A DNA stretch of 64,000 nt, taken from the NCBI GenBank assembly GCA_017404205.1, contig JAFRCV010000014.1:1-64000 (forward strand), written 5' to 3'. A program made the translations under genes and the position numbers. Source of the DNA: Erysipelotrichaceae bacterium. GTDB lineage: Bacteria; Bacillota_I; Bacilli_A; Erysipelotrichales; Erysipelotrichaceae. Of this stretch, positions 1 through 64,000 are shown piece after piece. A model generated the notes under the pieces. That model made no database searches. It was not told where the DNA came from and was given only the letters and a program-made list of their open reading frames with translations. Positions within the stretch are counted from its first letter, which is position 1. Every line of letters begins with the position of its first letter.

Positions 1-70
1 AATATACCCAAAAATAGAACTAATTAAAACAAATATAGTTACTTATCATAGTTAATAAAACAAAAAAACA

Positions 71-117
71 TATAAAATAGGCACGATTTGTATAAAATCA
101 TGCCTATTTTATATTTG
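71..117. terminator. long hairpin, probable terminator of a gene left of the window
   Basis: A 13-bp inverted repeat (71-83 with 101-113, core AAAATAGGCA/TGCCTATTTT) encloses a second 5-bp stem (85-89 with 95-99). It is followed by a T-rich stretch. The first 70 bases hold no gene I can see. The hairpin most likely ends transcription entering from the left. Confidence 0.55.
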
Positions 118-160
118 TCTTAATTACTTTAGAAGGTAACGATGTAGTAAAATTGTGTTA

Positions 161-1267
161 ATGGAAAGAAAGATCGATTATCGTTTTAAATTACTATATT
201 GTTTAGCTATTATCTTTGTTGTATTGGGACATACACAGGGAGGTTCAATTCACTTATTTGATAATTGGTTTCCAATGGGCGGAATGCATATTATGCTATT
301 TGTGTTTGCCTCGGGATATTTTTATAAATTGGATAGTAATGAACATCTAGGAAAGTATTTATTAAATAAATTAAAGAAATTTATTATTCCGTTATTCTTA
401 TATAATCTTTTTTATGGTTTATTCTCAACTTTTATGATTAGTCAGGGCTTTTATTTAAGTGGGCCTTTGACACTTGAAACATTATTTATAGCTCCAATTA
501 AAAGTGGCCTTCAGTTTGGTTACAACATGGGCTCATGGTTTATTATTCCTTTATTGATGGTTGAAATATACAATGTATTAATTAGATTTGTTTTAAAGAA
601 GATAAAACTAAATGAATATTTTTATTTCATTTTAAATACGTTGTTAGGAATATTAGGAATCTATCTGGCATCAAAAGGCTACAATGATGGTTGGTATTTA
701 CCGCTTGTAAGATTTTTATATTTTTTAGCTTTTTATGCCTTTGGGACTTTCTATCATCAGATATTAGAAAAATATGATGATAAGATTTCCAATATAATTT
801 ATTTTGGCATATTATTTGGTATTAAATTATTAATATCTTTTGTTTTATTAAAGATGCCATATTACACACCATCGCATTGTAATGATTTTATTGATGGACC
901 AATTATTCCATTAATTAGTGGAATAACGGGTATCTTATTTTGGTTTAGAATATGTAAAATATTAGAGCCAGTAATTGGTAGAAGCAAAGTTATAAACATG
1001 ATTGCTGATCATACATATTCAATAATGATGAATCAGTTTTTGGGATTCTTCCTAATTAAATTTATTTATTCATTAATTAGCACATATACATCTATTTTCC
1101 ATGACTTTAATCAAGAATTATATCACCAAGATATCTTCTATTATTTTTTACCTCATGGCCAAGAGTATATGTTGATAATTTATGTGGTAGCAGGAATAAT
1201 TATTCCAATATTAATTGATAAATTAGTAGCTATTGTTAAGAATAAAGCATTATTAATCATTAAATAA
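161..1267 (+). CDS. membrane acyltransferase (acyltransferase 3 family)
   Basis: A polytopic membrane protein of about 368 residues. The N-terminus has the acyltransferase-3 signature (YCLAIIFVVLGH, then a GMHIMLFVFASGYF-like stretch) and about ten hydrophobic segments follow. The family transfers acetyl or other acyl groups to surface sugars at the membrane. The active-site His is probably the one in VVLGHTQ near residue 25. An upstream TTG at 155 is in frame. ATG 161 is preferred because a TAAAAT box at 148-153 lies 7 nt before it, as in other apparently leaderless genes here, and no good Shine-Dalgarno is in range. The substrate cannot be told. The nearby glycosyltransferases suggest a surface polysaccharide. 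Confidence 0.82.
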   Translation: MERKIDYRFKLLYCLAIIFVVLGHTQGGSIHLFDNWFPMGGMHIMLFVFASGYFYKLDSNEHLGKYLLNKLKKFIIPLFLYNLFYGLFSTFMISQGFYLSGPLTLETLFIAPIKSGLQFGYNMGSWFIIPLLMVEIYNVLIRFVLKKIKLNEYFYFILNTLLGILGIYLASKGYNDGWYLPLVRFLYFLAFYAFGTFYHQILEKYDDKISNIIYFGILFGIKLLISFVLLKMPYYTPSHCNDFIDGPIIPLISGITGILFWFRICKILEPVIGRSKVINMIADHTYSIMMNQFLGFFLIKFIYSLISTYTSIFHDFNQELYHQDIFYYFLPHGQEYMLIIYVVAGIIIPILIDKLVAIVKNKALLIIK

Positions 1268-1279
1268 TAAAATATTTTA

Positions 1280-1328
1280 AGGAATTCTCATATTTTGCAG
1301 TAATAACAACAAAAGGAGAATTCTTTTT
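1280..1328 (+). terminator. Rho-independent terminator after the acyltransferase
   Basis: GGAATTCTC pairs with GAGAATTCT across a loop of about 22 nt, followed by a short T run. It lies just after the stop codon at 1267. Confidence 0.5.
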
Positions 1329-1481
1329 ATAGATACAAAATATAGCATTACAAAAAAAGGCGACATTTTATTTACGTCAGGCTTTGTAGATGAAACATTG
1401 TTTAATCAGAAAGCTAATAAAGAAGTTTATTTAATCTACTACGGTAATAGAGGCAAACAAAACACAATTTATAAAAGTTAG
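1328..1481 (+). other. short open frame without start codon, possible gene remnant
   Basis: Between the terminator and the methyltransferase, an open frame runs to TAG at 1479-1481 and encodes about 50 residues with ordinary composition (contains GDILFTSGFVDETLF and VYLIYYGNRGK). It has no ATG and no ribosome site. It may be the tail of a decayed gene or chance. I recognise no family. Nothing else is visible between 1328 and 1532. Confidence 0.2.
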
Positions 1482-1532
1482 ATATAACTAACATTTATGA
1501 TACAATGTAAAAATAAAGAGGCTTATGGACAA

Positions 1533-2369
1533 ATGAACAAAAAAATTAAAATTACTAAAGGATCAGTTCAAGAGACATTAATAATTCCTTTATATGCAAG
1601 AAAGATGTGCTGCGAAAAATTTCCATCGCTTTATTATGATGCTGGCGCAATTAAAGCTTGTAATAGCTTAGACTATGATTTTAGTGATTTGAATAAAAAA
1701 TCAAAAAGCGTTTTTTATGAATTTGGCGCACTTGAAGGCGCTATGCGTCAATTAGATGTTATGTGGGAAATTAATGATTATTTAAAGAGCCACAAAAATG
1801 CTTCAATTGTATGTTTAGGATGTGGACTTGATATTGATCCAAGAAGATGTGGAACAAAAGATAATAAAATCTATAACATTGATTTTAAAGAAACAATAAA
1901 CGCAAGGGAAGAACTTGTAGGAAAAGATGATAGAGAAATAAATATTGCCACAAATATCAATGATTTAAACTGGTTAGATACAATTGATAATTCAAATGGC
2001 ACAATATTATATGCTGCTGGAGTATTTCATTATTTCAAGAAAGAAGAAGTCAAAGCTTTAGCAATTAAAATTGCTGAAAAGCTTCCTGGCAGCAGATTAA
2101 TCTTTGATGTAGTTAATGATTTTGGTTATAAAATGATGCTTAAAACAGTATTAAAAAGTTATGACATGCAAGATATCAACGCTTATTTTAAGACTAATGA
2201 TCCAAAAGAATTCGAAACTTGGACTAATAAAATAAAAGTAAGCTCGCGTAAATATATGCGTGGTTATTATGACATGAAAAATAAAGAAGTAAGAAGCATA
2301 CATCGTATCTTAGCTGATCTAGCAGATAAAATGTTGGGAATGACAATAGTAAGATTTGATTATGATTAA
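1533..2369 (+). CDS. SAM-dependent methyltransferase, leucine carboxyl methyltransferase (LCM) family
   Basis: A 278-residue protein with the LCM/polyketide O-methyltransferase layout. An N-terminal TLIIPLYARK stretch comes first, then the SAM-binding loop CLGCGLDID near residue 94 and an acidic residue ending the next strand (YNIDFK). The family methylates carboxyl or hydroxyl groups of small molecules or proteins. The substrate here is unknown. ATG 1533 is chosen because AAAGAGG at 1515-1521 sits at normal spacing. An in-frame ATG at 1497 would add 12 residues but lacks a ribosome site. It is a single gene, convergent with the next operon. Confidence 0.78.
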   Translation: MNKKIKITKGSVQETLIIPLYARKMCCEKFPSLYYDAGAIKACNSLDYDFSDLNKKSKSVFYEFGALEGAMRQLDVMWEINDYLKSHKNASIVCLGCGLDIDPRRCGTKDNKIYNIDFKETINAREELVGKDDREINIATNINDLNWLDTIDNSNGTILYAAGVFHYFKKEEVKALAIKIAEKLPGSRLIFDVVNDFGYKMMLKTVLKSYDMQDINAYFKTNDPKEFETWTNKIKVSSRKYMRGYYDMKNKEVRSIHRILADLADKMLGMTIVRFDYD

Positions 2370-2396
2370 AAAAGAATGATTAATTTCATTCTTTTT
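2369..2396. terminator. bidirectional terminator between convergent genes
   Basis: AAAAAGAATGA and TCATTCTTTTT form an 11-bp stem with a 6-nt loop. It has A and T runs on both sides, so it can stop transcripts from the methyltransferase and from the minus-strand glycosyltransferase operon. It overlaps the last codons of the latter. Confidence 0.75.
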
Positions 2397-3900
2397 AATA
2401 TGATTCTTTCCAATAGAATGTTACATTAGCATCTGGATTTAAGCCATAATATGCTTTAAAGGTTTCAAAATGATATACATCATCTTCTTCGATATCAGCA
2501 CCATGAATGGTATAGATTGGCATTCTTGGAATATAGATATCTAATTCATTTTGATGGCCTCGATAATAATTAATGATTTGCTGTCGCTCATTTTCAATTA
2601 AACTAACTTTATTGTATTTTATTAAATACTCTCTTGTCCTTAGTCCTATCAAAGAAACAAATACTACCAACATTAAAATCATTAATTTACCTGCATCCTC
2701 AATAAATAATTGATAATTTAAGGCAGTCGCAATAATTATATAGTAGACAAAATATAAAGATGATCTTGCGCCAAATATTGGCGACACAAGCATTACTAAA
2801 TTAGAACTTCCCGCAAGAACAATGAAGAACAATACTTTTAATTTATCTTTTTCATTTTTTATATTTCTTATAATAATGACAAACGCCATAACAATATAAA
2901 CAAACCAATATAACCATATAATTGGATTATTTTTATCATTTAAATTCATAATCAACTCATTATGTAATACAGATCCAACATTGAGTGAAAATAATAAAAA
3001 GATGGAAATAAGTTGATATGCAATAAACAAATATTTTAATAATTTATTTTTCTCTTTATAGAAAGATATTCCGATTAAACTTGTCGCAAAGAAAAGAATT
3101 GTAAATTTATGCTCAACAAAACTTAAACCTATAAAATTTGGCATATTGAATAAGAATTTATCAAGCAAAGGAAGAGAGTTAAACTCAACATGGTCCCTCA
3201 TTAATCTAGCATTAGAACCAGGAGACATCCTCATAATAATAAAACTGATTAAACTTAATACAAGATAAATAATTAATTCTAGAGATAACTTTTTATTTTT
3301 TATATAGTAATATATCAACAAAATTATTTGCGCAAAAACCATAATAGCCGCAATATTTTCCATCGTTAAACCGATATAAAAACAGGCGATTCCATTTATA
3401 ATTTTTAAAGATAGAGGCATTAAAGATATATCGTCAATATATTTTAATGTGATCATAAAATACAAAAGCGATAAGGCTAAAGGAATTACATATGTATCTC
3501 CCATTATCCAGGTATATGTTTCCATTCTTAAATCGCTATTTACATTTAAGATCATACATATAATTAATAATGCAGTATATAAACTATTCTTTTGCGCTTT
3601 ATTGGTGATTAAAAATATATATAGAAAAATAGAGGCAAACAATAAAGGATTTAAAATATTCCATAGCCATTTATTAGGAGCCACAATAAATCCCCAAAGT
3701 TCACTAAAAAATCTTCCTGACCATGTATTATAAAATTCAATAGCTGTCTTAATTGGATTACCTTTTAAACCGTTAATGGCATATCCCCAATCATCTCCCG
3801 CTAATGGCGTTTTGTAGGTCATATATAAGAATAAGCCAAAGATGAATAGTGTACTTATAAGTGGAACAATAATTTTTTTAATATCTAATTTTTTAGTCAT
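2395..3900 (-). CDS. polytopic membrane protein, DUF6056/GT-C-like
   Basis: A protein of 501 residues with about 11-12 hydrophobic segments. After the first segment comes a conserved-looking outside loop (PLAGDDWGYAINGL, residues ~32-45), and later loops contain SGRFFSELWG and RMETYTWIMGD. The early DDW acidic pair resembles DUF6056 and other GT-C fold enzymes that use a lipid-linked sugar donor on the outer membrane face. I infer transfer of a side-branch sugar, but no family member is recognised precisely. It overlaps the preceding glycosyltransferase by 8 nt and is the last gene of the operon. Confidence 0.68.
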   Translation of the reverse strand: MTKKLDIKKIIVPLISTLFIFGLFLYMTYKTPLAGDDWGYAINGLKGNPIKTAIEFYNTWSGRFFSELWGFIVAPNKWLWNILNPLLFASIFLYIFLITNKAQKNSLYTALLIICMILNVNSDLRMETYTWIMGDTYVIPLALSLLYFMITLKYIDDISLMPLSLKIINGIACFYIGLTMENIAAIMVFAQIILLIYYYIKNKKLSLELIIYLVLSLISFIIMRMSPGSNARLMRDHVEFNSLPLLDKFLFNMPNFIGLSFVEHKFTILFFATSLIGISFYKEKNKLLKYLFIAYQLISIFLLFSLNVGSVLHNELIMNLNDKNNPIIWLYWFVYIVMAFVIIIRNIKNEKDKLKVLFFIVLAGSSNLVMLVSPIFGARSSLYFVYYIIIATALNYQLFIEDAGKLMILMLVVFVSLIGLRTREYLIKYNKVSLIENERQQIINYYRGHQNELDIYIPRMPIYTIHGADIEEDDVYHFETFKAYYGLNPDANVTFYWKESY

Positions 3901-4867
3901 TATCTTTTTTTCCTAACAATCTCAACAATAATTTTGTGTATCTTTTCTTTAATAAGAAGAAGAGGATATGTTTTTTAAATCCCATTTCTTTTATTAAATG
4001 ATTTGAATACCAACTTGGATAATACTTTTCCAATAATTCAGCATTTCTTTTTAAGTATTCATTTCTTTTTGAATCAAAATTAGAAATCCTAAGTGTAGTT
4101 AAATCAGCGCCATGAATAATGTAATAGTCATTAAACTTATCAATGATGTTTTGTTTACCTTGATATTCTTTAAATGATAATATTTCTTCTTTAACTTTAT
4201 TGATGGCTTTATATATATCAAAGATGCGATCATCCCTCTTGTGGACAATTGATCCTTGTCTTTGAAAGTACATATATAATTCTTCATTTAATTTAGATAT
4301 TTTATTAGCTTTTGAAAGAACAGTGGGTATAGAAGCCAAATCTTCATACCACATTCCTTTAGGAAAACGATAATCATCAAATAAGTCTTTTTTGAATAAT
4401 TTATCACATGCCGAATTTGTGATAAAAATTAAATCATTGTTTTCTTTTGGGCTTCCACTTTCAAACTCATATTGATAAGCTTTTTTAATAGTTCCATCTT
4501 CATATGCATAATCTAAATCACAAACAACGATGTCACTATTTTCCTTATCGGCTTTTTTCATCAACAACTCTAGAGCGTCGTTTCTAAGATAGTCATCACT
4601 ATCAACAAACATTAAATACTCACCGCTTGCCTTGTCGATACCATAATTTCTCGCATCTGAAAGGCCACCGTTTTCTTTTATATATCCATGAATATTTGGA
4701 TATTTATTTTCATATTCATCAATAATTAGCTGGGAATTATCTTTACTACCATCATTGATACATAATATCTCAATGTTTTGATATGTTTGATTAACTAAAG
4801 AATCTAAACATTTTCTTAAATATTTTTCAACATTATAAATAGGAACAATTATACTAACTTTTTTCAT
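3893..4867 (-). CDS. family 2 glycosyltransferase (first of three by position)
   Basis: A 324-residue GT-A fold enzyme. It opens with VSIIVPIYNVEKYLRKCLDS, then has NDGSKDNS, ENGGLSDARNYG and the DXD metal site FVDSDDYL near residue 95, with MWYEDL further on. The C-terminal ~100 residues are basic and probably contact the membrane. The family adds a sugar from a nucleotide donor to a lipid-linked acceptor in the cytoplasm. The sugar cannot be deduced. The gap to the upstream paralogue is 3 nt and the overlap with the downstream gene is 8 nt, so translation is coupled. Confidence 0.92.
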   Translation of the reverse strand: MKKVSIIVPIYNVEKYLRKCLDSLVNQTYQNIEILCINDGSKDNSQLIIDEYENKYPNIHGYIKENGGLSDARNYGIDKASGEYLMFVDSDDYLRNDALELLMKKADKENSDIVVCDLDYAYEDGTIKKAYQYEFESGSPKENNDLIFITNSACDKLFKKDLFDDYRFPKGMWYEDLASIPTVLSKANKISKLNEELYMYFQRQGSIVHKRDDRIFDIYKAINKVKEEILSFKEYQGKQNIIDKFNDYYIIHGADLTTLRISNFDSKRNEYLKRNAELLEKYYPSWYSNHLIKEMGFKKHILFFLLKKRYTKLLLRLLGKKDND

Positions 4868-4870
4868 ATT

Positions 4871-5845
4871 CTAATTCTTGTCCCTTCTAGTGATGATCAT
4901 CTTCCACAAATCATATGTGAATCTATTTATTGTCTTATAGAACAATTTGTTTTTTAAATTAAAGATTTGTTTTAAATATTTATTCTTTCTCCAATTAGGA
5001 AATTTTTCATTGATAAGTTTTAATGATTTATCTAATAATTCTTGATAATGATCAGTTCTTAAGAAACGATAGGCGCCATAAATCATTAAATGTTCCGCAA
5101 ATAAATATTCAATCTCATCATAATATTCATTTAATAAATTTCTAGAATTAAAAGCATCATAAACTTTATTCATTGAAATAAAGATGTCGTTCATCTTTTC
5201 ATTATAAGAACTATTCATAATGCTTCCATTGCGTTGAAGATAATTGTATAAAGGCATATTCACATAGCCGATATTATTACTTAACACAAATAAAATAGTT
5301 GTTACGGGCAGGTCTTCATACCATAAACCCTCAGAAAATTTTAAATTATTATTAATTAGTATTTCTTTTTTATATAACTTATTCCAAGCATATAAAGGTG
5401 ATAATAAACCAGCTTTATGATAATCAGAAACAATATTATTCATACCATAAGATATATGGTCTTTCTTTGAATAATCTTCATATTTAAATGTCAAATCACA
5501 TGTTACATAATCGGCATTTTCTTGTTTAGCTTTATTATATAGAAGCTCATACATGTTTTCTTCAACATAATCATCACTATCCACAAAACCTATATATTCA
5601 CCATCTGCGTATTGTAAACCATAATTCCTTGCACTACCTAAACCACCGTTTTCCTTTATATAGCTTTTGACATTTGGGTATTTTAAAACATATTCATCAA
5701 TAATCTTTTGGCAATTATCTGGCGAGCCATCATTGATGATAATGATTTCAATATCTTTAAGTGTTTGATTTACTAAAGAATCTAAACATTTAGTAAGATA
5801 TTTTTCCACTTTATATACAGGTACAATTACTGATACTTTTTTCAT
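4871..5845 (-). CDS. family 2 glycosyltransferase (second of three)
   Basis: A 324-residue paralogue of the neighbouring enzyme. Motifs are VSVIVPVYKVEKYL, NDGSPDN, ENGGLGSARNYG, DXD as FVDSDDYVE, and LWYEDLP. The last 20 residues differ fully from the other two copies. It overlaps the upstream paralogue by 4 nt (ATGA). The three probably act in turn on one repeat unit with different donors or acceptors. That is an inference from their divergence outside the motifs. Confidence 0.92.
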   Translation of the reverse strand: MKKVSVIVPVYKVEKYLTKCLDSLVNQTLKDIEIIIINDGSPDNCQKIIDEYVLKYPNVKSYIKENGGLGSARNYGLQYADGEYIGFVDSDDYVEENMYELLYNKAKQENADYVTCDLTFKYEDYSKKDHISYGMNNIVSDYHKAGLLSPLYAWNKLYKKEILINNNLKFSEGLWYEDLPVTTILFVLSNNIGYVNMPLYNYLQRNGSIMNSSYNEKMNDIFISMNKVYDAFNSRNLLNEYYDEIEYLFAEHLMIYGAYRFLRTDHYQELLDKSLKLINEKFPNWRKNKYLKQIFNLKNKLFYKTINRFTYDLWKMIITRRDKN

Positions 5846-6813
5846 TTTATTCTTTTATAGAAAAGATATGTTTTTAATAAGAATTTATTTAAATATATCT
5901 TATCTTCTTTATAAGTATATAATGAATATTTTGATTTCGGAAAATCTTCAAAATATTTTTTTATAAAATCAAAAGTATCATCAATAAACTTATTTACAAA
6001 TTTCTTATCAGTATAATATGGTAGTTTTCTTAATGACCATAAAATATTTTTTATACATAAGCATTTCAATTCTTCATAATATTCTTCAAAAACTGAATTA
6101 TCTTTATAGAAAGAAATAATGCTTTCACACATCGCTAATGTGTGGTATATTTTTTCATTTTTTTCTTGAGATATATTATTAGGACGATCAATTAAATAGT
6201 TGTATAAAGGATGACTAATAAAAGAAATTTTATTGGCTAAATATAATAATTTGGCTGTTGTGCCAAGATCTTCTTGAATATACCCTTTAGGATATTCAAT
6301 ATTGTTTTTTACAAATAAAGATCTTTTATATAACTTATTCCAAGCACAATTACTTATGCAACATAATATTTCCTTATTGTCTTTTAATGAATAAGCCTTA
6401 GCTTCTTCAAATGGCTCATGAATAATTTCTTTAGTGTTTGTTGAAAGATAATATTGGTTATAATCAAAGACAACAATGTCTGATGAATGTTTTTGTGCCG
6501 TTTCATAAGCATCTTTGATGAAATCTTTTTCAACAAAGTCATCTCCATCAACAAACATTACATATTCACTATCACAACGTTTTAATCCATAGTTGCGTGC
6601 ATCACTTAACCCGCCATTTTCTTTATCTAATAAAATGAAATGATTATCTTTTATACAGTATTCTTCAATAATCTTTTTACTATTGTCAGTAGAGCCATCA
6701 TTAACACAAAGAACTTCATAATCTAAAAATGTTTGAAGCCTTAAAGACTCCAAACATTTATTTAGATAATTCTCGATATTGTATATTGCGACAATAACAG
6801 AAACTTTCTTCAT
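5842..6813 (-). CDS. family 2 glycosyltransferase (third of three)
   Basis: A 323-residue GT2 enzyme: VSVIVAIYNIENYLNKC, NDGSTDNS, ENGGLSDARNYG, DXD as FVDGDDFV near residue 95, and YIQEDLGT in place of WYEDL. It starts one base after the LCP gene's stop codon, so the two are translationally coupled. It is the most divergent of the trio in the C-terminal half. As an operon partner of an LCP wall ligase it probably builds the polymer that the LCP protein attaches. Confidence 0.92.
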   Translation of the reverse strand: MKKVSVIVAIYNIENYLNKCLESLRLQTFLDYEVLCVNDGSTDNSKKIIEEYCIKDNHFILLDKENGGLSDARNYGLKRCDSEYVMFVDGDDFVEKDFIKDAYETAQKHSSDIVVFDYNQYYLSTNTKEIIHEPFEEAKAYSLKDNKEILCCISNCAWNKLYKRSLFVKNNIEYPKGYIQEDLGTTAKLLYLANKISFISHPLYNYLIDRPNNISQEKNEKIYHTLAMCESIISFYKDNSVFEEYYEELKCLCIKNILWSLRKLPYYTDKKFVNKFIDDTFDFIKKYFEDFPKSKYSLYTYKEDKIYLNKFLLKTYLFYKRIK

Positions 6814-9393
6814 TTATTCGCCTTCCTCACTAGAAGTATATTGATATATTTGAATACTTAAACCATTTGTTTCTAAATATGATTTATTTACTTCCCCAGA
6901 AGCGCTTTGACTAGAGATTTTTGCATCTTGGCTTTGATCTGTCGTCTCTATTGGATTGACATTTTTCTCTAACCCGTATTGTTCACAAAAGGCGAAATAT
7001 TCATCAACTGTATTAAATGTTGGTACGGTGATTTTTACATCTGGTCCTAAAGATATAACAACCGTTACATAGCTATCGGTACTTACAATTGGATTAGTTG
7101 ATGAGCTTGTATATATAGTTTTATTAACTGTTACAGATATTACATTACCAGCAGGAACGCTATCATTATAAGTTTGGGTAATATTTGTGTTGATAAAGCC
7201 ATTATTATTAAACCAAGCTTGTACTCCCGTTTTATCGCTTGCGAAAATTGTAGGCAAATCAAGCTCGATTGAAACAATCTTATTGTAAGTGACATCAATT
7301 GGTCCTGTTAGCTCATTTAACATTGTGTATGCTTCAACAGATTGGAAACTTACTTTATTACCAAAATCTTTGTTGTAACCTACTTCGGTGTCCTTGATTG
7401 TTGTTACTCTAACTTCAACGCCTGGATGATCATTTATCCATGTATTGAGATCGCTTAACGACATGCCAACAAATTCTGGAACAACGAATTCATATCCACA
7501 ATCATCATATGAACGATATTCTTCTAATTTACAATTGACAGTATGTTTAATTACCCAAACAGTTAATTCTTTAACATCAGCTGTTTTCTTGCCATAAGCT
7601 ACACTTTGTTGAATAATCGCATTATGCATATAAGAAGCATCATATAATTTATCGCCTTCTTTTACTTCAACAACTGATAATTTAATCCAGCTTCTATCTT
7701 TTAACCACGTCTTAATGCTTTCAAGTGTATAACCGTTAGTAAATGATGGAATAATATCTGGTAAGTTTTGATTTTCTCTTTGTTCATTATAAGTATCAGG
7801 AAGAGAGAATTCATCATAATATGGATAAGCCGTATCATAATCACTGAAATATTCTTTTGATAAAGTAGTATTAACTTGAAGATTACGATCAATGACAGCT
7901 TTATTGTCAGCTATAGATCCTTTAAATGGAATATAAATCCACAATGGTAAAGATAGTTGCTCGTTATATGTCCAAGATTCATATCCTGTCACCCTTGTGT
8001 TATAGAATTTAAATATTCCATCTACTCCATCAACTCTACCCTCATATGTAGAATTAAGCATCTTTATACCAAAATTAATTAATTGTGATATTTGGTCTAA
8101 AGAGAAATTTGTTTTGATATTATCGCCTGCGGCTTCAATGACATCAATAATTTTATTTAAATCTTTTGTATTTAACATTTTTTCAGCCATAGCTTTGATG
8201 ATTGTTTGTTGGTTTTCTTGTCTTGCGAAATCGCCACCTGGCATAGCGTGTCTTTCTCTAGCTAATGCAAGTGTTTGTTGACCATCTCTTTCAAGCCATC
8301 CTTGTCCAACCCAAACAACAAATTTACCACGACCATTTTCATCATTTTCATAACCAGCTTGTTGACCAATAAATGTTACAGGAGAATAAAGTGTTAAACC
8401 ACCCATAGCATCAACCATATCAACAACACCATAGAAATTAACTTCAACATAGAAATCAATAGTTACGCCCATCATGTTTTCTACAGTATCGATAGTACAT
8501 TGACGAGATATAGTACGAGCGTGATTAATCTTATCTCTTGCCCCACCACTATAACAAGCAATAGGCACAAAACTATCTCTGGCAATTGATGTCATTGTAA
8601 CTGTCATGCGCTGTGGATTAAAAGTCGCAATCATCAATGAGTCAGTTCTTTGTTCATCTATTCCCATTAGTAATACAGTGAATGGATCTTTTGTTAAATC
8701 TTTATCATTGCCAGATAAAGTAGTAACTTTGAATTCTTTTGAATACGTATGAATAACTTTTGTATTTTTTAAATAATCTTCATAACCATCATTTACAGAA
8801 AACATTTGATAATAATTATCAGGCAAAGCAGCTACATCAATTTCTTCAGAGAACAAAGCTAAAATTAAATCATTATATGAAGTATAAGGAACCATTTCTA
8901 ATTTAAGATTATTCTTTTCTACTACTTCAAGAGCTAATACATTACCAGCAATAAATGATTCATTATCAATGTAACCAAATTTAGTTGTGCCTTTTAAATC
9001 ATCAATAGTATTTATATTTGAATTATTATAGGTTACAAAAGCAACTGTGCTTGTTTCTATTTGTTCATTATCGGTAATGATAATATTATCGACTGATTTA
9101 TTAATTCTTCCTAAATAATAAGAACTAGTAATTGTTATTTCAAGAATAACAATAGCCATTATGATATTAGTAAAGAATGACCATCTTTTCTTAAATTTAA
9201 TAAAGTAATAACAAAGAAGATCAATCAATAAAGACAATATTATTAAGGCAACACTAGCAAATATAATCGTTGCTTTAGAAAAAGTCGCATATCTTAATAC
9301 GAAAGTAATAAAGATAATTGAACTTGTCGTTTGTGCTAACGATAAAACAATTGAAATATAATCAAGGACATTTAATTTCTTAATCATTGGCAA
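6814..9393 (-). CDS. LytR-CpsA-Psr (LCP) family wall-polymer ligase with binding-protein-like and PASTA-like regions
   Basis: An 859-residue protein, over twice the usual LCP length. In order: three membrane segments (~12-35, 42-66, 72-93); a periplasmic-binding-protein-like stretch (~115-222, with INTIDDLKGTTKFGYI and EEIDVAALPDNYY); the LCP domain (~238-405, with LLMGIDEQRTDS, IARDSF at 270-275 and DFARQENQQ at 388-396, carrying the conserved Asp and Arg residues); then ~400 residues of PASTA-like repeats (xVPEFVGMSLSDLNTW, TYNDSVPAGNVISV). LCP enzymes move lipid-linked glycans onto peptidoglycan outside the cell. The PASTA-like tail could bind wall. It overlaps the upstream gene by 14 nt. 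Confidence 0.9.
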   Translation of the reverse strand: MPMIKKLNVLDYISIVLSLAQTTSSIIFITFVLRYATFSKATIIFASVALIILSLLIDLLCYYFIKFKKRWSFFTNIIMAIVILEITITSSYYLGRINKSVDNIIITDNEQIETSTVAFVTYNNSNINTIDDLKGTTKFGYIDNESFIAGNVLALEVVEKNNLKLEMVPYTSYNDLILALFSEEIDVAALPDNYYQMFSVNDGYEDYLKNTKVIHTYSKEFKVTTLSGNDKDLTKDPFTVLLMGIDEQRTDSLMIATFNPQRMTVTMTSIARDSFVPIACYSGGARDKINHARTISRQCTIDTVENMMGVTIDFYVEVNFYGVVDMVDAMGGLTLYSPVTFIGQQAGYENDENGRGKFVVWVGQGWLERDGQQTLALARERHAMPGGDFARQENQQTIIKAMAEKMLNTKDLNKIIDVIEAAGDNIKTNFSLDQISQLINFGIKMLNSTYEGRVDGVDGIFKFYNTRVTGYESWTYNEQLSLPLWIYIPFKGSIADNKAVIDRNLQVNTTLSKEYFSDYDTAYPYYDEFSLPDTYNEQRENQNLPDIIPSFTNGYTLESIKTWLKDRSWIKLSVVEVKEGDKLYDASYMHNAIIQQSVAYGKKTADVKELTVWVIKHTVNCKLEEYRSYDDCGYEFVVPEFVGMSLSDLNTWINDHPGVEVRVTTIKDTEVGYNKDFGNKVSFQSVEAYTMLNELTGPIDVTYNKIVSIELDLPTIFASDKTGVQAWFNNNGFINTNITQTYNDSVPAGNVISVTVNKTIYTSSSTNPIVSTDSYVTVVISLGPDVKITVPTFNTVDEYFAFCEQYGLEKNVNPIETTDQSQDAKISSQSASGEVNKSYLETNGLSIQIYQYTSSEEGE

Positions 9394-10117
9394 TATCCCT
9401 CACATAATCTTCATGCATATAAGCTACTTCTAGTCGATCATTAGATACAATCAACATAATATTTGATTTATTAGGAAGTTCATTGATGTTGAATTTAGAA
9501 TCATTTGGCACAGAATATGTCCAATGAGCCTTTACTAGATAAGCATCATAATATTGTGGCTCCTCGTAATCTGTATCATTTGAATAATCATGTATCCAAA
9601 TAGATACTTTATATTGAGAATCTTGTTTTTCAACAGTATCAATGACGATATCATCTACAATTGGCAAATTCTCAACACCATATTCCTTCATCAATAGATC
9701 TAATTGGTAATAATAATAATCTCTTGCACCAAATGAGAAATTCATATGGTATGGACCATATACATAATCAATACCACCCACATCATATGAGCCTCTTTTA
9801 TTTCCCCAAGAGAAATAATCAGCTATGAAATTTTTCGCAACAACGGGTGCTAATTCGCTCAAGTCCTCAGTGTTGATATCTTTTACTTTTGAACAGCTAT
9901 CAGTTAATTCATCATATAGTTGCTTTTGATAATTGGTCATATTGTTTGGTGCTTCATATAGATTCGCTTTGTTTGGTACAGTGTTGTCGTCAGTTTGATT
10001 AGCTTGGCTTATTAAACCATGAATAGCTAATAGTACAAAAACCAAACAGATAATCGCTAAAATAAGCATCACAATTTGGAATATCTTTTTTGTTTTTTTT
10101 CTACTAGATTTTTTCAT
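9380..10117 (-). CDS. membrane-anchored protein of unknown function, first gene of the LCP operon
   Basis: A 245-residue protein with a basic N-terminus (MKKSSRKKTKK) and one hydrophobic helix (~12-34). The exterior domain is rich in Tyr and Asp, with two Cys (one in DSCSKV). The region YVYGPYHMNFSFGARDYYYYQ at ~120-140 is the most distinctive part. I recognise no family. As the promoter-proximal partner of the LCP gene, overlapping it by 14 nt, it is likely an accessory of wall-polymer attachment. Transcription appears to start at the ATG (see the promoter at 10124). Confidence 0.7.
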   Translation of the reverse strand: MKKSSRKKTKKIFQIVMLILAIICLVFVLLAIHGLISQANQTDDNTVPNKANLYEAPNNMTNYQKQLYDELTDSCSKVKDINTEDLSELAPVVAKNFIADYFSWGNKRGSYDVGGIDYVYGPYHMNFSFGARDYYYYQLDLLMKEYGVENLPIVDDIVIDTVEKQDSQYKVSIWIHDYSNDTDYEEPQYYDAYLVKAHWTYSVPNDSKFNINELPNKSNIMLIVSNDRLEVAYMHEDYVRDIAND

Positions 10118-10123
10118 AAAACC

Positions 10124-10132
10124 ATTATACCA
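10124..10132 (-). promoter_or_regulatory. extended -10 promoter of the LCP/glycosyltransferase operon, leaderless
   Basis: On the minus strand the sequence TGGTATAAT ends 6 nt before the start codon at 10117. It is an extended -10 with no clear -35. Transcription would begin at or next to the ATG, and no Shine-Dalgarno is present. Confidence 0.6.
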
Positions 10133-10174
10133 TAGGGCTATTTTTATAATAGGGTTAGCTTTAAAACTATAAGT

Positions 10175-10180
10175 TATAAT
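10175..10180 (+). promoter_or_regulatory. -10 box of the PPTase gene, leaderless
   Basis: TATAAT lies 6 nt before ATG 10187 and no ribosome site fits between. The -35 region is weak. It is divergent from the LCP operon promoter about 50 nt away. Confidence 0.55.
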
Positions 10181-10186
10181 TATTGT

Positions 10187-10732
10187 ATGGACATCAAATA
10201 TCTTATAGAAAAAATTGAATTACTTGATAATTATTATTTATCGGAAAAAAATATTGATCTTAAAAAAGCTTTTAATGTTAAAGGCAAGATTCTATATGAC
10301 AAAAATGGCGCTCCATATCATAGATCACTGTTAATCAGTAAAACCAATGATGGTAAAAGTTTAACTATTATTAAGAAAAAAGAAAACCTTTTATTGGGTA
10401 TAGGCATAGATTTAATAAAGAAAGATAGGATAAAAAAACACGATTTTTCTAAATCAAAGATTTTCTTTTCAAGTGAATTAAAACAAATAGATGATAAATA
10501 TAATAATTATTTAAAAATATTATCTATCAAAGAAGCCTCATTTAAAGCGCTAGCTCCTTTATATCGTAAAGAAAATACAAGTTCAAATATTTTTGATTTT
10601 GAAATAAACAAAAAGATAATACCACATAAAAAAAGTAAAAAAATACTTGATAAGTATTCAGCAAGAATTAAATATCAAGTATTAGAAGATAATGAATATA
10701 TATTTGTGGTCAGCGTTTGTTTAAAGAAATAA
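10187..10732 (+). CDS. 4'-phosphopantetheinyl transferase (AcpS/Sfp superfamily)
   Basis: A 181-residue enzyme with the two superfamily signatures: GIGID at 71-75 (Mg-binding Asp75) and KEASFK at 115-120. It moves phosphopantetheine from CoA to a carrier-protein serine. A carrier gene lies 4 kb away in the convergent operon, so this is probably its dedicated activator. It is longer than AcpS (~125 aa) and shorter than Sfp (~225 aa), with about 65 N-terminal residues of unclear role. The start is leaderless. The last 23 nt overlap the end of the convergent YfhO-family gene. Confidence 0.85.
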   Translation: MDIKYLIEKIELLDNYYLSEKNIDLKKAFNVKGKILYDKNGAPYHRSLLISKTNDGKSLTIIKKKENLLLGIGIDLIKKDRIKKHDFSKSKIFFSSELKQIDDKYNNYLKILSIKEASFKALAPLYRKENTSSNIFDFEINKKIIPHKKSKKILDKYSARIKYQVLEDNEYIFVVSVCLKK

Positions 10733-12875
10733 GCTTTTTCTCTTTGACAATAGTCAACAAAAAACTAATGATCCCAATTAGACTAATTATGGTGCCTGTT
10801 TTGATGCCTGGAGAAGAAAAATACATTTCTATCTCACTATAGCCTTTATTCAATTCAATGCCAATAAAACCACCATTTACGCTTATTGGCTTAATTAAAT
10901 TTTTATTAACATAGATTTTCCATCCACTATTGTTGGGAATTGGTATCAATAAAATATTATCGTAATTTAAGTCTATTTCACCTTTCAAATAGTTGTTGCC
11001 TTTTTCAATTATATTAAATCGTGTGTATTCTTTTATGCCGTTATCTATTTCATAATTTGAGTCATCAATGAACAATGTTTCTTCAAAATCAATAAAATCT
11101 TTAAAATTATCTAAATGATCTAAGTTACTTAATGTAAAGCCAAAACCTTTGTAGTTCATGTTTTTATAAACTTTTAAGTCCGATAAATTATAACAGTATT
11201 CAAATTCAAATTCAGAAGGCAGTTCATCTTCATCATAAACAATCCAATATTTTGTTCCTAGCATATTCAAACTATAAGGGTTCTTAATATCAATAAAATG
11301 CATATAACAATCATTTAAATAATTAAATTGATTTGTTGTATTATCATACATAGAATTATAAGTCTTGCTTGACATTAGTCCGTAATCCATTGGAATATTT
11401 AAATTCAATTCTGAATAAGGAACAACATTTTCCCAATCAATGTAGTAACGATACATTATTTCATCATCTAATTCTTCATAATAAGCTACTTCGTTTTTAT
11501 TAATACGATTATATATATTGCTAAAGTTTGCTTTGACAATTGTATTAAATATTGCAAAAAGCAGCGTTACAAAAATTGTTAAATATAAAGAATATTTAAA
11601 ATTTTTGTAATAAACAAGCCAAACAAAAAAGGAAGTAAGTAGATAAACAAATAATGTTAAATAATGTATTCTATATTCTTTGAAGCTAAAGCCCATGATC
11701 AACAGAACAACTATTGAACAGATAATTAAAATAAAATATATAGCAAATAGACGATTGACTAATATTCCTTTATCTAATTCAATTGAACCAATAATTAAAA
11801 GATAAGTTTGCACTAAAAATAGCCATCTAAAAGACGGCTCACTAAAGCCGTGCATAATGGATGATAATGGTCTTAAAATTGCAATGCAAAACAAAACAAT
11901 TAATAGAAATAAACAGTTTCTATTTTCTTTTTTTAATGCATAAGATATAGAATTAATAAAATATATGATACCAACATTAATAACAAACCAATAACTATGA
12001 CCACCATCATTCTGATAAAAAATATTAGGATATGAAGAATAAATAGGAAATTGACTACTTATTGGACTTAATAGCAGTTCAATATATGTTTCTAAATTCC
12101 AAAATACCCTTGAATCACTTTCACCCAAGCGCGAATTATTTAATACTGTTAGTGATGCTGGTAATAGTATTACAGCACTTGCCATAAAACCGATTAAAAA
12201 GCCAAGAGAAATATTAATAAAGTCTTTAAGTAATCTTTGTTTTCTTATTTCTTTGTCAAACCCTAATTCGATGCTTAAACAATACAACACCATAAAAACA
12301 ACAGTTGGATACATCATATAGAAGTTTTGTGTAGAAAGAATAAAAACAGAAATAATAATCAAAGACTTTTTGCCATTTTGATAATATTTTTCAATTCCTA
12401 AGAACAGTAAAGGCAAAAAAGTATAAAAGCGGTGAAACATATAATCGCCAAGATAACTAATACTCCAACCACCAATGGCATAAACAATGGCAGTTGTACA
12501 AATAATTAGCGAGGATTTAATACCTTTATTTTTAAGAAGTTTAATAAATAGAAAAGCACTTAAATAAAAACAAACGAACGTTTCAACTATCAACAAATGT
12601 TTTACAGATTTGATAAAAAAACTAAGAGGAAAAAGAAATAACACAAAGATGTCACCAGTACAATAGTAAGTCATTGATGAATAAAAGTCGCTACCTAAAA
12701 ACAGATTCCATGAATAAGCAGGGAATCCTTTACCTTTAAAAAAATCACCAATTAATCTAAACCATTCACGATAAAATACATCATATTGATACAATTGATC
12801 GTTGCCAAAAAAGAATTGCTTATTATTAATATATAGATAAAAAACAATTAATATTAAATATAAAGTTATGATCAA
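10710..12875 (-). CDS. YfhO-family membrane protein (GT-C-like), N-terminus broken by a one-base frame slip
   Basis: A protein of 721 residues with about 13 membrane segments, an early outer loop (FFGNDQLYQYDVFYREW), and a C-terminal exterior beta-rich domain (from ~470) ending in a last helix. This is the layout of YfhO-type proteins, which put sugars on lipid-linked wall polymers. The only start in this frame is a TTG at 12875 with no ribosome site. A better start, ATG at 12922 overlapping the ligase stop (TAATG), reads MMKAFLKGKKNILFPF and meets TGA. One extra T in the five-T run at 12874-12878 (five A on the plus strand) would join the frames. It is either a real mutation, a sequencing error or slippage. 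Confidence 0.8.
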   Translation of the reverse strand: MIITLYLILIVFYLYINNKQFFFGNDQLYQYDVFYREWFRLIGDFFKGKGFPAYSWNLFLGSDFYSSMTYYCTGDIFVLFLFPLSFFIKSVKHLLIVETFVCFYLSAFLFIKLLKNKGIKSSLIICTTAIVYAIGGWSISYLGDYMFHRFYTFLPLLFLGIEKYYQNGKKSLIIISVFILSTQNFYMMYPTVVFMVLYCLSIELGFDKEIRKQRLLKDFINISLGFLIGFMASAVILLPASLTVLNNSRLGESDSRVFWNLETYIELLLSPISSQFPIYSSYPNIFYQNDGGHSYWFVINVGIIYFINSISYALKKENRNCLFLLIVLFCIAILRPLSSIMHGFSEPSFRWLFLVQTYLLIIGSIELDKGILVNRLFAIYFILIICSIVVLLIMGFSFKEYRIHYLTLFVYLLTSFFVWLVYYKNFKYSLYLTIFVTLLFAIFNTIVKANFSNIYNRINKNEVAYYEELDDEIMYRYYIDWENVVPYSELNLNIPMDYGLMSSKTYNSMYDNTTNQFNYLNDCYMHFIDIKNPYSLNMLGTKYWIVYDEDELPSEFEFEYCYNLSDLKVYKNMNYKGFGFTLSNLDHLDNFKDFIDFEETLFIDDSNYEIDNGIKEYTRFNIIEKGNNYLKGEIDLNYDNILLIPIPNNSGWKIYVNKNLIKPISVNGGFIGIELNKGYSEIEMYFSSPGIKTGTIISLIGIISFLLTIVKEKKLISLNKR

Positions 12876-12921
12876 AAAGGAAAAAGTATATTCTTTTTTC
12901 CTTTTAAAAAAGCCTTCATCA

Positions 12922-14394
12922 TTATCTCAGTTCTTTCAAATATGTTCGATTAATCTTACCATTGGCATTAAGTGGCAGTTCATCCATGATAATTATTTTA
13001 TTAGGGCACATATAATCTGATAAATGTTCTTTTAAATAAACATTAATATCCTTTGTGCTTGTTTGGGGATCAAACACTTCACAATATAGTTTTAAATGTT
13101 GTTTTTCTTCTAGATATACACAACATGATTGTTTAATAAGCTCACATTTATTGGCGATGCTTTCTATTTCTCCAAGTTCTATTCTATGTCCCATCTTCTT
13201 AATTTGAAAATCTTTTCTTGTCACAAAAACAAGGTTTCCTTCTTCATCATACTTTGCGATATCACCGGTCGCAAAATATCTTTTTGTTCCTTGTCCATCA
13301 AGATTGGCATAGATAAATTTCTCATTGGTTTTTTCTTCATCTTTGTAGTAACAAAGCGCAAGGGCATCACTACTTATATACATTTCTCCAAGAACTTCTT
13401 TTTCACTAAGCACATTTCCATCATTAATCAACAATACTTTACAGTTATCTAAAGCTTTTCCCATAGGCAAGAATAATTGGTCATCTTTAATTTCTTTAAT
13501 ATCGTATGTGGCAAACACACCGGCAATTTCAGATGAGCCAAATAGATTTACATATTTGATATTAGGAAGTGCTTCAAGCCATTTTCTTAAATATTTAATT
13601 GGGAAGCTTTCGCCTACAAAAAACACCTTCTTTAAAGTTGTTGGCATAATATCTTCAAAAGTATTAGTCTTAACTATTATCGACAACATAGATGGAACCC
13701 AAGATATGAAAGTTATCTCCTTTTGATTAAGATATTCAATTAGCTTATAAGGATATGAGAAAAGGCGACTTGGAATAATCTCCATTCTAGAGCCAGCCAA
13801 CATCATCAAATACAAATCCTTAGCAGCTGCGTCAAAAAAGAAAGGAGATTGATTACCAATTATTTCATTTGAATCAAATTGATATTTATCAATATAAGTC
13901 TTAATAAAACTTATCATCGCATCATGACTTTTTAAAACACCTTTTGGTTTGCCAGTAGATCCTGAAGTATATACCATATATAAAGGCTTATCATTTGTAT
14001 CATCAAGATTATAAACACCAATTTCATCATCATATTTATTAATTAGTGTTACATTTAAGTCTTGAGTGTTTTCATTTTCTAAATCAATAATAATTCTCAT
14101 TTGTGTTTCTTCAATTATTGATTCTAATTTTTCTTTTGGCGTTTTATTATCTAGTGGTACATAGAAATTATCAGAATATAGGACAGCAAGAATAGAGATG
14201 ATAGATGTAATTTTTCTATTAACAAAAATACCTATCGGCACATCTTTTGTGTCGTTAATTTTTTTAATTGTGTTAGCTAATTTTAAGCTTTCGTTTTTTA
14301 ATTTTAAAAAAGACAACTGCTCTATATCATCGCATACAGCTATTTTGTCTTTATAATTTTCTACAGTATTTTCAAATAAATTTAAGATATTCAT
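12922..14394 (-). CDS. amino-acid adenylating enzyme (DltA-like, D-alanine:carrier ligase type)
   Basis: A 490-residue ANL-superfamily enzyme. It has the phosphate loop YTSGSTGKPKG (142-152), FFFDAAAKDLY with Asp188 placed to hold a substrate amino group, the GD motif in YFATGDIAKYD, the hinge RKDFQIKKMGHRIELGEIE, and the catalytic Lys480 in NGKINR. It would activate an amino acid with ATP and load it on the carrier encoded just upstream, with which it overlaps by 4 nt. Length and context (carrier, MBOAT, DHHW protein) match the dlt pathway, so D-alanine is the first guess. An NRPS-like ligase for another amino acid is possible. Confidence 0.85.
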   Translation of the reverse strand: MNILNLFENTVENYKDKIAVCDDIEQLSFLKLKNESLKLANTIKKINDTKDVPIGIFVNRKITSIISILAVLYSDNFYVPLDNKTPKEKLESIIEETQMRIIIDLENENTQDLNVTLINKYDDEIGVYNLDDTNDKPLYMVYTSGSTGKPKGVLKSHDAMISFIKTYIDKYQFDSNEIIGNQSPFFFDAAAKDLYLMMLAGSRMEIIPSRLFSYPYKLIEYLNQKEITFISWVPSMLSIIVKTNTFEDIMPTTLKKVFFVGESFPIKYLRKWLEALPNIKYVNLFGSSEIAGVFATYDIKEIKDDQLFLPMGKALDNCKVLLINDGNVLSEKEVLGEMYISSDALALCYYKDEEKTNEKFIYANLDGQGTKRYFATGDIAKYDEEGNLVFVTRKDFQIKKMGHRIELGEIESIANKCELIKQSCCVYLEEKQHLKLYCEVFDPQTSTKDINVYLKEHLSDYMCPNKIIIMDELPLNANGKINRTYLKELR

Positions 14395-14618
14395 TCTGTT
14401 AATGATTCAACAAGCTTAACAATAGCATCGACACTTTTAAAATTATCTTCAACAATATATTTAGCTGAAATGTTTACATCAAATGTATCACATAGTTCAG
14501 CAACTAAATCAATTATTGATAACGAATCAATTAAACCATCCGCAATAATATTTTCACCGTCATAGTTTCTAATATCTTCGTTTATTTCATCAAGAATTTC
14601 TAATATTTTTTCTTTCAT
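14391..14618 (-). CDS. acyl/aminoacyl carrier protein (DltC-like)
   Basis: A 75-residue acidic four-helix carrier with the phosphopantetheine site DGLIDSLSIIDL. Ser32 is the attachment residue. Its size and the DSL motif match DltC and other stand-alone carriers. AGGGAG precedes the ATG. It is 24 nt downstream of the DHHW gene and overlaps the ligase start by 4 nt. It is expected to be activated by the PPTase at 10187, charged by the ligase and used by the MBOAT protein. Confidence 0.88.
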   Translation of the reverse strand: MKEKILEILDEINEDIRNYDGENIIADGLIDSLSIIDLVAELCDTFDVNISAKYIVEDNFKSVDAIVKLVESLTE

Positions 14619-14642
14619 AATCGCTCCCTAAAATATTATATC

Positions 14643-15878
14643 TTAATTTATAGGAATATAAAGATTGCCATTAAAATACATAGTATTATATGTAAAATCA
14701 ATAAGAGCTATATCAATATCATATTCATTAATGTAATAATCTAAATTGAAATCATTAGGTTTAGCTCTTAAATCAATGATTAATGTTTTATTGAAATGCG
14801 AAGCAATCCAACTCATGTTGGTATTGATATAGGAATCAGCGAAAATAAGAATATTTGGTTTATCATCTTGGTGAAAATCAAATTCTCTTAAAAAATAATT
14901 ATCACCAAAATATAAATCGTAATCAGAATATACGGTATCATTGCCATTAGCTGCATATAATTCTTTAGCTTCGTTTAAATCGATTTTATTTCCATTGGCG
15001 AAATAATCATATTCGCCAAGATCCTTTAATATATAATCTTCTAGTTTGTCACTACTTCCAACCATTCCGATTTTACTAGAGATGTTACCTTTAAATTCTC
15101 TATCATATACAATTTCTTTTTCTATTTCTTTTATTGGACCTAGTTCATAATCTTTAGAAATCATATCAATTATGTCAACATAACCTTGATATGCACCAGC
15201 AGCTTTCCAGTGTTCATCAGATTTATAGAAATATTTTTGATGGTCCTCAACACTGCCTATCTTTAATGCTGAATAAGAGATATTTCCGTTTAATTGTCTT
15301 AAGTAATTTTCCCGACATAATAAACGATTTTCTTTTTCACTATTCAACATTTCTTCAAGCCTTGTAGGAAAATAAATATATGTTTTAACATCTGGATAAA
15401 GTTTATCAAACTCATTAACGTTATAGCCTCTTGAAGAAGCTAATTGAAGTTGTTCATCATTGTATTCAACAATGCCATTAATTAAATAGCCATCATTTAT
15501 TTCAATAACATCATCTGACAAATAAAGTATGCTGACATCATTTTTAAAGTCATTATCTATATCAATAGTGCCACCACCATTTAGAAGGCCTTTAACTTTA
15601 TAAACATGACTAATAGATCCATCAACAAATTTATTAATAACTCTATTTAAGTTTGTCTTAATTTCAAAATAATTATGAGTAAGGAAATCTCTAAAATAGA
15701 ATTGGTCTTTCAAAACATTTTCTATATTTAAAGACAATTTATTATCTAAAACAATTGATTCATTTGTGGCCAATAATCTTTTTTCCATCTTAGATTCATA
15801 TCTTTGTGGCAAGATAAAAAGACCTATGCCTAGGACAAATAATAATATTAATAATAAAGATAATAGTTTATTACGCAT
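14643..15878 (-). CDS. DHHW-motif protein (AlgJ/AlgX/DltD-like partner of the MBOAT)
   Basis: A 411-residue protein with an N-terminal membrane anchor (5-23) and an exterior SGNH-hydrolase-like domain. The signature is SDEHWKAAGAY, Asp221 and His223, and FADSYINTNMSW carries the Ser of a GDS-like block. Such proteins work next to an MBOAT in alginate or cellulose acetylation and, as DltD, in D-alanylation, passing the acyl group to the polymer outside the cell. DEHW in place of DHHW is seen in the family. TAGGAG precedes the ATG. The gap from the MBOAT stop is 8 nt. Confidence 0.82.
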   Translation of the reverse strand: MRNKLLSLLLILLFVLGIGLFILPQRYESKMEKRLLATNESIVLDNKLSLNIENVLKDQFYFRDFLTHNYFEIKTNLNRVINKFVDGSISHVYKVKGLLNGGGTIDIDNDFKNDVSILYLSDDVIEINDGYLINGIVEYNDEQLQLASSRGYNVNEFDKLYPDVKTYIYFPTRLEEMLNSEKENRLLCRENYLRQLNGNISYSALKIGSVEDHQKYFYKSDEHWKAAGAYQGYVDIIDMISKDYELGPIKEIEKEIVYDREFKGNISSKIGMVGSSDKLEDYILKDLGEYDYFANGNKIDLNEAKELYAANGNDTVYSDYDLYFGDNYFLREFDFHQDDKPNILIFADSYINTNMSWIASHFNKTLIIDLRAKPNDFNLDYYINEYDIDIALIDFTYNTMYFNGNLYIPIN

Positions 15879-15886
15879 TTAATCTC

Positions 15887-17326
15887 CTAAAAACTAAAAT
15901 ATATGAAGGCCGAATAAGATCCACTGACAATAAAACATATTGATACAACTAATAATAATAGAAGTAAAATATCGTAAACATTTTTATTAATTCTTTTAAA
16001 CAAACTATGTACAGCTGGGAATAAGAATATAAATGAAAGAATCAAATAGAATAATAAGTACAAAATATCTAATGATTTTATATAAGACATTGAGAATCTT
16101 TCACCTATTCCTAATAACCCTTTTGTAAGGTTTGTGATTTCAACGATGTTGGTACATTTGAAAATCAATGATTTCATCAAGAAAATAATCAACATTGTTC
16201 TAATAATTTGGAAGGCTTTCCATAATTTTCCATCAGAATTAATCTTAAGCTTTGCCAATATCTTTCTATAGAAATCAGAGAAATTAGAATCACAGATGAT
16301 TATTAAACCATTAATTAATCCCCAGATAACATAATTAGCAGATGAGCCATGCCATATACCTGTCAACAGCCAAACAGCCAACAAAGAAATTATTTTAATA
16401 AAGCTTCTACCGACTTTTTTGTTTTTAAATTTTTTAGATATTTTTCTCAAAAACGCAGATGTTGATACTGGCATAAAAACATAATCATTAAACCATTTTC
16501 CCAAGCTCATATGCCATCTACGCCAGTATTCCGCAATTGAATGTGAAAAATATGGGTCATTGAAATTCTCAGGAATCACAAAGCCAATCATTTCACCAAT
16601 GCCAATTGCCATATCGCTATATCCAGAAAAGTCATAGAATTCTTGAATGCCATAAGCAATCAAGGCATACCAAGCTAATAAGAATGATATTTTTGTATCA
16701 CCATTTATAACTGTTGTACTAATGATATTAAGTTGATTGGCAATTATTACTTTTTTAGAAAGACCAATAATGAATCTTCTAAAACCGTTGGCGATAGAGT
16801 CAACACTAATATTTTTGTTTTTTAAATATTCTTTAAAGCTATCATATCTAATCAACGGTCCACTAATGACAACTGGAAAGAAACTTAAAAATGTGAAAAT
16901 TTTTAAGGGATTTTTTTCAGCATCATATTTTTCATAGAACACATCACTAACATAACTTATAGAAGTAAATGTATAGAAACTTATACCAAGAGGCATAACA
17001 ATTTTAAAGAAATTTAAATCTTTTAAATATGATTTAAATGCTTCTATAATGTATGTTCCATATTTAAAATAAGATAAAATACCTACAACCAATATCAAAT
17101 ATAAAACATACAATCTACGATTATTTTTAACTTTTAGCGCTGATAAGTACGTTATCAAGAAAACAATCAATAATATATGTATATGTTTTATGTCACCTAA
17201 ACAATAAAATATTATAGAAAATAAAGGAAGAAGTATGTTTCTTACATTATTGTTTTTAATAAAAAACATTAATCCAATAAATAATGGTAAGAAAAGTAAA
17301 ATAAAAAATAGAGAATTAAATTCCAT
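15887..17326 (-). CDS. MBOAT membrane acyltransferase (DltB/AlgI-like), first gene of the cluster
   Basis: A 479-residue polytopic protein with the MBOAT hallmarks: EYWRRWHMSLGKWFNDYVFMP (His272) and the invariant His326 in GIWHGSSANYVIWG. About eleven hydrophobic segments. DltB and AlgI carry a charged acyl group across the membrane to an outside partner. The carrier and amino-acid ligase in the operon point to an aminoacyl group rather than acetyl. The start is supported by a leaderless promoter 6 nt upstream. Confidence 0.9.
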   Translation of the reverse strand: MEFNSLFFILLFLPLFIGLMFFIKNNNVRNILLPLFSIIFYCLGDIKHIHILLIVFLITYLSALKVKNNRRLYVLYLILVVGILSYFKYGTYIIEAFKSYLKDLNFFKIVMPLGISFYTFTSISYVSDVFYEKYDAEKNPLKIFTFLSFFPVVISGPLIRYDSFKEYLKNKNISVDSIANGFRRFIIGLSKKVIIANQLNIISTTVINGDTKISFLLAWYALIAYGIQEFYDFSGYSDMAIGIGEMIGFVIPENFNDPYFSHSIAEYWRRWHMSLGKWFNDYVFMPVSTSAFLRKISKKFKNKKVGRSFIKIISLLAVWLLTGIWHGSSANYVIWGLINGLIIICDSNFSDFYRKILAKLKINSDGKLWKAFQIIRTMLIIFLMKSLIFKCTNIVEITNLTKGLLGIGERFSMSYIKSLDILYLLFYLILSFIFLFPAVHSLFKRINKNVYDILLLLLLVVSICFIVSGSYSAFIYFSF

Positions 17327-17332
17327 ATTTTG

Positions 17333-17338
17333 ATTATA
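17333..17338 (-). promoter_or_regulatory. -10 box of the dlt-like operon, leaderless
   Basis: On the minus strand TATAAT ends 6 nt before the MBOAT start codon (intervening CAAAAT) and no Shine-Dalgarno is present. Confidence 0.55.
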
Positions 17339-17373
17339 AAATATTTAAAATCATTAAACAATTACACAAGGCT

Positions 17374-17399
17374 TTAAAAAAGCTTCCTAAGAAGCTTTA
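17374..17399 (-). terminator. Rho-independent terminator of the O-ligase-like gene
   Basis: Minus strand AAAGCTTC, loop TTAG, GAAGCTTT, then a run of T. It directly follows the stop codon at 17404 and separates this gene from the MBOAT operon. Confidence 0.85.
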
Positions 17400-17403
17400 A
17401 TAA

Positions 17404-18966
17404 CTATTCTTCATTGGGTTTTGTAACCTTTAATAATAATGTTCCAAGTAGTGTTGCCAACAATATCGATCCAAAGACTTCACACAATAGATGACCTGAA
17501 TTATATCCCGCAAGTAGCCCTGCCACATATGCAAGTCCAATAGTTAAGATATCTAGACCGATCACCTTTTTAAAATTCTTGATTGCCAAAGCGATTACAA
17601 CAACAAGTCCAATAAGCCAAGGACTACATAGTAGGAAGGATCCAACAGGACCGTGAGTATAATATTGTGATACAAAATCCTGTTCAATAACTATGCCACC
17701 CTCCATTGGTATTGAATAAGACATACCAAATAGTTTTTGTGTTGGTGTTAGATTGGCCCATTTATATTTAGTAAAGATATTTTCAATATCTCTTCCACTA
17801 GCACGATCATAAAAATCATATTCAAATATAATGTCAACCCAGAATTTTGGATCGAAACGATAATCATAAAATTTTAAGAAGTAATCTTTAGGAATAGATA
17901 AGAAGAAAGCGTATTGTTTAAAGATATATGACCAATAATCTTTATATGCTTGACTTTCAGGATCTAAATCAATTTCTTCAAGTCCGCCCTTGATTTCTTG
18001 TCTCAACTCTTCATCTTCCAAGATGTACCAGTCATTTTGTTGATTAATCTTTTGATTAACATAAGCAGGTGAATGTGGGAAGATTGCCACAAAGAGCGCA
18101 AGTATCGCTAAAAATGTAAATAACATCTTCTTAGAGAATTTAACTTTCTTTAAAATTAAACAGAAAATATAAATCACAAGATAGGCAGCAATCATAAGTA
18201 TAACGCCATATGTCGCAACCCTTGTAGCTAGACAGAACATCGCTAAGCCTTGAACTATTAGTAGGCACACAAGTTTCCAATCAGTATTTCTTTTTCGTGT
18301 TATATTTAAAAGAATTGGATAAGTCATAAACAAGACAATACCTGTCGTATTACCTTTACTAAAGAAGAATGATGTCGCTAATTCTCTTGGTGTATATTCA
18401 TCATAAATGCCCATAAACCAAGTAAGGAAGTTGGCCTTTGTCCACCCTTCATAAGTTGATGGTGCACAAGCGAATATATTAGTTACTAATATTGGAATTG
18501 ATATTAAACAACTGATGATGATAATCATCTTTTCAAAATCATTCATTTTCATATCTAATTTATAAGAAACATAGATAAAGAAAAGAGGCATCATCATTGA
18601 TAAATAATAGACAAGTTCTTGATAGAAGTCATAATAGAAATTATTTGTAAGTTTTAATATTGGCCATAAATTATGAGAACTCAAATGATGCACAATAAAA
18701 TATCCACCATAAACAAGTCCAATTATTAATGCAGCTATAAAAACTTTCTTTTTATTATTTTCAAGTCGATAAAAGACCCACAATATTAATAATGGTAGCC
18801 AAATAAATGTGAGAATAGTGTGTGGCAAAGGTAAATGAATTGATTGAAAGAAAGGATATAAATATATATCGCAATCAAGAATTATAATCAATGCCATAGT
18901 GCATATAAACACTTTAGTTAAATCTTCTTTAGAAATATTTTTAATTTTTTCAATAATATTTTTCAT
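17404..18966 (-). CDS. O-antigen-ligase/Wzy-like polytopic membrane protein
   Basis: A protein of 520 residues with about ten to twelve membrane segments and a large hydrophilic loop (~310-435) between the last segments, rich in acidic and aromatic residues. This is the layout of O-antigen ligase/Wzy polymerases, whose big exterior loop carries catalytic Arg and His. Notable stretches are CLATRVATYGVIL and SYSIPMEGGIVIEQD. It probably joins or polymerises lipid-linked glycans outside the cell. It is monocistronic with its own terminator, and AAAGG lies before the ATG. The family call is from topology and could be wrong in detail. Confidence 0.7.
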   Translation of the reverse strand: MKNIIEKIKNISKEDLTKVFICTMALIIILDCDIYLYPFFQSIHLPLPHTILTFIWLPLLILWVFYRLENNKKKVFIAALIIGLVYGGYFIVHHLSSHNLWPILKLTNNFYYDFYQELVYYLSMMMPLFFIYVSYKLDMKMNDFEKMIIIISCLISIPILVTNIFACAPSTYEGWTKANFLTWFMGIYDEYTPRELATSFFFSKGNTTGIVLFMTYPILLNITRKRNTDWKLVCLLIVQGLAMFCLATRVATYGVILMIAAYLVIYIFCLILKKVKFSKKMLFTFLAILALFVAIFPHSPAYVNQKINQQNDWYILEDEELRQEIKGGLEEIDLDPESQAYKDYWSYIFKQYAFFLSIPKDYFLKFYDYRFDPKFWVDIIFEYDFYDRASGRDIENIFTKYKWANLTPTQKLFGMSYSIPMEGGIVIEQDFVSQYYTHGPVGSFLLCSPWLIGLVVVIALAIKNFKKVIGLDILTIGLAYVAGLLAGYNSGHLLCEVFGSILLATLLGTLLLKVTKPNEE

Positions 18967-19058
18967 CTTAGTGACCTTTTACATAAAAATTATAAACAAT
19001 AATATAAGTTCTTACAATTTAAGACAATGTTCAAATTTAGTTCACTTTAAATTCATAT

Positions 19059-19076
19059 TTAAAGATTAATCTTTAA
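19059..19076 (+). promoter_or_regulatory. 18-bp palindrome upstream of the lipoprotein gene
   Basis: TTAAAGATTAATCTTTAA is a perfect palindrome just before the Shine-Dalgarno AGGAGG at 19082-19087. It could be an operator half-turn from the promoter or an early mRNA hairpin. The divergent O-ligase-like gene starts 93 nt to the left. Confidence 0.35.
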
Positions 19077-19094
19077 TTGTAGGAGGAAGAAAAT

Positions 19095-20477
19095 ATGAAG
19101 AAAATCCTTATGATAGCACTTAGCTTATTATTATCAACAAGCTTAGTAGCTTGTAGCCAAAACGAAACAGAAGTAGTAGAAGAAGAAAGTGAAACAATCA
19201 TTATTAAAAGTAATGATTATGTAAGTAAAGACAGTATTGAAGTAAATGAAACAATCGAAAATGCTGAGGATGGGGAACACGCCATTGAAGTAAGCAATGA
19301 AGAAGAATCTTACAGTAATATTAAAGTTATTAAAACCGGGGATTCTTCTGGAGATGAAGCAGATTTCTATGGTGAAAATGCAGCTATATTTGTGAGCGAT
19401 GATGGAACATTAAATCTAGATGAAATTATTGTTGAAACAAATGGAACACATGCCAATGGTGTATTTAGCTATGGCACAGGAACTGTTAATATTTCAAATT
19501 CATATATTGAAACAAGCGGAAACTGTTCAGGTGGCTTGATGACCACTGGTGGCGGCACAACAAATGCCAACAATCTATACATTCACACTAGTGGCAATTC
19601 ATCAGCTGCAATAAGAAGTGATAGAGGTGGTGGAACAGTTAATGTAGATGAAGGCTACTACATTACAGATGGAAAGGGTTCACCAGTAATTTATTCAACA
19701 GCCGATATTACTGTAAGCAATGCTTATTTAGAATCAACTTCAGCACAAGGCGTTGTTGTTGAAGGAGAAAATGGTGTGGTTCTTGAAAATGTCGAACTTG
19801 TAGCTAATAATGTTTCAAAAAATTCAGACAAATCCGACTATTATCAAGCCGTCATGATCTATCAATCAATGTCAGGTGATGCAGATGAAGGTCTTGCATA
19901 TTTCACAATGATAGATGGTTCATTAACAAATAAGAGTGGCGATATCTTCTTTGTGAATAATACTGTCGCAACAATTAGTTTAACAAATGTAAAGATCAAT
20001 AATCTTGATGAAAATGGCGTATTCTTAAGAGCTGAAGCAGCTGGATGGGGCAACGAAGGATCAAACGGTGGCCATGTGACATTAAAACTATCTAATCAGA
20101 ATGTTGAAGGAGATATTGTTGTAGACGATATTTCAAGTTTAAATATGTATTTAACAGATTCTTCAACATACAACGGTGCAATCAATCAAGAAAATGAAGA
20201 TGGTGAAATCTATGTTGAGATAGAAGAAGGATCAAAATGGGTTTTAACAGGAGATTCTTATATCACTTCATTGACATGCCAAAGCGGTTCAATTGATACA
20301 AATGGATATAAATTATATATAAATGGCGAAGAATATGTTGAAGGAAACACATATAATGGTGAAGCAGTTGTCGTAGCTACTACAAACAGTAATAGTCAAA
20401 GTCATAACAATTCTATGCCTCAAGGCACACCACCAGAAAAACCAAATTCTTCAAATAATAAAGAAGAGAAGAGATAA
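19095..20477 (+). CDS. secreted lipoprotein with a right-handed beta-helix
   Basis: A protein of 460 residues. The signal peptide ends in a lipobox, SLVAC, so Cys20 would be lipidated and the protein held on the outer face of the membrane. Residues ~80-400 are short repeats with Gly/Asn/Ser turns (VNISNSYIETSGNCSGG, TVNVDEGYYITDGKG) typical of a parallel beta-helix. The tail is Asn/Ser/Pro-rich and ends KEEKR. Such proteins are adhesins or polysaccharide-binding or -modifying proteins. No catalytic motif is recognised. A strong AGGAGG precedes the ATG. It is a single gene followed by a terminator. Confidence 0.8.
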   Translation: MKKILMIALSLLLSTSLVACSQNETEVVEEESETIIIKSNDYVSKDSIEVNETIENAEDGEHAIEVSNEEESYSNIKVIKTGDSSGDEADFYGENAAIFVSDDGTLNLDEIIVETNGTHANGVFSYGTGTVNISNSYIETSGNCSGGLMTTGGGTTNANNLYIHTSGNSSAAIRSDRGGGTVNVDEGYYITDGKGSPVIYSTADITVSNAYLESTSAQGVVVEGENGVVLENVELVANNVSKNSDKSDYYQAVMIYQSMSGDADEGLAYFTMIDGSLTNKSGDIFFVNNTVATISLTNVKINNLDENGVFLRAEAAGWGNEGSNGGHVTLKLSNQNVEGDIVVDDISSLNMYLTDSSTYNGAINQENEDGEIYVEIEEGSKWVLTGDSYITSLTCQSGSIDTNGYKLYINGEEYVEGNTYNGEAVVVATTNSNSQSHNNSMPQGTPPEKPNSSNNKEEKR

Positions 20478-20500
20478 GCCCAATAAATGGGCTTTTCTTT
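20476..20500 (+). terminator. Rho-independent terminator of the lipoprotein gene
   Basis: AAGCCCA, loop ATAAA, TGGGCTT, then TTCTTT. It overlaps the stop codon region. Confidence 0.75.
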
Positions 20501-20534
20501 AAGTATATTTATTCTATTTAAATAAAAAATGGTT

Positions 20535-20540
20535 TATATT
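20535..20540 (+). promoter_or_regulatory. -10 box, leaderless start of the first LTA-synthase-like gene
   Basis: TATATT followed by AGTGTT and the ATG at 20547. The spacing is the same as at 10175 and 38076. Confidence 0.45.
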
Positions 20541-20546
20541 AGTGTT

Positions 20547-22478
20547 ATGAAAAAATATTTAAATACCTTACTTGTTTTTATATCTTTGTTGTTGATAGAT
20601 TTGATATTTTATTTAATCAGTTTTGAAAAATTGCGTTTTATAGCCCTTTTGAGAATGATACTAATTAATGGGGCGTTAGCTTTTTTATGTACATTGTTTA
20701 CATCTAAAACTAAAAAAAGACTTAATACAATAATATGTTTTATTTTAATCTTTTTATTTGGTGTTTATGCCTATATACAATTGGGATTAAAGAATATGCT
20801 AGAAACATATTATTCTTTTAAAGCTGTTGCTGACGGTGGCTTTAGAGTAGGTGAATTTGTTGGCTATTTTATTAAATCTACAAAGTGGACATACTATCTA
20901 GAATTCTTACCAGCCATCCTATATTTGATATTAAGAAGATATTTTAATGACGATTATAAAATAAGTATAAAAATGATTGCCGTTCCTATAATTTGTGCTT
21001 CATTATTATTGTTATCGCTGATTAATTCTGAGGGACCATTAAAAGATGCGATTAAGGGACAAGACAACTTAGATGTTATAGTTTCTCATACTGGTGTTAA
21101 TACTTTCTTGTTTGAGGATATTTCTTCTTTGTTTATTAAACATGAAAATAGATTAGTTATTGAAGATGCTGAAGAAGAGATAATCGAGGAAGAAATACCT
21201 AAAGAGATTTCCTTAAAAAGAACATTCGATGATACAAGATGGTTAAATGATATTGATGAAGAAAATGATGATACATTAAAAACCATCGATAACTATCTAA
21301 TAAGTAGGCCAATTGAAAATAAAAATGATATGACAGGTCATTACGAAGGCTATAATTTCATTTATTTTTTAGTTGAATCGTTAGATTATATGGGCATTGA
21401 TAAAGAGTTAACACCGACCATTTGGAAGATGATGAATGATGGCTATTATTTTTCTAATCACTATACACCAGTCTTCACATGTGGAACAGGTGATTCTGAA
21501 TTCGCATCCATGACATCGCTTATGCCATATGGATCAAATTGCACAGTTTATTCAGTGACGCACAACAATCTATCTAATTCAATAGCTACATTATTTAAAA
21601 ATAAGGGCTATTCAACATACGAGTTTCATAACTGGGATGATACATTTTATAAGCGCAGTGAACTATCAAAGGCTTATGGTATTGATGTATATAAAGATAT
21701 TGATGATTTAGATTTTGATATTGTATATGGTTGGCAATCAGATTCTATCTTAGCTGAAAAAACAATGGACTATTACATAAATGATGATAATTTCTTTGTC
21801 TATTATGTAACTTCAACAATGCATTGGCCATATAATGAAGATTCTTATTATGGCAATCATTATTTAGATAGAATTAATGAAGTTCATCCAGATTACCCAC
21901 TTGAAGTTAAACGCTATATCTCAAAGACAATGGAATTTGATAAGATGTTAGAAACATTGATTGATGGTTTGAAGAAAGCTGACAAACTAGATAAGACTGT
22001 CTTTTGTTTTTGGCCAGACCATCATCCATTTAATATTTCAGTTGATTATGTAAAAAGATATACAAACATTATTGATCGTTACCAACCGTATGGCTTTTAT
22101 ATGAGCCCATTCATAATCTATTGTGCAAATGATAAAGGTGAAACAAATACATCGATTTGTTCAACATTTGACCACCTTCCAACAGTAGCTAATCTATTCA
22201 ATCTAAATTATGATCCTCGATTATATGTGGGAAATGATATTTTCAATGATAATTGTCGCGTCATTTTAACAAATGGTGATTGGATAAATAATGATGGTAT
22301 CTATATTTACGCAAGCGATGAGTTTATAAATTTCAATAATTCTGAAATATCAGAAGAAAAAATTGATAAAATAACTACAGAAGTAAGAAATACTGTAAAA
22401 GTAAGTAGAGCCATGGTATCAACGGATTATTTTAATAAAAGATCATATTTAGTAAATCCGATTAATATAGAAGAATAA
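20547..22478 (+). CDS. LTA-synthase-family membrane sulfatase-fold enzyme (first copy)
   Basis: A protein of about 643 residues: five N-terminal membrane helices (to ~170), a linker, and an extracellular alkaline-phosphatase/sulfatase-fold domain. Metal-site residues are visible: Glu in LVESLD, the catalytic Thr in CGTGDSEF, and Asp-His in FWPDHHPF. Family members transfer glycerol-phosphate or phosphoethanolamine from a lipid to surface polymers. An in-frame ATG at 20529 exists. ATG 20547 is preferred because TATATT at 20535-20540 is 6 nt upstream and no ribosome site exists for either. It is followed after 10 nt by a small membrane protein. Confidence 0.88.
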   Translation: MKKYLNTLLVFISLLLIDLIFYLISFEKLRFIALLRMILINGALAFLCTLFTSKTKKRLNTIICFILIFLFGVYAYIQLGLKNMLETYYSFKAVADGGFRVGEFVGYFIKSTKWTYYLEFLPAILYLILRRYFNDDYKISIKMIAVPIICASLLLLSLINSEGPLKDAIKGQDNLDVIVSHTGVNTFLFEDISSLFIKHENRLVIEDAEEEIIEEEIPKEISLKRTFDDTRWLNDIDEENDDTLKTIDNYLISRPIENKNDMTGHYEGYNFIYFLVESLDYMGIDKELTPTIWKMMNDGYYFSNHYTPVFTCGTGDSEFASMTSLMPYGSNCTVYSVTHNNLSNSIATLFKNKGYSTYEFHNWDDTFYKRSELSKAYGIDVYKDIDDLDFDIVYGWQSDSILAEKTMDYYINDDNFFVYYVTSTMHWPYNEDSYYGNHYLDRINEVHPDYPLEVKRYISKTMEFDKMLETLIDGLKKADKLDKTVFCFWPDHHPFNISVDYVKRYTNIIDRYQPYGFYMSPFIIYCANDKGETNTSICSTFDHLPTVANLFNLNYDPRLYVGNDIFNDNCRVILTNGDWINNDGIYIYASDEFINFNNSEISEEKIDKITTEVRNTVKVSRAMVSTDYFNKRSYLVNPINIEE

Positions 22479-22488
22479 AGGAGAAAAT

Positions 22489-22788
22489 ATGTTTAACAAT
22501 ATTGGAGAAAAGATTAAAAAAGTTGCGAAGATTTTATTTTGGATTGAAGCAGTTATATTTGTACTAGCTGCATTTGTGTATGCTGGACAAGCACTTCAAG
22601 ACACATCAAGTTTTATTGTATTCTTATTAGTGCTAGTAATTGGTACAGTACTTGGAATCTTAATTTCTTATGTTAGTGTAATAATCACCTATGGTTTTGG
22701 TGAATTAATTAGTTTAACTAAAAGAAATAATGAAATACTTGAATCAGTAAAAAAGGATTCTGAAGATAACACGGAAACAAATATCTAA
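22489..22788 (+). CDS. small two-helix membrane protein, unknown function
   Basis: A 99-residue protein with membrane helices at ~18-37 and ~42-66 and a charged C-terminal tail (KRNNEILESVKKDSEDNTE). AAAGGAG lies before the ATG. It sits 10 nt after the LTA-synthase-like gene and ends in a terminator, so it is probably co-transcribed and could be a partner of that enzyme. Family not recognised. Confidence 0.72.
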   Translation: MFNNIGEKIKKVAKILFWIEAVIFVLAAFVYAGQALQDTSSFIVFLLVLVIGTVLGILISYVSVIITYGFGELISLTKRNNEILESVKKDSEDNTETNI

Positions 22789-22811
22789 AAAGGTGATAAT
22801 TCACCTTTTTA
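22787..22811 (+). terminator. strong Rho-independent terminator
   Basis: AAAAAGGTGA, loop TAAT, TCACCTTTTT: a perfect 10-bp stem with a T run, overlapping the stop codon of the small membrane protein. Confidence 0.88.
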
Positions 22812-22851
22812 AAATCTCAATAATTGTTTAAACTTAAATTAAAGAATAAAT

Positions 22852-23349
22852 ATGAAAAAAGAAAACTTGATATTGATAATTTGTGGAATAATAGCAGTGA
22901 TTTTAATAATCATTATTTTATTTTTAGTCTTTGGTGGAAAGAAGGAATTTGTGGTAGGCAAAGATATTGAAAAAGAAGAGATAAATGAATTCTATTACAC
23001 ATATGCCACAACAACAAACCCACCAGAATATTTAAGATATCACTTCTTTATTCATGAAGATAAATATAAACTATTCTATGAACTTAGAAAAGGAGATCGT
23101 TTGCCTCTACTTGAAAAGGATGCAGTAGAATCAAAAGTTATTGAACTAAGCGATGATGAGTGGACTAGCCTATATAATTATTTAGAAAATGGTATAGTCA
23201 CTAAAAGAAAAGAAGATATAGAAACAGGAAATAGTCTAAGTTTATTTCTATATTGGAAAGATGATGAATCCAAATATCAAGAATATAATTTTGAAAACGG
23301 AAATATTAGAATACAATTTGAAGAATTTTGCGCTAGTTTAATTAAATAG
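22852..23349 (+). CDS. single-helix membrane protein with an exterior domain, unknown function
   Basis: A 165-residue protein with one N-terminal helix (~6-27, very Ile-rich) and about 135 exterior residues with alternating strands and acidic loops (FYYTYATTTNPPEYLRYHFF, then WTSLYNYLENGIVTKR). I recognise no family. No ribosome site precedes the ATG, and the AT-rich upstream region has no convincing -10. The ATG just downstream at 23351 overlaps nothing but is only one base after the stop. Confidence 0.65.
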   Translation: MKKENLILIICGIIAVILIIIILFLVFGGKKEFVVGKDIEKEEINEFYYTYATTTNPPEYLRYHFFIHEDKYKLFYELRKGDRLPLLEKDAVESKVIELSDDEWTSLYNYLENGIVTKRKEDIETGNSLSLFLYWKDDESKYQEYNFENGNIRIQFEEFCASLIK

Positions 23350-23350
23350 G

Positions 23351-23494
23351 ATGTCAGAAAAAAGAGAAGTTCCATTGGATCAACATTTGAAAATTGGTGT
23401 GCATAGTGAATTATTGAGAATTTATTTTATAGTTGATAAGGAACGAAAAAGAATAGTTATTGGTTCTTTACCAAATCATTTGGAATATGAATAA
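23351..23494 (+). CDS. very short protein or gene remnant (47 aa)
   Basis: An ATG one base after the preceding stop opens 47 codons ending in TAA at 23492-23494. The C-terminal half (LLRIYFIVDKERKRIVIGSL, then PNHLEYE) looks like a folded beta-strand segment with an ordinary amino-acid mix, as if it were the end of a longer protein. No ribosome site of its own, so it would depend on coupling. The promoter of the next gene lies inside its 3' end, consistent with decay. Family not recognised. Confidence 0.4.
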   Translation: MSEKREVPLDQHLKIGVHSELLRIYFIVDKERKRIVIGSLPNHLEYE

Positions 23495-23508
23495 AAATTC
23501 TTTATAAT
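23480..23508 (+). promoter_or_regulatory. promoter of the second LTA-synthase-like gene, leaderless
   Basis: TTGGAA (23480-23485), 17-nt spacer, TATAAT (23503-23508), then 7 nt to ATG 23516. This is the clearest of the leaderless promoters because both boxes are good. Confidence 0.68.
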
Positions 23509-23515
23509 TTACATT

Positions 23516-25369
23516 ATGAAAAAATTAAAATTTAATATTTTTATATATAAATTAATCGGTTTATTTATTCTTGGAACATTTATTATTTATCTACAATGTT
23601 CCTATTTTGATGTGCCAAAATATGGTGATTTACCCGCAATTATATTTTTACTAATCATTGAAGGAGTTTATTTATTGTTGCCATATGTTTTTGATAAAGT
23701 ATTCGCATCAATAACAATGTTTTTATATACACTATATTATTTATTACAAGAAACATATTTCGCTTTCTTTAAACAGTATATATTATTAAAGACAGCTTTT
23801 GATTTGTTTAATGAAGCAAAAGATTATAGTGGCGAATTCTTTAAATATTTCACTTTTAAAGAGATCATAACAGTCATACTATTGGTGTTAGCGATTGTTT
23901 TGATTTGTATCATTAAAAAACGAAAAAAATACAACAAGGCAATTAAGCTAGCATATATTGTAATAGCACTATTACTTTTAATAATAAGTTTATTATTAAT
24001 TAATAAAAATAATCATAAGTTAGATGATTCTTATTTAGATCCATTTAATACAAGTTATGTAGAATCAGATAAATATATTTATGAAAAGATGCCAAGCAGT
24101 GAAGAATTTGTGAAGATGTTTGGCATTGAAGAATTTTTAATAAAAGATTTCAATCAAAATGTTTTAGGAAATAATGACGTTAGTAAAAAAGAATTAGAAG
24201 AAATAAAAACATTCTTAAATGAAAACTTGCCATATATGACAAATGAATATACAGGTATTTTTGAAGGCAAACAAATAATTGTCATTGAAGCTGAATCGCT
24301 AAATATGGCGGCAATCAACAAAGATTTAACACCAACCTTATATCGATTGATGAATGAAGGCTTTAACTTCTCTAATTTTTTAGCGCCGACACTTCCTGGA
24401 TCAACAAGCGATGCTGAAGTTATGATCAATACTTCACTTGTCCCAATTAATAAAGGCGAGATTACTTCTCATAAATATTATGACAATTATTATCCAACAA
24501 CTTTAGCTAAAGGATTTTTAAGTGTTGGTTATAATACAACAAGTGTTTACCATTCTGGATATTTCCTATATTATAATCGCGATAAATTCTTTCCTAATTT
24601 GGGTTATAAGGAATTTTTTGGACCAACAGAACTAGTCATTGAACAGGGCTCAAGCGATTTAGAGATTGTCAAACCACTAACTTATATAAATATCGATATG
24701 GATAAGACTTTCACTTTTTGGATTACATATAGTGGACATCAACCTTATAGTCCTGAATCTATCTATAGCGAAGGAAACGACAACACTAAACAAGAATATG
24801 AACAATATTTACAAATTGTTAAAGATTATTATCCAAATTTAAATGAGGAAGCTCAAGTTTATATAGCTAAAAATATATCATTAGATAAGGCGTTAGAATT
24901 TTTGATAACTAACTATGATATCGCTAACAAATTAGATGATTTAGTTTTAGTCATTTATGGCGATCACTATGTAAAAGGAACATTTGATGAAGACAACATA
25001 TATGAAAATACAGGCTCAACATTTGAAGATACACCATTAATTATTTATAATTCAGCAATTAAGGGGAAAGAAATAATTAAACATTGTACTGATATTGATG
25101 TTTTACCAACGCTTTTCAATATGTTTAATATTTCTTATGATAAAAGCACTATACTGGGCAATGATATTTTTGATGAAAGATATCATGGTTTCAGTTTTAA
25201 CCGTAATTGGGAAATTATGACAGATGATTATAATTATTCAATTAGTGAAGGCTTTAGTGATTTAAAAATTGATGAAGAAGTTGCGAAAAAAGAAGTAGAA
25301 AGATATATTAAATATCAAGAAATATCAAACAACATATTTATTTCAAATTATTTTAAAGAAGATGAGTAG
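23516..25369 (+). CDS. LTA-synthase-family membrane sulfatase-fold enzyme (second copy)
   Basis: A protein of 617 residues with five N-terminal membrane helices (to ~165) and an extracellular sulfatase-fold domain. Catalytic and metal residues are visible: Glu in IEAESLN, Thr in PGSTSDAE, Asp-His in IYGDHY. The GSTSDAE block is closer to classical LtaS (KTSDAE) than the first copy is, so this one is the better candidate for polyglycerol-phosphate synthesis. The two copies differ widely in sequence and probably differ in substrate or in priming versus extension. It is followed after 5 nt by a DMT-family permease. Confidence 0.9.
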   Translation: MKKLKFNIFIYKLIGLFILGTFIIYLQCSYFDVPKYGDLPAIIFLLIIEGVYLLLPYVFDKVFASITMFLYTLYYLLQETYFAFFKQYILLKTAFDLFNEAKDYSGEFFKYFTFKEIITVILLVLAIVLICIIKKRKKYNKAIKLAYIVIALLLLIISLLLINKNNHKLDDSYLDPFNTSYVESDKYIYEKMPSSEEFVKMFGIEEFLIKDFNQNVLGNNDVSKKELEEIKTFLNENLPYMTNEYTGIFEGKQIIVIEAESLNMAAINKDLTPTLYRLMNEGFNFSNFLAPTLPGSTSDAEVMINTSLVPINKGEITSHKYYDNYYPTTLAKGFLSVGYNTTSVYHSGYFLYYNRDKFFPNLGYKEFFGPTELVIEQGSSDLEIVKPLTYINIDMDKTFTFWITYSGHQPYSPESIYSEGNDNTKQEYEQYLQIVKDYYPNLNEEAQVYIAKNISLDKALEFLITNYDIANKLDDLVLVIYGDHYVKGTFDEDNIYENTGSTFEDTPLIIYNSAIKGKEIIKHCTDIDVLPTLFNMFNISYDKSTILGNDIFDERYHGFSFNRNWEIMTDDYNYSISEGFSDLKIDEEVAKKEVERYIKYQEISNNIFISNYFKEDE

Positions 25370-25374
25370 GTAAT

Positions 25375-26322
25375 ATGATTTCAGGTATCTTAGCAGGAAT
25401 ATTGTGGGCTATAGAAACATTAATATTAGGAATGGCATTAAAGATGGTGCCATTTGTTTCTAGTGCACAAGCAATTATCTTAGCTCCGTTTGTGAGCACT
25501 TTTATTCATGATTTGTTTGCGGGCATAATTGCCAGCATCATTAATGGTGTAAAAAAAGAATCAAAAGAATTAGTTGTTGCCTTAAAAAGTAAGAGTGGAA
25601 AATATTTAATAATGGCATCAATTATTGGCGGTCCTATTGGCATGAGTGGATATGTTTTATCGGTATCAAATATGGGACCATCAATTGGAGCTGTTGCGAG
25701 TGCTATTTATCCAGCTATTGGTGCTGTTTTAGCTTATATTTTTTTAAAAGAAAAGATTTCTTGGTATCGTTGGATTTTCTTAATCATCAGTTTGCTTGGT
25801 GTTTATGGTCTTTCATATTCTCCAGATATTAATATAAATAATTTTTGGCTTGGCTTTTTGGGCACACTAATGTGTTCGTTTGGCTGGGGTATTGAAGCTG
25901 TTATCATCACAAAATATATCAAAAATGTAAAAAATGAAGTAGCTTTACAGATTAGATTATGTACATCAGCAATTATCTATGGACTAATCATTATTCCTTT
26001 ATTAAAGGCTTGGCCATTTACTATTTCTATTATTTCTAACAATCCTGAACTTATATTGATTATCGGTTTTGCGGGTCTATTTGCCTGCTTATCATATTTT
26101 TTCTTTTATGATGCTTTAAGACAAATAGGTGCCGCTAAAGCTATGGCTCTTGATGTTACATATTGTGCATGGGATGTGATATTTTCAATTATTTTCTTAC
26201 ATGAGCGAAGCTTATTAAATCCATTAAGCATAAGTTGCGTAATAATTGTGTTAGTTTTTGGTATACTGGCTGCTTGCGACTATAAAGAACTATTTAAAAA
26301 AAGAAATAAACTTAATAATTGA
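25375..26322 (+). CDS. EamA/DMT-family transporter
   Basis: A 315-residue protein with ten predicted helices in two EamA repeats (first ending near GAVASAIYPAIGAVLAYIFLKEK, second near AKAMALDVTYCAWDVIFSIIFL). The N-terminus GILAGILWAIETLILG is typical. DMT permeases export or import amino acids, nucleosides or sugar phosphates. Substrate unknown. It is tightly coupled (5 nt) to the LTA-synthase-like gene. A terminator follows. Confidence 0.85.
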   Translation: MISGILAGILWAIETLILGMALKMVPFVSSAQAIILAPFVSTFIHDLFAGIIASIINGVKKESKELVVALKSKSGKYLIMASIIGGPIGMSGYVLSVSNMGPSIGAVASAIYPAIGAVLAYIFLKEKISWYRWIFLIISLLGVYGLSYSPDININNFWLGFLGTLMCSFGWGIEAVIITKYIKNVKNEVALQIRLCTSAIIYGLIIIPLLKAWPFTISIISNNPELILIIGFAGLFACLSYFFFYDALRQIGAAKAMALDVTYCAWDVIFSIIFLHERSLLNPLSISCVIIVLVFGILAACDYKELFKKRNKLNN

Positions 26323-26335
26323 TTATGTATAAAAT

Positions 26336-26358
26336 AGGGATGGAAACATCCTTTTTTT
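26336..26358 (+). terminator. terminator that also forms the 5' end of the next mRNA
   Basis: AGGGATG, loop GAAA, CATCCTTT followed by seven T. A TATAAA box at 26328-26333 just before it would start the next transcript at the base of the hairpin. The same element could then stop the DMT transcript and cap the aldo/keto reductase mRNA. The Shine-Dalgarno GGAGG follows at once. Confidence 0.7.
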
Positions 26359-26367
26359 GGAGGCGCT

Positions 26368-27555
26368 ATGCAATATCGAAAAGACAAACAGGGAAATGAA
26401 TTATCAATATTAGGCTATGGCTGTATGCGTTTCACTAATAAAAATGGCAAGATAGATCTAGAAAAAGCTGAAAGAGAAATACTAACTGCTTATCAAAATG
26501 GTGTCAATTATTATGACACTGCTTACATTTATCCTGGAAGTGAAGAAGCTTTAGGAATAATTCTTGAAAAAAACAATATACGCGATAAGGTAAATATCGC
26601 AACCAAGCTACCGCAATATATGATTAATAGCGCAAACGCTTTAGATAAATATTTTAATGAAGAACTAAAGCGTTTAAGAACTGATCATATTGATTATTAT
26701 TTGATGCATCATTTAACAGATTATGTTCAATGGGATAGATTAAAGAAACTAGGAATTGAATCTTGGATAAAAGATAAAAAAGAAAAAGGCTTAATAAAAA
26801 ATATCGGATTTTCATATCATGGCAATAGTGAACTATTTATTAAAATACTAAATGACTACAAATGGGATTTTGCGCAAATACAATACAATTATTTAGACGA
26901 AAATTCACAAGCTGGTAAATTAGGAGTAAAAGAAGCTGAAAAGCTTAATATACCAATTATCATCATGGAACCATTAAGGGGTGGCAAACTCGTGAATATG
27001 CTTCCAGAAAAAGCTAAAACACTAATCAAGAATAATAAACGTCATTATAGTGCTGCTGAATGGAGTTTTCGTTGGCTATATAATCAAAAAGCTGTAACGG
27101 TTGTATTGTCAGGGATGAATTCTATTCAAATGGTAAATGAGAATTGTGAAATCGCATCTAGTGCCAAAGAAGATTCGTTCACAAATGAAGATTATGAATT
27201 AATAAATCAAATAATTGAAGAAATAAGAAAAACAGAAAAAATTGCTTGTACAGGATGTCGATATTGTATGCCGTGTGTAAAAGGGATAGATATACCAGGA
27301 TTATTTGCCGCCTACAATCGTATGTATAGCGAATCAAAGACATCAGGTAGAGCACAATATGCTCAAGCTGTAGCTTTAAGAAAAGATGTTAATTACGCTT
27401 CAGCATGTATTAAGTGTGGAAAATGTGAAGCTCATTGTCCACAAAGTATTCCTATAAGAGAAAAGATAATCGAAGCAGATAAAGCATTAAGACCACTTCC
27501 AATTAAAATAGCGATTAATATTTTAAAAACTTTTATGTTAAGAGAAGCTAAATAA
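26368..27555 (+). CDS. aldo/keto reductase with C-terminal [4Fe-4S] motifs
   Basis: A 395-residue enzyme. The AKR barrel spans ~1-270, with catalytic Asp (YYDTAYIYPGSE) and Tyr, Lys in ATKLP and His in YYLMHH. It is followed by a ferredoxin-like region with CTGCRYCMPCVKG near 290 and CIKCGKCEAHCP near 350. Such fused AKRs are common in anaerobic Firmicutes and probably pass electrons between NAD(P)H and the cluster. Substrate unknown. Start fixed by TTGGAGG 5 nt upstream. Confidence 0.92.
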   Translation: MQYRKDKQGNELSILGYGCMRFTNKNGKIDLEKAEREILTAYQNGVNYYDTAYIYPGSEEALGIILEKNNIRDKVNIATKLPQYMINSANALDKYFNEELKRLRTDHIDYYLMHHLTDYVQWDRLKKLGIESWIKDKKEKGLIKNIGFSYHGNSELFIKILNDYKWDFAQIQYNYLDENSQAGKLGVKEAEKLNIPIIIMEPLRGGKLVNMLPEKAKTLIKNNKRHYSAAEWSFRWLYNQKAVTVVLSGMNSIQMVNENCEIASSAKEDSFTNEDYELINQIIEEIRKTEKIACTGCRYCMPCVKGIDIPGLFAAYNRMYSESKTSGRAQYAQAVALRKDVNYASACIKCGKCEAHCPQSIPIREKIIEADKALRPLPIKIAINILKTFMLREAK

Positions 27556-27606
27556 GGAAGGTTTTTTGTATATCATTTTTGTTAATGTAAAGCTGGAGGT
27601 AGCGAT

Positions 27607-29016
27607 ATGAAAAATGAAATTAAATGTCCACATTGTGGAACAGTCTTTCAGGTAGATGAAAAGGATTATGAATCAGTAATTGCCCAAATTAAAAACCACG
27701 AATTCTTGGAGGAAGTTTCAAAAAAAGAAAAAGAATTAAAAGAAAAATTAAAGACAGAAATTGAATTAGTTAAGGCACAAAGTGAAGCCAATTACAACAA
27801 CGCTTTAAATAAAAAAGAAAACGAGCTTCATGATTTACAGATTAAATTAAATGAATTAATCAACAAAGATGCTAAGAACGAACAATTAAAGCAAAAAGAA
27901 ATAAACGATGTTTTAAATGAAAAAGAAAAAGAAATTGCTTCATTACAAAAACAATTAGAATTAGCTGAAGATAGTAAGAAAAGCGCCATTGTAGAAGCGT
28001 TAGCTAAAGAAAAAGAAAACAATCAAAACAACATTTTAAAGATTGCGAGTCTTGAAAATGAAATCAAGAACATGGATGTTGAAAACAAATTAGCTTTATC
28101 TGAAGCAATTAATAAAAAGGAACAAGAAATCGCTAAACTTACAAACGATATCACAAACAACGAAAAGAATTATATTGAAAAAGAAAATAGTCTCAAATCA
28201 TCATATGAGACACAATTAAAAATGAAAGATGAAGAGCTTGAAAGATATAAAGACTTTAAAGCTAAACAATCTACTAAATTAATTGGTGAATCGTTGGAAC
28301 AACATTGTGAAATCGAATATAATCGAGCTCTCCGCCCTATATTGCCTAATGCTTATTTTGAAAAAGATAATGTTGTATCAAAAGAAACTGGATCAAAAGG
28401 CGACTTTATCTTTAGAGACTTTGATGATGAAGGCAATGAATATATTTCAATTATGTTTGAAATGAAAAATGAAGCTGACACCACAGAAAAGAAACATAAG
28501 AACGAAGACTTCTTCAAAGAGTTGGATAAAGATAGAAAAGAAAAGAAATGTGAGTATGCAGTACTTGTGTCAATGTTAGAAGCTGATAATGAACTTTATA
28601 ATGGCGGTATTGTTGATGTTTCATATAAATATCCAAAGATGTATGTCATAAGACCGCAATTCTTTATCTCTTTAATTACACTAATTAGAAACGCTGCCCA
28701 AAAATCAATTGATTATAAGAAACAATTAATAATAGCGCAAAACCAAAATATCGATATTACTAATTTTGAAGAAAATATGGAAACATTCAAAAAAGGTTTC
28801 AGTAAAAACTTTGAATTAGCAAATAAGAGATTTGAAGAAGCCATTAAAGAAATTGATAATTCAATAAATCACTTACAAAAAATTAGAGATGCCTTAACTG
28901 GTTCTAGTAATCAACTTCGTTTAGCTAATGATAAAGCTCAAGATTTATCAATAAAAAAACTCACAAAAAACGCACCATCATTAAGAGAAAAATTTGCGGA
29001 AATAAAAAATAAGTAA
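27607..29016 (+). CDS. DUF2130 coiled-coil protein with an N-terminal zinc-ribbon half and a nuclease-like motif
   Basis: A 469-residue protein. CPHCGTVFQVDE near the start supplies a Cys pair. Residues ~25-210 are almost continuous Lys/Glu-rich coiled coil. The DUF2130 domain (~225-390) contains KGDFIFRDF followed by ISIMFEMKNE, which reads as an Asp...Glu-x-Lys pattern of PD-(D/E)xK folds. Another helical stretch ends it. Function is not established. A DNA-associated role is an inference from the motif. Strong CTGGAGGT before the ATG. Confidence 0.85.
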   Translation: MKNEIKCPHCGTVFQVDEKDYESVIAQIKNHEFLEEVSKKEKELKEKLKTEIELVKAQSEANYNNALNKKENELHDLQIKLNELINKDAKNEQLKQKEINDVLNEKEKEIASLQKQLELAEDSKKSAIVEALAKEKENNQNNILKIASLENEIKNMDVENKLALSEAINKKEQEIAKLTNDITNNEKNYIEKENSLKSSYETQLKMKDEELERYKDFKAKQSTKLIGESLEQHCEIEYNRALRPILPNAYFEKDNVVSKETGSKGDFIFRDFDDEGNEYISIMFEMKNEADTTEKKHKNEDFFKELDKDRKEKKCEYAVLVSMLEADNELYNGGIVDVSYKYPKMYVIRPQFFISLITLIRNAAQKSIDYKKQLIIAQNQNIDITNFEENMETFKKGFSKNFELANKRFEEAIKEIDNSINHLQKIRDALTGSSNQLRLANDKAQDLSIKKLTKNAPSLREKFAEIKNK

Positions 29017-29043
29017 AAAGTATAATTAAGAAGGAGGTGCAAC

Positions 29044-29925
29044 ATGGATATTATTAAAAGAATACGTGATATTGGTTTAATTCCAAATGTTGATTATTGT
29101 GATTGTTTAGATGTTAACGAATTAAGAGACATCTTAAACAAAGTAACATTGCCAATTATTGAATTTGATGGCTTTAATAAAGAAGCCATTGAATGTATTA
29201 AAAAAGAAAACCCAAATATGATAGTGGGCATTGGCTACCTTGAAGAAGATGAAATTGATGAAGCCATTAAGTCTGGTGTGGATTTTATTAGTCCAATTAA
29301 TTTAAGCCATGTTAAGAATAAAAATATTTTAGTAATTCCTGAATTTCGCAATGTAAGTGAAGAAGCACTAAAAGAGTTAACTTGTGTAAAAGTAAAAAAA
29401 GCTGAAATTGATAAGGCTTTAAGCATCAATAATAATCTAAAATTGATTGTTAGAGGATTAGCCAAAGAAGAAATAAATAATTGTTTAAAGATTAAAAATG
29501 TAATTGCTTATGAAGACATTCATTTAATTGATATGTATGATTTAAGTAAATTAGAAAATGATGCCAATGAAGCAATCAATAATTTACTAAACATTTCAAT
29601 TAAACATATAGGTTTAAATGAAGATAATGGCAATGCGCTTGAACTTGCAAAAGCATTCGCCAAATTCTTTAATGGCAACATTCGCCAAACATCAAAAGGA
29701 TATTTTGGAAGTGAATTAGTTGAAATTATGAATACCGATAAGGCTAAAGGCTATCATGGCCATATTGGTTTAACGTGTGATGATGTTGATCGATGTTATA
29801 GATATTATAAAGATCGCGGTTATGAATTTGATGAAGATTCAGCGACTTATAATGATGACGGGACTAGAAAATTCATTTATTTTAAAAACGATATCGGTGG
29901 ATTCGCCATTCATTTTGTTAAATAA
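29044..29925 (+). CDS. KDPG-aldolase-like barrel fused to a glyoxalase/VOC domain
   Basis: A 293-residue protein. Residues ~1-175 resemble 2-keto-3-deoxy-gluconate-phosphate aldolases: LPIIEFD with the Glu, VGIGYLEEDEIDEAIKSGVDFI in place of the usual GAGT loop, and CVKVKK where the Schiff-base Lys would lie. Residues ~185-293 are a VOC domain (IKHIGLN, GHIGLTCDDVDRCYRYYKDRGYEF, IGGFAIHFV) with candidate metal His and Glu residues. The fusion suggests sugar-acid breakdown with a 2-oxo intermediate. The barrel is degenerate and may not be catalytic. AAGGAGGTG precedes the start. Confidence 0.8.
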   Translation: MDIIKRIRDIGLIPNVDYCDCLDVNELRDILNKVTLPIIEFDGFNKEAIECIKKENPNMIVGIGYLEEDEIDEAIKSGVDFISPINLSHVKNKNILVIPEFRNVSEEALKELTCVKVKKAEIDKALSINNNLKLIVRGLAKEEINNCLKIKNVIAYEDIHLIDMYDLSKLENDANEAINNLLNISIKHIGLNEDNGNALELAKAFAKFFNGNIRQTSKGYFGSELVEIMNTDKAKGYHGHIGLTCDDVDRCYRYYKDRGYEFDEDSATYNDDGTRKFIYFKNDIGGFAIHFVK

Positions 29926-29960
29926 AATACCTTATAGTATATATTTTAAAAGTAGCCTTA

Positions 29961-29969
29961 TGTTAAAAT
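29961..29969 (+). promoter_or_regulatory. extended -10, leaderless start of the lysoplasmalogenase-like gene
   Basis: TGTTAAAAT (29961-29969) ends 7 nt before ATG 29977 and 4 nt before ATG 29974. No ribosome site is present. Confidence 0.5.
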
Positions 29970-29976
29970 AAAAATG

Positions 29977-30627
29977 ATGAAATATGTAATGTTGTGTTTG
30001 TTCATAATATTTACGACTCTTCATTTATATGCATCCTTAAAAAATGATAAGCCTTTTAGAGACAAAACAAAGCCTTTTATTCTATTGTCTTTAATGGGCT
30101 TTTATTGTTTTAGTGTAGAGAAAATAGAAATCTTTGTTTTATTAGCCTTATTGTTTTCTTGGCTTGGTGATTTATTATTAATTCCTAAAGGCATTAAATG
30201 GTTTGCGACAGGTGGGGTATCGTTTTTAATAGGCCATATATTTTTTATTCTGGCTTATAATAAATACATTGATTTTTCATTAATAAATGAATTAATAACT
30301 ATTCTACTTCCATTCTTGTTTATTGTTATCGCTTTAATTGTATTTAAATATCTAAGACCACATTTACCAAAAGGCTTATTTTATCCAATGCTGATATATT
30401 TGATAACTAATGGACTTATGAATTGTTTTGCGTGGTTTAGAGCGCTTTGTACAACGGGCATTAGTAGCATTATAACAGCACTAGGTGCTTTATTATTCTT
30501 TGTGTCTGATTCATCATTGTTTTTTGTGCGCTTTGATAAAAACAGTTTATTAAAGACACACTTTTTGGTTATGCTAACATATTCTCTTGGAGAATTTTTA
30601 ATAATACTTGGATTAATAATTAAATAA
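29977..30627 (+). CDS. lysoplasmalogenase-like (YhhN family) membrane protein
   Basis: A 216-residue protein with about eight membrane helices and the family signature SWLGDLLLIPKG near residue 68 followed by GGVSFLIGHIFFILAY. YhhN/TMEM86 proteins cleave the vinyl-ether bond of lysoplasmalogens. Plasmalogens occur in anaerobic Firmicutes, so the role is plausible. Two ATG codons in a row (29974, 29977) are possible starts. The next gene follows after 13 nt. Confidence 0.8.
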   Translation: MKYVMLCLFIIFTTLHLYASLKNDKPFRDKTKPFILLSLMGFYCFSVEKIEIFVLLALLFSWLGDLLLIPKGIKWFATGGVSFLIGHIFFILAYNKYIDFSLINELITILLPFLFIVIALIVFKYLRPHLPKGLFYPMLIYLITNGLMNCFAWFRALCTTGISSIITALGALLFFVSDSSLFFVRFDKNSLLKTHFLVMLTYSLGEFLIILGLIIK

Positions 30628-30640
30628 AGGAGAATGAATT

Positions 30641-31450
30641 ATGAAGTATTATTTATACAACAATTTAGCTAACAATGGTATTAAAACAGAGATTGAAGGT
30701 GTTCAATTAATTGATGCTTCAAAGATTGATTATCAAGATTTCTTCAATAAGCTCAATAAAGAAGATGAAGTTGTAATTGTTGGTGGTGATGGCACAATCA
30801 ATTATTTTATTAATCATGTTGATACTGATAATTTAAAGAATAATGTTTATATTTATGGTGGTGGTTCAGGAAATGACTTCTTAAATGATATTGAGGAAGA
30901 TCCTGGAAAAGAAGTATTGATTAATGAATATTTAAAGAATTTGCCTATCGCAACTGTAAACGGGAAAAAGATAAAATATGTAAATAATGTTGGCGTTGGT
31001 TTAGACGGTTATATTTGTGTAGTGGCTGAAAGAATAAAAGAAAAGTCTCCTAAAAAGAGAATAAACTATACAACAATCGCAATTAGTAGTTTATTGTTTC
31101 ACTTCAAACCAGTAAGCGTTGAAATAGAAGTCGATGGAAATAAATATCATTATGATAATGTATGGCTAGCACCAACTATGAAAGGTAGATTTTATGGAGG
31201 AGGCATGATGATTGCTCCGGGTCAAAGAAGAAATGAAGACTTTTTATCAGTAATTGTTTATTCATGCAAATCTAAAATAAAATCATTGATGTTGTTTCCA
31301 AAAGTATTTACTGGTGAGCATGTTAAAAGAAGTGATGTAGTGAAAGTTATCACAGGTAAAAAGATTCATGTGAAATTCTCAAGCCCTTGTGCTTGTCAGA
31401 TAGATGGAGAAGTAATTGAGGGAGTAAGTGAATATAGTGTTGAATTATAA
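30641..31450 (+). CDS. diacylglycerol kinase-family lipid kinase
   Basis: A 269-residue protein with the catalytic-domain motifs VVIVGGDGTINYFINH (ATP loop, ~45) and GGGSGNDFLNDI (~76), and the C-terminal DAGK_cat half (SPCACQIDGEV). It phosphorylates a lipid or sphingoid alcohol. In bacteria with LTA-synthase enzymes this recycles diacylglycerol left over after glycerol-phosphate transfer, which fits the two LtaS-like genes in the window. AAAGGAG lies before the ATG. A terminator follows. Confidence 0.9.
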   Translation: MKYYLYNNLANNGIKTEIEGVQLIDASKIDYQDFFNKLNKEDEVVIVGGDGTINYFINHVDTDNLKNNVYIYGGGSGNDFLNDIEEDPGKEVLINEYLKNLPIATVNGKKIKYVNNVGVGLDGYICVVAERIKEKSPKKRINYTTIAISSLLFHFKPVSVEIEVDGNKYHYDNVWLAPTMKGRFYGGGMMIAPGQRRNEDFLSVIVYSCKSKIKSLMLFPKVFTGEHVKRSDVVKVITGKKIHVKFSSPCACQIDGEVIEGVSEYSVEL

Positions 31451-31455
31451 AAACT

Positions 31456-31481
31456 AAATGTCGTATATGCGACATTTTTTT
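31456..31481 (+). terminator. Rho-independent terminator
   Basis: AAATGTCG, loop TATATG, CGACATTT and a T run. It ends the lysoplasmalogenase/lipid-kinase operon. Confidence 0.85.
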
Positions 31482-31495
31482 AATATCACAATAAT

Positions 31496-31540
31496 TTGAC
31501 ATCTAATAATACAGATAATACAATTAGGACAGATAATACA
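31496..31540 (+). promoter_or_regulatory. consensus promoter and duplicated operator-like element of the GntR/ABC operon
   Basis: TTGACA (31496-31501), 17-nt spacer, TACAAT (31519-31524): the best sigma-A promoter in the window. The 12-mer ACAGATAATACA occurs at 31511-31522 and again at 31529-31540, period 18, overlapping the -10 box and the start site. It is a likely operator of the YtrA-type regulator encoded directly downstream. Confidence 0.7.
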
Positions 31541-31554
31541 GAAGGAGGTATTAG

Positions 31555-31926
31555 ATGTTTCTTATTAATTTGCAAGGAAAAGATTCTATTTATGAACAAA
31601 TAAGATCACAAATAGAAAAATTCATTACAGCGGGCATCTTAAAACCAAATGATAGATTACCTTCAGTAAGAAGCTTAGCTGAAGAGCTAAGTATAAATCC
31701 TAATACGGTTATGAAGGCTTATCAAGAATTAGAAAAGAACGGATACATTTTCACTTTAAATAAGAAAGGTGTCTTTGTATCTGATAATTTGAGTTCGAAA
31801 AAAAGTGTATTAAGAGATGATGCCTTAAATGTATTAAAAGCACTTAAAAATGAAGGCTTCAATAAAGAGGACTTAACAGAAATGTTAGACGAAATATTTA
31901 AGGAGGTTTCAGATGCTAAAGATTAA
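31555..31926 (+). CDS. GntR-family regulator, YtrA subfamily
   Basis: A 123-residue protein: winged helix (~10-78) with the GntR pattern IYEQIRSQIEKFITAGILKPNDRLPSVRSLAEELSINPNTVMKAYQELEKNGY in line with the family, plus a short C-terminal helix and no ligand domain, the mark of YtrA. Such proteins repress the ABC operon they head. The gene overlaps the ATPase gene by 14 nt, and a tandem operator-like element overlaps its promoter. AAGGAGG before the ATG. Confidence 0.93.
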   Translation: MFLINLQGKDSIYEQIRSQIEKFITAGILKPNDRLPSVRSLAEELSINPNTVMKAYQELEKNGYIFTLNKKGVFVSDNLSSKKSVLRDDALNVLKALKNEGFNKEDLTEMLDEIFKEVSDAKD

Positions 31927-32788
31927 CAACGTCAAAAAATATTTTGGAGACAAAGAAGTTTTAAAAAATCTAAATTTAGAAATTAACGAAGGATCAATAT
32001 TTGGCTTAGTAGGTGTTAATGGCGCAGGCAAGTCAACATTATTAAGATGTATTGCTGGTATATATAAGCCTGAAGAAGGTGAGACTTTACTAAGTGGTCA
32101 AAATACATATTTAAACGAAAAGATTAGAAAAGATATATTCTTTGTTAGTGATGATGCTTACTATTCTCTTGCTTCTAATATCAATAATTTAAAAGAATTT
32201 TATTCTTCATATTACAACATTGATGAAGAAGCATACCAAAAGTATTTGAAACTATTTGGTCTTGATGAGAATAAACAAATCAATGCTTTTTCAAAAGGTA
32301 TGAAAAGACAAACATTATTATTGTTTGCACTGGCTATTAAACCTAAATTGTTATTATTAGATGAAGCATTTGATGGGCTTGATCCAATTGTTAGATACAA
32401 TTTGAAAAAATCATTATATGAATTTATTGATGAAAACAAATCAATAATTATTATTTCTTCACACAATTTAAAAGAACTAGAAGATATCTGTGATTCGTTT
32501 GGAATCTTAGAAGATGGAAAAATTGAAACTTATGGTGACTTATTAGAATCTAAACAAAATATCAATAAGTATCAAGTAGCCTTTAAAGAAGATGTTGATG
32601 AATCGGTATTCAAACAATTTGAATTATTACATATGTCTAAAGAAGGCTCTGTTTATTCATTAGTTATAAAAGGCGATAAAGAAAATATTATCAATAAACT
32701 TAATGAATTAAATCCATTAATTTTAGACACACTTAGTGTAAATTTTGAGGAATTGTTCATTTATGAACATGAGGGAGGAGATAAATAA
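31913..32788 (+). CDS. ABC transporter ATP-binding protein
   Basis: A 291-residue protein: Walker A GVNGAGKSTLL near residue 38, a degenerate signature (FSKGMKRQTLL in place of LSGGQ), Walker B LLLLDEAFDGLD, and the H-loop ISSHNLKE. The C-terminal ~75 residues are an accessory domain. The FSKGMKRQ signature is usual for YtrB/YhcH-type exporters linked to YtrA regulators. They respond to cell-wall stress in Bacilli. The regulator gene overlaps its start and the permease start overlaps its stop (TAATG). Confidence 0.94.
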   Translation: MLKINNVKKYFGDKEVLKNLNLEINEGSIFGLVGVNGAGKSTLLRCIAGIYKPEEGETLLSGQNTYLNEKIRKDIFFVSDDAYYSLASNINNLKEFYSSYYNIDEEAYQKYLKLFGLDENKQINAFSKGMKRQTLLLFALAIKPKLLLLDEAFDGLDPIVRYNLKKSLYEFIDENKSIIIISSHNLKELEDICDSFGILEDGKIETYGDLLESKQNINKYQVAFKEDVDESVFKQFELLHMSKEGSVYSLVIKGDKENIINKLNELNPLILDTLSVNFEELFIYEHEGGDK

Positions 32789-34218
32789 TGTTTAGCAAAG
32801 AATATTTTAATTATTTATTGAAGTCTAAAAAATATTTATTGTTGTTTGTGTTCCTATTAACAATCATGAACATTCTATCTAACAAAACAGTCGATATTAC
32901 TTTGGGAATAGAATGTGTCATTTGTTTTGGACTAGCATATTTTTTGCCAGTTTACATCTTTAGCTATATTCATAATAAAAAAGCTGTTGATACTTTCTTT
33001 TCAATGCCTATATCAAGAAAGGCAATGCTTATAACAGCAATAATATTTATCATATTGTCTTGTTATATACCATTAGCATTAGCAACAACGGTCTTTTGTG
33101 TGAGCAAGGAAATAGGTCTAACAACAATTGTATACTTATCAGAATTGTTAGTAGCTATTTCGGCAATAGTTGTTTTTAATACAGCGATATATCTAACGGC
33201 TAATAATGTGTTAGATGGTGTAATTATGATATGCGCTTATACTGCTTTACCATTAGCAATATATCTATTGTGTGATTCTCTAGCAGCATCATATATTGCA
33301 GGCGTTATTAATGTTGATGTGCCATTTATTGGATATTTGTCACCAATTTATTTATGTATTAAAACGGTTGAAGAGCTAATGTATCAAGGCACTAATTGGG
33401 CATATACAATAGGTTTAATTATCATCTTAATTGTATTTTCAATTATTCTTATTAAAGCTTATGTAAATCGTAAAGTTGAAAGAGCAGATACACCTTCAGA
33501 TAGATTCTTCTCTTATCCATTCATAATATATGTTTATGTATTTATTTGTTTGATAATGATTTCATCAGCAAACGAATATAATTATTCAACAATTTTAGAA
33601 TTCTTAAAAGATAATTTTATTATCTATGTAATCTTATTTGCGATATTTATTGCTGCACATTTTATATATAAAAGAAAATTGTATTTCTCATATAAATTAG
33701 TTGCATTCTATGTCGCTGCCTTAATTATTAGTTTAATATTTACAAGCACACTTAAAACAAGTCAAGGTTTTGGACTTGCAGATAGAATGACTAAAACTGA
33801 TGCTTTTGCACGTTATGAATACACAGGTTACACATTTTCTGATAGTTTAGTAAAAGAATATCGAAATAAAATTAATAATGACGGTGTTATATATTATGTT
33901 TCAATTTATGCGAATGATTATCCACAATATCGCTTCACAAATGTTGAATTAGATAAGCAAACTTATGATATTCTTGAAAAAATACGTTTAAATGGAAAAA
34001 ATGATTTTTATAACTATAATAAGAGAAAATCTAGTGCTTCTGGAACTTTAAATGTAATTACTAAGGAACAAGCTAATTATTCATATCAAATTTTTGAAAC
34101 AATTGATTATAATACATTAGTGAGTCTAGCTAAGGACAAGCATGTAATTGTACGTATAGATACTGATAGCGGATCTTATCGTTTAAATGCAAATGGTGAA
34201 TTAGTTAAAGACTATTAG
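32788..34218 (+). CDS. ABC transporter permease
   Basis: A 476-residue protein with six helices in the first half, another group at ~245-325, and an exterior or cytosolic domain of about 150 residues at the C-terminus containing RKSSASGTLNVITKEQ. The first helices follow KSKKYLLLFVFLLTIMNIL. The C-terminal soluble domain is not a usual part of YtrC/D permeases and is of unknown role. It forms one transporter with the preceding ATPase. Confidence 0.8.
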   Translation: MFSKEYFNYLLKSKKYLLLFVFLLTIMNILSNKTVDITLGIECVICFGLAYFLPVYIFSYIHNKKAVDTFFSMPISRKAMLITAIIFIILSCYIPLALATTVFCVSKEIGLTTIVYLSELLVAISAIVVFNTAIYLTANNVLDGVIMICAYTALPLAIYLLCDSLAASYIAGVINVDVPFIGYLSPIYLCIKTVEELMYQGTNWAYTIGLIIILIVFSIILIKAYVNRKVERADTPSDRFFSYPFIIYVYVFICLIMISSANEYNYSTILEFLKDNFIIYVILFAIFIAAHFIYKRKLYFSYKLVAFYVAALIISLIFTSTLKTSQGFGLADRMTKTDAFARYEYTGYTFSDSLVKEYRNKINNDGVIYYVSIYANDYPQYRFTNVELDKQTYDILEKIRLNGKNDFYNYNKRKSSASGTLNVITKEQANYSYQIFETIDYNTLVSLAKDKHVIVRIDTDSGSYRLNANGELVKDY

Positions 34219-34262
34219 TGACCAATTAGAATAATTAGTTAGTATATTTATGGAGGTAAATT

Positions 34263-35717
34263 ATGGCCGATAAAGATTTCTTAGAGCAATTTGCAAGTTC
34301 TGATAAACCAGATAGTTTTAAAGAAGAAAAAAGAATACCAATAAATAAAGAAAAAAAGCCATTGAATGTTAAGACGTTGATTATTGTATTATTGATTGTT
34401 TTATTTCTTGGCATCTTAATTTATTTCTTATTCTTCGCTCCAAAAATAGCAATGCCTAATTTTGTTGATAAGAGCATTAATGATGTAACTGCTTGGGTTA
34501 AACAACAAGACATAGAGACAAGTGGCATAGTCTTTGAAGATGTTTATGATTTAGAAAAAGATGAAGGAACAATACTAAGCCAAAGCATTCTTGAAGGAAA
34601 GAAAGTAAAGAAAAATGTTAAGCTCAATTTTGTTGTATCAAAAGGTGCTAATCCTGATGAAAAAATCAAAGTTCCTGATTTAAAAGATATGACTAAACAA
34701 GAAATTCAAAAATGGATTGATGACAATAAACTTCAAAAGACAAAATTAATGACCGCTTATAATGATGAAGTTAAAGAAGATGAAGTAATTGATTATAGTT
34801 TTTCAGGATGTGATGAAGACAGCTTCACAAGAGCTTGTTCATTAAAGATTAATGTCTCAAAAGGTGTTGCACCAGCTGGAAAAGTGAGTGTTGAAGATTT
34901 TGAAAAGAAACCTTATGAAACAGCAGAAACTTGGGCTAAAAGTAAGAAAATAAATCTTGTAAAGACATATGCTTATTCAGATACTATTGGTGAAGATATG
35001 ATTATTTCACAATCAATAGCAGCTGGCAAAACAATAAGCGAAGGAGATAGCTTAACTGTTGTAGTTTCAAAAGGAAAAGCTGTTTATATGCCAAATATGA
35101 TAGGTTGGGATATTGAAAGATTAAATGCATGGCAACAAAATAACGCTATTATAGTTCATAATGAAGAACGTTATTCTAGTGCTAATGAAGGTTTAATTTA
35201 TTCTCAATCTATTGAAGCAGGAAAATTATTAAATAAAGATAGCTATGTTAAGGTGTCGATTTCCAAAGGCAATACTATAGATTTGTCAAAAGCTTATGAT
35301 TTAGATAGTCTAAATAGTATTGTTGAAGAAGCTAATGGCCAAGGCGCTAATATAACTTTAAATATTAGCAAAGATTTCTCAGAAAATAATGTTGATACAA
35401 TAATCTCTTGTGATAAGAAAGTAAATGTTAATGGAACAGCAAACGTGCTTATATCTAGAGGTAGAAATATCTTACTAGATGATCCATTCTTTGATGAAAT
35501 TAAAAATGATCCTACTAGCAAAAGCGAAAATGAAACAAGAGAAAAAATAAATGCTTTAGGACTTGCCTTTAAATTTGAATATCAAAATAGTTCATTAACA
35601 GATGTTAATGGTGCAGTTGTCGAAATAAGAAGAAGTGATGGAATAGAAATTGCTTCTAATACATATTGTCCACAAGATGTAACAATCATTGTAGTGGTAA
35701 ATGATGAAAGTAGGTAA
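34263..35717 (+). CDS. membrane-anchored PASTA-repeat protein without kinase domain
   Basis: A 484-residue protein with a charged cytoplasmic N-terminus (1-36), one helix (~37-60) and about five PASTA-like repeats outside. Each repeat has a MPNFVDKSINDVTAW- or VPDLKDMTKQEIQKW-like first half and an SQSIxxGKxVxxxxxVxxxVSKG second half. PASTA domains bind uncrosslinked peptidoglycan or beta-lactams and are normally joined to a Ser/Thr kinase or PBP. Here only the sensor exists, 3 nt before an FtsX-like permease gene, so it may be a wall sensor of that transporter. TGGAGG precedes the ATG. Confidence 0.85.
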   Translation: MADKDFLEQFASSDKPDSFKEEKRIPINKEKKPLNVKTLIIVLLIVLFLGILIYFLFFAPKIAMPNFVDKSINDVTAWVKQQDIETSGIVFEDVYDLEKDEGTILSQSILEGKKVKKNVKLNFVVSKGANPDEKIKVPDLKDMTKQEIQKWIDDNKLQKTKLMTAYNDEVKEDEVIDYSFSGCDEDSFTRACSLKINVSKGVAPAGKVSVEDFEKKPYETAETWAKSKKINLVKTYAYSDTIGEDMIISQSIAAGKTISEGDSLTVVVSKGKAVYMPNMIGWDIERLNAWQQNNAIIVHNEERYSSANEGLIYSQSIEAGKLLNKDSYVKVSISKGNTIDLSKAYDLDSLNSIVEEANGQGANITLNISKDFSENNVDTIISCDKKVNVNGTANVLISRGRNILLDDPFFDEIKNDPTSKSENETREKINALGLAFKFEYQNSSLTDVNGAVVEIRRSDGIEIASNTYCPQDVTIIVVVNDESR

Positions 35718-35720
35718 AAT

Positions 35721-37361
35721 ATGAACTTTATAAACAGAGCCTTTAAGAATGTTACAAGAAAATTGTCAAAAACAATTTTATTAACTTTGACATTTTTCTT
35801 AATTGGAAATCTTGTCATTATTGGTTTAGGCATTTCAAATGCTTCAGAAAATGCCAAAATATTGACAAGACAAAAGATGAGGGCAGTTGTTACATATCGC
35901 CTTGATCAAGATAAGATATGGCAACATGCCGAATCAATTACCGATGAGGATGAATTAAATGAATTCTATCGTAATTATCCACGTATTAAATTAGAAGAAG
36001 TTAAAGCTTTCTTGGATGATGATAGAGTTAAAACAGCTAATTCTATTACAAATAATATGTGGTATCAAGATGCTGAAAAAACTTTAGATTATGTTCATTT
36101 AGGAAATCAAGCAGAGCAAAATATAGATGAAAGCAATGGCCAATCATGTTGGTATGAAAATGATGTTGAAAGATGTGAGACATATAGGCAACCGTTGTTC
36201 TTTATTAAAGCTAATATGTTCCCTAATATGATTGAATTTGAAGATGGCGATTATAAAATCGTTGATGGACGCTTCTATAATCAAGATGAAATTGACTCTG
36301 CTAAACTTGTTTGTGTTATATCTGAAGCATTAGCCAATACAAATAATTTAAGAGTTGGCGATAGCATAAAACTTGGAATAGCTAATGTTGGAATATATTA
36401 TCAAGAAATGGGTATAAGCCAAGAAGATGTAGATGTTGAATTTGAAGTAGTTGGCATCTATTCTCATCATAATCAAATTACCCCTGATGCAAGCAACTAC
36501 GATTATATTTCCCCATATGAAAATCCAGATAATATGATTTTCATGCCTACAACAAGTATGACTTTAGCAAATCTTCCAATAGCTCAAAAAGAATTTGATC
36601 ACACTGCGCAAGAAGTAGCTGAATGGGGTGATGAAAACACTATTGCTTATTATAGCGATCCAAACAATAGGCCAAGTGAAAGTAATTTAATGAATAATGT
36701 GTATATTGAAAATGCGACATTATTATTAACAGATCCATTAGATGTAGATAAATTTGTTGAAGATTATAAAGACACAATAACTGAATTTACAATTCTTGAT
36801 GCTAACAATGAAGAATTCAATCGTTTAGCTAAACCACTTGATACATTAAGCATGTATGCTGGCTTCATCGTTAATCTTGTAGTAATAAACGCAATAGTAA
36901 TCATCACATTAGTAACAGCTTTAACACTTAAGACAAGAGAATATGAAATTGGTGTTCTATTATCAATCGGTGCTTCTAAATTAAAAGTTATTGGCCAATT
37001 CTTTGTGGAACTTGCATTAGTGGCAATACTTGGTTTCTCATTGTCGGTAGTTTCTGGAAGTTTGATTGCTAAACAAATAGGCAACACTGTTCTTGAATAT
37101 CAGATTTCGACAAGTGATGTTACAGAGGACGAAGGTAATCATTATGTTATGTATGGTGATTATTATGATCCTTGGAATAGTGACTATAGTGATGATGTAA
37201 GCTTAGAAGATTTAGTTAGCGAATATGAAGTAAATGTTTCTCCAGCAATTATTGGTGAAATTTATGCCTTAGGACTTGGCATTGTCTTAATATCAGTATT
37301 AATACCTTCGTTTATGATAATGCGTTACAATCCTAAGAAGATATTGATGAATCAAAACTAG
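35721..37361 (+). CDS. FtsX/MacB-type ABC transporter permease
   Basis: A 546-residue protein: one helix near the N-terminus (~19-40), a large exterior domain (~45-385), then three helices. The first of these reaches TALTLKTREYEIGVLLSIGASKLKV, the FtsX/MacB signature, and the protein ends PSFMIMRYNPKKIL. Such transporters use mechanical motion to activate wall hydrolases, export peptides or sense antibiotics. Paired with the ATPase downstream (8 nt) and with the PASTA protein upstream (3 nt). Confidence 0.9.
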   Translation: MNFINRAFKNVTRKLSKTILLTLTFFLIGNLVIIGLGISNASENAKILTRQKMRAVVTYRLDQDKIWQHAESITDEDELNEFYRNYPRIKLEEVKAFLDDDRVKTANSITNNMWYQDAEKTLDYVHLGNQAEQNIDESNGQSCWYENDVERCETYRQPLFFIKANMFPNMIEFEDGDYKIVDGRFYNQDEIDSAKLVCVISEALANTNNLRVGDSIKLGIANVGIYYQEMGISQEDVDVEFEVVGIYSHHNQITPDASNYDYISPYENPDNMIFMPTTSMTLANLPIAQKEFDHTAQEVAEWGDENTIAYYSDPNNRPSESNLMNNVYIENATLLLTDPLDVDKFVEDYKDTITEFTILDANNEEFNRLAKPLDTLSMYAGFIVNLVVINAIVIITLVTALTLKTREYEIGVLLSIGASKLKVIGQFFVELALVAILGFSLSVVSGSLIAKQIGNTVLEYQISTSDVTEDEGNHYVMYGDYYDPWNSDYSDDVSLEDLVSEYEVNVSPAIIGEIYALGLGIVLISVLIPSFMIMRYNPKKILMNQN

Positions 37362-37369
37362 GAGGCCTT

Positions 37370-38044
37370 ATGTCAGAAATATTAAAATTAGAAAATATTA
37401 ATTATTCATATATTGATGGTGGATACGAAAGACAAATATTAAAAGATTTATCTTATAGTTTTGATGAAGGAAAATTCTATACAATACTTGGACCATCTGG
37501 TTCTGGTAAGACAACTTTACTTTCAATAATTGCTGGTCTAGATAACGCTAAAAGTGGAAATATCTATTTTAAAGGAAAAGATTTAAAAGAAATCGGTCTT
37601 CACAAATATAGAAGAAATGATATTTCAATTGTTTTCCAACAATATAATTTGATTTCCTATCTAACAGCTGTTGAAAATGTTATGTTGGCAATGGCTGAAA
37701 CCGATAATGATTTGCCAAAAGATAAAAAGACAGTAGCTTATAACTTACTAGAAAGATTTGGTATCGTTAAGACAAAAGCTGATCGACTAGTTACGCAATT
37801 ATCAGGTGGTGAACAGCAAAGAGTTGCTATCGCAAGATCTTTAGCTAGTAATGTTAATTTAATTTTTGCGGATGAACCAACTGGTAATCTTGATACAGCA
37901 ACCGAAAAAGAAATCATTGAAATCTTTAAACAATTAGCACATGAATATGGGAAGACAATTATCGTTGTTACACACTCAGACGCCGTATCTGAGATGTCTG
38001 ACCAAAGAGTTGTACTAAAAGATGGTACTTTAAGCGAAATGTAA
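37370..38044 (+). CDS. ABC transporter ATP-binding protein, LolD/MacB type
   Basis: A 224-residue protein: Walker A GPSGSGKTTLLS near residue 43, Q-loop VFQQYNLI, signature LSGGEQQRVAIARSLA, Walker B LIFADEPTGNLD and H-loop VVTHS. All catalytic residues are present. It drives the preceding FtsX-type permease. AGGAGG before the ATG. A terminator follows. Confidence 0.96.
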   Translation: MSEILKLENINYSYIDGGYERQILKDLSYSFDEGKFYTILGPSGSGKTTLLSIIAGLDNAKSGNIYFKGKDLKEIGLHKYRRNDISIVFQQYNLISYLTAVENVMLAMAETDNDLPKDKKTVAYNLLERFGIVKTKADRLVTQLSGGEQQRVAIARSLASNVNLIFADEPTGNLDTATEKEIIEIFKQLAHEYGKTIIVVTHSDAVSEMSDQRVVLKDGTLSEM

Positions 38045-38045
38045 G

Positions 38046-38070
38046 AGGGATGAGATATCATCCCTTTTTT
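38046..38070 (+). terminator. Rho-independent terminator
   Basis: AGGGATGA, loop GATA, TCATCCCT and six T. It ends the PASTA/ABC operon right before the yhf promoter. Confidence 0.88.
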
Positions 38071-38072
38071 AA

Positions 38073-38081
38073 TGCTAAAAT
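38073..38081 (+). promoter_or_regulatory. extended -10 of the yhfZ-like gene, leaderless
   Basis: TGCTAAAAT (TG, one base, TAAAAT) ends 6 nt before ATG 38088. No ribosome site fits. The -35 position falls in the terminator hairpin. Confidence 0.55.
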
Positions 38082-38087
38082 AGAATT

Positions 38088-39008
38088 ATGATAAAAGAGC
38101 AACTCTTAAGTAAAAATGGCACAGCAACAATGAAACTTTCAAGGGAGCTTTTAAAGTATTCAATTGGTGAGCGAATTCCTACAATAAGCGAATTTGTTGA
38201 AAATATTCATCTTGCAAGAGGAACAATTCAAAATGCTCTAAGAAACCTTGTTGATTCTAAGGCAATTGCCTTTGAATCAAAAGGTCATATGGGTTCATAT
38301 ATTATCAAGAAGAATAATTCTGTTCTTTTAGAATTTGCAGGAATAGGCAATGTTGTTGGTGCTATGCCTTTACCATATTCAAAAAGATATGAAGGATTAG
38401 CGTCAGGAATAATTATCTCTGCAGAGAACCAAAATAAAATGCCTATTAATTTAGCTTATATGCGTGGTGCTAAAAATAGAATTATGATGGTTGAAAAAGG
38501 TCGCTATGATTTTGCGATTGTATCGCGCTATGCAGCAGAGAAATACATAAGCGATAATGATTCAATGGAAATAATAATTGGTTTTGGTGAAGATAGCTAT
38601 ACTGGAAAACATGTAATAATGTTCCATAGCAACAAGACAAAAGAAATTCAAAACGGTATGCGTGTAGGAATTGATGAAGATTCTTATGATCAAATGTTTT
38701 TAACAAAAAATGTCTGTAAAGGCAAAAAGGTTGAATATGTACCAATCGATTATTCAAGAACAATAGAACTAATTAAACATGGCGACATTGACGCCACTAT
38801 CATGAATATTGATGAAGTAATTGACAAGAAACAAAACATTAATTGTGTAGATATTAAGGGCTACAACAAGAAGAATACTGAGGCCGTTATTGTCGTTAGC
38901 AAAGGAAATGAGGGGCTAAAAAGTGTTCTATGTGAAGCCATTGATAAAAAAACAGTATTAAATATTCAAAAATTAGTTCTGGAAGATAAGATAATTCCTC
39001 GTTACTAA
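38088..39008 (+). CDS. yhfZ: YhfZ-like transcription regulator
   Basis: A 306-residue protein. The N-terminal ~70 residues form a winged helix (LLKYSIGERIPTISEFVENIHLARGTIQNALRNLV). The rest is a periplasmic-binding-protein-like ligand domain (GNVVGAMPLPYSKRYEGLASGI, then DFAIVSRYAAEKY). This arrangement and the following gene set match YhfZ of the Escherichia coli yhf operon. It probably senses the pathway's small molecule and controls the downstream genes. It has its own leaderless promoter. A second promoter lies between it and the next gene. Confidence 0.85.
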   Translation: MIKEQLLSKNGTATMKLSRELLKYSIGERIPTISEFVENIHLARGTIQNALRNLVDSKAIAFESKGHMGSYIIKKNNSVLLEFAGIGNVVGAMPLPYSKRYEGLASGIIISAENQNKMPINLAYMRGAKNRIMMVEKGRYDFAIVSRYAAEKYISDNDSMEIIIGFGEDSYTGKHVIMFHSNKTKEIQNGMRVGIDEDSYDQMFLTKNVCKGKKVEYVPIDYSRTIELIKHGDIDATIMNIDEVIDKKQNINCVDIKGYNKKNTEAVIVVSKGNEGLKSVLCEAIDKKTVLNIQKLVLEDKIIPRY

Positions 39009-39020
39009 GAACTGTAAGGG

Positions 39021-39048
39021 TTTACAAAGCTATATAAAATGATAAAAT
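39021..39048 (+). promoter_or_regulatory. probable promoter of the zinc-ribbon/yhfY/yhfT transcript
   Basis: TTTACA (39021-39026), 16-nt spacer, TAAAAT (39043-39048). It is between yhfZ and the zinc-ribbon gene, giving a leader of about 27 nt. Confidence 0.5.
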
Positions 39049-39081
39049 GATATATGTAAATACAAAAATTTGTATATTCGT

Positions 39082-39501
39082 ATGAAAAAAGAAACAAAGT
39101 GTTACCGTTGTGGTAAGGTACATGAAATCAATTATAAAAATGTAAGCGAAATAATTTCATGTAGTCACTGTCATCAACAAATGAAAATTACCAAAAAGAG
39201 CGAAAAAAGAGTCCGCTTTATGCGTTATGCTTTTGTTTTTTTGGTTTGCTTAGTATTCGCAATCGGAACATATAGTCTTACTAAAGATAATATGATAATC
39301 TTATTGGTTGTTTTGACAGCAGGATTATTATTAGCTAATGTTGCCGACAAAGTATGCCTTGTTTTAACTTATTGGATATTTGGACTGGAATATGAAGAAT
39401 ACCACGAAGAAAAGAAAAGTAAAAAAGAAATAAGAAAAGAAAATATCGAGAAGAATAAAAAGAAGGAGAATGGTTTCTTTAAGAAACTATTTAAGAAATA
39501 A
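39082..39501 (+). CDS. zinc-ribbon two-helix membrane protein inserted in the yhf operon
   Basis: A 139-residue protein. CYRCGKVH and CSHCHQQM near the N-terminus make a four-Cys zinc ribbon. Two membrane helices (~50-68 and ~73-100) and a Lys/Glu-rich tail follow. There is no known yhf counterpart. An in-frame TTG at 39070 would add four residues. ATG 39082 is the natural start, though no ribosome site is seen. The stop codon sits one base before the next ATG, so the two are coupled. Role unknown. Confidence 0.65.
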   Translation: MKKETKCYRCGKVHEINYKNVSEIISCSHCHQQMKITKKSEKRVRFMRYAFVFLVCLVFAIGTYSLTKDNMIILLVVLTAGLLLANVADKVCLVLTYWIFGLEYEEYHEEKKSKKEIRKENIEKNKKKENGFFKKLFKK

Positions 39502-39502
39502 T

Positions 39503-39889
39503 ATGGATTTTACTGAAAGATTTGCCTTATATAAAGAGGGTGGAATGATCGATGACAATGATATAGAAGATTTAAATGCTGTCATTAAATTATTCAAAGA
39601 TGAATACGGAGTTACATTAGAAGAAGAAAACGCTTCAATGTTTATCGCCCATTTATGCGCAGCATATGGTCGTATTGATAGTGGTGAAAATATAGATGAA
39701 CTTCCTAGTGAGGTAGTTGATGAACTAAAGTCATTACCTACATATGATCTCTCGTTAGAGATCTTAGACAAAGTTATGAAAGTAACCAAGAATGCCTTGA
39801 ACGATATTGAACAAGGTTATGCGTTACTTCATATAAATAACATAATTGCTCAACTTCAACAAAGTGGTGAATGGCACACTACCAAGTAA
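39503..39889 (+). CDS. yhfY: YhfY-like PRD-domain protein
   Basis: A 128-residue helical protein: MDFTERFALYKEGGMIDDNDIEDLNAVIK, then FIAHLCAAYGRIDSGE with a His at the position of the PRD regulatory His. PRD domains are usually phosphorylated by the PTS and placed in regulators. Here the domain stands alone, as in YhfY. An in-frame ATG at 39470 lies 1 nt after GGAG, too near to be used. ATG 39503 follows the previous stop (TAATATG). Confidence 0.78.
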   Translation: MDFTERFALYKEGGMIDDNDIEDLNAVIKLFKDEYGVTLEEENASMFIAHLCAAYGRIDSGENIDELPSEVVDELKSLPTYDLSLEILDKVMKVTKNALNDIEQGYALLHINNIIAQLQQSGEWHTTK

Positions 39890-39925
39890 GCTAGGCAATA
39901 ATAAAAAAATTAAAAGGAGAAAAAA

Positions 39926-41239
39926 ATGGTTACAGAATTTGTATTTCCACAATTGCTTAGAACTATCGTTTTAGTAGCAATCGCTGCGTGGGCAAGTTTA
40001 CTTTCTCACAAATGTATTTCTAACTTTAATGATGGTGCTAGACCTGTATTCCCTGAACTAATGGAAGGCAGAATGACTCGTCCAGAATTCGCTGTTGTTG
40101 TAACAGGTATGGGTATTGGCTGGGTTATGGCTGGTTTCAACCAATGGTTAGCTACAGGTTTAATCGCATGTCACTTAATCTTAATCGCAACTGACTGTAT
40201 TGGTGCTTGGTCTCCAAATAAGTGGGTTGCTATTGGTTTAGGTGCTGCTTATGGTTTGGTATGTGCTTATGGAACACAAGGTATCGCTGCAGTATTCAAT
40301 GCTCTACCTTATAACTTCCTTAACGATTTAACAAACATCACTACACCAGTTCTTCCAATCTTCTGTATGTATCCAGCAGTTGCCATCGCTGGTCAATTCG
40401 GAGCTAAGAGAGGAATCATCTCTGGTGTAATCACTGCTGTTGTTTACATTGCTTGCACAATTATCGGCAAAGTAACAGTTGGTAGCGTTTCAGTAGCATT
40501 ATATCCATACACATTCGCTATGTTAGCTGGTATGGTATGTCTAGTTATTTATGCTGTTAGAGCTTCTAAGAAGTCTGAAGCAGTTGAAACTAGCGAAGAA
40601 GAAGAAAACTTATTCACTAAGAATGCTGAAAGAATCAAAGGCAACTGGGTTTACCTTTGCGTTCAAGGTGCTTTAAATGCTTTAGGTATTAAAGTTTTAG
40701 CACAAGCTTATCAACCAATCATTCTTGCTTCTGCAATTACTGGTGGTGATATGTCTATCTTCTACTTAGCAATGATTGGTGTTATTTTCGCATTCATTCC
40801 ACTAATCGTTTCTACATCATTAGCTACAGGTGTTTATCAAGCAGTAGGTCTAACAACAGTTATGTTAGTTGGTGCTTTAATTCCAGATTCAGTTTGGTTC
40901 TTAGCTCCAGTTGCAGGTTTCTGCGTTGAATTCATTGAAATTCAATTATTAGGTCTATTAGGTAAAGGCTTAGCTAAATTCCCTGAACTTTCTAAATGTG
41001 GTGATCATATTCGTGATGCAATGATTTCTTGTACAACAATCGCTCTATTAATCGGCTCATTCATGGCTGGTAATGCTATTTGGGGTGCTGTAGGTCTAAT
41101 GGGCGTTGGTGCATTCTACACATTAAACGAAGTAACAGGACAAAGAGTTCCAAAGACTGCTATAGGTCCTTTAGCTGCAGTAGCTGTAGGTATTCTATAC
41201 AACTTAGCAATCTTATTACACCTAGTTACATTAGGTTAA
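39926..41239 (+). CDS. yhfT: YhfT-like polytopic membrane transporter
   Basis: A 437-residue protein with about eleven helices and Gly/Ala-rich packing. The start VTEFVFPQLLRTIVLVAIAAWASLLSHKC and the loop FNDGARPVFPELMEGRMTRPEF fit the YhfT family of putative permeases. It probably moves the substrate of the yhf pathway. Synonymous codon choice looks biased to a few codons (GCT, GGT, ATC), suggesting higher expression than its neighbours. AAAGGAG before the ATG. Confidence 0.87.
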   Translation: MVTEFVFPQLLRTIVLVAIAAWASLLSHKCISNFNDGARPVFPELMEGRMTRPEFAVVVTGMGIGWVMAGFNQWLATGLIACHLILIATDCIGAWSPNKWVAIGLGAAYGLVCAYGTQGIAAVFNALPYNFLNDLTNITTPVLPIFCMYPAVAIAGQFGAKRGIISGVITAVVYIACTIIGKVTVGSVSVALYPYTFAMLAGMVCLVIYAVRASKKSEAVETSEEEENLFTKNAERIKGNWVYLCVQGALNALGIKVLAQAYQPIILASAITGGDMSIFYLAMIGVIFAFIPLIVSTSLATGVYQAVGLTTVMLVGALIPDSVWFLAPVAGFCVEFIEIQLLGLLGKGLAKFPELSKCGDHIRDAMISCTTIALLIGSFMAGNAIWGAVGLMGVGAFYTLNEVTGQRVPKTAIGPLAAVAVGILYNLAILLHLVTLG

Positions 41240-41260
41240 TTATTTTAGGAGGCTTTCTGA

Positions 41261-41638
41261 ATGAAGATTGAATGTTGTGGTTTAACTGCCACTCAAACAA
41301 AGCAAATTATCGACAAAGAATTTGCTGATAAAGTTGAAACATTGACAGATCCAGATATGATTGCCGCAAGGAAAGTCAAGGCTGGTGAAGTTGATTATTA
41401 TTTAGGTAGTTGTATGACTGGTGGAGGCGGCTCTTTAGCTACTGCCATTATGGTACTTGGCTACAGTAATTGTTTAGTTGTTTCTAAACAAGGAAATTGT
41501 CCAAATAGTCAACAAATTCGTCACATGGTTTACAGTGGCAATCACAAGGCATTTGGTTATGTAAAGTCACATACTGAACAAGTTGTGCCTGCATTGGTAA
41601 AAGCTTTAGTTGATAAAGCTGAAGGAAAGCCAGAATAA
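41261..41638 (+). CDS. yhfU: YhfU-like protein (DUF2620)
   Basis: A 125-residue protein with the Gly-rich loop SCMTGGGGSLATAIMVLGY, VVSKQGNCPNSQQ and a C-terminal helix. This matches YhfU. It may bind a phosphate or carboxylate through the loop and act together with YhfT, behind which it always comes (21 nt here). AGGAGG lies before the ATG. A perfect hairpin follows the stop codon. Confidence 0.85.
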   Translation: MKIECCGLTATQTKQIIDKEFADKVETLTDPDMIAARKVKAGEVDYYLGSCMTGGGGSLATAIMVLGYSNCLVVSKQGNCPNSQQIRHMVYSGNHKAFGYVKSHTEQVVPALVKALVDKAEGKPE

Positions 41639-41645
41639 AGAAAGG

Positions 41646-41677
41646 AATACAGGCGTTTCAAAAGAAACGCCTGTATT
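41646..41677 (+). promoter_or_regulatory. 14-bp hairpin between yhfU and the phosphotriesterase-like gene
   Basis: Positions 41646-41659 pair perfectly with 41664-41677 around an AAAA loop (core CAGGCGTTTC/GAAACGCCTG). No T run follows, so it is a poor terminator. AAAGGA sits just 5' of the stem (41641-41646) and ATG 41688 is 10 nt 3' of it. Folding would place the Shine-Dalgarno at working distance from a start that otherwise has none. Confidence 0.75.
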
Positions 41678-41687
41678 ATTGAATGAT

Positions 41688-42605
41688 ATGATACAAACAG
41701 TTTTAGGAAACATTGAACCAAGCAAGTTAGGAAAAACACTTGCTCATGAACATTTCATCTTAGATTTAGACTGGGTTAGAAAAGATGGATATTCATATAT
41801 TTTTGATGTTGAAGAAGTTATTCCAGAAATTAAACAAATGATGGCTCAAGGCATTGAAAGTGCTTTTGAAGTTTCAACTATTGATATGAAAAGAGATGTC
41901 AACAAATTAAAAGAAATCTCTTTAAAGACAGGTTTAAATATTGTTTGTTCAACAGGATATTATCTATCTGAATATCATCCTGAATGGTTAAATAAGGCAA
42001 GCGAAGAAGAAATCGCTGAAGTATATATTAAAGAATTAACTAGCGGGATTGATGGAAGTGATATTAAAGCTGGTTTAATTGCTGAAATAGCTTCTAGCCC
42101 AAAAGAATTTGTTGGAAACGAAAAGAAAATTCTTAAGGCAGCAGGAATCGCTAGTAAAAAGACTGGTTTCGCTGTTTCAACACATACAGGAAGAGTTAAC
42201 GCAATTGAAACTATTGAAACATTGTTAAATGAGGGCGTTAATCCCGATAAGATTATTATTGGTCATCAAGATTTAATTGATGATCACGAATATCATTTAT
42301 CATTATTAAAATATGGCGTTAATATCGCTTTTGATACTTGTGGCAAAACGGTATATATGAAAGATGAAGTAAGAGCTTTAAATGCTTTAAAACTTGTAGA
42401 AAAAGGATATGAAGATCATTTACTATTATCGAATGATGTTTCTCGTCATACATATTTCACAAGCTTTGGTAAAAAAGGTTATTTAGCAGTAATGGATAGC
42501 GTAGTTCCGCTTATGAGAGAATATGGAATTAAAGAAGAAATAATTAATAAATTTTTAATAGATAATCCAGCACGAATTGTAAATAATCCATTAGTAAAGG
42601 AGTAA
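41688..42605 (+). CDS. php: phosphotriesterase-homology amidohydrolase (Php-like)
   Basis: A 305-residue TIM-barrel metal enzyme. Metal ligands are visible: LAHEHF (His20, His22), STHTGR, GHQDLIDDHEY and the late Asp in LLSNDVSRHTY. Php homologues are related to lactonases and phosphotriesterases. The true substrate is unknown. Open frame extends upstream to 41610 inside yhfU, but those residues are the translated hairpin and are not family-like. ATG 41688 starts with the family's MIQTVLGNI. The next gene begins 4 nt after the stop. Confidence 0.87.
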   Translation: MIQTVLGNIEPSKLGKTLAHEHFILDLDWVRKDGYSYIFDVEEVIPEIKQMMAQGIESAFEVSTIDMKRDVNKLKEISLKTGLNIVCSTGYYLSEYHPEWLNKASEEEIAEVYIKELTSGIDGSDIKAGLIAEIASSPKEFVGNEKKILKAAGIASKKTGFAVSTHTGRVNAIETIETLLNEGVNPDKIIIGHQDLIDDHEYHLSLLKYGVNIAFDTCGKTVYMKDEVRALNALKLVEKGYEDHLLLSNDVSRHTYFTSFGKKGYLAVMDSVVPLMREYGIKEEIINKFLIDNPARIVNNPLVKE

Positions 42606-42609
42606 GCAT

Positions 42610-43776
42610 ATGTTTTTAAATAGATTAATAGAAAACAACCAAAGCTTAGTTAAGTGTGCTTTTGATTTACATAAGGAAGGTTTAATCTTACCAGATACGT
42701 ATGTTTTAGATTTAGACCAAATTGTTGAAAACGGTAAAATCATGAAGGAAGAAGCAGATAAATATGGAATTGATCTATATTTCATGCTTAAACAAATTGG
42801 TCGTAATCCTGAGGTTGCGAAAGCATTAATGGATGTTGGATTTAAAGGCGCTGTTACAGTTGATTATAAAGAAGCATTATGCATGATTGATAATAATATT
42901 CATATTTGTAATGTTGGTCATTTAGTACAAATTCCAAATGCAGCACTTGCGAGAATTGTTGCGGCCAAGCCTGATTATATAACTGTCTATTCATATGATA
43001 AGATTCTTCAAATCAATGATATGGCAAGCAAATACCACCGTATTCAAAAACTTTTGATTAGACTATCTGATGAAGATTCTAATTTATATTCTGGACAAGA
43101 AGCAGGTTTTAATACTAAGGAACTTTCTTCTCTTTTAGATAAAATAGAAAAACTTGAAAATGTCGAATTTGGAGGCATAACTGTTTTTCCAGCATTATTA
43201 TTTGATAGTGATAAAAAAGAAATTGTACCAACAGATAATGTTAAAGCTATCAATCGAGGAATCAATATCTTAAATGAAAAAGGTTACAAAGACTACAATA
43301 TTAATCTTCCAAGTGCTACATGTAAGACTTCTATGTCCTTAATACATAAACTTAAAGGAAATAGTGGCGAACCAGGACATGGCTTAACTGGCACAACCCC
43401 TTTGCATAAAGAGTTAGCACAAGAAGAAAAAGTTGCATATATTTATGTATCAGAAATATCACATAATTATTTAGATAAAGCATACTGTTATGGAGGTGGC
43501 CATTATCGCCGCTCACATATGGAAAACGCTTTGGTTGGAAGCAACTTCAACAATATGGAGCTTGATAGGGTTGCCCCACCAAGTGATGAATCAATCGATT
43601 ATCATTTTGAACTTGAACATAACCATAATGTTAGCGATACTGTATTAATGGCTTTTAGAACACAAATCTTTACAACAAGATCACATGTTGCTGTCGTAAA
43701 AGGAATAAGTAAAAATAAACCGCAAGTTTTAGGTATTTATAATGCTTTTGGTGAAAAGGTAGGAAAGAATTGGTGA
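42610..43776 (+). CDS. yhfX: YhfX-like PLP enzyme of the alanine-racemase fold
   Basis: A 388-residue fold-type III PLP enzyme. Lys61 in FMLKQIGRN is the likely Schiff-base residue, and the phosphate loops are around GGITVFPA and PGHGLTGTTPLH. It matches YhfX, which is expected to racemise or decarboxylate an amino acid-like substrate. AAAGGAG before the ATG. The TGA stop shares a base with the next ATG (TGATG), so the two are coupled. Confidence 0.87.
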   Translation: MFLNRLIENNQSLVKCAFDLHKEGLILPDTYVLDLDQIVENGKIMKEEADKYGIDLYFMLKQIGRNPEVAKALMDVGFKGAVTVDYKEALCMIDNNIHICNVGHLVQIPNAALARIVAAKPDYITVYSYDKILQINDMASKYHRIQKLLIRLSDEDSNLYSGQEAGFNTKELSSLLDKIEKLENVEFGGITVFPALLFDSDKKEIVPTDNVKAINRGINILNEKGYKDYNINLPSATCKTSMSLIHKLKGNSGEPGHGLTGTTPLHKELAQEEKVAYIYVSEISHNYLDKAYCYGGGHYRRSHMENALVGSNFNNMELDRVAPPSDESIDYHFELEHNHNVSDTVLMAFRTQIFTTRSHVAVVKGISKNKPQVLGIYNAFGEKVGKNW

Positions 43777-44738
43777 TGAACAAGAAGGATTCACACACGC
43801 TTGCGGTATTAAATCCTTATAAATCAGTTATTAAATCTTTTGTATGCGATGAAGATAAAGTTTTAGTTGGCATTAAAAACACTTCTGCAATTCCTAATTC
43901 ATTAATGCATAAATTAGAAAAATATAACTATGCCCTACATACAATAGACAAAAAATCATCATTGGCTGGTAGAGCTGTAGATTTAGATTTAATAAATCCA
44001 ATTACTGGACATTATATGTCTGGTTCTTCATCAGGAACAGCTTTGAATGTTTTTTTAGGAATTAATGATATTGGGATTGGCAATGATGGCGGTGGATCAG
44101 TATTAGCACCGGCAATGTGCGTCAATATTTATGGATTTATTTCAAAGCTAATAGAAAAAGATCGTGAAATCAATCTAAAGCCAAACACTGATGGGATTGT
44201 CGCTGGTAATTCAATAGGCTTTATGAGCAGAGATAAAGAATTATTGTTAAAGACCATTGAATATGCAATTGATATAAAAAAAGATGATGATTATGGAATT
44301 GTCTATTCAGATAATAAATATCCTGGCATTGATTCACATATCATTAAATTAGAAAATGACTTTTTGCCAAGAAAAGAATTAACATGTTATTTAAAAGATG
44401 TATTAAGCAAATGTGATGTCTTAATTAAAAAAGAAGGTCCCATTGATTTATATGGTTTTGGTGATTCGTTGTTTGGACATTATGATGAAAGAACAAAAGC
44501 TATTCAAGAACAAAGTGGTAAAGGCTATATTAGAGTAGCAAATATTGCCGGGGCAACATGTTTATCAATACCAACTAAAGAACTAGGCGTTTCAATATTA
44601 TTACTTTGCGAAAGTAAGAAAGATAAAGTCGCTAAATTATTAAAATTGAGTGATTATATAGAAGATGTTCATGATGAATTAATTGAAAGATATTTTTTAG
44701 ATATCAATAGTTATTTAAATGATGGATATCAAATTTAA
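43776..44738 (+). CDS. short amidase-signature-like enzyme, extra member of the yhf operon
   Basis: A 320-residue protein. It shows the amidase-signature catalytic set in order: Lys34 in VLVGIKN, the Ser-rich block SGSSSGTA (~82-89) and Ser108 in GNDGGGSV, with 22-24 residues between the two Ser sites as in real amidases. Total length is about two thirds of the family norm. It would hydrolyse an amide or transfer ammonia. The Escherichia coli yhf operon has no such gene. Start ATG 43776 overlaps the YhfX stop and AGGAAAG lies 9 nt before it. Confidence 0.72.
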   Translation: MNKKDSHTLAVLNPYKSVIKSFVCDEDKVLVGIKNTSAIPNSLMHKLEKYNYALHTIDKKSSLAGRAVDLDLINPITGHYMSGSSSGTALNVFLGINDIGIGNDGGGSVLAPAMCVNIYGFISKLIEKDREINLKPNTDGIVAGNSIGFMSRDKELLLKTIEYAIDIKKDDDYGIVYSDNKYPGIDSHIIKLENDFLPRKELTCYLKDVLSKCDVLIKKEGPIDLYGFGDSLFGHYDERTKAIQEQSGKGYIRVANIAGATCLSIPTKELGVSILLLCESKKDKVAKLLKLSDYIEDVHDELIERYFLDINSYLNDGYQI

Positions 44739-44747
44739 GGAGCAAAT

Positions 44748-45845
44748 ATGAAAACTTATCCACTTCAAAGCATTAGCTTACAAGAAGCAAAAGCCAAACA
44801 ATTTAAAATGGTTGAATGTATTAGCCATTATTTTAGAGGTAGTGAAATATTAAGCCGTGGTGATTTAGGTGTTCATCAACCAGAGAATAAACCAATTACT
44901 ACCATGAAAGCTGAAAAAGTAATCGCTGAATTTTTTGATAGTGAAGATGCCATAATGGTAAGAGGCTCTGGAACAGGAGCTATACGTTACGCTTTAAGCA
45001 GTATTTTAAAAGCTAACGATAAGATACTTGTTCATGATGCGCCAATCTATTCAACAACTAAAACAAGCTTTGAAATGTTAGGTCTTATTCCTGTAAGAGC
45101 TAATTTTAATGATTTGAATGATATTAAGAAAGTATTAAAAGATAATTCTGACATTAAGGGAGCTTTGATTCAATATACAAGGCAATTGATAGAAGATTCT
45201 TATGATTTAAAAGAAGTTATTTGCACAATTAAAGATACAAAAGATATACCAATTGTCATTGATGATAATTACGCAGTTATGAAAGTTAATAAGATTGGCG
45301 TTGAACTTGGTGCTGATTTATCGTGTTTCTCAAGTTTTAAATTATTAGGTCCTGAAGGAATAGGCATCGTTGTTGGAAAGCATGAATACATTGAAAAGAT
45401 TCAGAAGATGCATTATTCTGGTGGTTGCCAAACACAAGGCCATGAAGCTTTAGATGTCTTAAGAGGTTTGACTTATGCACCAGTCTCTTTAGCTATTCAA
45501 GCTGAAACAGGTGAAGAAATCTTAAGAAGATTAAAGAATTCAGAAGTTGATGGCATAAAAGATGTTACGTTAGCTAATGCCCAATCAAAAGTATTAATAA
45601 TTGAATTTGAAGAGAATATCGCTAGAAAAGTACTTGAATGTGCTGAAAAACGTGGAGCACTTCCTAATCCAGTTGGCGCTGAAAGCAAATATGAAATGCT
45701 TCCTCTATTCTATAAAGTTTCAGGAACATTCTTAGCAAGAGATCCTAGTTTAATAGATAGAATGATTAGAGTTAATCCTAATCGAGCAGGCAGCGATACA
45801 GTCATTAGAATATTAAAAGAAAGTATTGAAGAGGCTAGAAAATAA
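44748..45845 (+). CDS. yhfS: YhfS-like PLP-dependent aminotransferase-fold enzyme
   Basis: A 365-residue fold-type I PLP enzyme. GSGTGAIRYAL (72-82) binds the phosphate, Asp172 in IVIDDN holds the PLP nitrogen, and Lys198 in SSFKLLGPEG forms the Schiff base. It matches YhfS and is related to Cys/Met-metabolism lyases and transaminases. Together with YhfX it implies that the pathway handles an amino-acid-like compound. AAGGAG before the ATG. The next gene starts 2 nt after the stop. Confidence 0.88.
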   Translation: MKTYPLQSISLQEAKAKQFKMVECISHYFRGSEILSRGDLGVHQPENKPITTMKAEKVIAEFFDSEDAIMVRGSGTGAIRYALSSILKANDKILVHDAPIYSTTKTSFEMLGLIPVRANFNDLNDIKKVLKDNSDIKGALIQYTRQLIEDSYDLKEVICTIKDTKDIPIVIDDNYAVMKVNKIGVELGADLSCFSSFKLLGPEGIGIVVGKHEYIEKIQKMHYSGGCQTQGHEALDVLRGLTYAPVSLAIQAETGEEILRRLKNSEVDGIKDVTLANAQSKVLIIEFEENIARKVLECAEKRGALPNPVGAESKYEMLPLFYKVSGTFLARDPSLIDRMIRVNPNRAGSDTVIRILKESIEEARK

Positions 45846-45847
45846 TT

Positions 45848-47059
45848 ATGAAAAGAAGATTTATTGTGATTGTTTTAGATGGTTTTGGTATGGGCGCAAC
45901 TAAAGATGCCTATATTAAAAGACCAGGAGATGAAAAAGCTTGTACTATTGGCTCAATATTAAAAGATCATCCTGATTTAAAACTTCCCAATTTAGAAAAG
46001 CTTGGGCTAATGAATGCTTATGGACATGAAAGTGATTTAATGAAATTTAATCCAAAAGCAAATTATGGCAAGAGTGAACTAATGCATTTTGGCGCTGATA
46101 CATTTATGGGACATCAAGAAATAATGGGTTCAATTCCAAAAGACCCAGAAATGGTGCCATTTCAAGAAAAGGTAGATATCGTTGCTAAGCATTTAAAAGA
46201 CGCAGGACACAAAGTCGATATTATTAATCGTGATGGTTTAAGATATGTTGTTGTCGATGATTATTGTACAGTAGCTGATAATCTAGAAGCTGATTTGGGA
46301 ATGTGCTATAACGTTACAGCACCACTAGATTATTTACCATTTGATAAAGAATTAGCTATCGCAAGAAAAGTAAGAGAAGTTGTAACAGTTGGAAGAGTCG
46401 TTGTTTTTGGTGGAACAGGAAATAATATGGACGATTTATATGCTGCTGAAGAAATTAAAGAAGGTAAATACATTGGTATAGCTTCAGCTAAATCTAAATC
46501 TTATGATCAAGGTTATCAATGTCTACATTTAGGTTATGGAATTGACCCAAATGTTCAAGCACCAACAATTCTCACAAGAAACGGCATTGATTGCACATTG
46601 ATTGGCAAAGTTGCCGACATTGTTCATAACGAGAAAGGAACTTCGATTTCTTGTGTTCCAACAGCAGAATGTATGGACTTAACATACGAAGCTATGAAAA
46701 AGATGGAAGAAGGGTTTATTTGTACCAACATTCAAGAAACGGATTTAGCTGGTCATTCTCAAAGCTCAACTAGATATAGAGAAATATTAGAAATAGCTGA
46801 TTCTAAGCTGCCATTAATCTTAAATGAAATGAAAGATGACGACTTATTAGTAATAATGGCTGATCATGGTAATGATCCAAACATTGGTCATTCTAAACAT
46901 ACAAGAGAAAATGTGCCATTATTAATTAAATATAAAGACCTTGAAGGAAGACAGATAGGTTTAAGACATACTTTAAGTGATGTTGGTGCTAGTGTTTGTG
47001 ATTATTTTAATGTTGAAGCACCAGCTCATGGAACATCTTTCTTAGATTTACTTAAATAA
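45848..47059 (+). CDS. yhfW: YhfW-like phosphopentomutase/alkaline-phosphatase-superfamily enzyme
   Basis: A 403-residue protein with the phosphopentomutase layout: IVLDGFGMGA at the start (metal Asp), DTFMGHQEIMG with the Thr nucleophile region, TDLAGHSQ, and MADHGNDPNIGHSKHTRENVPLL at the C-terminus with the second metal site. It matches YhfW. It is expected to move or remove a phosphate within a sugar phosphate. It is the last gene of the yhf operon, and the AT-rich palindrome at 47081 may end the transcript. Confidence 0.88.
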   Translation: MKRRFIVIVLDGFGMGATKDAYIKRPGDEKACTIGSILKDHPDLKLPNLEKLGLMNAYGHESDLMKFNPKANYGKSELMHFGADTFMGHQEIMGSIPKDPEMVPFQEKVDIVAKHLKDAGHKVDIINRDGLRYVVVDDYCTVADNLEADLGMCYNVTAPLDYLPFDKELAIARKVREVVTVGRVVVFGGTGNNMDDLYAAEEIKEGKYIGIASAKSKSYDQGYQCLHLGYGIDPNVQAPTILTRNGIDCTLIGKVADIVHNEKGTSISCVPTAECMDLTYEAMKKMEEGFICTNIQETDLAGHSQSSTRYREILEIADSKLPLILNEMKDDDLLVIMADHGNDPNIGHSKHTRENVPLLIKYKDLEGRQIGLRHTLSDVGASVCDYFNVEAPAHGTSFLDLLK

Positions 47060-47080
47060 ATAATTGCCTAAACCTCAACT

Positions 47081-47142
47081 AAAACATTTTTCATATGAAA
47101 AATGTTTTTATATATATACATTTTTCATATGAAAAATGTATA
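47081..47142. repeat. two perfect 28-bp palindromes at the promoter of ATPase gene A
   Basis: 47081-47108 and 47115-47142 are each perfect palindromes centred on CATATG. The inner 22 bp (from ACATTTTT to AAAAATGT) are identical, with 34 bp from centre to centre. The second covers the -35 to -10 region of the ATPase promoter. The first is followed by T residues and could also act as the yhf terminator. The symmetry suggests binding of a dimeric protein. Confidence 0.85.
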
Positions 47143-47144
47143 AT
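47115..47144 (+). promoter_or_regulatory. promoter of ATPase gene A, inside the second palindrome
   Basis: TATACA (47115-47120), 18-nt spacer, TATAAT (47139-47144). The whole core promoter lies inside the palindrome, so a protein bound there would block RNA polymerase. The leader is about 12 nt and carries AGGAAG before ATG 47163. Confidence 0.6.
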
Positions 47145-47162
47145 ATATGTGAGGAAGTAAAA

Positions 47163-48467
47163 ATGAGAAGAAAAATATACGATAAGTTGTTATTTTGGAA
47201 AGAAAAAGAAACAAAGCCACTTATTATTTTGGGAGCTAGACAAGTTGGCAAGACTTATATTATTGATGAATTTTGTAGGAATGAATTTGAAAACTATAAA
47301 ATGGTTAATCTATTAGTTAATAGAGATATTGTAGATTTATATCAAGAAAATATTAATTCAACTGAAAAATTTAAGCAATTAAAACTATTATTAAATTTTG
47401 ATTTAGAAAAAGATAATTCCATTCTTTTTGTTGATGAAGCACAAGAATCAGAAGAGTTTATTTCTGATTTAAAATTTATCAATGAAAACTATCCTAATAT
47501 TAAAATCATCGTTGCTGGATCACTTCTTGGAATAAAACTAAAAAGATTAAGTAAGCCTTTTCCTGTTGGGAAAGTTATTATCTATTATATGTATCCTTTA
47601 GATTTTGAGGAATTCTTAATGGCAATTGATAGAATCGATTTAATAAATGAAATAAAGGAACATTATCATTCAAATCAAGAAATGCCAAATTTAATACATA
47701 ATTTATTATTGAATTATTATTATGTTTTTTTAATATGTGGCGGAATGCCTGAAAATGTTAAAAGTTATATAGATAATAAGCAAGATGTTTCAAAGATAAA
47801 TAGTAATATTCTTGAAAGTATAAGCATTGCTTACATCGATGACATGAAAAGATATGTTAAGTCGAATGAAGAGAGCATAAAAATTGGCAAAATATATAGG
47901 TCTATTCCATCGCAATTAGCTAACAATTCTAGGAAATTTCAATATTCAAAAGTTGAAATAGGCGCAAGGGGCATCAATTATGAAAGTGCTTTAAATTGGT
48001 TAGTTAATAGCGGTTTTGTTATGCTTTCTGATTCTATAAAAAATCCCGAAAAACCACTTAAAGGTTATGTAGAAGATGGTGTTTTTAAAATATATTTAAG
48101 TGATGTTGGCTTATTAACAAGAATGTTAAATTTGAAATATAACGATTTAATAAATGATGTGATTGGCATATATAAAGGTGTAATTGTTGAAAATTATGTA
48201 GCTCAACAGTTTATCAGCAACAATATCCCTTTAAATTATTGGCGTTCTACAAATATAGCCGAAATAGATTTTTTAATTGAAAATAAAGACGGGGTAATAC
48301 CGATAGAAGTCAAGTCATCAAATAACAATAAATCTAAAAGTTTAAATACATACATTAATAAATATAATCCTCCATACTCAATAAGAATAAGCACTAAGAA
48401 TTTTGGCTATAATGACCAAAACAAAATAAAGTCTATTCCCTTATATGCAACTTTTTGTGTGGAGTAA
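47163..48467 (+). CDS. AAA ATPase with C-terminal DUF4143/nuclease-like domain (cassette A)
   Basis: A 434-residue protein. Walker A is GARQVGKT near residue 22 and Walker B is ILFVDEAQE. A helical middle carries GGMPENV, and a C-terminal restriction-fold-like domain has AEIDFLIEN ... IPIEVKSS, the Asp...Glu-x-Lys pattern. Members of this group are widespread in bacteria and archaea and have no settled function. ATG 47136 is in frame, but it lies in the palindrome and before the -10 is complete. ATG 47163 has AGGAAG. The PHP phosphatase gene follows after 3 nt. Confidence 0.87.
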   Translation: MRRKIYDKLLFWKEKETKPLIILGARQVGKTYIIDEFCRNEFENYKMVNLLVNRDIVDLYQENINSTEKFKQLKLLLNFDLEKDNSILFVDEAQESEEFISDLKFINENYPNIKIIVAGSLLGIKLKRLSKPFPVGKVIIYYMYPLDFEEFLMAIDRIDLINEIKEHYHSNQEMPNLIHNLLLNYYYVFLICGGMPENVKSYIDNKQDVSKINSNILESISIAYIDDMKRYVKSNEESIKIGKIYRSIPSQLANNSRKFQYSKVEIGARGINYESALNWLVNSGFVMLSDSIKNPEKPLKGYVEDGVFKIYLSDVGLLTRMLNLKYNDLINDVIGIYKGVIVENYVAQQFISNNIPLNYWRSTNIAEIDFLIENKDGVIPIEVKSSNNNKSKSLNTYINKYNPPYSIRISTKNFGYNDQNKIKSIPLYATFCVE

Positions 48468-48470
48468 GTT

Positions 48471-49253
48471 ATGATAGATGGACATGTGCATTTAGAAAAA
48501 GGACCACTTAATAAAGAATATGTTTTAGAATTTGTGGACGAAGCCATTAATAAAGGCATAGATGAACTACAAATTCTAGATCATAGTCATCGTTTCAAAG
48601 AATTTGAAGCGATGTATGAAACAATGAAGAAGCATGGTGGCAAACAAAAAGAATGGCTAGATCATGATTTTAGAAATTCTCTAAATGAATATTTAGGATT
48701 AATAGATGAATGCAAAAAATTAGATTTGCCTGTTAAGTTAAGCTTTGGCCTAGAAGTTTGTTTTAATGATTCATATATAGATTTCTTAAAAGAAATATTT
48801 AATAAATTTCATTTTGATTTTTTAGTGGGATCTGTACACAGTGTTTTTAATATTGCTTATGATTCTTCTTGGTCAATAGAAGAATTATGGAAGAAATATA
48901 GTACCGATGAAATATATTATGAATATTTTAAACAATCATTTTCTTTAATTGAAAGTGGTTTATTTAATCAAATAGGTCATCCAGATACAATCAAGATGTT
49001 TAATTATTATCCTTCTTTTGATTATTTGGCCTATTATGATAAATTGGCTAGCTTAGCTAATAAGCATCATGTGAAAGTAGAAAATAACACAGGTTGCTAT
49101 TACAGATATAATCATAAAGATAAAGGATTAGCCAAAGAAGTATTAGAAATCTTTAAAAAGAATAATTGTGAAATGATAAGCGTATCTGATGCTCATGTTC
49201 CTAAGGATTGCGGAAATTATATTAAAGACATATTTGAAATGACTTATAAATAA
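48471..49253 (+). CDS. PHP-domain phosphatase (histidinol-phosphatase HisJ family)
   Basis: A 260-residue metal-dependent phosphoesterase. The first metal motif is MIDGHVHLEKG (HxH), then ILDHSH, Glu in FGLEVCF, VGSVHSV, IGHPD and the late VSDAHVP. These are the His/Asp ligands of the PHP site in order. HisJ removes phosphate from histidinol phosphate, but no other his genes are near. Coupled to ATPase A (3 nt), so it may serve that cassette or just follow it by chance. Confidence 0.85.
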   Translation: MIDGHVHLEKGPLNKEYVLEFVDEAINKGIDELQILDHSHRFKEFEAMYETMKKHGGKQKEWLDHDFRNSLNEYLGLIDECKKLDLPVKLSFGLEVCFNDSYIDFLKEIFNKFHFDFLVGSVHSVFNIAYDSSWSIEELWKKYSTDEIYYEYFKQSFSLIESGLFNQIGHPDTIKMFNYYPSFDYLAYYDKLASLANKHHVKVENNTGCYYRYNHKDKGLAKEVLEIFKKNNCEMISVSDAHVPKDCGNYIKDIFEMTYK

Positions 49254-49266
49254 CATGGCCAATGTT

Positions 49267-49350
49267 TTTCATTTCACCGAATCAAAGTCTTTCAAAACAC
49301 CGAATCAAAGTCTTTCAAAACACCGAATGAAACCTTTTCAAAACACCGAA
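49267..49350. repeat. four direct repeats of exact 23-bp period before ATPase gene B
   Basis: CACCGA occurs at 49275, 49298, 49321 and 49344, each exactly 23 bp apart. Units 2-4 share TTTCAAAACACCGAA and units 1-2 share CACCGAATCAAAGTC. The last unit overlaps the -35 box and spacer of the promoter. There are no unique spacers and no palindromic repeat, so this is an iteron-like array and not a CRISPR. Confidence 0.9.
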
Positions 49351-49363
49351 AATATGTTAAACT
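49335..49363 (+). promoter_or_regulatory. promoter of ATPase gene B overlapping the last repeat
   Basis: TTTTCA (49335-49340), 17-nt spacer, extended -10 TGTTAAACT (49355-49363). AAAAGAGG at 49371-49378 and ATG 49384 follow. Confidence 0.6.
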
Positions 49364-49383
49364 AATAGTGAAAAGAGGCTTTT

Positions 49384-50676
49384 ATGTCAACAAAATATAT
49401 AAAAAGATTAGCTGAAAACGACTTGATAAAAAAACTTAATTCAAGTGGTTGTGTTTTGGTTAGTGGACCAAAATTCTGTGGAAAATCAACGATGTGCAAT
49501 CAATATGCAAGATCATCTGTTGCATTAATCACAAACAATGATATCGAAATAGCGGAAGCAGATCCAAGATATCTGTTGAATGGTGAGACACCGCATTTAA
49601 TAGATGAATGGCAAAAGGTACCAGAATTATGGAATATTATCAGAGACGATATTGATAAGGACTACAAGTTTGGTAAGTATATTCTAACTGGCAGCACTAC
49701 GCCAGTTAATGAAGAAAAAATCCAGCATTCTGGTGCTGGTAGAATTTCAACTGTACAATTAAAACCATTTACACTTTATGAAAGTGGAGAATCTAGAGGA
49801 TTGGTTTCTCTAAGAGAGTTGTTTGCCAATAATGACAAGGAAATAACAACTGTTTTTTTGCAAAATAACAATATGACATTAAGAGAAATGGCTTTTTTAC
49901 TATGTAGAGGTGGTTGGCCAATATCGAATAAAGCAAAGAAAGAATATGCTATAGATGTAACAAGAAATTATTATGATGGATTATTTGTTGTCGAAAATGA
50001 AAATGACGAATTTTCAACTTTTATAAAAGGAAAAGATGTAAATTTATTGATAACAGTTTTAAAAAGTTATGCTAGAAATATATCTACACAAAGCAAAATA
50101 TCATCTATGGTAAAGGACATCAAAGAATCTGGAATAAGGGAAACATTGGATGAAGATACTTTTGCTTCTTATGCAAATATTCTAAAAAAACTATTTATTA
50201 TTTATGATATGCCGGCATGGAATTTCAATCTAAGAACAAGTGTCGCAGTTAGAACTGCACCAACTCATCATTTTATTGACACTTCAATCGCTTTGGCATC
50301 ATTAGGAATAAATCCTGAAGATTTAATTAACGATATGAAGTCATTTGGGTATTTTTTTGAAGATTTTGCATTAAGAGACTTATCTGTTTATGCTCAATCA
50401 CTTGATGCGACATTAAAACATTATAGAGATAGTTCGGGACAGGAAGTTGATGCAATAATTGAGTTAAAAAACGGCAAATATGCAGCAGTTGAAATCAAAA
50501 TAGCAAGCAAGAAAAATATAGAAGAAGGAATAAAATCGCTAAATGCGTTTGAACAAAAAATGCTGAATAATGGATATAATAAACCTAATTTTAAAATGCT
50601 ATTAACAAGTCACGGTGGAGCTTATAAAACAGAAGATGGCGTATTTGTTGTTCCGATAAATATATTAAAAGATTAA
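49384..50676 (+). CDS. AAA ATPase with C-terminal DUF4143/nuclease-like domain (cassette B)
   Basis: A 430-residue protein. Walker A is GPKFCGKST near residue 27, Walker B is PHLIDEWQK, and the sensor-like ILTGSTTPV follows. The C-terminal domain has QEVDAIIEL ... AAVEIKIASKKN, the Asp...Glu-x-Lys pattern. It belongs to a different subgroup from cassettes A and C (DEWQ instead of DEAQ/DEIQ, longer middle). AAAAGAGG sits before the ATG. No gene is tightly coupled behind it. Confidence 0.87.
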   Translation: MSTKYIKRLAENDLIKKLNSSGCVLVSGPKFCGKSTMCNQYARSSVALITNNDIEIAEADPRYLLNGETPHLIDEWQKVPELWNIIRDDIDKDYKFGKYILTGSTTPVNEEKIQHSGAGRISTVQLKPFTLYESGESRGLVSLRELFANNDKEITTVFLQNNNMTLREMAFLLCRGGWPISNKAKKEYAIDVTRNYYDGLFVVENENDEFSTFIKGKDVNLLITVLKSYARNISTQSKISSMVKDIKESGIRETLDEDTFASYANILKKLFIIYDMPAWNFNLRTSVAVRTAPTHHFIDTSIALASLGINPEDLINDMKSFGYFFEDFALRDLSVYAQSLDATLKHYRDSSGQEVDAIIELKNGKYAAVEIKIASKKNIEEGIKSLNAFEQKMLNNGYNKPNFKMLLTSHGGAYKTEDGVFVVPINILKD

Positions 50677-50730
50677 AATGATTTAAAAGTAATTATTTAA
50701 ATAAACAATAATTGATAAAATAATATCGTA

Positions 50731-50746
50731 GTTAGTAGAAACTAAC
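50731..50746. promoter_or_regulatory. inverted repeat before the three-helix gene
   Basis: GTTAGT, loop AGAA, ACTAAC is a perfect 6-bp inverted repeat directly before the Shine-Dalgarno GGAGG (50749-50753). It may be an operator or an mRNA hairpin limiting ribosome access. Confidence 0.45.
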
Positions 50747-50758
50747 ATGGAGGTTTTT

Positions 50759-51262
50759 ATGAATATAAGTGTTGTTATAGTAGAAGCGATATGCTTTGCG
50801 TTATTGTTTACGATAATGGTCTTTCTAATATATGGAACAGACAAAAAATATCTAGCATCTTCTATAAGCAATTATCCATTAGATATTCAAGAAGAATATT
50901 ATAAAACTCATAAAAAAGTTGATGAAGTAATTCAAAAGAAAAGACTTTTAGCTAAATTATTAGGATCATTAATGTTTATAGTTATATTGGTTCTTTGTTC
51001 AATATGTGCGAACGCTAAAACATTTAAAGATGCCTTCATATTAGCATTTATTTTAATGGTATGGATTGGCATATATGATACTTTCTTTTTGGATTGGATA
51101 TTATTCGCCAATATGAAAATGTTTAGACTAGAAGGAACTGAACATATGGATAAAAGCTATCATCAAAAATGGTTTCATTTAAAGGGCATGTTATTTCCTG
51201 GGCTATTTATAGCTTTAATAGTAGGACTAATTGTTGGATTAATCATCAAGATCATCTATTAA
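50759..51262 (+). CDS. three- to four-helix membrane protein, unknown function
   Basis: A 167-residue protein with helices at ~3-25, ~67-86, ~91-112 and ~145-166 and a charged loop with many Lys/Glu (~30-65). HMDKSYHQKWFHLKGM before the last helix is the most distinctive part. No family recognised. GGAGG 5 nt before ATG 50759 fixes the start. The ATG at 50747 overlaps that site. It stands between ATPase cassettes B and C and may belong to either or to none. Confidence 0.7.
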   Translation: MNISVVIVEAICFALLFTIMVFLIYGTDKKYLASSISNYPLDIQEEYYKTHKKVDEVIQKKRLLAKLLGSLMFIVILVLCSICANAKTFKDAFILAFILMVWIGIYDTFFLDWILFANMKMFRLEGTEHMDKSYHQKWFHLKGMLFPGLFIALIVGLIVGLIIKIIY

Positions 51263-51264
51263 AA

Positions 51265-51360
51265 TATTCCAAAATGTTGATTGTAGGTACATTTTAGTAT
51301 TCCAAAATGTTGATTTAAGATACATTTTAGTATTCCAAAATGTTGATTTAATATATAATA
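51265..51360. repeat. three direct repeats of exact 33-bp period before ATPase gene C
   Basis: Units start at 51265, 51298 and 51331 with TATTCCAAAATGTTGATT. The first two also contain a second arm, TACATTTTAG, so each full unit holds AAAATGT and ACATTTT as an inverted pair 11 nt apart. The third unit loses the second arm where the -10 box TATAAT (51354-51359) begins. The half-site ACATTTT is also the arm of the palindromes before ATPase A. Confidence 0.9.
51331..51359 (+). promoter_or_regulatory. promoter of ATPase gene C in the third repeat
   Basis: TATAAT at 51354-51359 with a -35 position inside the third unit (TATTCC at 51331 or TTCCAA at 51333). AGGAG (51375-51379) and ATG 51389 follow. 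Confidence 0.5.
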
Positions 51361-51388
51361 TTGTTATCAATATTTAGGAGATATAAAG

Positions 51389-52696
51389 ATGCTAAGAAGA
51401 AAAGTTATTCGAGAATTAGAAAAATGGACTTCTACGAAGAATAATAAGTGTTTAATTGTTCAAGGGGCAAGGCAAATTGGAAAAACTTATATAATTGAAA
51501 AGTTCGCTGAAGAAAAATATGAAGAACTATTAGAAATAAATTTCAAGCAAACGCCTTCTTTAAAAGACATCTTTTCTGGTGATTTGGTAGTAGAGAATAT
51601 GATTACTGCTCTTCGTTTTCGTTTTCCTAATAAGAAGATAATGCCAAAAAAGACATTATTATTTTTTGATGAGATACAAGAATGTGAAGAAGCAATAACA
51701 TCATTAAAATTTTGGGCAATAGATAACCAATATGATGTAATAGCATCTGGGTCTTTGCTAGGAATAGATTATAAAAGAGCTTCATCATATCCCGTTGGCT
51801 ATGTTGACTATATTAAAATGAACAGTTTGGATTTTGAAGAATTTTTATGGGGCATTGGTATTAGCGAAGAATTAATAGATTCCTTGCGTTCATATCTTGA
51901 TTTAAGAAAGCCAATACCCGATGCAATCAATAAACAAATAATGGATTATTATAGGCTGTATATTGCTATTGGTGGCATGCCAGAAGTAGTGCAAAAATAT
52001 ATTGATACAAAAGATTTTAAAGAAGTAGATAAGATACAAAGAAATCTTCTTTTGGGTTATCAATATGACATTGCTCATTATGCAAGTTCAGAAGAAAAGA
52101 TTAAAGCTGAAAAATGTTACTTGACTTTAGCTAGACAGTTATTAGATAAAGAAAATCATAAATTTCAATATAAGGAAATAGAAACAGGGGCTAGAGCTCA
52201 AAAGTATTATTCTAGTATTGAATGGCTATTAAGAGCAGATATGATTTTTTTGTGTAATAAAGTAAGTGAAATTAAATACGATTTAAGTGATTATGCAAAA
52301 GATGATTTTTTTAGAGCATATACAACAGATTTGTCATTGCTTATTTCAATGAGAGATTATTCTTTTAAACAGCAAATTGTTGAAAATACTATTTTAGGAA
52401 ATTCAAAAGGTGGAATTTATGAATGTGCTATAGCTGATGCACTATATAAAAAAGGCCATCAACTATATTTCTATAAGAATGAAACAGCAAAGAAAGAATT
52501 AGACTTTATAATTCAAATTAATGGAAAAATAGTGCCTATTGAAGTAAAAAGTAGTAATTCCAAGGCGGCATCATTAACAAGCATTATAAGCAAATACAAC
52601 AACATTTCTTATGCCTACAAATTCATTGATGGAAACATAGGAATTAGTGAAGGAAACATTATAACTCTTCCTTTATACATGGCAGCTTTTATATAA
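51389..52696 (+). CDS. AAA ATPase with C-terminal DUF4143/nuclease-like domain (cassette C)
   Basis: A 435-residue protein, same subgroup as cassette A. Walker A is QGARQIGKTYIIEKFA, Walker B is LLFFDEIQE, then SGSLLGIDYKR, GGMPEVV and the C-terminal KELDFIIQI ... VPIEVKSSNSK with the Asp...Glu-x-Lys pattern. Overall similarity to A is obvious in the motifs, but the sequences are well diverged, so this is not a recent duplication. AGGAG before the ATG. The DUF2971 gene starts 4 nt after the stop. Confidence 0.88.
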   Translation: MLRRKVIRELEKWTSTKNNKCLIVQGARQIGKTYIIEKFAEEKYEELLEINFKQTPSLKDIFSGDLVVENMITALRFRFPNKKIMPKKTLLFFDEIQECEEAITSLKFWAIDNQYDVIASGSLLGIDYKRASSYPVGYVDYIKMNSLDFEEFLWGIGISEELIDSLRSYLDLRKPIPDAINKQIMDYYRLYIAIGGMPEVVQKYIDTKDFKEVDKIQRNLLLGYQYDIAHYASSEEKIKAEKCYLTLARQLLDKENHKFQYKEIETGARAQKYYSSIEWLLRADMIFLCNKVSEIKYDLSDYAKDDFFRAYTTDLSLLISMRDYSFKQQIVENTILGNSKGGIYECAIADALYKKGHQLYFYKNETAKKELDFIIQINGKIVPIEVKSSNSKAASLTSIISKYNNISYAYKFIDGNIGISEGNIITLPLYMAAFI

Positions 52697-52700
52697 AATT

Positions 52701-53702
52701 ATGGCAAAACTTAGAAATAAAGATAAAAATGAAATAATAAACAAACAAATATCAAGATTATCAGGTTATCATAAAGCCGATGATTTTAGTATGCTTGAGC
52801 ATTGTCCAAAAAAGTTCTATAAATATTGTAGATTTGATGAGGAACATCATTATTTAGACGCACTAGAAAAACAATTTTTATATTTAAATCCGTTAAACAA
52901 TATGGACGATCAATTTGAAGGGACACTTAGTATTGATATTTCAGGCAAAGAGGATTACATAAAAAATAAATATTTTAAAAAAATAATAAAAAAAGAATTT
53001 AAAAATAAAGATAAAGAATATGAAAAACTAATTAAAATTTCAGATGATTGTGAAACTTATAATGAAACAGTTAATAAAATTATAGAAATTGCGAGAAAAG
53101 AAGGCAAGGAAGAAGAAATCATCAAAATTCAAAAAAAGATTGATAACATTGATTTTAAGAAGCTTTTAAAAGAATTTCTCAGTCTCATTTTCAACAACAA
53201 TAAAAAGTTCGGAGCTAGTTCACTATGCGAAGTAAATAATAGTCAAATAATGTGGCAAATGTATGGAGATAACTACAAAGGATTTATTGTTGAATACTCC
53301 GTTGACAAAAACGACACAGCATTCTTAAAAAGATTATTTCCAGTAGTATATAAAGAAAACAGAAGCTTTAATCCGATTGAGCTATTTTTGAAAATCTTAT
53401 TAAAACCAAGTGAAGATGATTATCATAAGCAATTAATAAGAAAATTTATTATTAAATCATTAGTAACAAAGAATAAAGAATGGAAAATTCAAAAAGAATG
53501 GAGAGTTATAGAAAAAGCGGGAGATACAATTGAATCGCCAAAGATAACAGGTGTATATTTATGCACAAAAGGCAAAGAAAATGATAAAGAGTATCAAAAG
53601 AACTTATCAGAAGTATTAAGAATCCAAGAAAAGTTAGGATTTAATATATACGATTGTTATTTTGATTATGAAGAAACGAAATTAAAATACAATGCTTTTT
53701 AA
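52701..53702 (+). CDS. DUF2971-family protein
   Basis: A 333-residue protein with FYKYCRFDEEHHYLDALEKQFLYLNPLNNMDDQFEG at the start, SLCEVNNSQIMWQMYGDNYKGFIVEYS in the middle, and EWKIQKEWRV near the end: the order and spacing of DUF2971. A Lys/Glu-rich helical insertion lies at ~85-155. The function of the family is unknown, and it is often seen in variable or defence-like regions. No ribosome site of its own is seen, so it is probably coupled to ATPase C. Confidence 0.8.
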   Translation: MAKLRNKDKNEIINKQISRLSGYHKADDFSMLEHCPKKFYKYCRFDEEHHYLDALEKQFLYLNPLNNMDDQFEGTLSIDISGKEDYIKNKYFKKIIKKEFKNKDKEYEKLIKISDDCETYNETVNKIIEIARKEGKEEEIIKIQKKIDNIDFKKLLKEFLSLIFNNNKKFGASSLCEVNNSQIMWQMYGDNYKGFIVEYSVDKNDTAFLKRLFPVVYKENRSFNPIELFLKILLKPSEDDYHKQLIRKFIIKSLVTKNKEWKIQKEWRVIEKAGDTIESPKITGVYLCTKGKENDKEYQKNLSEVLRIQEKLGFNIYDCYFDYEETKLKYNAF

Positions 53703-53706
53703 ACAA

Positions 53707-53732
53707 TTAAGCCAAAGGCATTGGTTTATCTT
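53707..53732 (+). terminator. possible weak terminator
   Basis: TTAAGCCAA, loop AGGCA, TTGGTTTA followed by a T-rich stretch. It has a G-T pair and a short T run. It overlaps the -35 box of the capsule promoter. Confidence 0.35.
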
Positions 53733-53750
53733 TAATAATTGTTTTATAAT
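53721..53750 (+). promoter_or_regulatory. promoter of the capsule cluster
   Basis: TTGGTT (53721-53726), 18-nt spacer, TATAAT (53745-53750). AAAGGA (53767-53772) and ATG 53781 follow. Confidence 0.62.
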
Positions 53751-53780
53751 AGTAATAATAGTTTATAAAGGATTTTGGAT

Positions 53781-55724
53781 ATGAAAAAAATTAAGCTTGA
53801 ACGTTGGAAAATAATATCTATTTTTTTAATTATATATGATGCAATAGCACTAAACTTTTCATACTTCTTTGCGTTATGGGTAAGATTTGATGGGGCATTT
53901 GGTTCGATTCCTGGAGAATACTATGATGCTTTTGTTAGATTTATGCCAATTCATACAATTGTCTGTTTATTGGCATTTTGGTTTATTAAACTTTATAAAT
54001 CTGTATGGCGATACGCATCTATTTATGAACTTGGAAGAATTTTAGAAGGCACAATTGTAAGCTTAATCGTTCAGATAATTGGTGCTTTTATATTTGAGAG
54101 AATGCCTCTTTCTTATTATTTAATAGGTCCAGTCATTTTACTTGTCTTGTTGATGGTCGCAAGATTTTCTCATCGTTTTTATTTATTGATTAATCATTTA
54201 GCAAACAAGAACAATAAAACTGGAAGGAAAATTATGTTAATTGGAGCTGGTTCTGCAGGTCAGTTAATCCTAAAAGATATTTCTAGCAGCATTGATAAAA
54301 AAGATGAAGTTAAATGCATCATTGATGATGATTCAAATATTCGAGGCAGATATCTAGATAATGTACCTATAGTTGGTGGTAGAGATGATATCTTAAGGAA
54401 TGTTGAAAAATACAGCATTGATACTATAATGCTTGCAATTCCTTCACTTAAAACTAATGATCAAAGAGACATTTTAAATATATGTAATGAAACAAACTGT
54501 AAGATATTAGTGCTTCCAAAGGAATATGTTAATAGCTTCGACAATGTTGGCGTTAAAGACTTAAAAGAAGTTTCAATTGAAGATTTATTAGGAAGAGAAA
54601 CAGTAAAAACTGATTTAAAAGAAGTATTTGAATACATCAATAATAAAGTTATTTTAGTTACTGGCGCTGGTGGCTCTATTGGTTCTGAACTATGTAGACA
54701 AATAGCTAAACACAATCCTAAGCAATTAATCATATTTGATATCTATGAAAATAATGCTTATGATATACAACTTGAATTAAAAGAAAAATATCCATCTTTA
54801 GATTTAGTTACATTAATTGGATCAATAAGAGATTCAAGAAGAATCTTCGAAGTTTTTAAAACATATAGACCAAATATTGTTTATCATGCTGCAGCGCATA
54901 AACATGTTCCATTAATGGAAGATAGTCCATGTGAAGCGATAAAGAATAATACCATTGGAACATATAAAACTGCTTATGCAGCAATGCTAAATGGTTGTGA
55001 AAGATTTGTTTTAATTTCAACAGACAAAGCTGTAAATCCTACAAATGTTATGGGTGCATCTAAAAGATTATGTGAAATGGTTATTCAAGCTTTTGACAAG
55101 AAGATTAAGGAAGGAAAAGCTAATGAGATACCGCAATTATTTACACATGAAGACATTAATTTAAAAAAGAATAAAGATATCGATTATAAGAATATTAAAA
55201 CAGAATTTGTAGCTGTAAGATTTGGCAATGTTTTAGGTTCTAATGGGTCTGTACTACCAATATTTAAGAAACAAATAGAGAAAGGTGGGCCAGTTACGGT
55301 TACCCATCCAGATATTGTTAGATATTTTATGACAATACCCGAAGCTGTGAGCTTAGTTTTATTGGCTGGAACATATGCTAAGGGTGGTGAAATATTTGTA
55401 TTAGATATGGGCTCACCAGTCAAAATTGAAACATTGGCAAGAAACCTAATTAAAGCTATGGGACATCAACCTAATGTTGATATTAAGATTGTATATTCTG
55501 GTTTAAGACCAGGAGAAAAGTTATATGAAGAAAAACTGATGGATGAGGAAGGCTTAAAGAAAACTAATAACGATTTAATTTTTATTGGCAACCCTATTCC
55601 ATTTGACATAAATAAATTCTTTGTAGAATTAAAAGATTTAATGGAATTTGCCTATGATAATAAAGATGGCATAAAAGATCAAATATCTGCTATGGTTGAT
55701 ACTTATCATGCAGAAAATCTATAA
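53781..55724 (+). CDS. membrane nucleotide-sugar 4,6-dehydratase (CapD/PglF/WbpM type)
   Basis: A 647-residue protein: four N-terminal helices (to ~115), a first Rossmann domain (LIGAGSAGQLIL), then the catalytic short-chain dehydrogenase domain with TGAGGSIGSELCRQI near 295, the catalytic stretch STDKAVNPTNVMGASKR near 420, and GEKLYEEKL near the end. The family turns UDP-GlcNAc into the 4-keto-6-deoxy sugar at the membrane, the first step to bacillosamine-like or fucosamine-like sugars. The aminotransferase, phosphoglycosyl transferase and acetyltransferase genes behind it fit. An in-frame TTG at 53775 is less likely than ATG 53781. Confidence 0.93.
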   Translation: MKKIKLERWKIISIFLIIYDAIALNFSYFFALWVRFDGAFGSIPGEYYDAFVRFMPIHTIVCLLAFWFIKLYKSVWRYASIYELGRILEGTIVSLIVQIIGAFIFERMPLSYYLIGPVILLVLLMVARFSHRFYLLINHLANKNNKTGRKIMLIGAGSAGQLILKDISSSIDKKDEVKCIIDDDSNIRGRYLDNVPIVGGRDDILRNVEKYSIDTIMLAIPSLKTNDQRDILNICNETNCKILVLPKEYVNSFDNVGVKDLKEVSIEDLLGRETVKTDLKEVFEYINNKVILVTGAGGSIGSELCRQIAKHNPKQLIIFDIYENNAYDIQLELKEKYPSLDLVTLIGSIRDSRRIFEVFKTYRPNIVYHAAAHKHVPLMEDSPCEAIKNNTIGTYKTAYAAMLNGCERFVLISTDKAVNPTNVMGASKRLCEMVIQAFDKKIKEGKANEIPQLFTHEDINLKKNKDIDYKNIKTEFVAVRFGNVLGSNGSVLPIFKKQIEKGGPVTVTHPDIVRYFMTIPEAVSLVLLAGTYAKGGEIFVLDMGSPVKIETLARNLIKAMGHQPNVDIKIVYSGLRPGEKLYEEKLMDEEGLKKTNNDLIFIGNPIPFDINKFFVELKDLMEFAYDNKDGIKDQISAMVDTYHAENL

Positions 55725-55782
55725 AGGATTAATTTTTAAGTAAAAATATCATAAAATATTCTTATTGATAGGAGCGCTCCAT

Positions 55783-57048
55783 ATGGATTTTTTAAATGAT
55801 GCACGTTTTTTAGGTATTAAGCCTTTTAAAGAAAAAGTTTGGTTAAGTAGTCCTACTATGCATGGTGAAGAACAAAAATGGGTAGATGAGGCAATTTTAA
55901 CTAATTGGGTAAGCACTGTTGGCGAAAATATAGATGCAGTTGAAAGACAATTGGCTGAATATATAGGTGTTAAATATGCTGTAGGTTTAGCTAATGGAAC
56001 TTCAGCACTTCATTTAGCAACTAAATTAGCTGCTGAAAAAATATACGGTAGAACTTTACCTAATGAAGGAACTTTAAAAGGAAGACGTGTATTATGTAGT
56101 GATTTAACATTTGCTGCTTCAATCAATCCTGTTGCTTATGAAGATGGTGAAGCTATCTTTATTGATACTGAAAAAGATACTTGGAACATGGATCCAAAAG
56201 CACTAAGAAAAGCTTTTGAATTATATCCTGATGTTAAACTTGTGGTAATTGCTCATTTATATGGTGTTCCAGGCAAAATGCAAGAATTAAAAGCGATATG
56301 TGATGAACATAACGCCTTAATTGTTGAAGATGCTGCTGAATCGCTTGGTGCAAAATATAAATTAGATGGACAATGGGTAGAAACAGGATCTCTTGGCAAT
56401 TTTAATTGCATCTCTTTTAATGGAAATAAAATAATCACTGGATCAAGTGGCGGTTTATTTTTAACAAACAGTAAAGAAGATGCTGATAAGATTAGAAAAT
56501 GGTCTACTCAGAGTAGAGAATTAGCGCCTTGGTATCAACATGAAGAAATTGGTTATAACTACCGTATGAGCAATATTATTGCGGGTGTAATTAGAGGGCA
56601 AATTCCGTATTTAGATGAACATATTAGTCAAAAAAGAGCTATATGGGAAAGATATGCTAAAGGTCTTGCTGATTTGCCAGTGAAGATGAATCCATGGGAT
56701 AAAGAAAATAGTATTCCTAATTTTTGGCTAAGTTGTTTGATTATCGATGAAGATGCTTTAGCTTTTATGGAACGTGGCAACACAGATTATAATTACAAAC
56801 ACGAAGATGGAAAGTCATCTCCTCAAGAAATCCTTGAGGCGATAACAGCAATTAATGCTGAAGGCAGACCTATTTGGAAGCCTATGCATATGCAGCCTAT
56901 TTATAAAAACAATATATTTATCAAGGAATCACAATTAGATGTAGGTGCTGACATATTTAATCGTGGCTTATGTTTACCTAGCGATAATAAGATGACACCT
57001 GAACAACAAGATATAATTATTGATGTAATTCATAGATGTTTTAAATAA
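55783..57048 (+). CDS. DegT/DnrJ/EryC1-family aminotransferase (sugar 4-aminotransferase)
   Basis: A 421-residue fold-type I PLP enzyme. GLANGTSALHLA binds PLP phosphate, VEDAAESLGA carries the Asp, and Lys in SFNGNKIITGSSGG is the Schiff base. The N-terminus KEKVWLSSPTMHGEEQKWV fits PglE-like enzymes that aminate the 4-keto sugar made by the preceding dehydratase. The Shine-Dalgarno AGGAG lies in the palindrome GGAGCGCTCC (55771-55780), which could mask it. The upstream in-frame TTG at 55765 is unlikely. Confidence 0.93.
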   Translation: MDFLNDARFLGIKPFKEKVWLSSPTMHGEEQKWVDEAILTNWVSTVGENIDAVERQLAEYIGVKYAVGLANGTSALHLATKLAAEKIYGRTLPNEGTLKGRRVLCSDLTFAASINPVAYEDGEAIFIDTEKDTWNMDPKALRKAFELYPDVKLVVIAHLYGVPGKMQELKAICDEHNALIVEDAAESLGAKYKLDGQWVETGSLGNFNCISFNGNKIITGSSGGLFLTNSKEDADKIRKWSTQSRELAPWYQHEEIGYNYRMSNIIAGVIRGQIPYLDEHISQKRAIWERYAKGLADLPVKMNPWDKENSIPNFWLSCLIIDEDALAFMERGNTDYNYKHEDGKSSPQEILEAITAINAEGRPIWKPMHMQPIYKNNIFIKESQLDVGADIFNRGLCLPSDNKMTPEQQDIIIDVIHRCFK

Positions 57049-57049
57049 T

Positions 57050-57745
57050 ATGCAACACAAAAAGACTTTTTATGAAAAATATATAAAGAGAATACTAGAT
57101 ATTATTTGTGCATTATTGGCCATAATTGTTTTTGCTTGGCTTTATATAATTATAGCTATTTTGGTAAGAATTAAATTAGGTAAGCCAGTTATATTCAAGC
57201 AAGCAAGACCCGGCAAAAATGAAAAGATTTTTAATATGTATAAATTCAGATCAATGTCTAATGAAAAAGATGAAAATGGCAGTTTATTATCAGATGAAGA
57301 AAGACTTGGAACTTTTGGAAAATTTTTAAGATCAACATCTCTTGATGAACTTCCTGAAGCCTTTAATGTATTAAAAGGAGATATGTCTATAATAGGGCCT
57401 AGACCACAATTAGTGAAAGATATGGTTTTTATGGACGATAGACAAAGAATGCGCCATATCGTAAGACCAGGAATTAGTGGTTTAGCACAGATTAAAGGAA
57501 GAAATGCGATATCTTGGGAAGAAAAAATAGATTGGGATTTGAAATATATTGAGCATATAACTTTTATTAACGATTTTAAAATCGTTTTAGAAACCGCTAA
57601 ACAAGTATTTATTAAGAAAAAAGACAATGACCAAATAGATATTACTGATGACTTTGGTGATGCTTTACTTAAAAGTGGCAAAATTACAAAAGAAGAATAT
57701 GATAAGAAGCAAAAAGAAGCTTTAGATTTAATCTCAAGAAAATAA
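57050..57745 (+). CDS. phosphoglycosyl transferase (bacterial sugar transferase, PglC/WcaJ type)
   Basis: A 231-residue monotopic enzyme: one N-terminal hydrophobic stretch (~14-38), ARPGKNEKIFNMYKFRSM, the catalytic Asp-Glu in STSLDELPEAFNVLKGDMS, GPRPQL and RPGISGLAQIKGRN. It moves a sugar phosphate from UDP-sugar to undecaprenyl phosphate and so starts each repeat unit. It is of the short class without the extra membrane domain. It starts 1 nt after the aminotransferase stop. Its own stop abuts the stop of the convergent acetyltransferase gene. Confidence 0.94.
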   Translation: MQHKKTFYEKYIKRILDIICALLAIIVFAWLYIIIAILVRIKLGKPVIFKQARPGKNEKIFNMYKFRSMSNEKDENGSLLSDEERLGTFGKFLRSTSLDELPEAFNVLKGDMSIIGPRPQLVKDMVFMDDRQRMRHIVRPGISGLAQIKGRNAISWEEKIDWDLKYIEHITFINDFKIVLETAKQVFIKKKDNDQIDITDDFGDALLKSGKITKEEYDKKQKEALDLISRK

Positions 57746-58243
57746 TTATTCAATAGTGTTGTTAATATAATCTTTTGTAGCGAATTCAACGCTTTTGATT
57801 ATTCCAGGGTTTCCAATTACAATGCTGTGATCAGGGACATCAAAATTTACATAAGCATTTGGGGCGATTAAAACATCTGTCCCTATTTTTATATTTCCAA
57901 CTATTGTAGCATTTATGCCAATCCAAACATTATCTGAAATTGTTGGACAACCTTTGCGCTTTCCTCTATTTTCTTGGCCAATTGTTACGCCTTTATGAAT
58001 ATTGACGTTTTTACCAATGACTGCATTAGGATTTATAGTGATGTTATAAGGATGGCCAATATATAAACCACCGCTAACTTTTGTTTTTGGAGATAAATCA
58101 ATATGCCTTCTGTGACTTAAATAATAATATACAATTCTAAAAAATAACTTAAAAAATCTAGCTTCTTGCGCTTTTCTAAAAAAATATTGAAATAAAGGCG
58201 CTTTATTTTGATATCTACATTTATCCATTTTCCATAATGTCAT
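57746..58243 (-). CDS. hexapeptide-repeat acetyltransferase (serine acetyltransferase/CysE-like)
   Basis: A 165-residue protein: a helical N-terminus (1-50), then a left-handed beta-helix of I-G-x-x-x-x repeats (VSGGLYIGHPYNITINPNAVIGKNVNIHKGVTIGQ, VWIGINATIVGNIKIG) with the catalytic His in NIHKGVTIG. The family acetylates serine or sugars with acetyl-CoA. In this cluster an acetylated sugar is more likely, perhaps the amino sugar made by the upstream enzymes. It is on the opposite strand to all neighbours. Confidence 0.88.
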   Translation of the reverse strand: MTLWKMDKCRYQNKAPLFQYFFRKAQEARFFKLFFRIVYYYLSHRRHIDLSPKTKVSGGLYIGHPYNITINPNAVIGKNVNIHKGVTIGQENRGKRKGCPTISDNVWIGINATIVGNIKIGTDVLIAPNAYVNFDVPDHSIVIGNPGIIKSVEFATKDYINNTIE

Positions 58244-58329
58244 ATTATCTACCTACTTTATAAGAATATTATATGTTTTTTATAATCAATAAAAAACTAC
58301 CTCACATTTTTTATTTTTCAAAATAATAT

Positions 58330-58465
58330 TATAATTAATATAGGTATCTAAGAGGTATCTATTTTAATAGACTTTTTATATTGGGCTAGTAGATTTACTA
58401 CAGTTTAATAAAAAAGTTGTTTTATAGATAAAAAAGTCCGTAATTGGACTAGCCTTTTTATACAC
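58330..58465 (+). promoter_or_regulatory. promoter and structured leader of the glycosyltransferase operon
   Basis: TATAAT at 58330-58335 would start RNA near 58342. The leader then holds two copies of AGGTATCT (58342-58349, 58353-58360, period 11). A hairpin TCTATT/AATAGA (58358-58371) follows, with CTTTTT after it. Next come GTAG/CTAC and AGTCC/GGACT hairpins. A closing pair GGCTAGT (58384-58390) with ACTAGCC (58448-58454) shares bases with GGACT and is followed by TTTTTAT. Competing terminator and anti-terminator forms are possible. The 234-nt gap holds no gene. Confidence 0.5.
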
Positions 58466-58477
58466 TTTTATAAAAAA

Positions 58478-59275
58478 ATGAATGAATTAGTATCAATAAT
58501 AATGCCTTCTTATAATACGGCGAAATATATTTCAGATTCTATCAATTCTATAATCAAACAAACTTATAGCAATTGGGAATTAATAGTAGTTGATGATTGT
58601 TCAACAGATGACTCTATTGAAATCATCAAATCTTTTAATGACAATCGAATCAAACTATTATTAAATGAAAAAAATTCTGGAGCAGCCATATCAAGAAACA
58701 AAGCATTAAAAGAAGCAAAAGGAAAATGGATTGCCTTTTTAGATTCTGATGATCTATGGGTAGAAAATAAACTTGAAAAACAAATTAAGTTTATGGAAGA
58801 GAATGGTTATGCATTTACTTTTACAGATTATAGAATTTGTTTAAATGGTAGATGGGAACCATATATTAATATTGCTCCTAGTGTTATTGATAAAAGAAAA
58901 ATGTACAATTATTGTTATTTTTCAACAATAACTGTAATGTATGATCGGGAGAAAATAGGATTAATACAAATTGCTGATCTAAAGAAGAATAATGATTACG
59001 CTATGTGGCTACAAATCATTGAAAAAAGTAAGGCTTATAGGCTTCCTGAATGTCTTTCTTTCTATATTAAACATAGTGGTTCAATTTCAACAGATCGTTT
59101 CTCAAAACTTATTAAAAGTCATTATTTGTTATTTAGAAAAGGCATGAATAAAGGCGCATTTACCTCTTGTATACTAACAATTAATAATTTATTCCACGGA
59201 TTATTAAAGAAAATATTTTATAAAAAATCTATAGAAAAATATGGATTCAAGGGAGATGAAGATGTCATTGTATAA
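58478..59275 (+). CDS. family 2 glycosyltransferase
   Basis: A 265-residue GT-A enzyme: VSIIMPSYNTAKYISDSINSI, VVDDCSTDDS, NSGAAISRNKAL and the DXD site AFLDSDDLW near residue 90. It adds a sugar to the growing lipid-linked unit in the cytoplasm. No ribosome site is seen before the ATG. Its last 14 nt overlap the start of the next gene. Confidence 0.92.
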   Translation: MNELVSIIMPSYNTAKYISDSINSIIKQTYSNWELIVVDDCSTDDSIEIIKSFNDNRIKLLLNEKNSGAAISRNKALKEAKGKWIAFLDSDDLWVENKLEKQIKFMEENGYAFTFTDYRICLNGRWEPYINIAPSVIDKRKMYNYCYFSTITVMYDREKIGLIQIADLKKNNDYAMWLQIIEKSKAYRLPECLSFYIKHSGSISTDRFSKLIKSHYLLFRKGMNKGAFTSCILTINNLFHGLLKKIFYKKSIEKYGFKGDEDVIV

Positions 59276-60584
59276 AAAGATTTTAGCTGGCGAAGAAAAG
59301 CTTGCTGTTGTTGGACTTGGTTATGTTGGAATGCCAATTGCTGTCGCTTTTGCGAAAAAAGGCATTAGTGTCATTGGCTTTGATTTAAACGAAAAGAAGA
59401 TTAACATGTATAAATCTGGAATTGATCCAACGATGGAAGTTGGGAACGATGTAATAAGCAAAACAACAATTAATTTCACAAATAATGAAAGCGATTTAAA
59501 GAATGCTAAGTTTCATGTTGTCGCTGTTCCAACACCAGTCAATAGCGATCATACACCAGATTTAACTCCTGTTATAAGTGCATCTGAAATAGTTGGTCGC
59601 AATCTAGCACCAGGTGCAATTGTAGTATATGAGTCTACCGTTTATCCTGGTTGCACAGAAGATGTTTGTATTCCTATTTTAGAAAAAGAGAGCGGTTTGA
59701 AATGTGGTGTCGATTTTAAAGTTGGTTATTCTCCAGAGAGGATTAATCCAGGAGATAAAGTTCACCGTTTAGAGAACATCCATAAAATTGTTTCTGGAAT
59801 TGACAAAGAATCTTTAGATACCATCAAGGCTGTTTATGATTTAGTTATTGAAGTTGGTACTTATCCTGTTTCAAATTTAAGAACCGCTGAAGCAATAAAG
59901 GTTGTCGAAAACAGCCAAAGAGATATCAATATCGCATTCATGAATGAATTAGCTATGGTTTTTGACAAAATGGACATTGACACAAATGAAGTTGTTGATG
60001 GTATGAATACAAAATGGAATGCGCTTGGATTTAGACCAGGACTTGTTGGCGGACATTGTATTGGAGTTGATCCATATTATTTTACATATCAAGCTGAAAA
60101 ACTTGGATATCATAGTCAAATCATTCTAAATGGAAGAATTGTAAATGACAATATGGGAGCCTACATTGCTGAAGCTGCTATTAAAAAAATGATAGAGGCT
60201 TCACAAGCACCAAAAAATAGCAAAGTTGTAATACTTGGTTTGACATTCAAAGAAAACTGTCCTGATACGAGAAATAGCAAAGTTAACGACATAATCAAGA
60301 AATTAAATGAATATGGAATTAAGCCTCAAGTGGTAGATCCTTGGGCATCAAAAGAGGAAGCTAAGCGTGAATATGGAGTAGAACTAAAAGATTTAAATGA
60401 TATTAAAGATGCCGATTGCATAATTGTTGCAGTAGCGCATAAAGAATTCAGAGAACTTGGTTTAGATAATATCAACTCATTATTTAAAAATATTCCTAAT
60501 AATCAAAAAGTATTAATAGATGTAAAAGGAATATACGACATCAATGACCTAAGAAAATCGGGAATGAATTGGTGGAGATTATAA
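59262..60584 (+). CDS. nucleotide-sugar dehydrogenase (UDP-N-acetyl-hexosamine 6-dehydrogenase, WbpO/VipA type)
   Basis: A 440-residue enzyme: NAD loop VVGLGYVGMPIAVAFA, YSPERINPGDK, the catalytic Cys in VGGHCIGVDPYY and the C-terminal UDP-binding half with GLTFKENCPDTRNSK. The family oxidises the 6-OH of a UDP-HexNAc to a uronic acid in two NAD-dependent steps. The polymer therefore probably contains an acidic amino sugar. ATG 59262 is preferred over in-frame ATGs at 59241 and 59256 because AAGGGAG ends 6 nt before it. Confidence 0.93.
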   Translation: MSLYKKILAGEEKLAVVGLGYVGMPIAVAFAKKGISVIGFDLNEKKINMYKSGIDPTMEVGNDVISKTTINFTNNESDLKNAKFHVVAVPTPVNSDHTPDLTPVISASEIVGRNLAPGAIVVYESTVYPGCTEDVCIPILEKESGLKCGVDFKVGYSPERINPGDKVHRLENIHKIVSGIDKESLDTIKAVYDLVIEVGTYPVSNLRTAEAIKVVENSQRDINIAFMNELAMVFDKMDIDTNEVVDGMNTKWNALGFRPGLVGGHCIGVDPYYFTYQAEKLGYHSQIILNGRIVNDNMGAYIAEAAIKKMIEASQAPKNSKVVILGLTFKENCPDTRNSKVNDIIKKLNEYGIKPQVVDPWASKEEAKREYGVELKDLNDIKDADCIIVAVAHKEFRELGLDNINSLFKNIPNNQKVLIDVKGIYDINDLRKSGMNWWRL

Positions 60585-60609
60585 TACATAATTTTAAGGT
60601 AACAAAGAC

Positions 60610-61653
60610 ATGAAAAAAGTCCTTATAGTTGGCGCTTTTGGTTTTGATGGAGAATATAACGATGGTCAAACGGTAAAAACTAGAGAGTTATATTATGGCC
60701 TTTGTGAAAAAATCGGAAGCGAAAATATAGATTATATCGAAACTATAGGGTGGAAAAAAAATCCCATTAAGTTGCTTTTAAGTTTTTTTAATAAAGCAAA
60801 ATGCTCAGAATCAATAATAATGCTTCCTGCTCAAAATGGAATATATGTCTTTTCAAGATTGTTGCTTTTTGCTAAAAGATTATTTAAAAATAGAATCTAT
60901 TATGATGTAATTGGTGGTTGGGTTGGCGATTTATTGGAAAAGCAAAAACGACTAAAAAAATGTTTAATTAGCTTTGATTCAATATGGGTAGAAACAAGCG
61001 TTTTGAAAAAACAATTATTAAACCTAGGCTTTAACAATATAGAAATAATAAGAAATTTTAAAAACTTACAGATAGTTAATCTTGATGATAAAAAACCTAT
61101 TGATAAAGATTGTTTAAAGCTATGTATCTTTTCAAGAATCAATTATATGAAGGGCATTAGTGATGCCATAAATGTAGTTGCTTTAATAAATAACGAAAAA
61201 GGCCAAGAAGTTAAATTAGATATTTATGGTCCAATAGCTAATGAATATGAAAATGACTTTAGAAATCTTTTAGAAGAGCACAATACCAAAATAAACTATA
61301 AAGGCGTTGTGTCGCCATTGAGTAGCGTGGATATTTTAAAAGATTATGATGCTTTGTTGTTTCCAACAAAATATAAAAATGAAGGACTGCCAGGGACAAT
61401 TATTGATGCGTATGCAGCAGGAGTTCCTGTTATTTCTGCTAGATGGGATAGTTTCTTTGACATTGTAGAAGAAGGAAAAACGGGAATTGGCTACACAATA
61501 AATGATTTAAAAGAATTAAAAGAAGCTATTATATGGGCAATAAAAAATAGAGAACTGCTATATAGAATGAAAATTAATTGTACAAAAAAAGCAAAAGAAT
61601 TTCTTCGAGAAACAGTTGTCGATGAATTAATAGAAAAAGGTTTTTTTGACTAA
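60610..61653 (+). CDS. family 4-like (GT-B) glycosyltransferase
   Basis: A 347-residue GT-B enzyme: Gly-rich N-terminus (LIVGAFGFDGEYNDGQTVKTRELYYGL), DIYGPI and a donor-site block PTKYKNEGLPGTIIDAYAAGVPVISAR with the two Glu-type positions. It adds a sugar from a nucleotide donor, with retention of configuration in this family. It is separated by 25 nt from the dehydrogenase and coupled to the next enzyme. Confidence 0.88.
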   Translation: MKKVLIVGAFGFDGEYNDGQTVKTRELYYGLCEKIGSENIDYIETIGWKKNPIKLLLSFFNKAKCSESIIMLPAQNGIYVFSRLLLFAKRLFKNRIYYDVIGGWVGDLLEKQKRLKKCLISFDSIWVETSVLKKQLLNLGFNNIEIIRNFKNLQIVNLDDKKPIDKDCLKLCIFSRINYMKGISDAINVVALINNEKGQEVKLDIYGPIANEYENDFRNLLEEHNTKINYKGVVSPLSSVDILKDYDALLFPTKYKNEGLPGTIIDAYAAGVPVISARWDSFFDIVEEGKTGIGYTINDLKELKEAIIWAIKNRELLYRMKINCTKKAKEFLRETVVDELIEKGFFD

Positions 61654-61654
61654 T

Positions 61655-62773
61655 ATGAAAAGACTACTATGCATTGTAAGCATAATGGATGCTGGTGGGG
61701 CTGAAACATTTTTGATGAAGCTCTATCGAAATATAGATAGAGAAAAATATCAAATGGATTTTGCTGTATCAAGTAATCAAGAGGGTATTTACAATAAAGA
61801 GATAGAATCGCTTGGAGGAAGAGTTTTTTTTATAGGCACAAAATTAGACGGAGCTTTTAAAAACGCTATTAATTTATATAAATTAATAAAAAGAGAAAAG
61901 TATGATTATGTTTTAAAAACCTCACATCTGTCTGTTGCAGCTATTGATTTGTTGGTGGCAAAATTAGCTGGTGTAAAAGTTAGAGTATATAGATCAAGCA
62001 ATTCAAATGCAACTTCTAGTACAACTATTGAAAAAATATCCCAAAAGGTTTTTTCATTTTTACCAAGAGTCTTTGCTAACGTTAAAATTGCACCATCAAC
62101 TGAGGCAGCTGAATATGTATTTGGAAAGGATTGTGTAAGGAAAGGAAAAGCAGAGATTCTTAAGAACGGTTTAGATTTGAATACATACTGCTTTAATGAA
62201 ATAGGAAGAGAAAAAATAAGAGAAGAGTTTTCTATTTCTGATAAATTTGTTGTTGGACATATTGGAAGATTCAATAAACAAAAAAATCACATCTTTTTGA
62301 TTAAAATTTTTAAAGAAATAAAAAAGATAAATACCAATGCTGTTTTGTTATTAGTTGGAGAAGGCGAACTAAAAGAAGAAATAAAAGAAAAAGTAAAAAA
62401 AGAAGGAATTAAAAATTCAGTTATATTTGCTGGAAAAAGAAAAGATATTCCACAATTATTGTCAGCAATGGATGTATTTGTTTTTCCTTCATTTTTTGAA
62501 GGCATGCCAAATACTGTAATTGAAGCGCAGTCAACTGGACTTAGCTGTCTAATTTCTGACAGTGTAACAAAAGAAGCAAAAATATGTAAAAATGTTGAAT
62601 ATATTTCACTAGAGCAAAGCCCACAAGAATGGGCAGAAAAAGCTCTTTCAACGAATAATAACGATAGAGGAAAAGGAAAAGAAAAGTTAAAAGAAGCTGG
62701 TTATGATATATCTAAAGTTAGCAATAGATTTATTGAACTAGTTTTTAATAAAAACGGTAAAGAACATGTATAA
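61655..62773 (+). CDS. family 4 glycosyltransferase (EpsF-like)
   Basis: A 372-residue GT-B enzyme: IMDAGGAETFLMKLYRNI, LKTSHLSVAAIDLLVAKLAGVKVRVYRSSN, GRFNKQKNHIFLI, LLLVGEGEL and the donor-site block FPSFFEGMPNTVIEAQSTGL. The frame opens with a TTG at 61646 inside the previous gene. ATG 61655, 1 nt after the previous stop, is the likely start. The end overlaps the next gene by 8 nt. Confidence 0.92.
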   Translation: MKRLLCIVSIMDAGGAETFLMKLYRNIDREKYQMDFAVSSNQEGIYNKEIESLGGRVFFIGTKLDGAFKNAINLYKLIKREKYDYVLKTSHLSVAAIDLLVAKLAGVKVRVYRSSNSNATSSTTIEKISQKVFSFLPRVFANVKIAPSTEAAEYVFGKDCVRKGKAEILKNGLDLNTYCFNEIGREKIREEFSISDKFVVGHIGRFNKQKNHIFLIKIFKEIKKINTNAVLLLVGEGELKEEIKEKVKKEGIKNSVIFAGKRKDIPQLLSAMDVFVFPSFFEGMPNTVIEAQSTGLSCLISDSVTKEAKICKNVEYISLEQSPQEWAEKALSTNNNDRGKGKEKLKEAGYDISKVSNRFIELVFNKNGKEHV

Positions 62774-63983
62774 AACAATAGATAAATTAATAATTATTGT
62801 TACGGCACTATTATTTGCAACATTTAAAGTTTATACTGAAACATCACTAAGTACATATGGTGTTCTTCTTGCCACATTGTTATTATTTATTTTGTATTTA
62901 ATAAAAAACAATTTTCGCATTCCACAAAAAATATATGATTTTCAAATATTGATAATTTTATTTATTGTTTTCTGTTTATTGAGTTCTCTTTGGGCAACAA
63001 GCAGTAGCGATGCGATTACAATGTGTATAACTGTTTTTGAAATACTGATATGTGTTTCGGTTGTATACTATTGTTTTATACAATTTGATACATTAGAACC
63101 ACTTTTACTTTCTTTAGTGTGGGGCGGATACATTATCTCCGTAGTTTATTTTGTATCATACGGCGGTCTTAGTTTAGCAATACAAAATGCGACAGCAGGA
63201 ATAAGGTCTGAAGTTGATTTTGCAAATATCAATGCTATTGCAAGAGTATTATCAATAACAGTAATTGTTAATGCTTATATGCTATTTAATAGTAAGAACA
63301 AGAAACTATATCTTGGAATTTTGTTGCCTATAGTAGCACTAGTATCAACGCAAAGCAGAACATCATTTATTACTACAATTTTCGGATTAGTTGGATTATT
63401 GCTATTAAATAGTATAAAAAGAAAAAAAGTAATGAATGTTTTGTTTAAGCTAATTGTTTCTTTATTAGTTGTTTATGCTGTGTATAAATTGCTTTTAAAA
63501 GTTCCAGCATTACATGGAATTATGGGCAGAATAGAAAGTCTAGAACATTTATTATTTAACGAAAATGGCGCTGATCATTCATCTGTGTTGAGACAGGAAA
63601 TGATTGAAGTCGGGTTAAGAGTTTTTAAAGACAATCCTTTAGGTGGCATAGGAATCGGTAATTCTCATTTTTATACTCATTATTATTTAACTAGAAACAC
63701 ATATTTACATAATAATTATGTTGAGTTATTAGCAAGCGTCGGTATAATTGGCTTTATTCTATATTACTTAATTTATGCACGGTTGATTATTAGACTTAAA
63801 AAATACTCAACTAATCCTGATGATATAAATATGATGTGCATTGTATTGCTTGCTTCTCTATTAATATCTGATTATGGAAATGTGAGTTATTATTTTAAAG
63901 AAATATATTTCTTTTTTATTGTGTGCTTTGTTTGCACTAATATTAGTGAACGTAATTATTATGAAAATAGGTTAGAAGAATAA
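62766..63983 (+). CDS. O-antigen ligase/Wzy-like polymerase
   Basis: A 405-residue protein with about twelve helices, SLWATSSSDAITMC in an early loop, and the family block GIGIGNSHFYTHYYLTRNTYLHNNYVELLASVGIIGF near 300-335 with the His and Asn pattern of the Wzy_C domain. It joins finished lipid-linked repeat units outside the membrane. It overlaps the glycosyltransferase before it by 8 nt. Confidence 0.88.
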   Translation: MYKTIDKLIIIVTALLFATFKVYTETSLSTYGVLLATLLLFILYLIKNNFRIPQKIYDFQILIILFIVFCLLSSLWATSSSDAITMCITVFEILICVSVVYYCFIQFDTLEPLLLSLVWGGYIISVVYFVSYGGLSLAIQNATAGIRSEVDFANINAIARVLSITVIVNAYMLFNSKNKKLYLGILLPIVALVSTQSRTSFITTIFGLVGLLLLNSIKRKKVMNVLFKLIVSLLVVYAVYKLLLKVPALHGIMGRIESLEHLLFNENGADHSSVLRQEMIEVGLRVFKDNPLGGIGIGNSHFYTHYYLTRNTYLHNNYVELLASVGIIGFILYYLIYARLIIRLKKYSTNPDDINMMCIVLLASLLISDYGNVSYYFKEIYFFFIVCFVCTNISERNYYENRLEE

Positions 63984-63984
63984 A

Positions 63985-64000
63985 ATGAAGAAGATATTAT
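63985..64000 (+). CDS. start of a further gene, cut by the window edge
   Basis: ATG 63985 follows the polymerase stop by 1 nt, with AGAAGAA upstream, and reads MKKIL before the sequence ends. It is probably the next gene of the capsule cluster. Nothing more can be said. Confidence 0.55.

Follow-up and report, generated by a model that had tools for sequence, protein, structure and literature searches.

A CpsA-type LCP protein with a C-terminal PASTA-repeat tail and a small upstream membrane partner in an Erysipelotrichaceae bacterium

LCP enzymes attach teichoic acids and capsules to the Gram-positive wall. To our knowledge, two questions are open: how these enzymes locate the acceptor, and what links polymer synthesis to attachment. 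One gene in a 64,000-nucleotide stretch of an Erysipelotrichaceae genome (the whole stretch is called the window here) bears on both. A first-pass annotation described its product as a three-helix LCP protein with a binding-protein-like region and about 400 residues of PASTA-like repeats. It proposed that small-ligand sensing, wall binding and polymer attachment might be combined in one chain. We asked which of these functions the protein and its gene neighborhood support.

The minus-strand frame 6814-9393 was uninterrupted, with 859 codons from TTG (ORF listing). ATG 9387, two codons inside this frame, is the likelier start and would give a protein of 857 aa; it is preferred because AGGG sits 9 nt upstream. 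The LCP gene is the second in a run containing three glycosyltransferase genes (Table 1). The run order is partner, LCP, three family 2 glycosyltransferases and DUF6056, with intergenic gaps of -14, 0, -4, 3 and -8 nt, and these genes may be co-transcribed. The host genome is 1.62 Mb in size and 99.7% complete, and contains three LCP genes. Comparison with named relatives put the window in Erysipelotrichaceae; the nearest row compared was an uncultured Solobacterium (L042), with 85% identity in the LCP core. The pair of LCP and partner genes also occurs in a cultured relative, Holdemania filiformis (L046). Elsewhere in the window, 34263-35717 encodes a stand-alone PASTA protein. An RNA scan of the window returned nothing above Rfam thresholds and zero tRNA.

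Table 1. Coordinates of the genes and protein features in the window; residue numbers refer to the LCP protein except in the partner row.
Feature	Coordinates	Strand	Basis or remark
Partner, 245 aa, with one transmembrane helix (12-30); its extracytoplasmic domain has no Pfam/NCBIfam name	9380..10117	minus	
CpsA-type LCP protein with C-terminal PASTA repeats	6814..9393	minus	859 aa from TTG 9393; ATG 9387 likelier, 857 aa
Three transmembrane helices, residues 15-33, 43-61 and 72-90	9124..9351	minus	hydropathy
Accessory domain at residues 112-222, a single lobe of the type II periplasmic binding protein kind	8728..9060	minus	AlphaFold2, VIA, profile
LCP catalytic domain, residues about 232-530	7804..8700	minus	Pfam, alignment to Cps2A
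Conserved cysteines C280 (8554-8556) and C299 (8497-8499), near catalytic R272	8497..8556	minus	alignment
PASTA-fold repeat 1, residues 545-616, best-kept tail repeat	7546..7761	minus	VIA, genus alignment
PASTA-fold repeat 2, residues 635-705	7279..7491	minus	VIA
PASTA-fold repeat 3, residues 706-783	7045..7278	minus	VIA, Pfam
PASTA-fold repeat 4, residues 788-853	6835..7032	minus	two-domain VIA alignment only
Family 2 glycosyltransferase, same gene run	5842..6813	minus	Pfam
Family 2 glycosyltransferase, same gene run	4871..5845	minus	
Family 2 glycosyltransferase, same gene run	3893..4867	minus	
DUF6056 protein, final gene of run	2395..3900	minus	

A genus-level alignment gave 134 confirmed matches. 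The best 80 of these were the named loci used for comparison, and as best matches they favor the window's clade. Alignments A2, A3, A4, A5 and A6 were made from 70, 45, 60, 51 and 10 of these loci, respectively, each with the window's sequence added. Rows that were open-ended, short or odd were excluded. The family codes f1, f2, f10, f12 and f13 were assigned by the analysis tool.

Hydropathy analysis gave three N-terminal helices, and the same rule found three in 78 of the 79 named relatives whose N-terminus was intact. Together with the Pfam LCP match below, this bore out the three-helix LCP protein first described. The region after the helices was also binding-protein-like, as had been claimed. 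Pfam gave Phosphonate-bd at residues 115-215 (E 3.5e-5) and NMT1 at residues 112-194 (E 6.7e-4), both slightly below their cut-offs. A profile of the accessory domain (71 sequences) matched transporter binding domains in the PDB, with a glutamine transporter at the top (E 8e-9). AlphaFold2 modeling from the same 71-sequence alignment gave pLDDT >90 across residues 112-221. The top VIA structural match of the lobe was a part of XAC2383 (Z 15.7, 120 aa, 3.2 Å), and parts of PtxB (Z 14.9, 103 aa, 2.1 Å) and PhnD (Z 14.2) and the accessory domain of Cps2A (Z 12.6, 114 aa, 3.4 Å) were matched as well. The two-lobe cleft of type II solute-binding proteins was absent: the domain has about 110 residues and corresponds to residues 93-201 of PtxB, a protein of 259 residues. 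A complete solute-binding protein was ruled out by this single-lobe VIA match.

Section 16 of PMC2632651, published in 2008, gives three helices and a PBP-like II accessory domain as traits of CpsA-like LCP proteins (cluster F3). The helices and the binding-protein-like part of the window protein are this published CpsA plan. Novelty of the N-terminal half was ruled out, and the combination that had been taken as exceptional is typical of CpsA-like LCP proteins.

The LCP domain was recognized by Pfam LytR_cpsA_psr (PF03816) with E 8.6e-37 and 127 bits against a cut-off of 24.6. The NCBIfam CpsA equivalog model NF051849 aligned with residues 26-444 and scored 143.9 bits against a cut-off of 650. 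By these matches, the protein shares the NF051849 CpsA architecture but is not the equivalog. An 11-protein profile covering the accessory and LCP domains aligned with Cps2A at E 1e-52. The catalytic residues of Cps2A are D234, D246, R267, R362, D371, R374 and Q378 (PMC7831098, section 31), and their numbering differed from the aligned chain by a single constant offset of 96. All seven were matched in the window protein, by D246, D251, R272, R379, D388, R391 and Q395, respectively. Ligase activity is thus predicted, and the polymer attachment proposed at first is well supported by these residues and by the run with three glycosyltransferases.

Catalytic residues were compared across 47 LCP cores, 39 labeled tailed and eight tail-less. 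R272, D273, R379, R381 and R391 were invariant. Among the 39 tailed rows, the D246 position (the Mg-site aspartate, Cps2A D234) was Asp in 26 and substituted in 13, D388 was kept in 36 and substituted in three, and Q395 was kept in 37 and substituted in two; the window protein keeps all of them. Two cysteines near R272 were also conserved, C280 in 37 and C299 in 38 of the 39 tailed rows. The five tail-less rows of the sister family f2 had C280 in none and C299 in one, and the tail-less row nested within the tailed group of the tree described below kept both. From this pattern of conservation, C280 and C299 may form a disulfide near the active site.

The window protein has about 330 residues past the LCP core. 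Pfam PASTA (PF03793) scored 31.1 bits over the whole protein against a cut-off of 23.2, with the strongest stretch at residues 724-757. AlphaFold2 modeling of residues 437-859 (46 sequences) gave strand-helix repeats with a mean pLDDT of 84.8. A Foldseek search with this model returned PASTA-containing chains in all top 30 places, 21 of them at E <=0.001, and the best was PknB (E 2.2e-10). The model resembles the PASTA domains of PknB, PrkC and PBP2x. In VIA comparisons, repeats 1 and 2 matched PBP2x PASTA (Z 8.2 and 8.0, respectively, each over 58 aa at 1.7 Å), and repeat 3 matched PknB PASTA 3 (Z 8.8, 67 aa, 2.2 Å). Repeat 4, with a predicted pLDDT of about 80-92, was recovered together with repeat 3 in a two-domain match to PknB (model residues 271-415; Z 8.2, 128 aa, 3.4 Å). 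These Z values are modest, yet every row to rank 25 was PASTA. Structure prediction therefore yielded both folds in question, a one-lobe binding-protein fold at residues 112-222 and a PASTA fold at residues 545-853. The PASTA-like tail of the first-pass annotation held as to fold, with four repeats, but not as to length: the PASTA part spans about 310 rather than 400 residues, because roughly residues 437-530 still belong to the LCP domain.

The tail varies among relatives. Pfam modules were scanned in 61 proteins (the window protein and 60 others) at E 0.01. LCP was found in 61, PASTA in 40, NMT1 in 25 and Phosphonate-bd in 21. Two InlB-type repeat families were found in 7/61 and 3/61, and Big_9, cadherin-like and MucBP modules in 1/61 each. 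The 21 proteins without a PASTA match at this threshold included some with InlB-type, Ig-like or cadherin-like modules. Among 70 complete named relatives, 63 had at least 100 residues past the LCP core and seven had 55-97. These domain assignments indicate that the predicted ligase bears a variable surface tail, of which PASTA is the commonest module. PASTA appears to be dispensable for the ligase, because 21 of the 61 proteins lack a match and seven of the 70 tails are shorter than 100 residues.

We surveyed the tailed form within the window's class. Besides the window's own genome, 24 of 35 same-genus genomes encoded the long version (open frame 738-1109 aa; hand count). Eight of the other 11 genomes were 57-78% complete, and three (G022, G027 and G031) were 90-95% complete. 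In a class-wide draw, 76 of 247 genomes had an LCP match. In f12, an open frame of at least 600 aa was present in 28 of the 31 genomes with an LCP match (hand count). Ten proteins from f1, f12 and f13 were scanned, and PASTA was detected at E 0.1 in seven of them and above the Pfam cut-off in five. In the sister family f2, the open frames of CpsA matches were 416-628 aa among the matches listed; seven f2 entries stopped 0-7 residues past the LCP match, and one of these seven, L041_c14, matched the first part of the core only. Long-tailed forms are thus frequent in Erysipelotrichaceae, with PASTA detected in 40 of the 61 proteins scanned, and are present in two more families of the class, f12 and f13. 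The layout is not peculiar to the window's genome, and a unique or recent fusion was ruled out by its frequency in the genus and family and its presence in f12 and f13.

A tree of the 47 LCP cores, rooted at midpoint only, placed 38 of the 39 tailed rows and one tail-less row in one group (support 86/87). The five f2 rows clustered beside it (support 98/96), and the tail label changed three times. In this tree, 25 named rows were called tailed by architecture and the other rows by at least 100 residues past the LCP core; L093 carries the tailed label with only 67 such residues. L158 (whose protein is the same as that of L136), L162, L003, L038_c6 and L041_c14 were left out before the tree was built.

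The gene upstream of LCP encodes a small membrane protein, called the partner here. It shares 14 nt with the LCP frame if this begins at TTG, or 8 nt if it begins at ATG. Searches of Pfam and NCBIfam returned no describing family, only scattered weak matches, and a search of the PDB gave nothing convincing (best E 0.015). The match to a VirB8/TcpC-like fold was weak and local: the TcpC/VirB8-like NTF2 profile covered just 22 columns (probability 61), and a weak TraE match occurred in two of 52 partner members (best E 0.001).

A 52-member partner profile detected the domain in 77 of the 80 named loci and in 25/25 of L012-L036, the window's own locus among these 25. In 76 of the 80, the partner lay directly upstream of the LCP start, within 150 nt and on the same strand. 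The four exceptions were L104 (contig edge), L111 (partner downstream on the opposite strand), and L118 and L121 (no match). The longest frames of partner and LCP overlapped in 49 of the 80 loci; some of these overlaps may be start-codon artifacts, because longest frames were used. The partner was found in 46 of 61 relatives' genomes and in 64 of the 247 genomes of the class draw.

The neighbors of the partner differed from family to family; TagO-, LtaS- and TagF-like are our labels for Pfam Glycos_transf_4, Sulfatase and Glyphos_transf, respectively. In f2, the partner domain occurred in 20 of 24 genomes, always within an open frame of 566-630 aa. It was fused in frame with a GT4 (TagO/WecA-type) enzyme in all 20 loci (BLAST to L153), and Pfam confirmed GT4 in 4/4 tested. 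At 375 and 335 aa, the two GT4 genes of the host genome are too short to be this fusion. The GT4 of the sister family could act on a different polymer. In f12, the partner directly followed an LtaS-like sulfatase gene in 24 of the 26 genomes with a match (exceptions L195 and L219, which lack an LtaS-like neighbor), and Pfam confirmed Sulfatase in 6/6 tested. LtaS, partner and LCP were three neighbors in this order in L211, L212 and L216. In f10, the partner lay beside a CDP-glycerol glycerophosphotransferase gene in two of three loci (L160 and L227) and not visibly so in L217.

In f13, the partner adjoined LCP in all six genomes with a match (L131, L163, L164, L220, L221 and L222). In L163, L220 and L222, the gene preceding the pair resembles that of aspartyl-tRNA synthetase, an enzyme outside this pathway. 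In f1, 15 of the 23 genomes in the class draw had the partner, the window's included; in the others of these, it adjoined LCP in nine (L122-L130) and was separate in five (L157 and L223-L226). The remaining eight f1 genomes gave no partner match, and one of them (G294) encodes two LCP proteins, with 745 aa (L228) and 670 aa (L229). In the f7/f18 set, the partner was convergent with a 460-aa LCP gene in L162 and had neither kind of neighbor in L161; G075 and G084 also gave partner matches. From this gene order, we read the partner as an extracytoplasmic accessory of a lipid-linked wall-polymer pathway. One family has it fused to a TagO/WecA-type enzyme and another has it paired with the last enzyme, which argues for a coupling role.

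Taken together, the window protein is probably a membrane-anchored CpsA-type LCP glycopolymer ligase with a PASTA stalk in the wall, with the partner as an accessory of the same pathway. The three N-terminal helices would put the remaining chain outside the cell. The LCP domain would accept a polyprenyl-pyrophosphate-linked glycopolymer, probably built with help from the neighboring glycosyltransferases, and pass it to peptidoglycan. The tail of four PASTA repeats would extend into the wall, where it may hold or position the enzyme beside its acceptor. The small upstream membrane protein would assist, and may contact, the LCP protein outside the cytoplasm, as an accessory in the same lipid-linked polymer pathway.

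Each part of the chain allows another reading. The accessory lobe could be a working sensor, gating the ligase in response to a small bound ligand that is amino-acid-like or contains phosphate. It does resemble amino-acid and phosphonate, phosphite or oxyanion binding proteins. The half-site at which such proteins bind their ligand, here positions 144, 145, 186 and 194, is also partly kept in the family (G144 in 33, T145 in 43, D186 in 62 and Y194 in 63 of 71 rows). However, a single lobe gives no two-lobe cleft, the domain is the one already described as accessory in CpsA/Cps2A, and the window protein has N144-E145-S146 where many relatives keep Gly-Thr. Cps2A has Lys at the D186 position in the profile alignment; its loss of Gly-Thr is not secure, because a Gly-Thr sits two columns off the half-site. 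In Streptococcus agalactiae CpsA, the accessory domain was linked to promoter binding and a dominant-negative effect, and the relevant passages of PMC7831098 name no small ligand. These points tell against the small-ligand sensing first proposed, and we consider it unlikely.

It is quite possible, although not our preferred reading, that the tail is a mere spacer or display stalk, binding nothing and keeping the LCP domain out in the wall. The variation of relatives' tails in length and module (PASTA, InlB B-repeat, Big_9, cadherin-like or MucBP) would fit such a stalk, as would the poor conservation of repeats 2-4 even inside the genus (alignment of 25 proteins). On the other hand, repeat 1 was conserved genus-wide in the same alignment, and PASTA recurs in tails from other families of the class, which speaks against a mere spacer. 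The acceptor itself could also differ. The gene context is of the surface glycopolymer type, so we think it very improbable that the enzyme glycosylates a surface protein rather than peptidoglycan, a reaction reported for Actinomyces oris LcpA (PMC6381275).

Beyond the preferred reading of a wall-anchored ligase with an accessory partner, the family survey suggests a broader and more doubtful proposal, which we offer tentatively. Across this class, the partner domain might act outside the cytoplasm as a general factor that couples the steps of lipid-linked wall-polymer pathways. It would be tied to the first enzyme by TagO-type fusion, to the polymerizing enzyme through LtaS- or TagF-like neighbors, or to the last enzyme, LCP. 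Together with the tailed, cysteine-paired CpsA clade, it might form a complex, anchored in the wall, from which completed polymer passes to peptidoglycan. With a PASTA tail on the ligase itself, acceptor targeting can be tested directly. The partner domain, adjacent or joined to enzymes that would act early, midway and late in such a pathway, is a concrete handle on coupling. Both are relevant to a large, mostly uncultured bacterial group with a little-studied envelope.

We compared the window protein with published systems. Among the matches listed from the open-licence text searched, no description of an LCP protein with PASTA was found; in the relevant passages of PMC10493332, PMC13251363, PMC9733580 and PMC5062060, the LCP and PASTA terms refer to different proteins or to other things. 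A targeted search of the same kind of literature returned nothing on the partner domain or its GT4 fusion in the text covered. The CpsA plan and the combination of LCP with LytR_C are already known, and an LCP protein with a PASTA tail was not seen in the open literature searched. Actinomycete LCP-LytR_C proteins such as Streptomyces CglA likewise join an LCP ligase to an extra C-terminal domain, but this domain is LytR_C in CglA (PMC11481543) and PASTA in the window protein. The Ser/Thr kinases PrkC, PknB and StkP and the penicillin-binding protein PBP2x likewise carry tandem PASTA outside the membrane. They are kinases and a transpeptidase, respectively, whereas the protein here is a predicted LCP ligase, and the repeats show weak sequence similarity. 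Enterococcus hirae LcpA (Psr) is an LCP protein that binds peptidoglycan (PMC5059904). Unlike the window protein, it has one helix and 293 aa, and the passages of PMC7831098 that describe it mention no PASTA.

The closest known system is CpsA/Cps2A (Wzg) of cluster F3. F3 proteins outside streptococci, in members of Clostridiales, are 456-559 aa long and are said to be similar to CpsA (PMC2632651, section 16). The window protein, with 857-859 aa, exceeds this range, and the surplus is the PASTA tail. It has in common with CpsA/Cps2A the three N-terminal helices, the PBP-like II domain, the LCP domain, the catalytic residues and a glycopolymer locus. Unlike CpsA/Cps2A, it carries the C280/C299 pair, continues past the LCP core for about 330 residues that include four PASTA repeats, and is accompanied by the partner gene.

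The partner gene, which encodes a 245-aa protein with one helix and an extracytoplasmic domain, was found in other arrangements elsewhere. In sister family f2, a GT4 (TagO/WecA-type) enzyme and the partner domain shared one frame (loci L153-L156 and L179-L194), and the partner domain formed the C-terminal portion of these frames. In all four of the frames scanned, this C-terminal part had no Pfam match. In genomes of family f12, of the same class, the genes for the LtaS-like protein, the partner and the LCP protein adjoined each other in this order on one strand (L211, L212, and L216). Erysipelothrix tonsillarum had two partner-gene homologues at one locus (L110), only one of which adjoined the LCP gene.

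Putative surface polymer-related genes of the window are listed in the table.

Putative surface polymer-related genes in the window
Feature	Position	Strand	Source
LtaS-like protein with sulfatase domain, first of two	20529-22478	+	
LtaS-like protein with sulfatase domain, second of two	23516-25369	+	
Surface polysaccharide set: CapD-like, sugar transferase, and O-antigen-ligase-type genes	53775-63983	+	
Grouped phosphopantetheinyl-transferase-like, AMP-binding, AlgX-like SGNH, and MBOAT genes	10187-17326		Pfam

The window's own genome has a second LCP protein of 470 aa (L002, contig C15:70412-73873). Inspection by eye suggests a lipoprotein in which a binding-protein-like region, rather than helices, precedes the LCP domain.

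Other PASTA proteins were also observed. Positions 34263-35717 (+) of the window encode a stand-alone 484-aa membrane protein; it has a single helix and carries a PASTA tail, which Pfam matched in four stretches (117 bits). Frames of about 500 aa with PASTA matches were present in several same-genus genomes. A further membrane protein with PASTA, whose tandem repeats are nearly identical, is encoded at the start of contig C12 of the own genome (L006); its frame is interrupted by the contig end.

Aminotransferase-like and glycosyltransferase-like frames, recognized by eye, were interspersed in the polysaccharide set. In the MBOAT-containing group, the phosphopantetheinyl-transferase-like match was slightly below the cut-off, and the AlgX-like SGNH match was weak. 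Taken together, these genes are reminiscent of a dlt-like set that acylates surface polymers.
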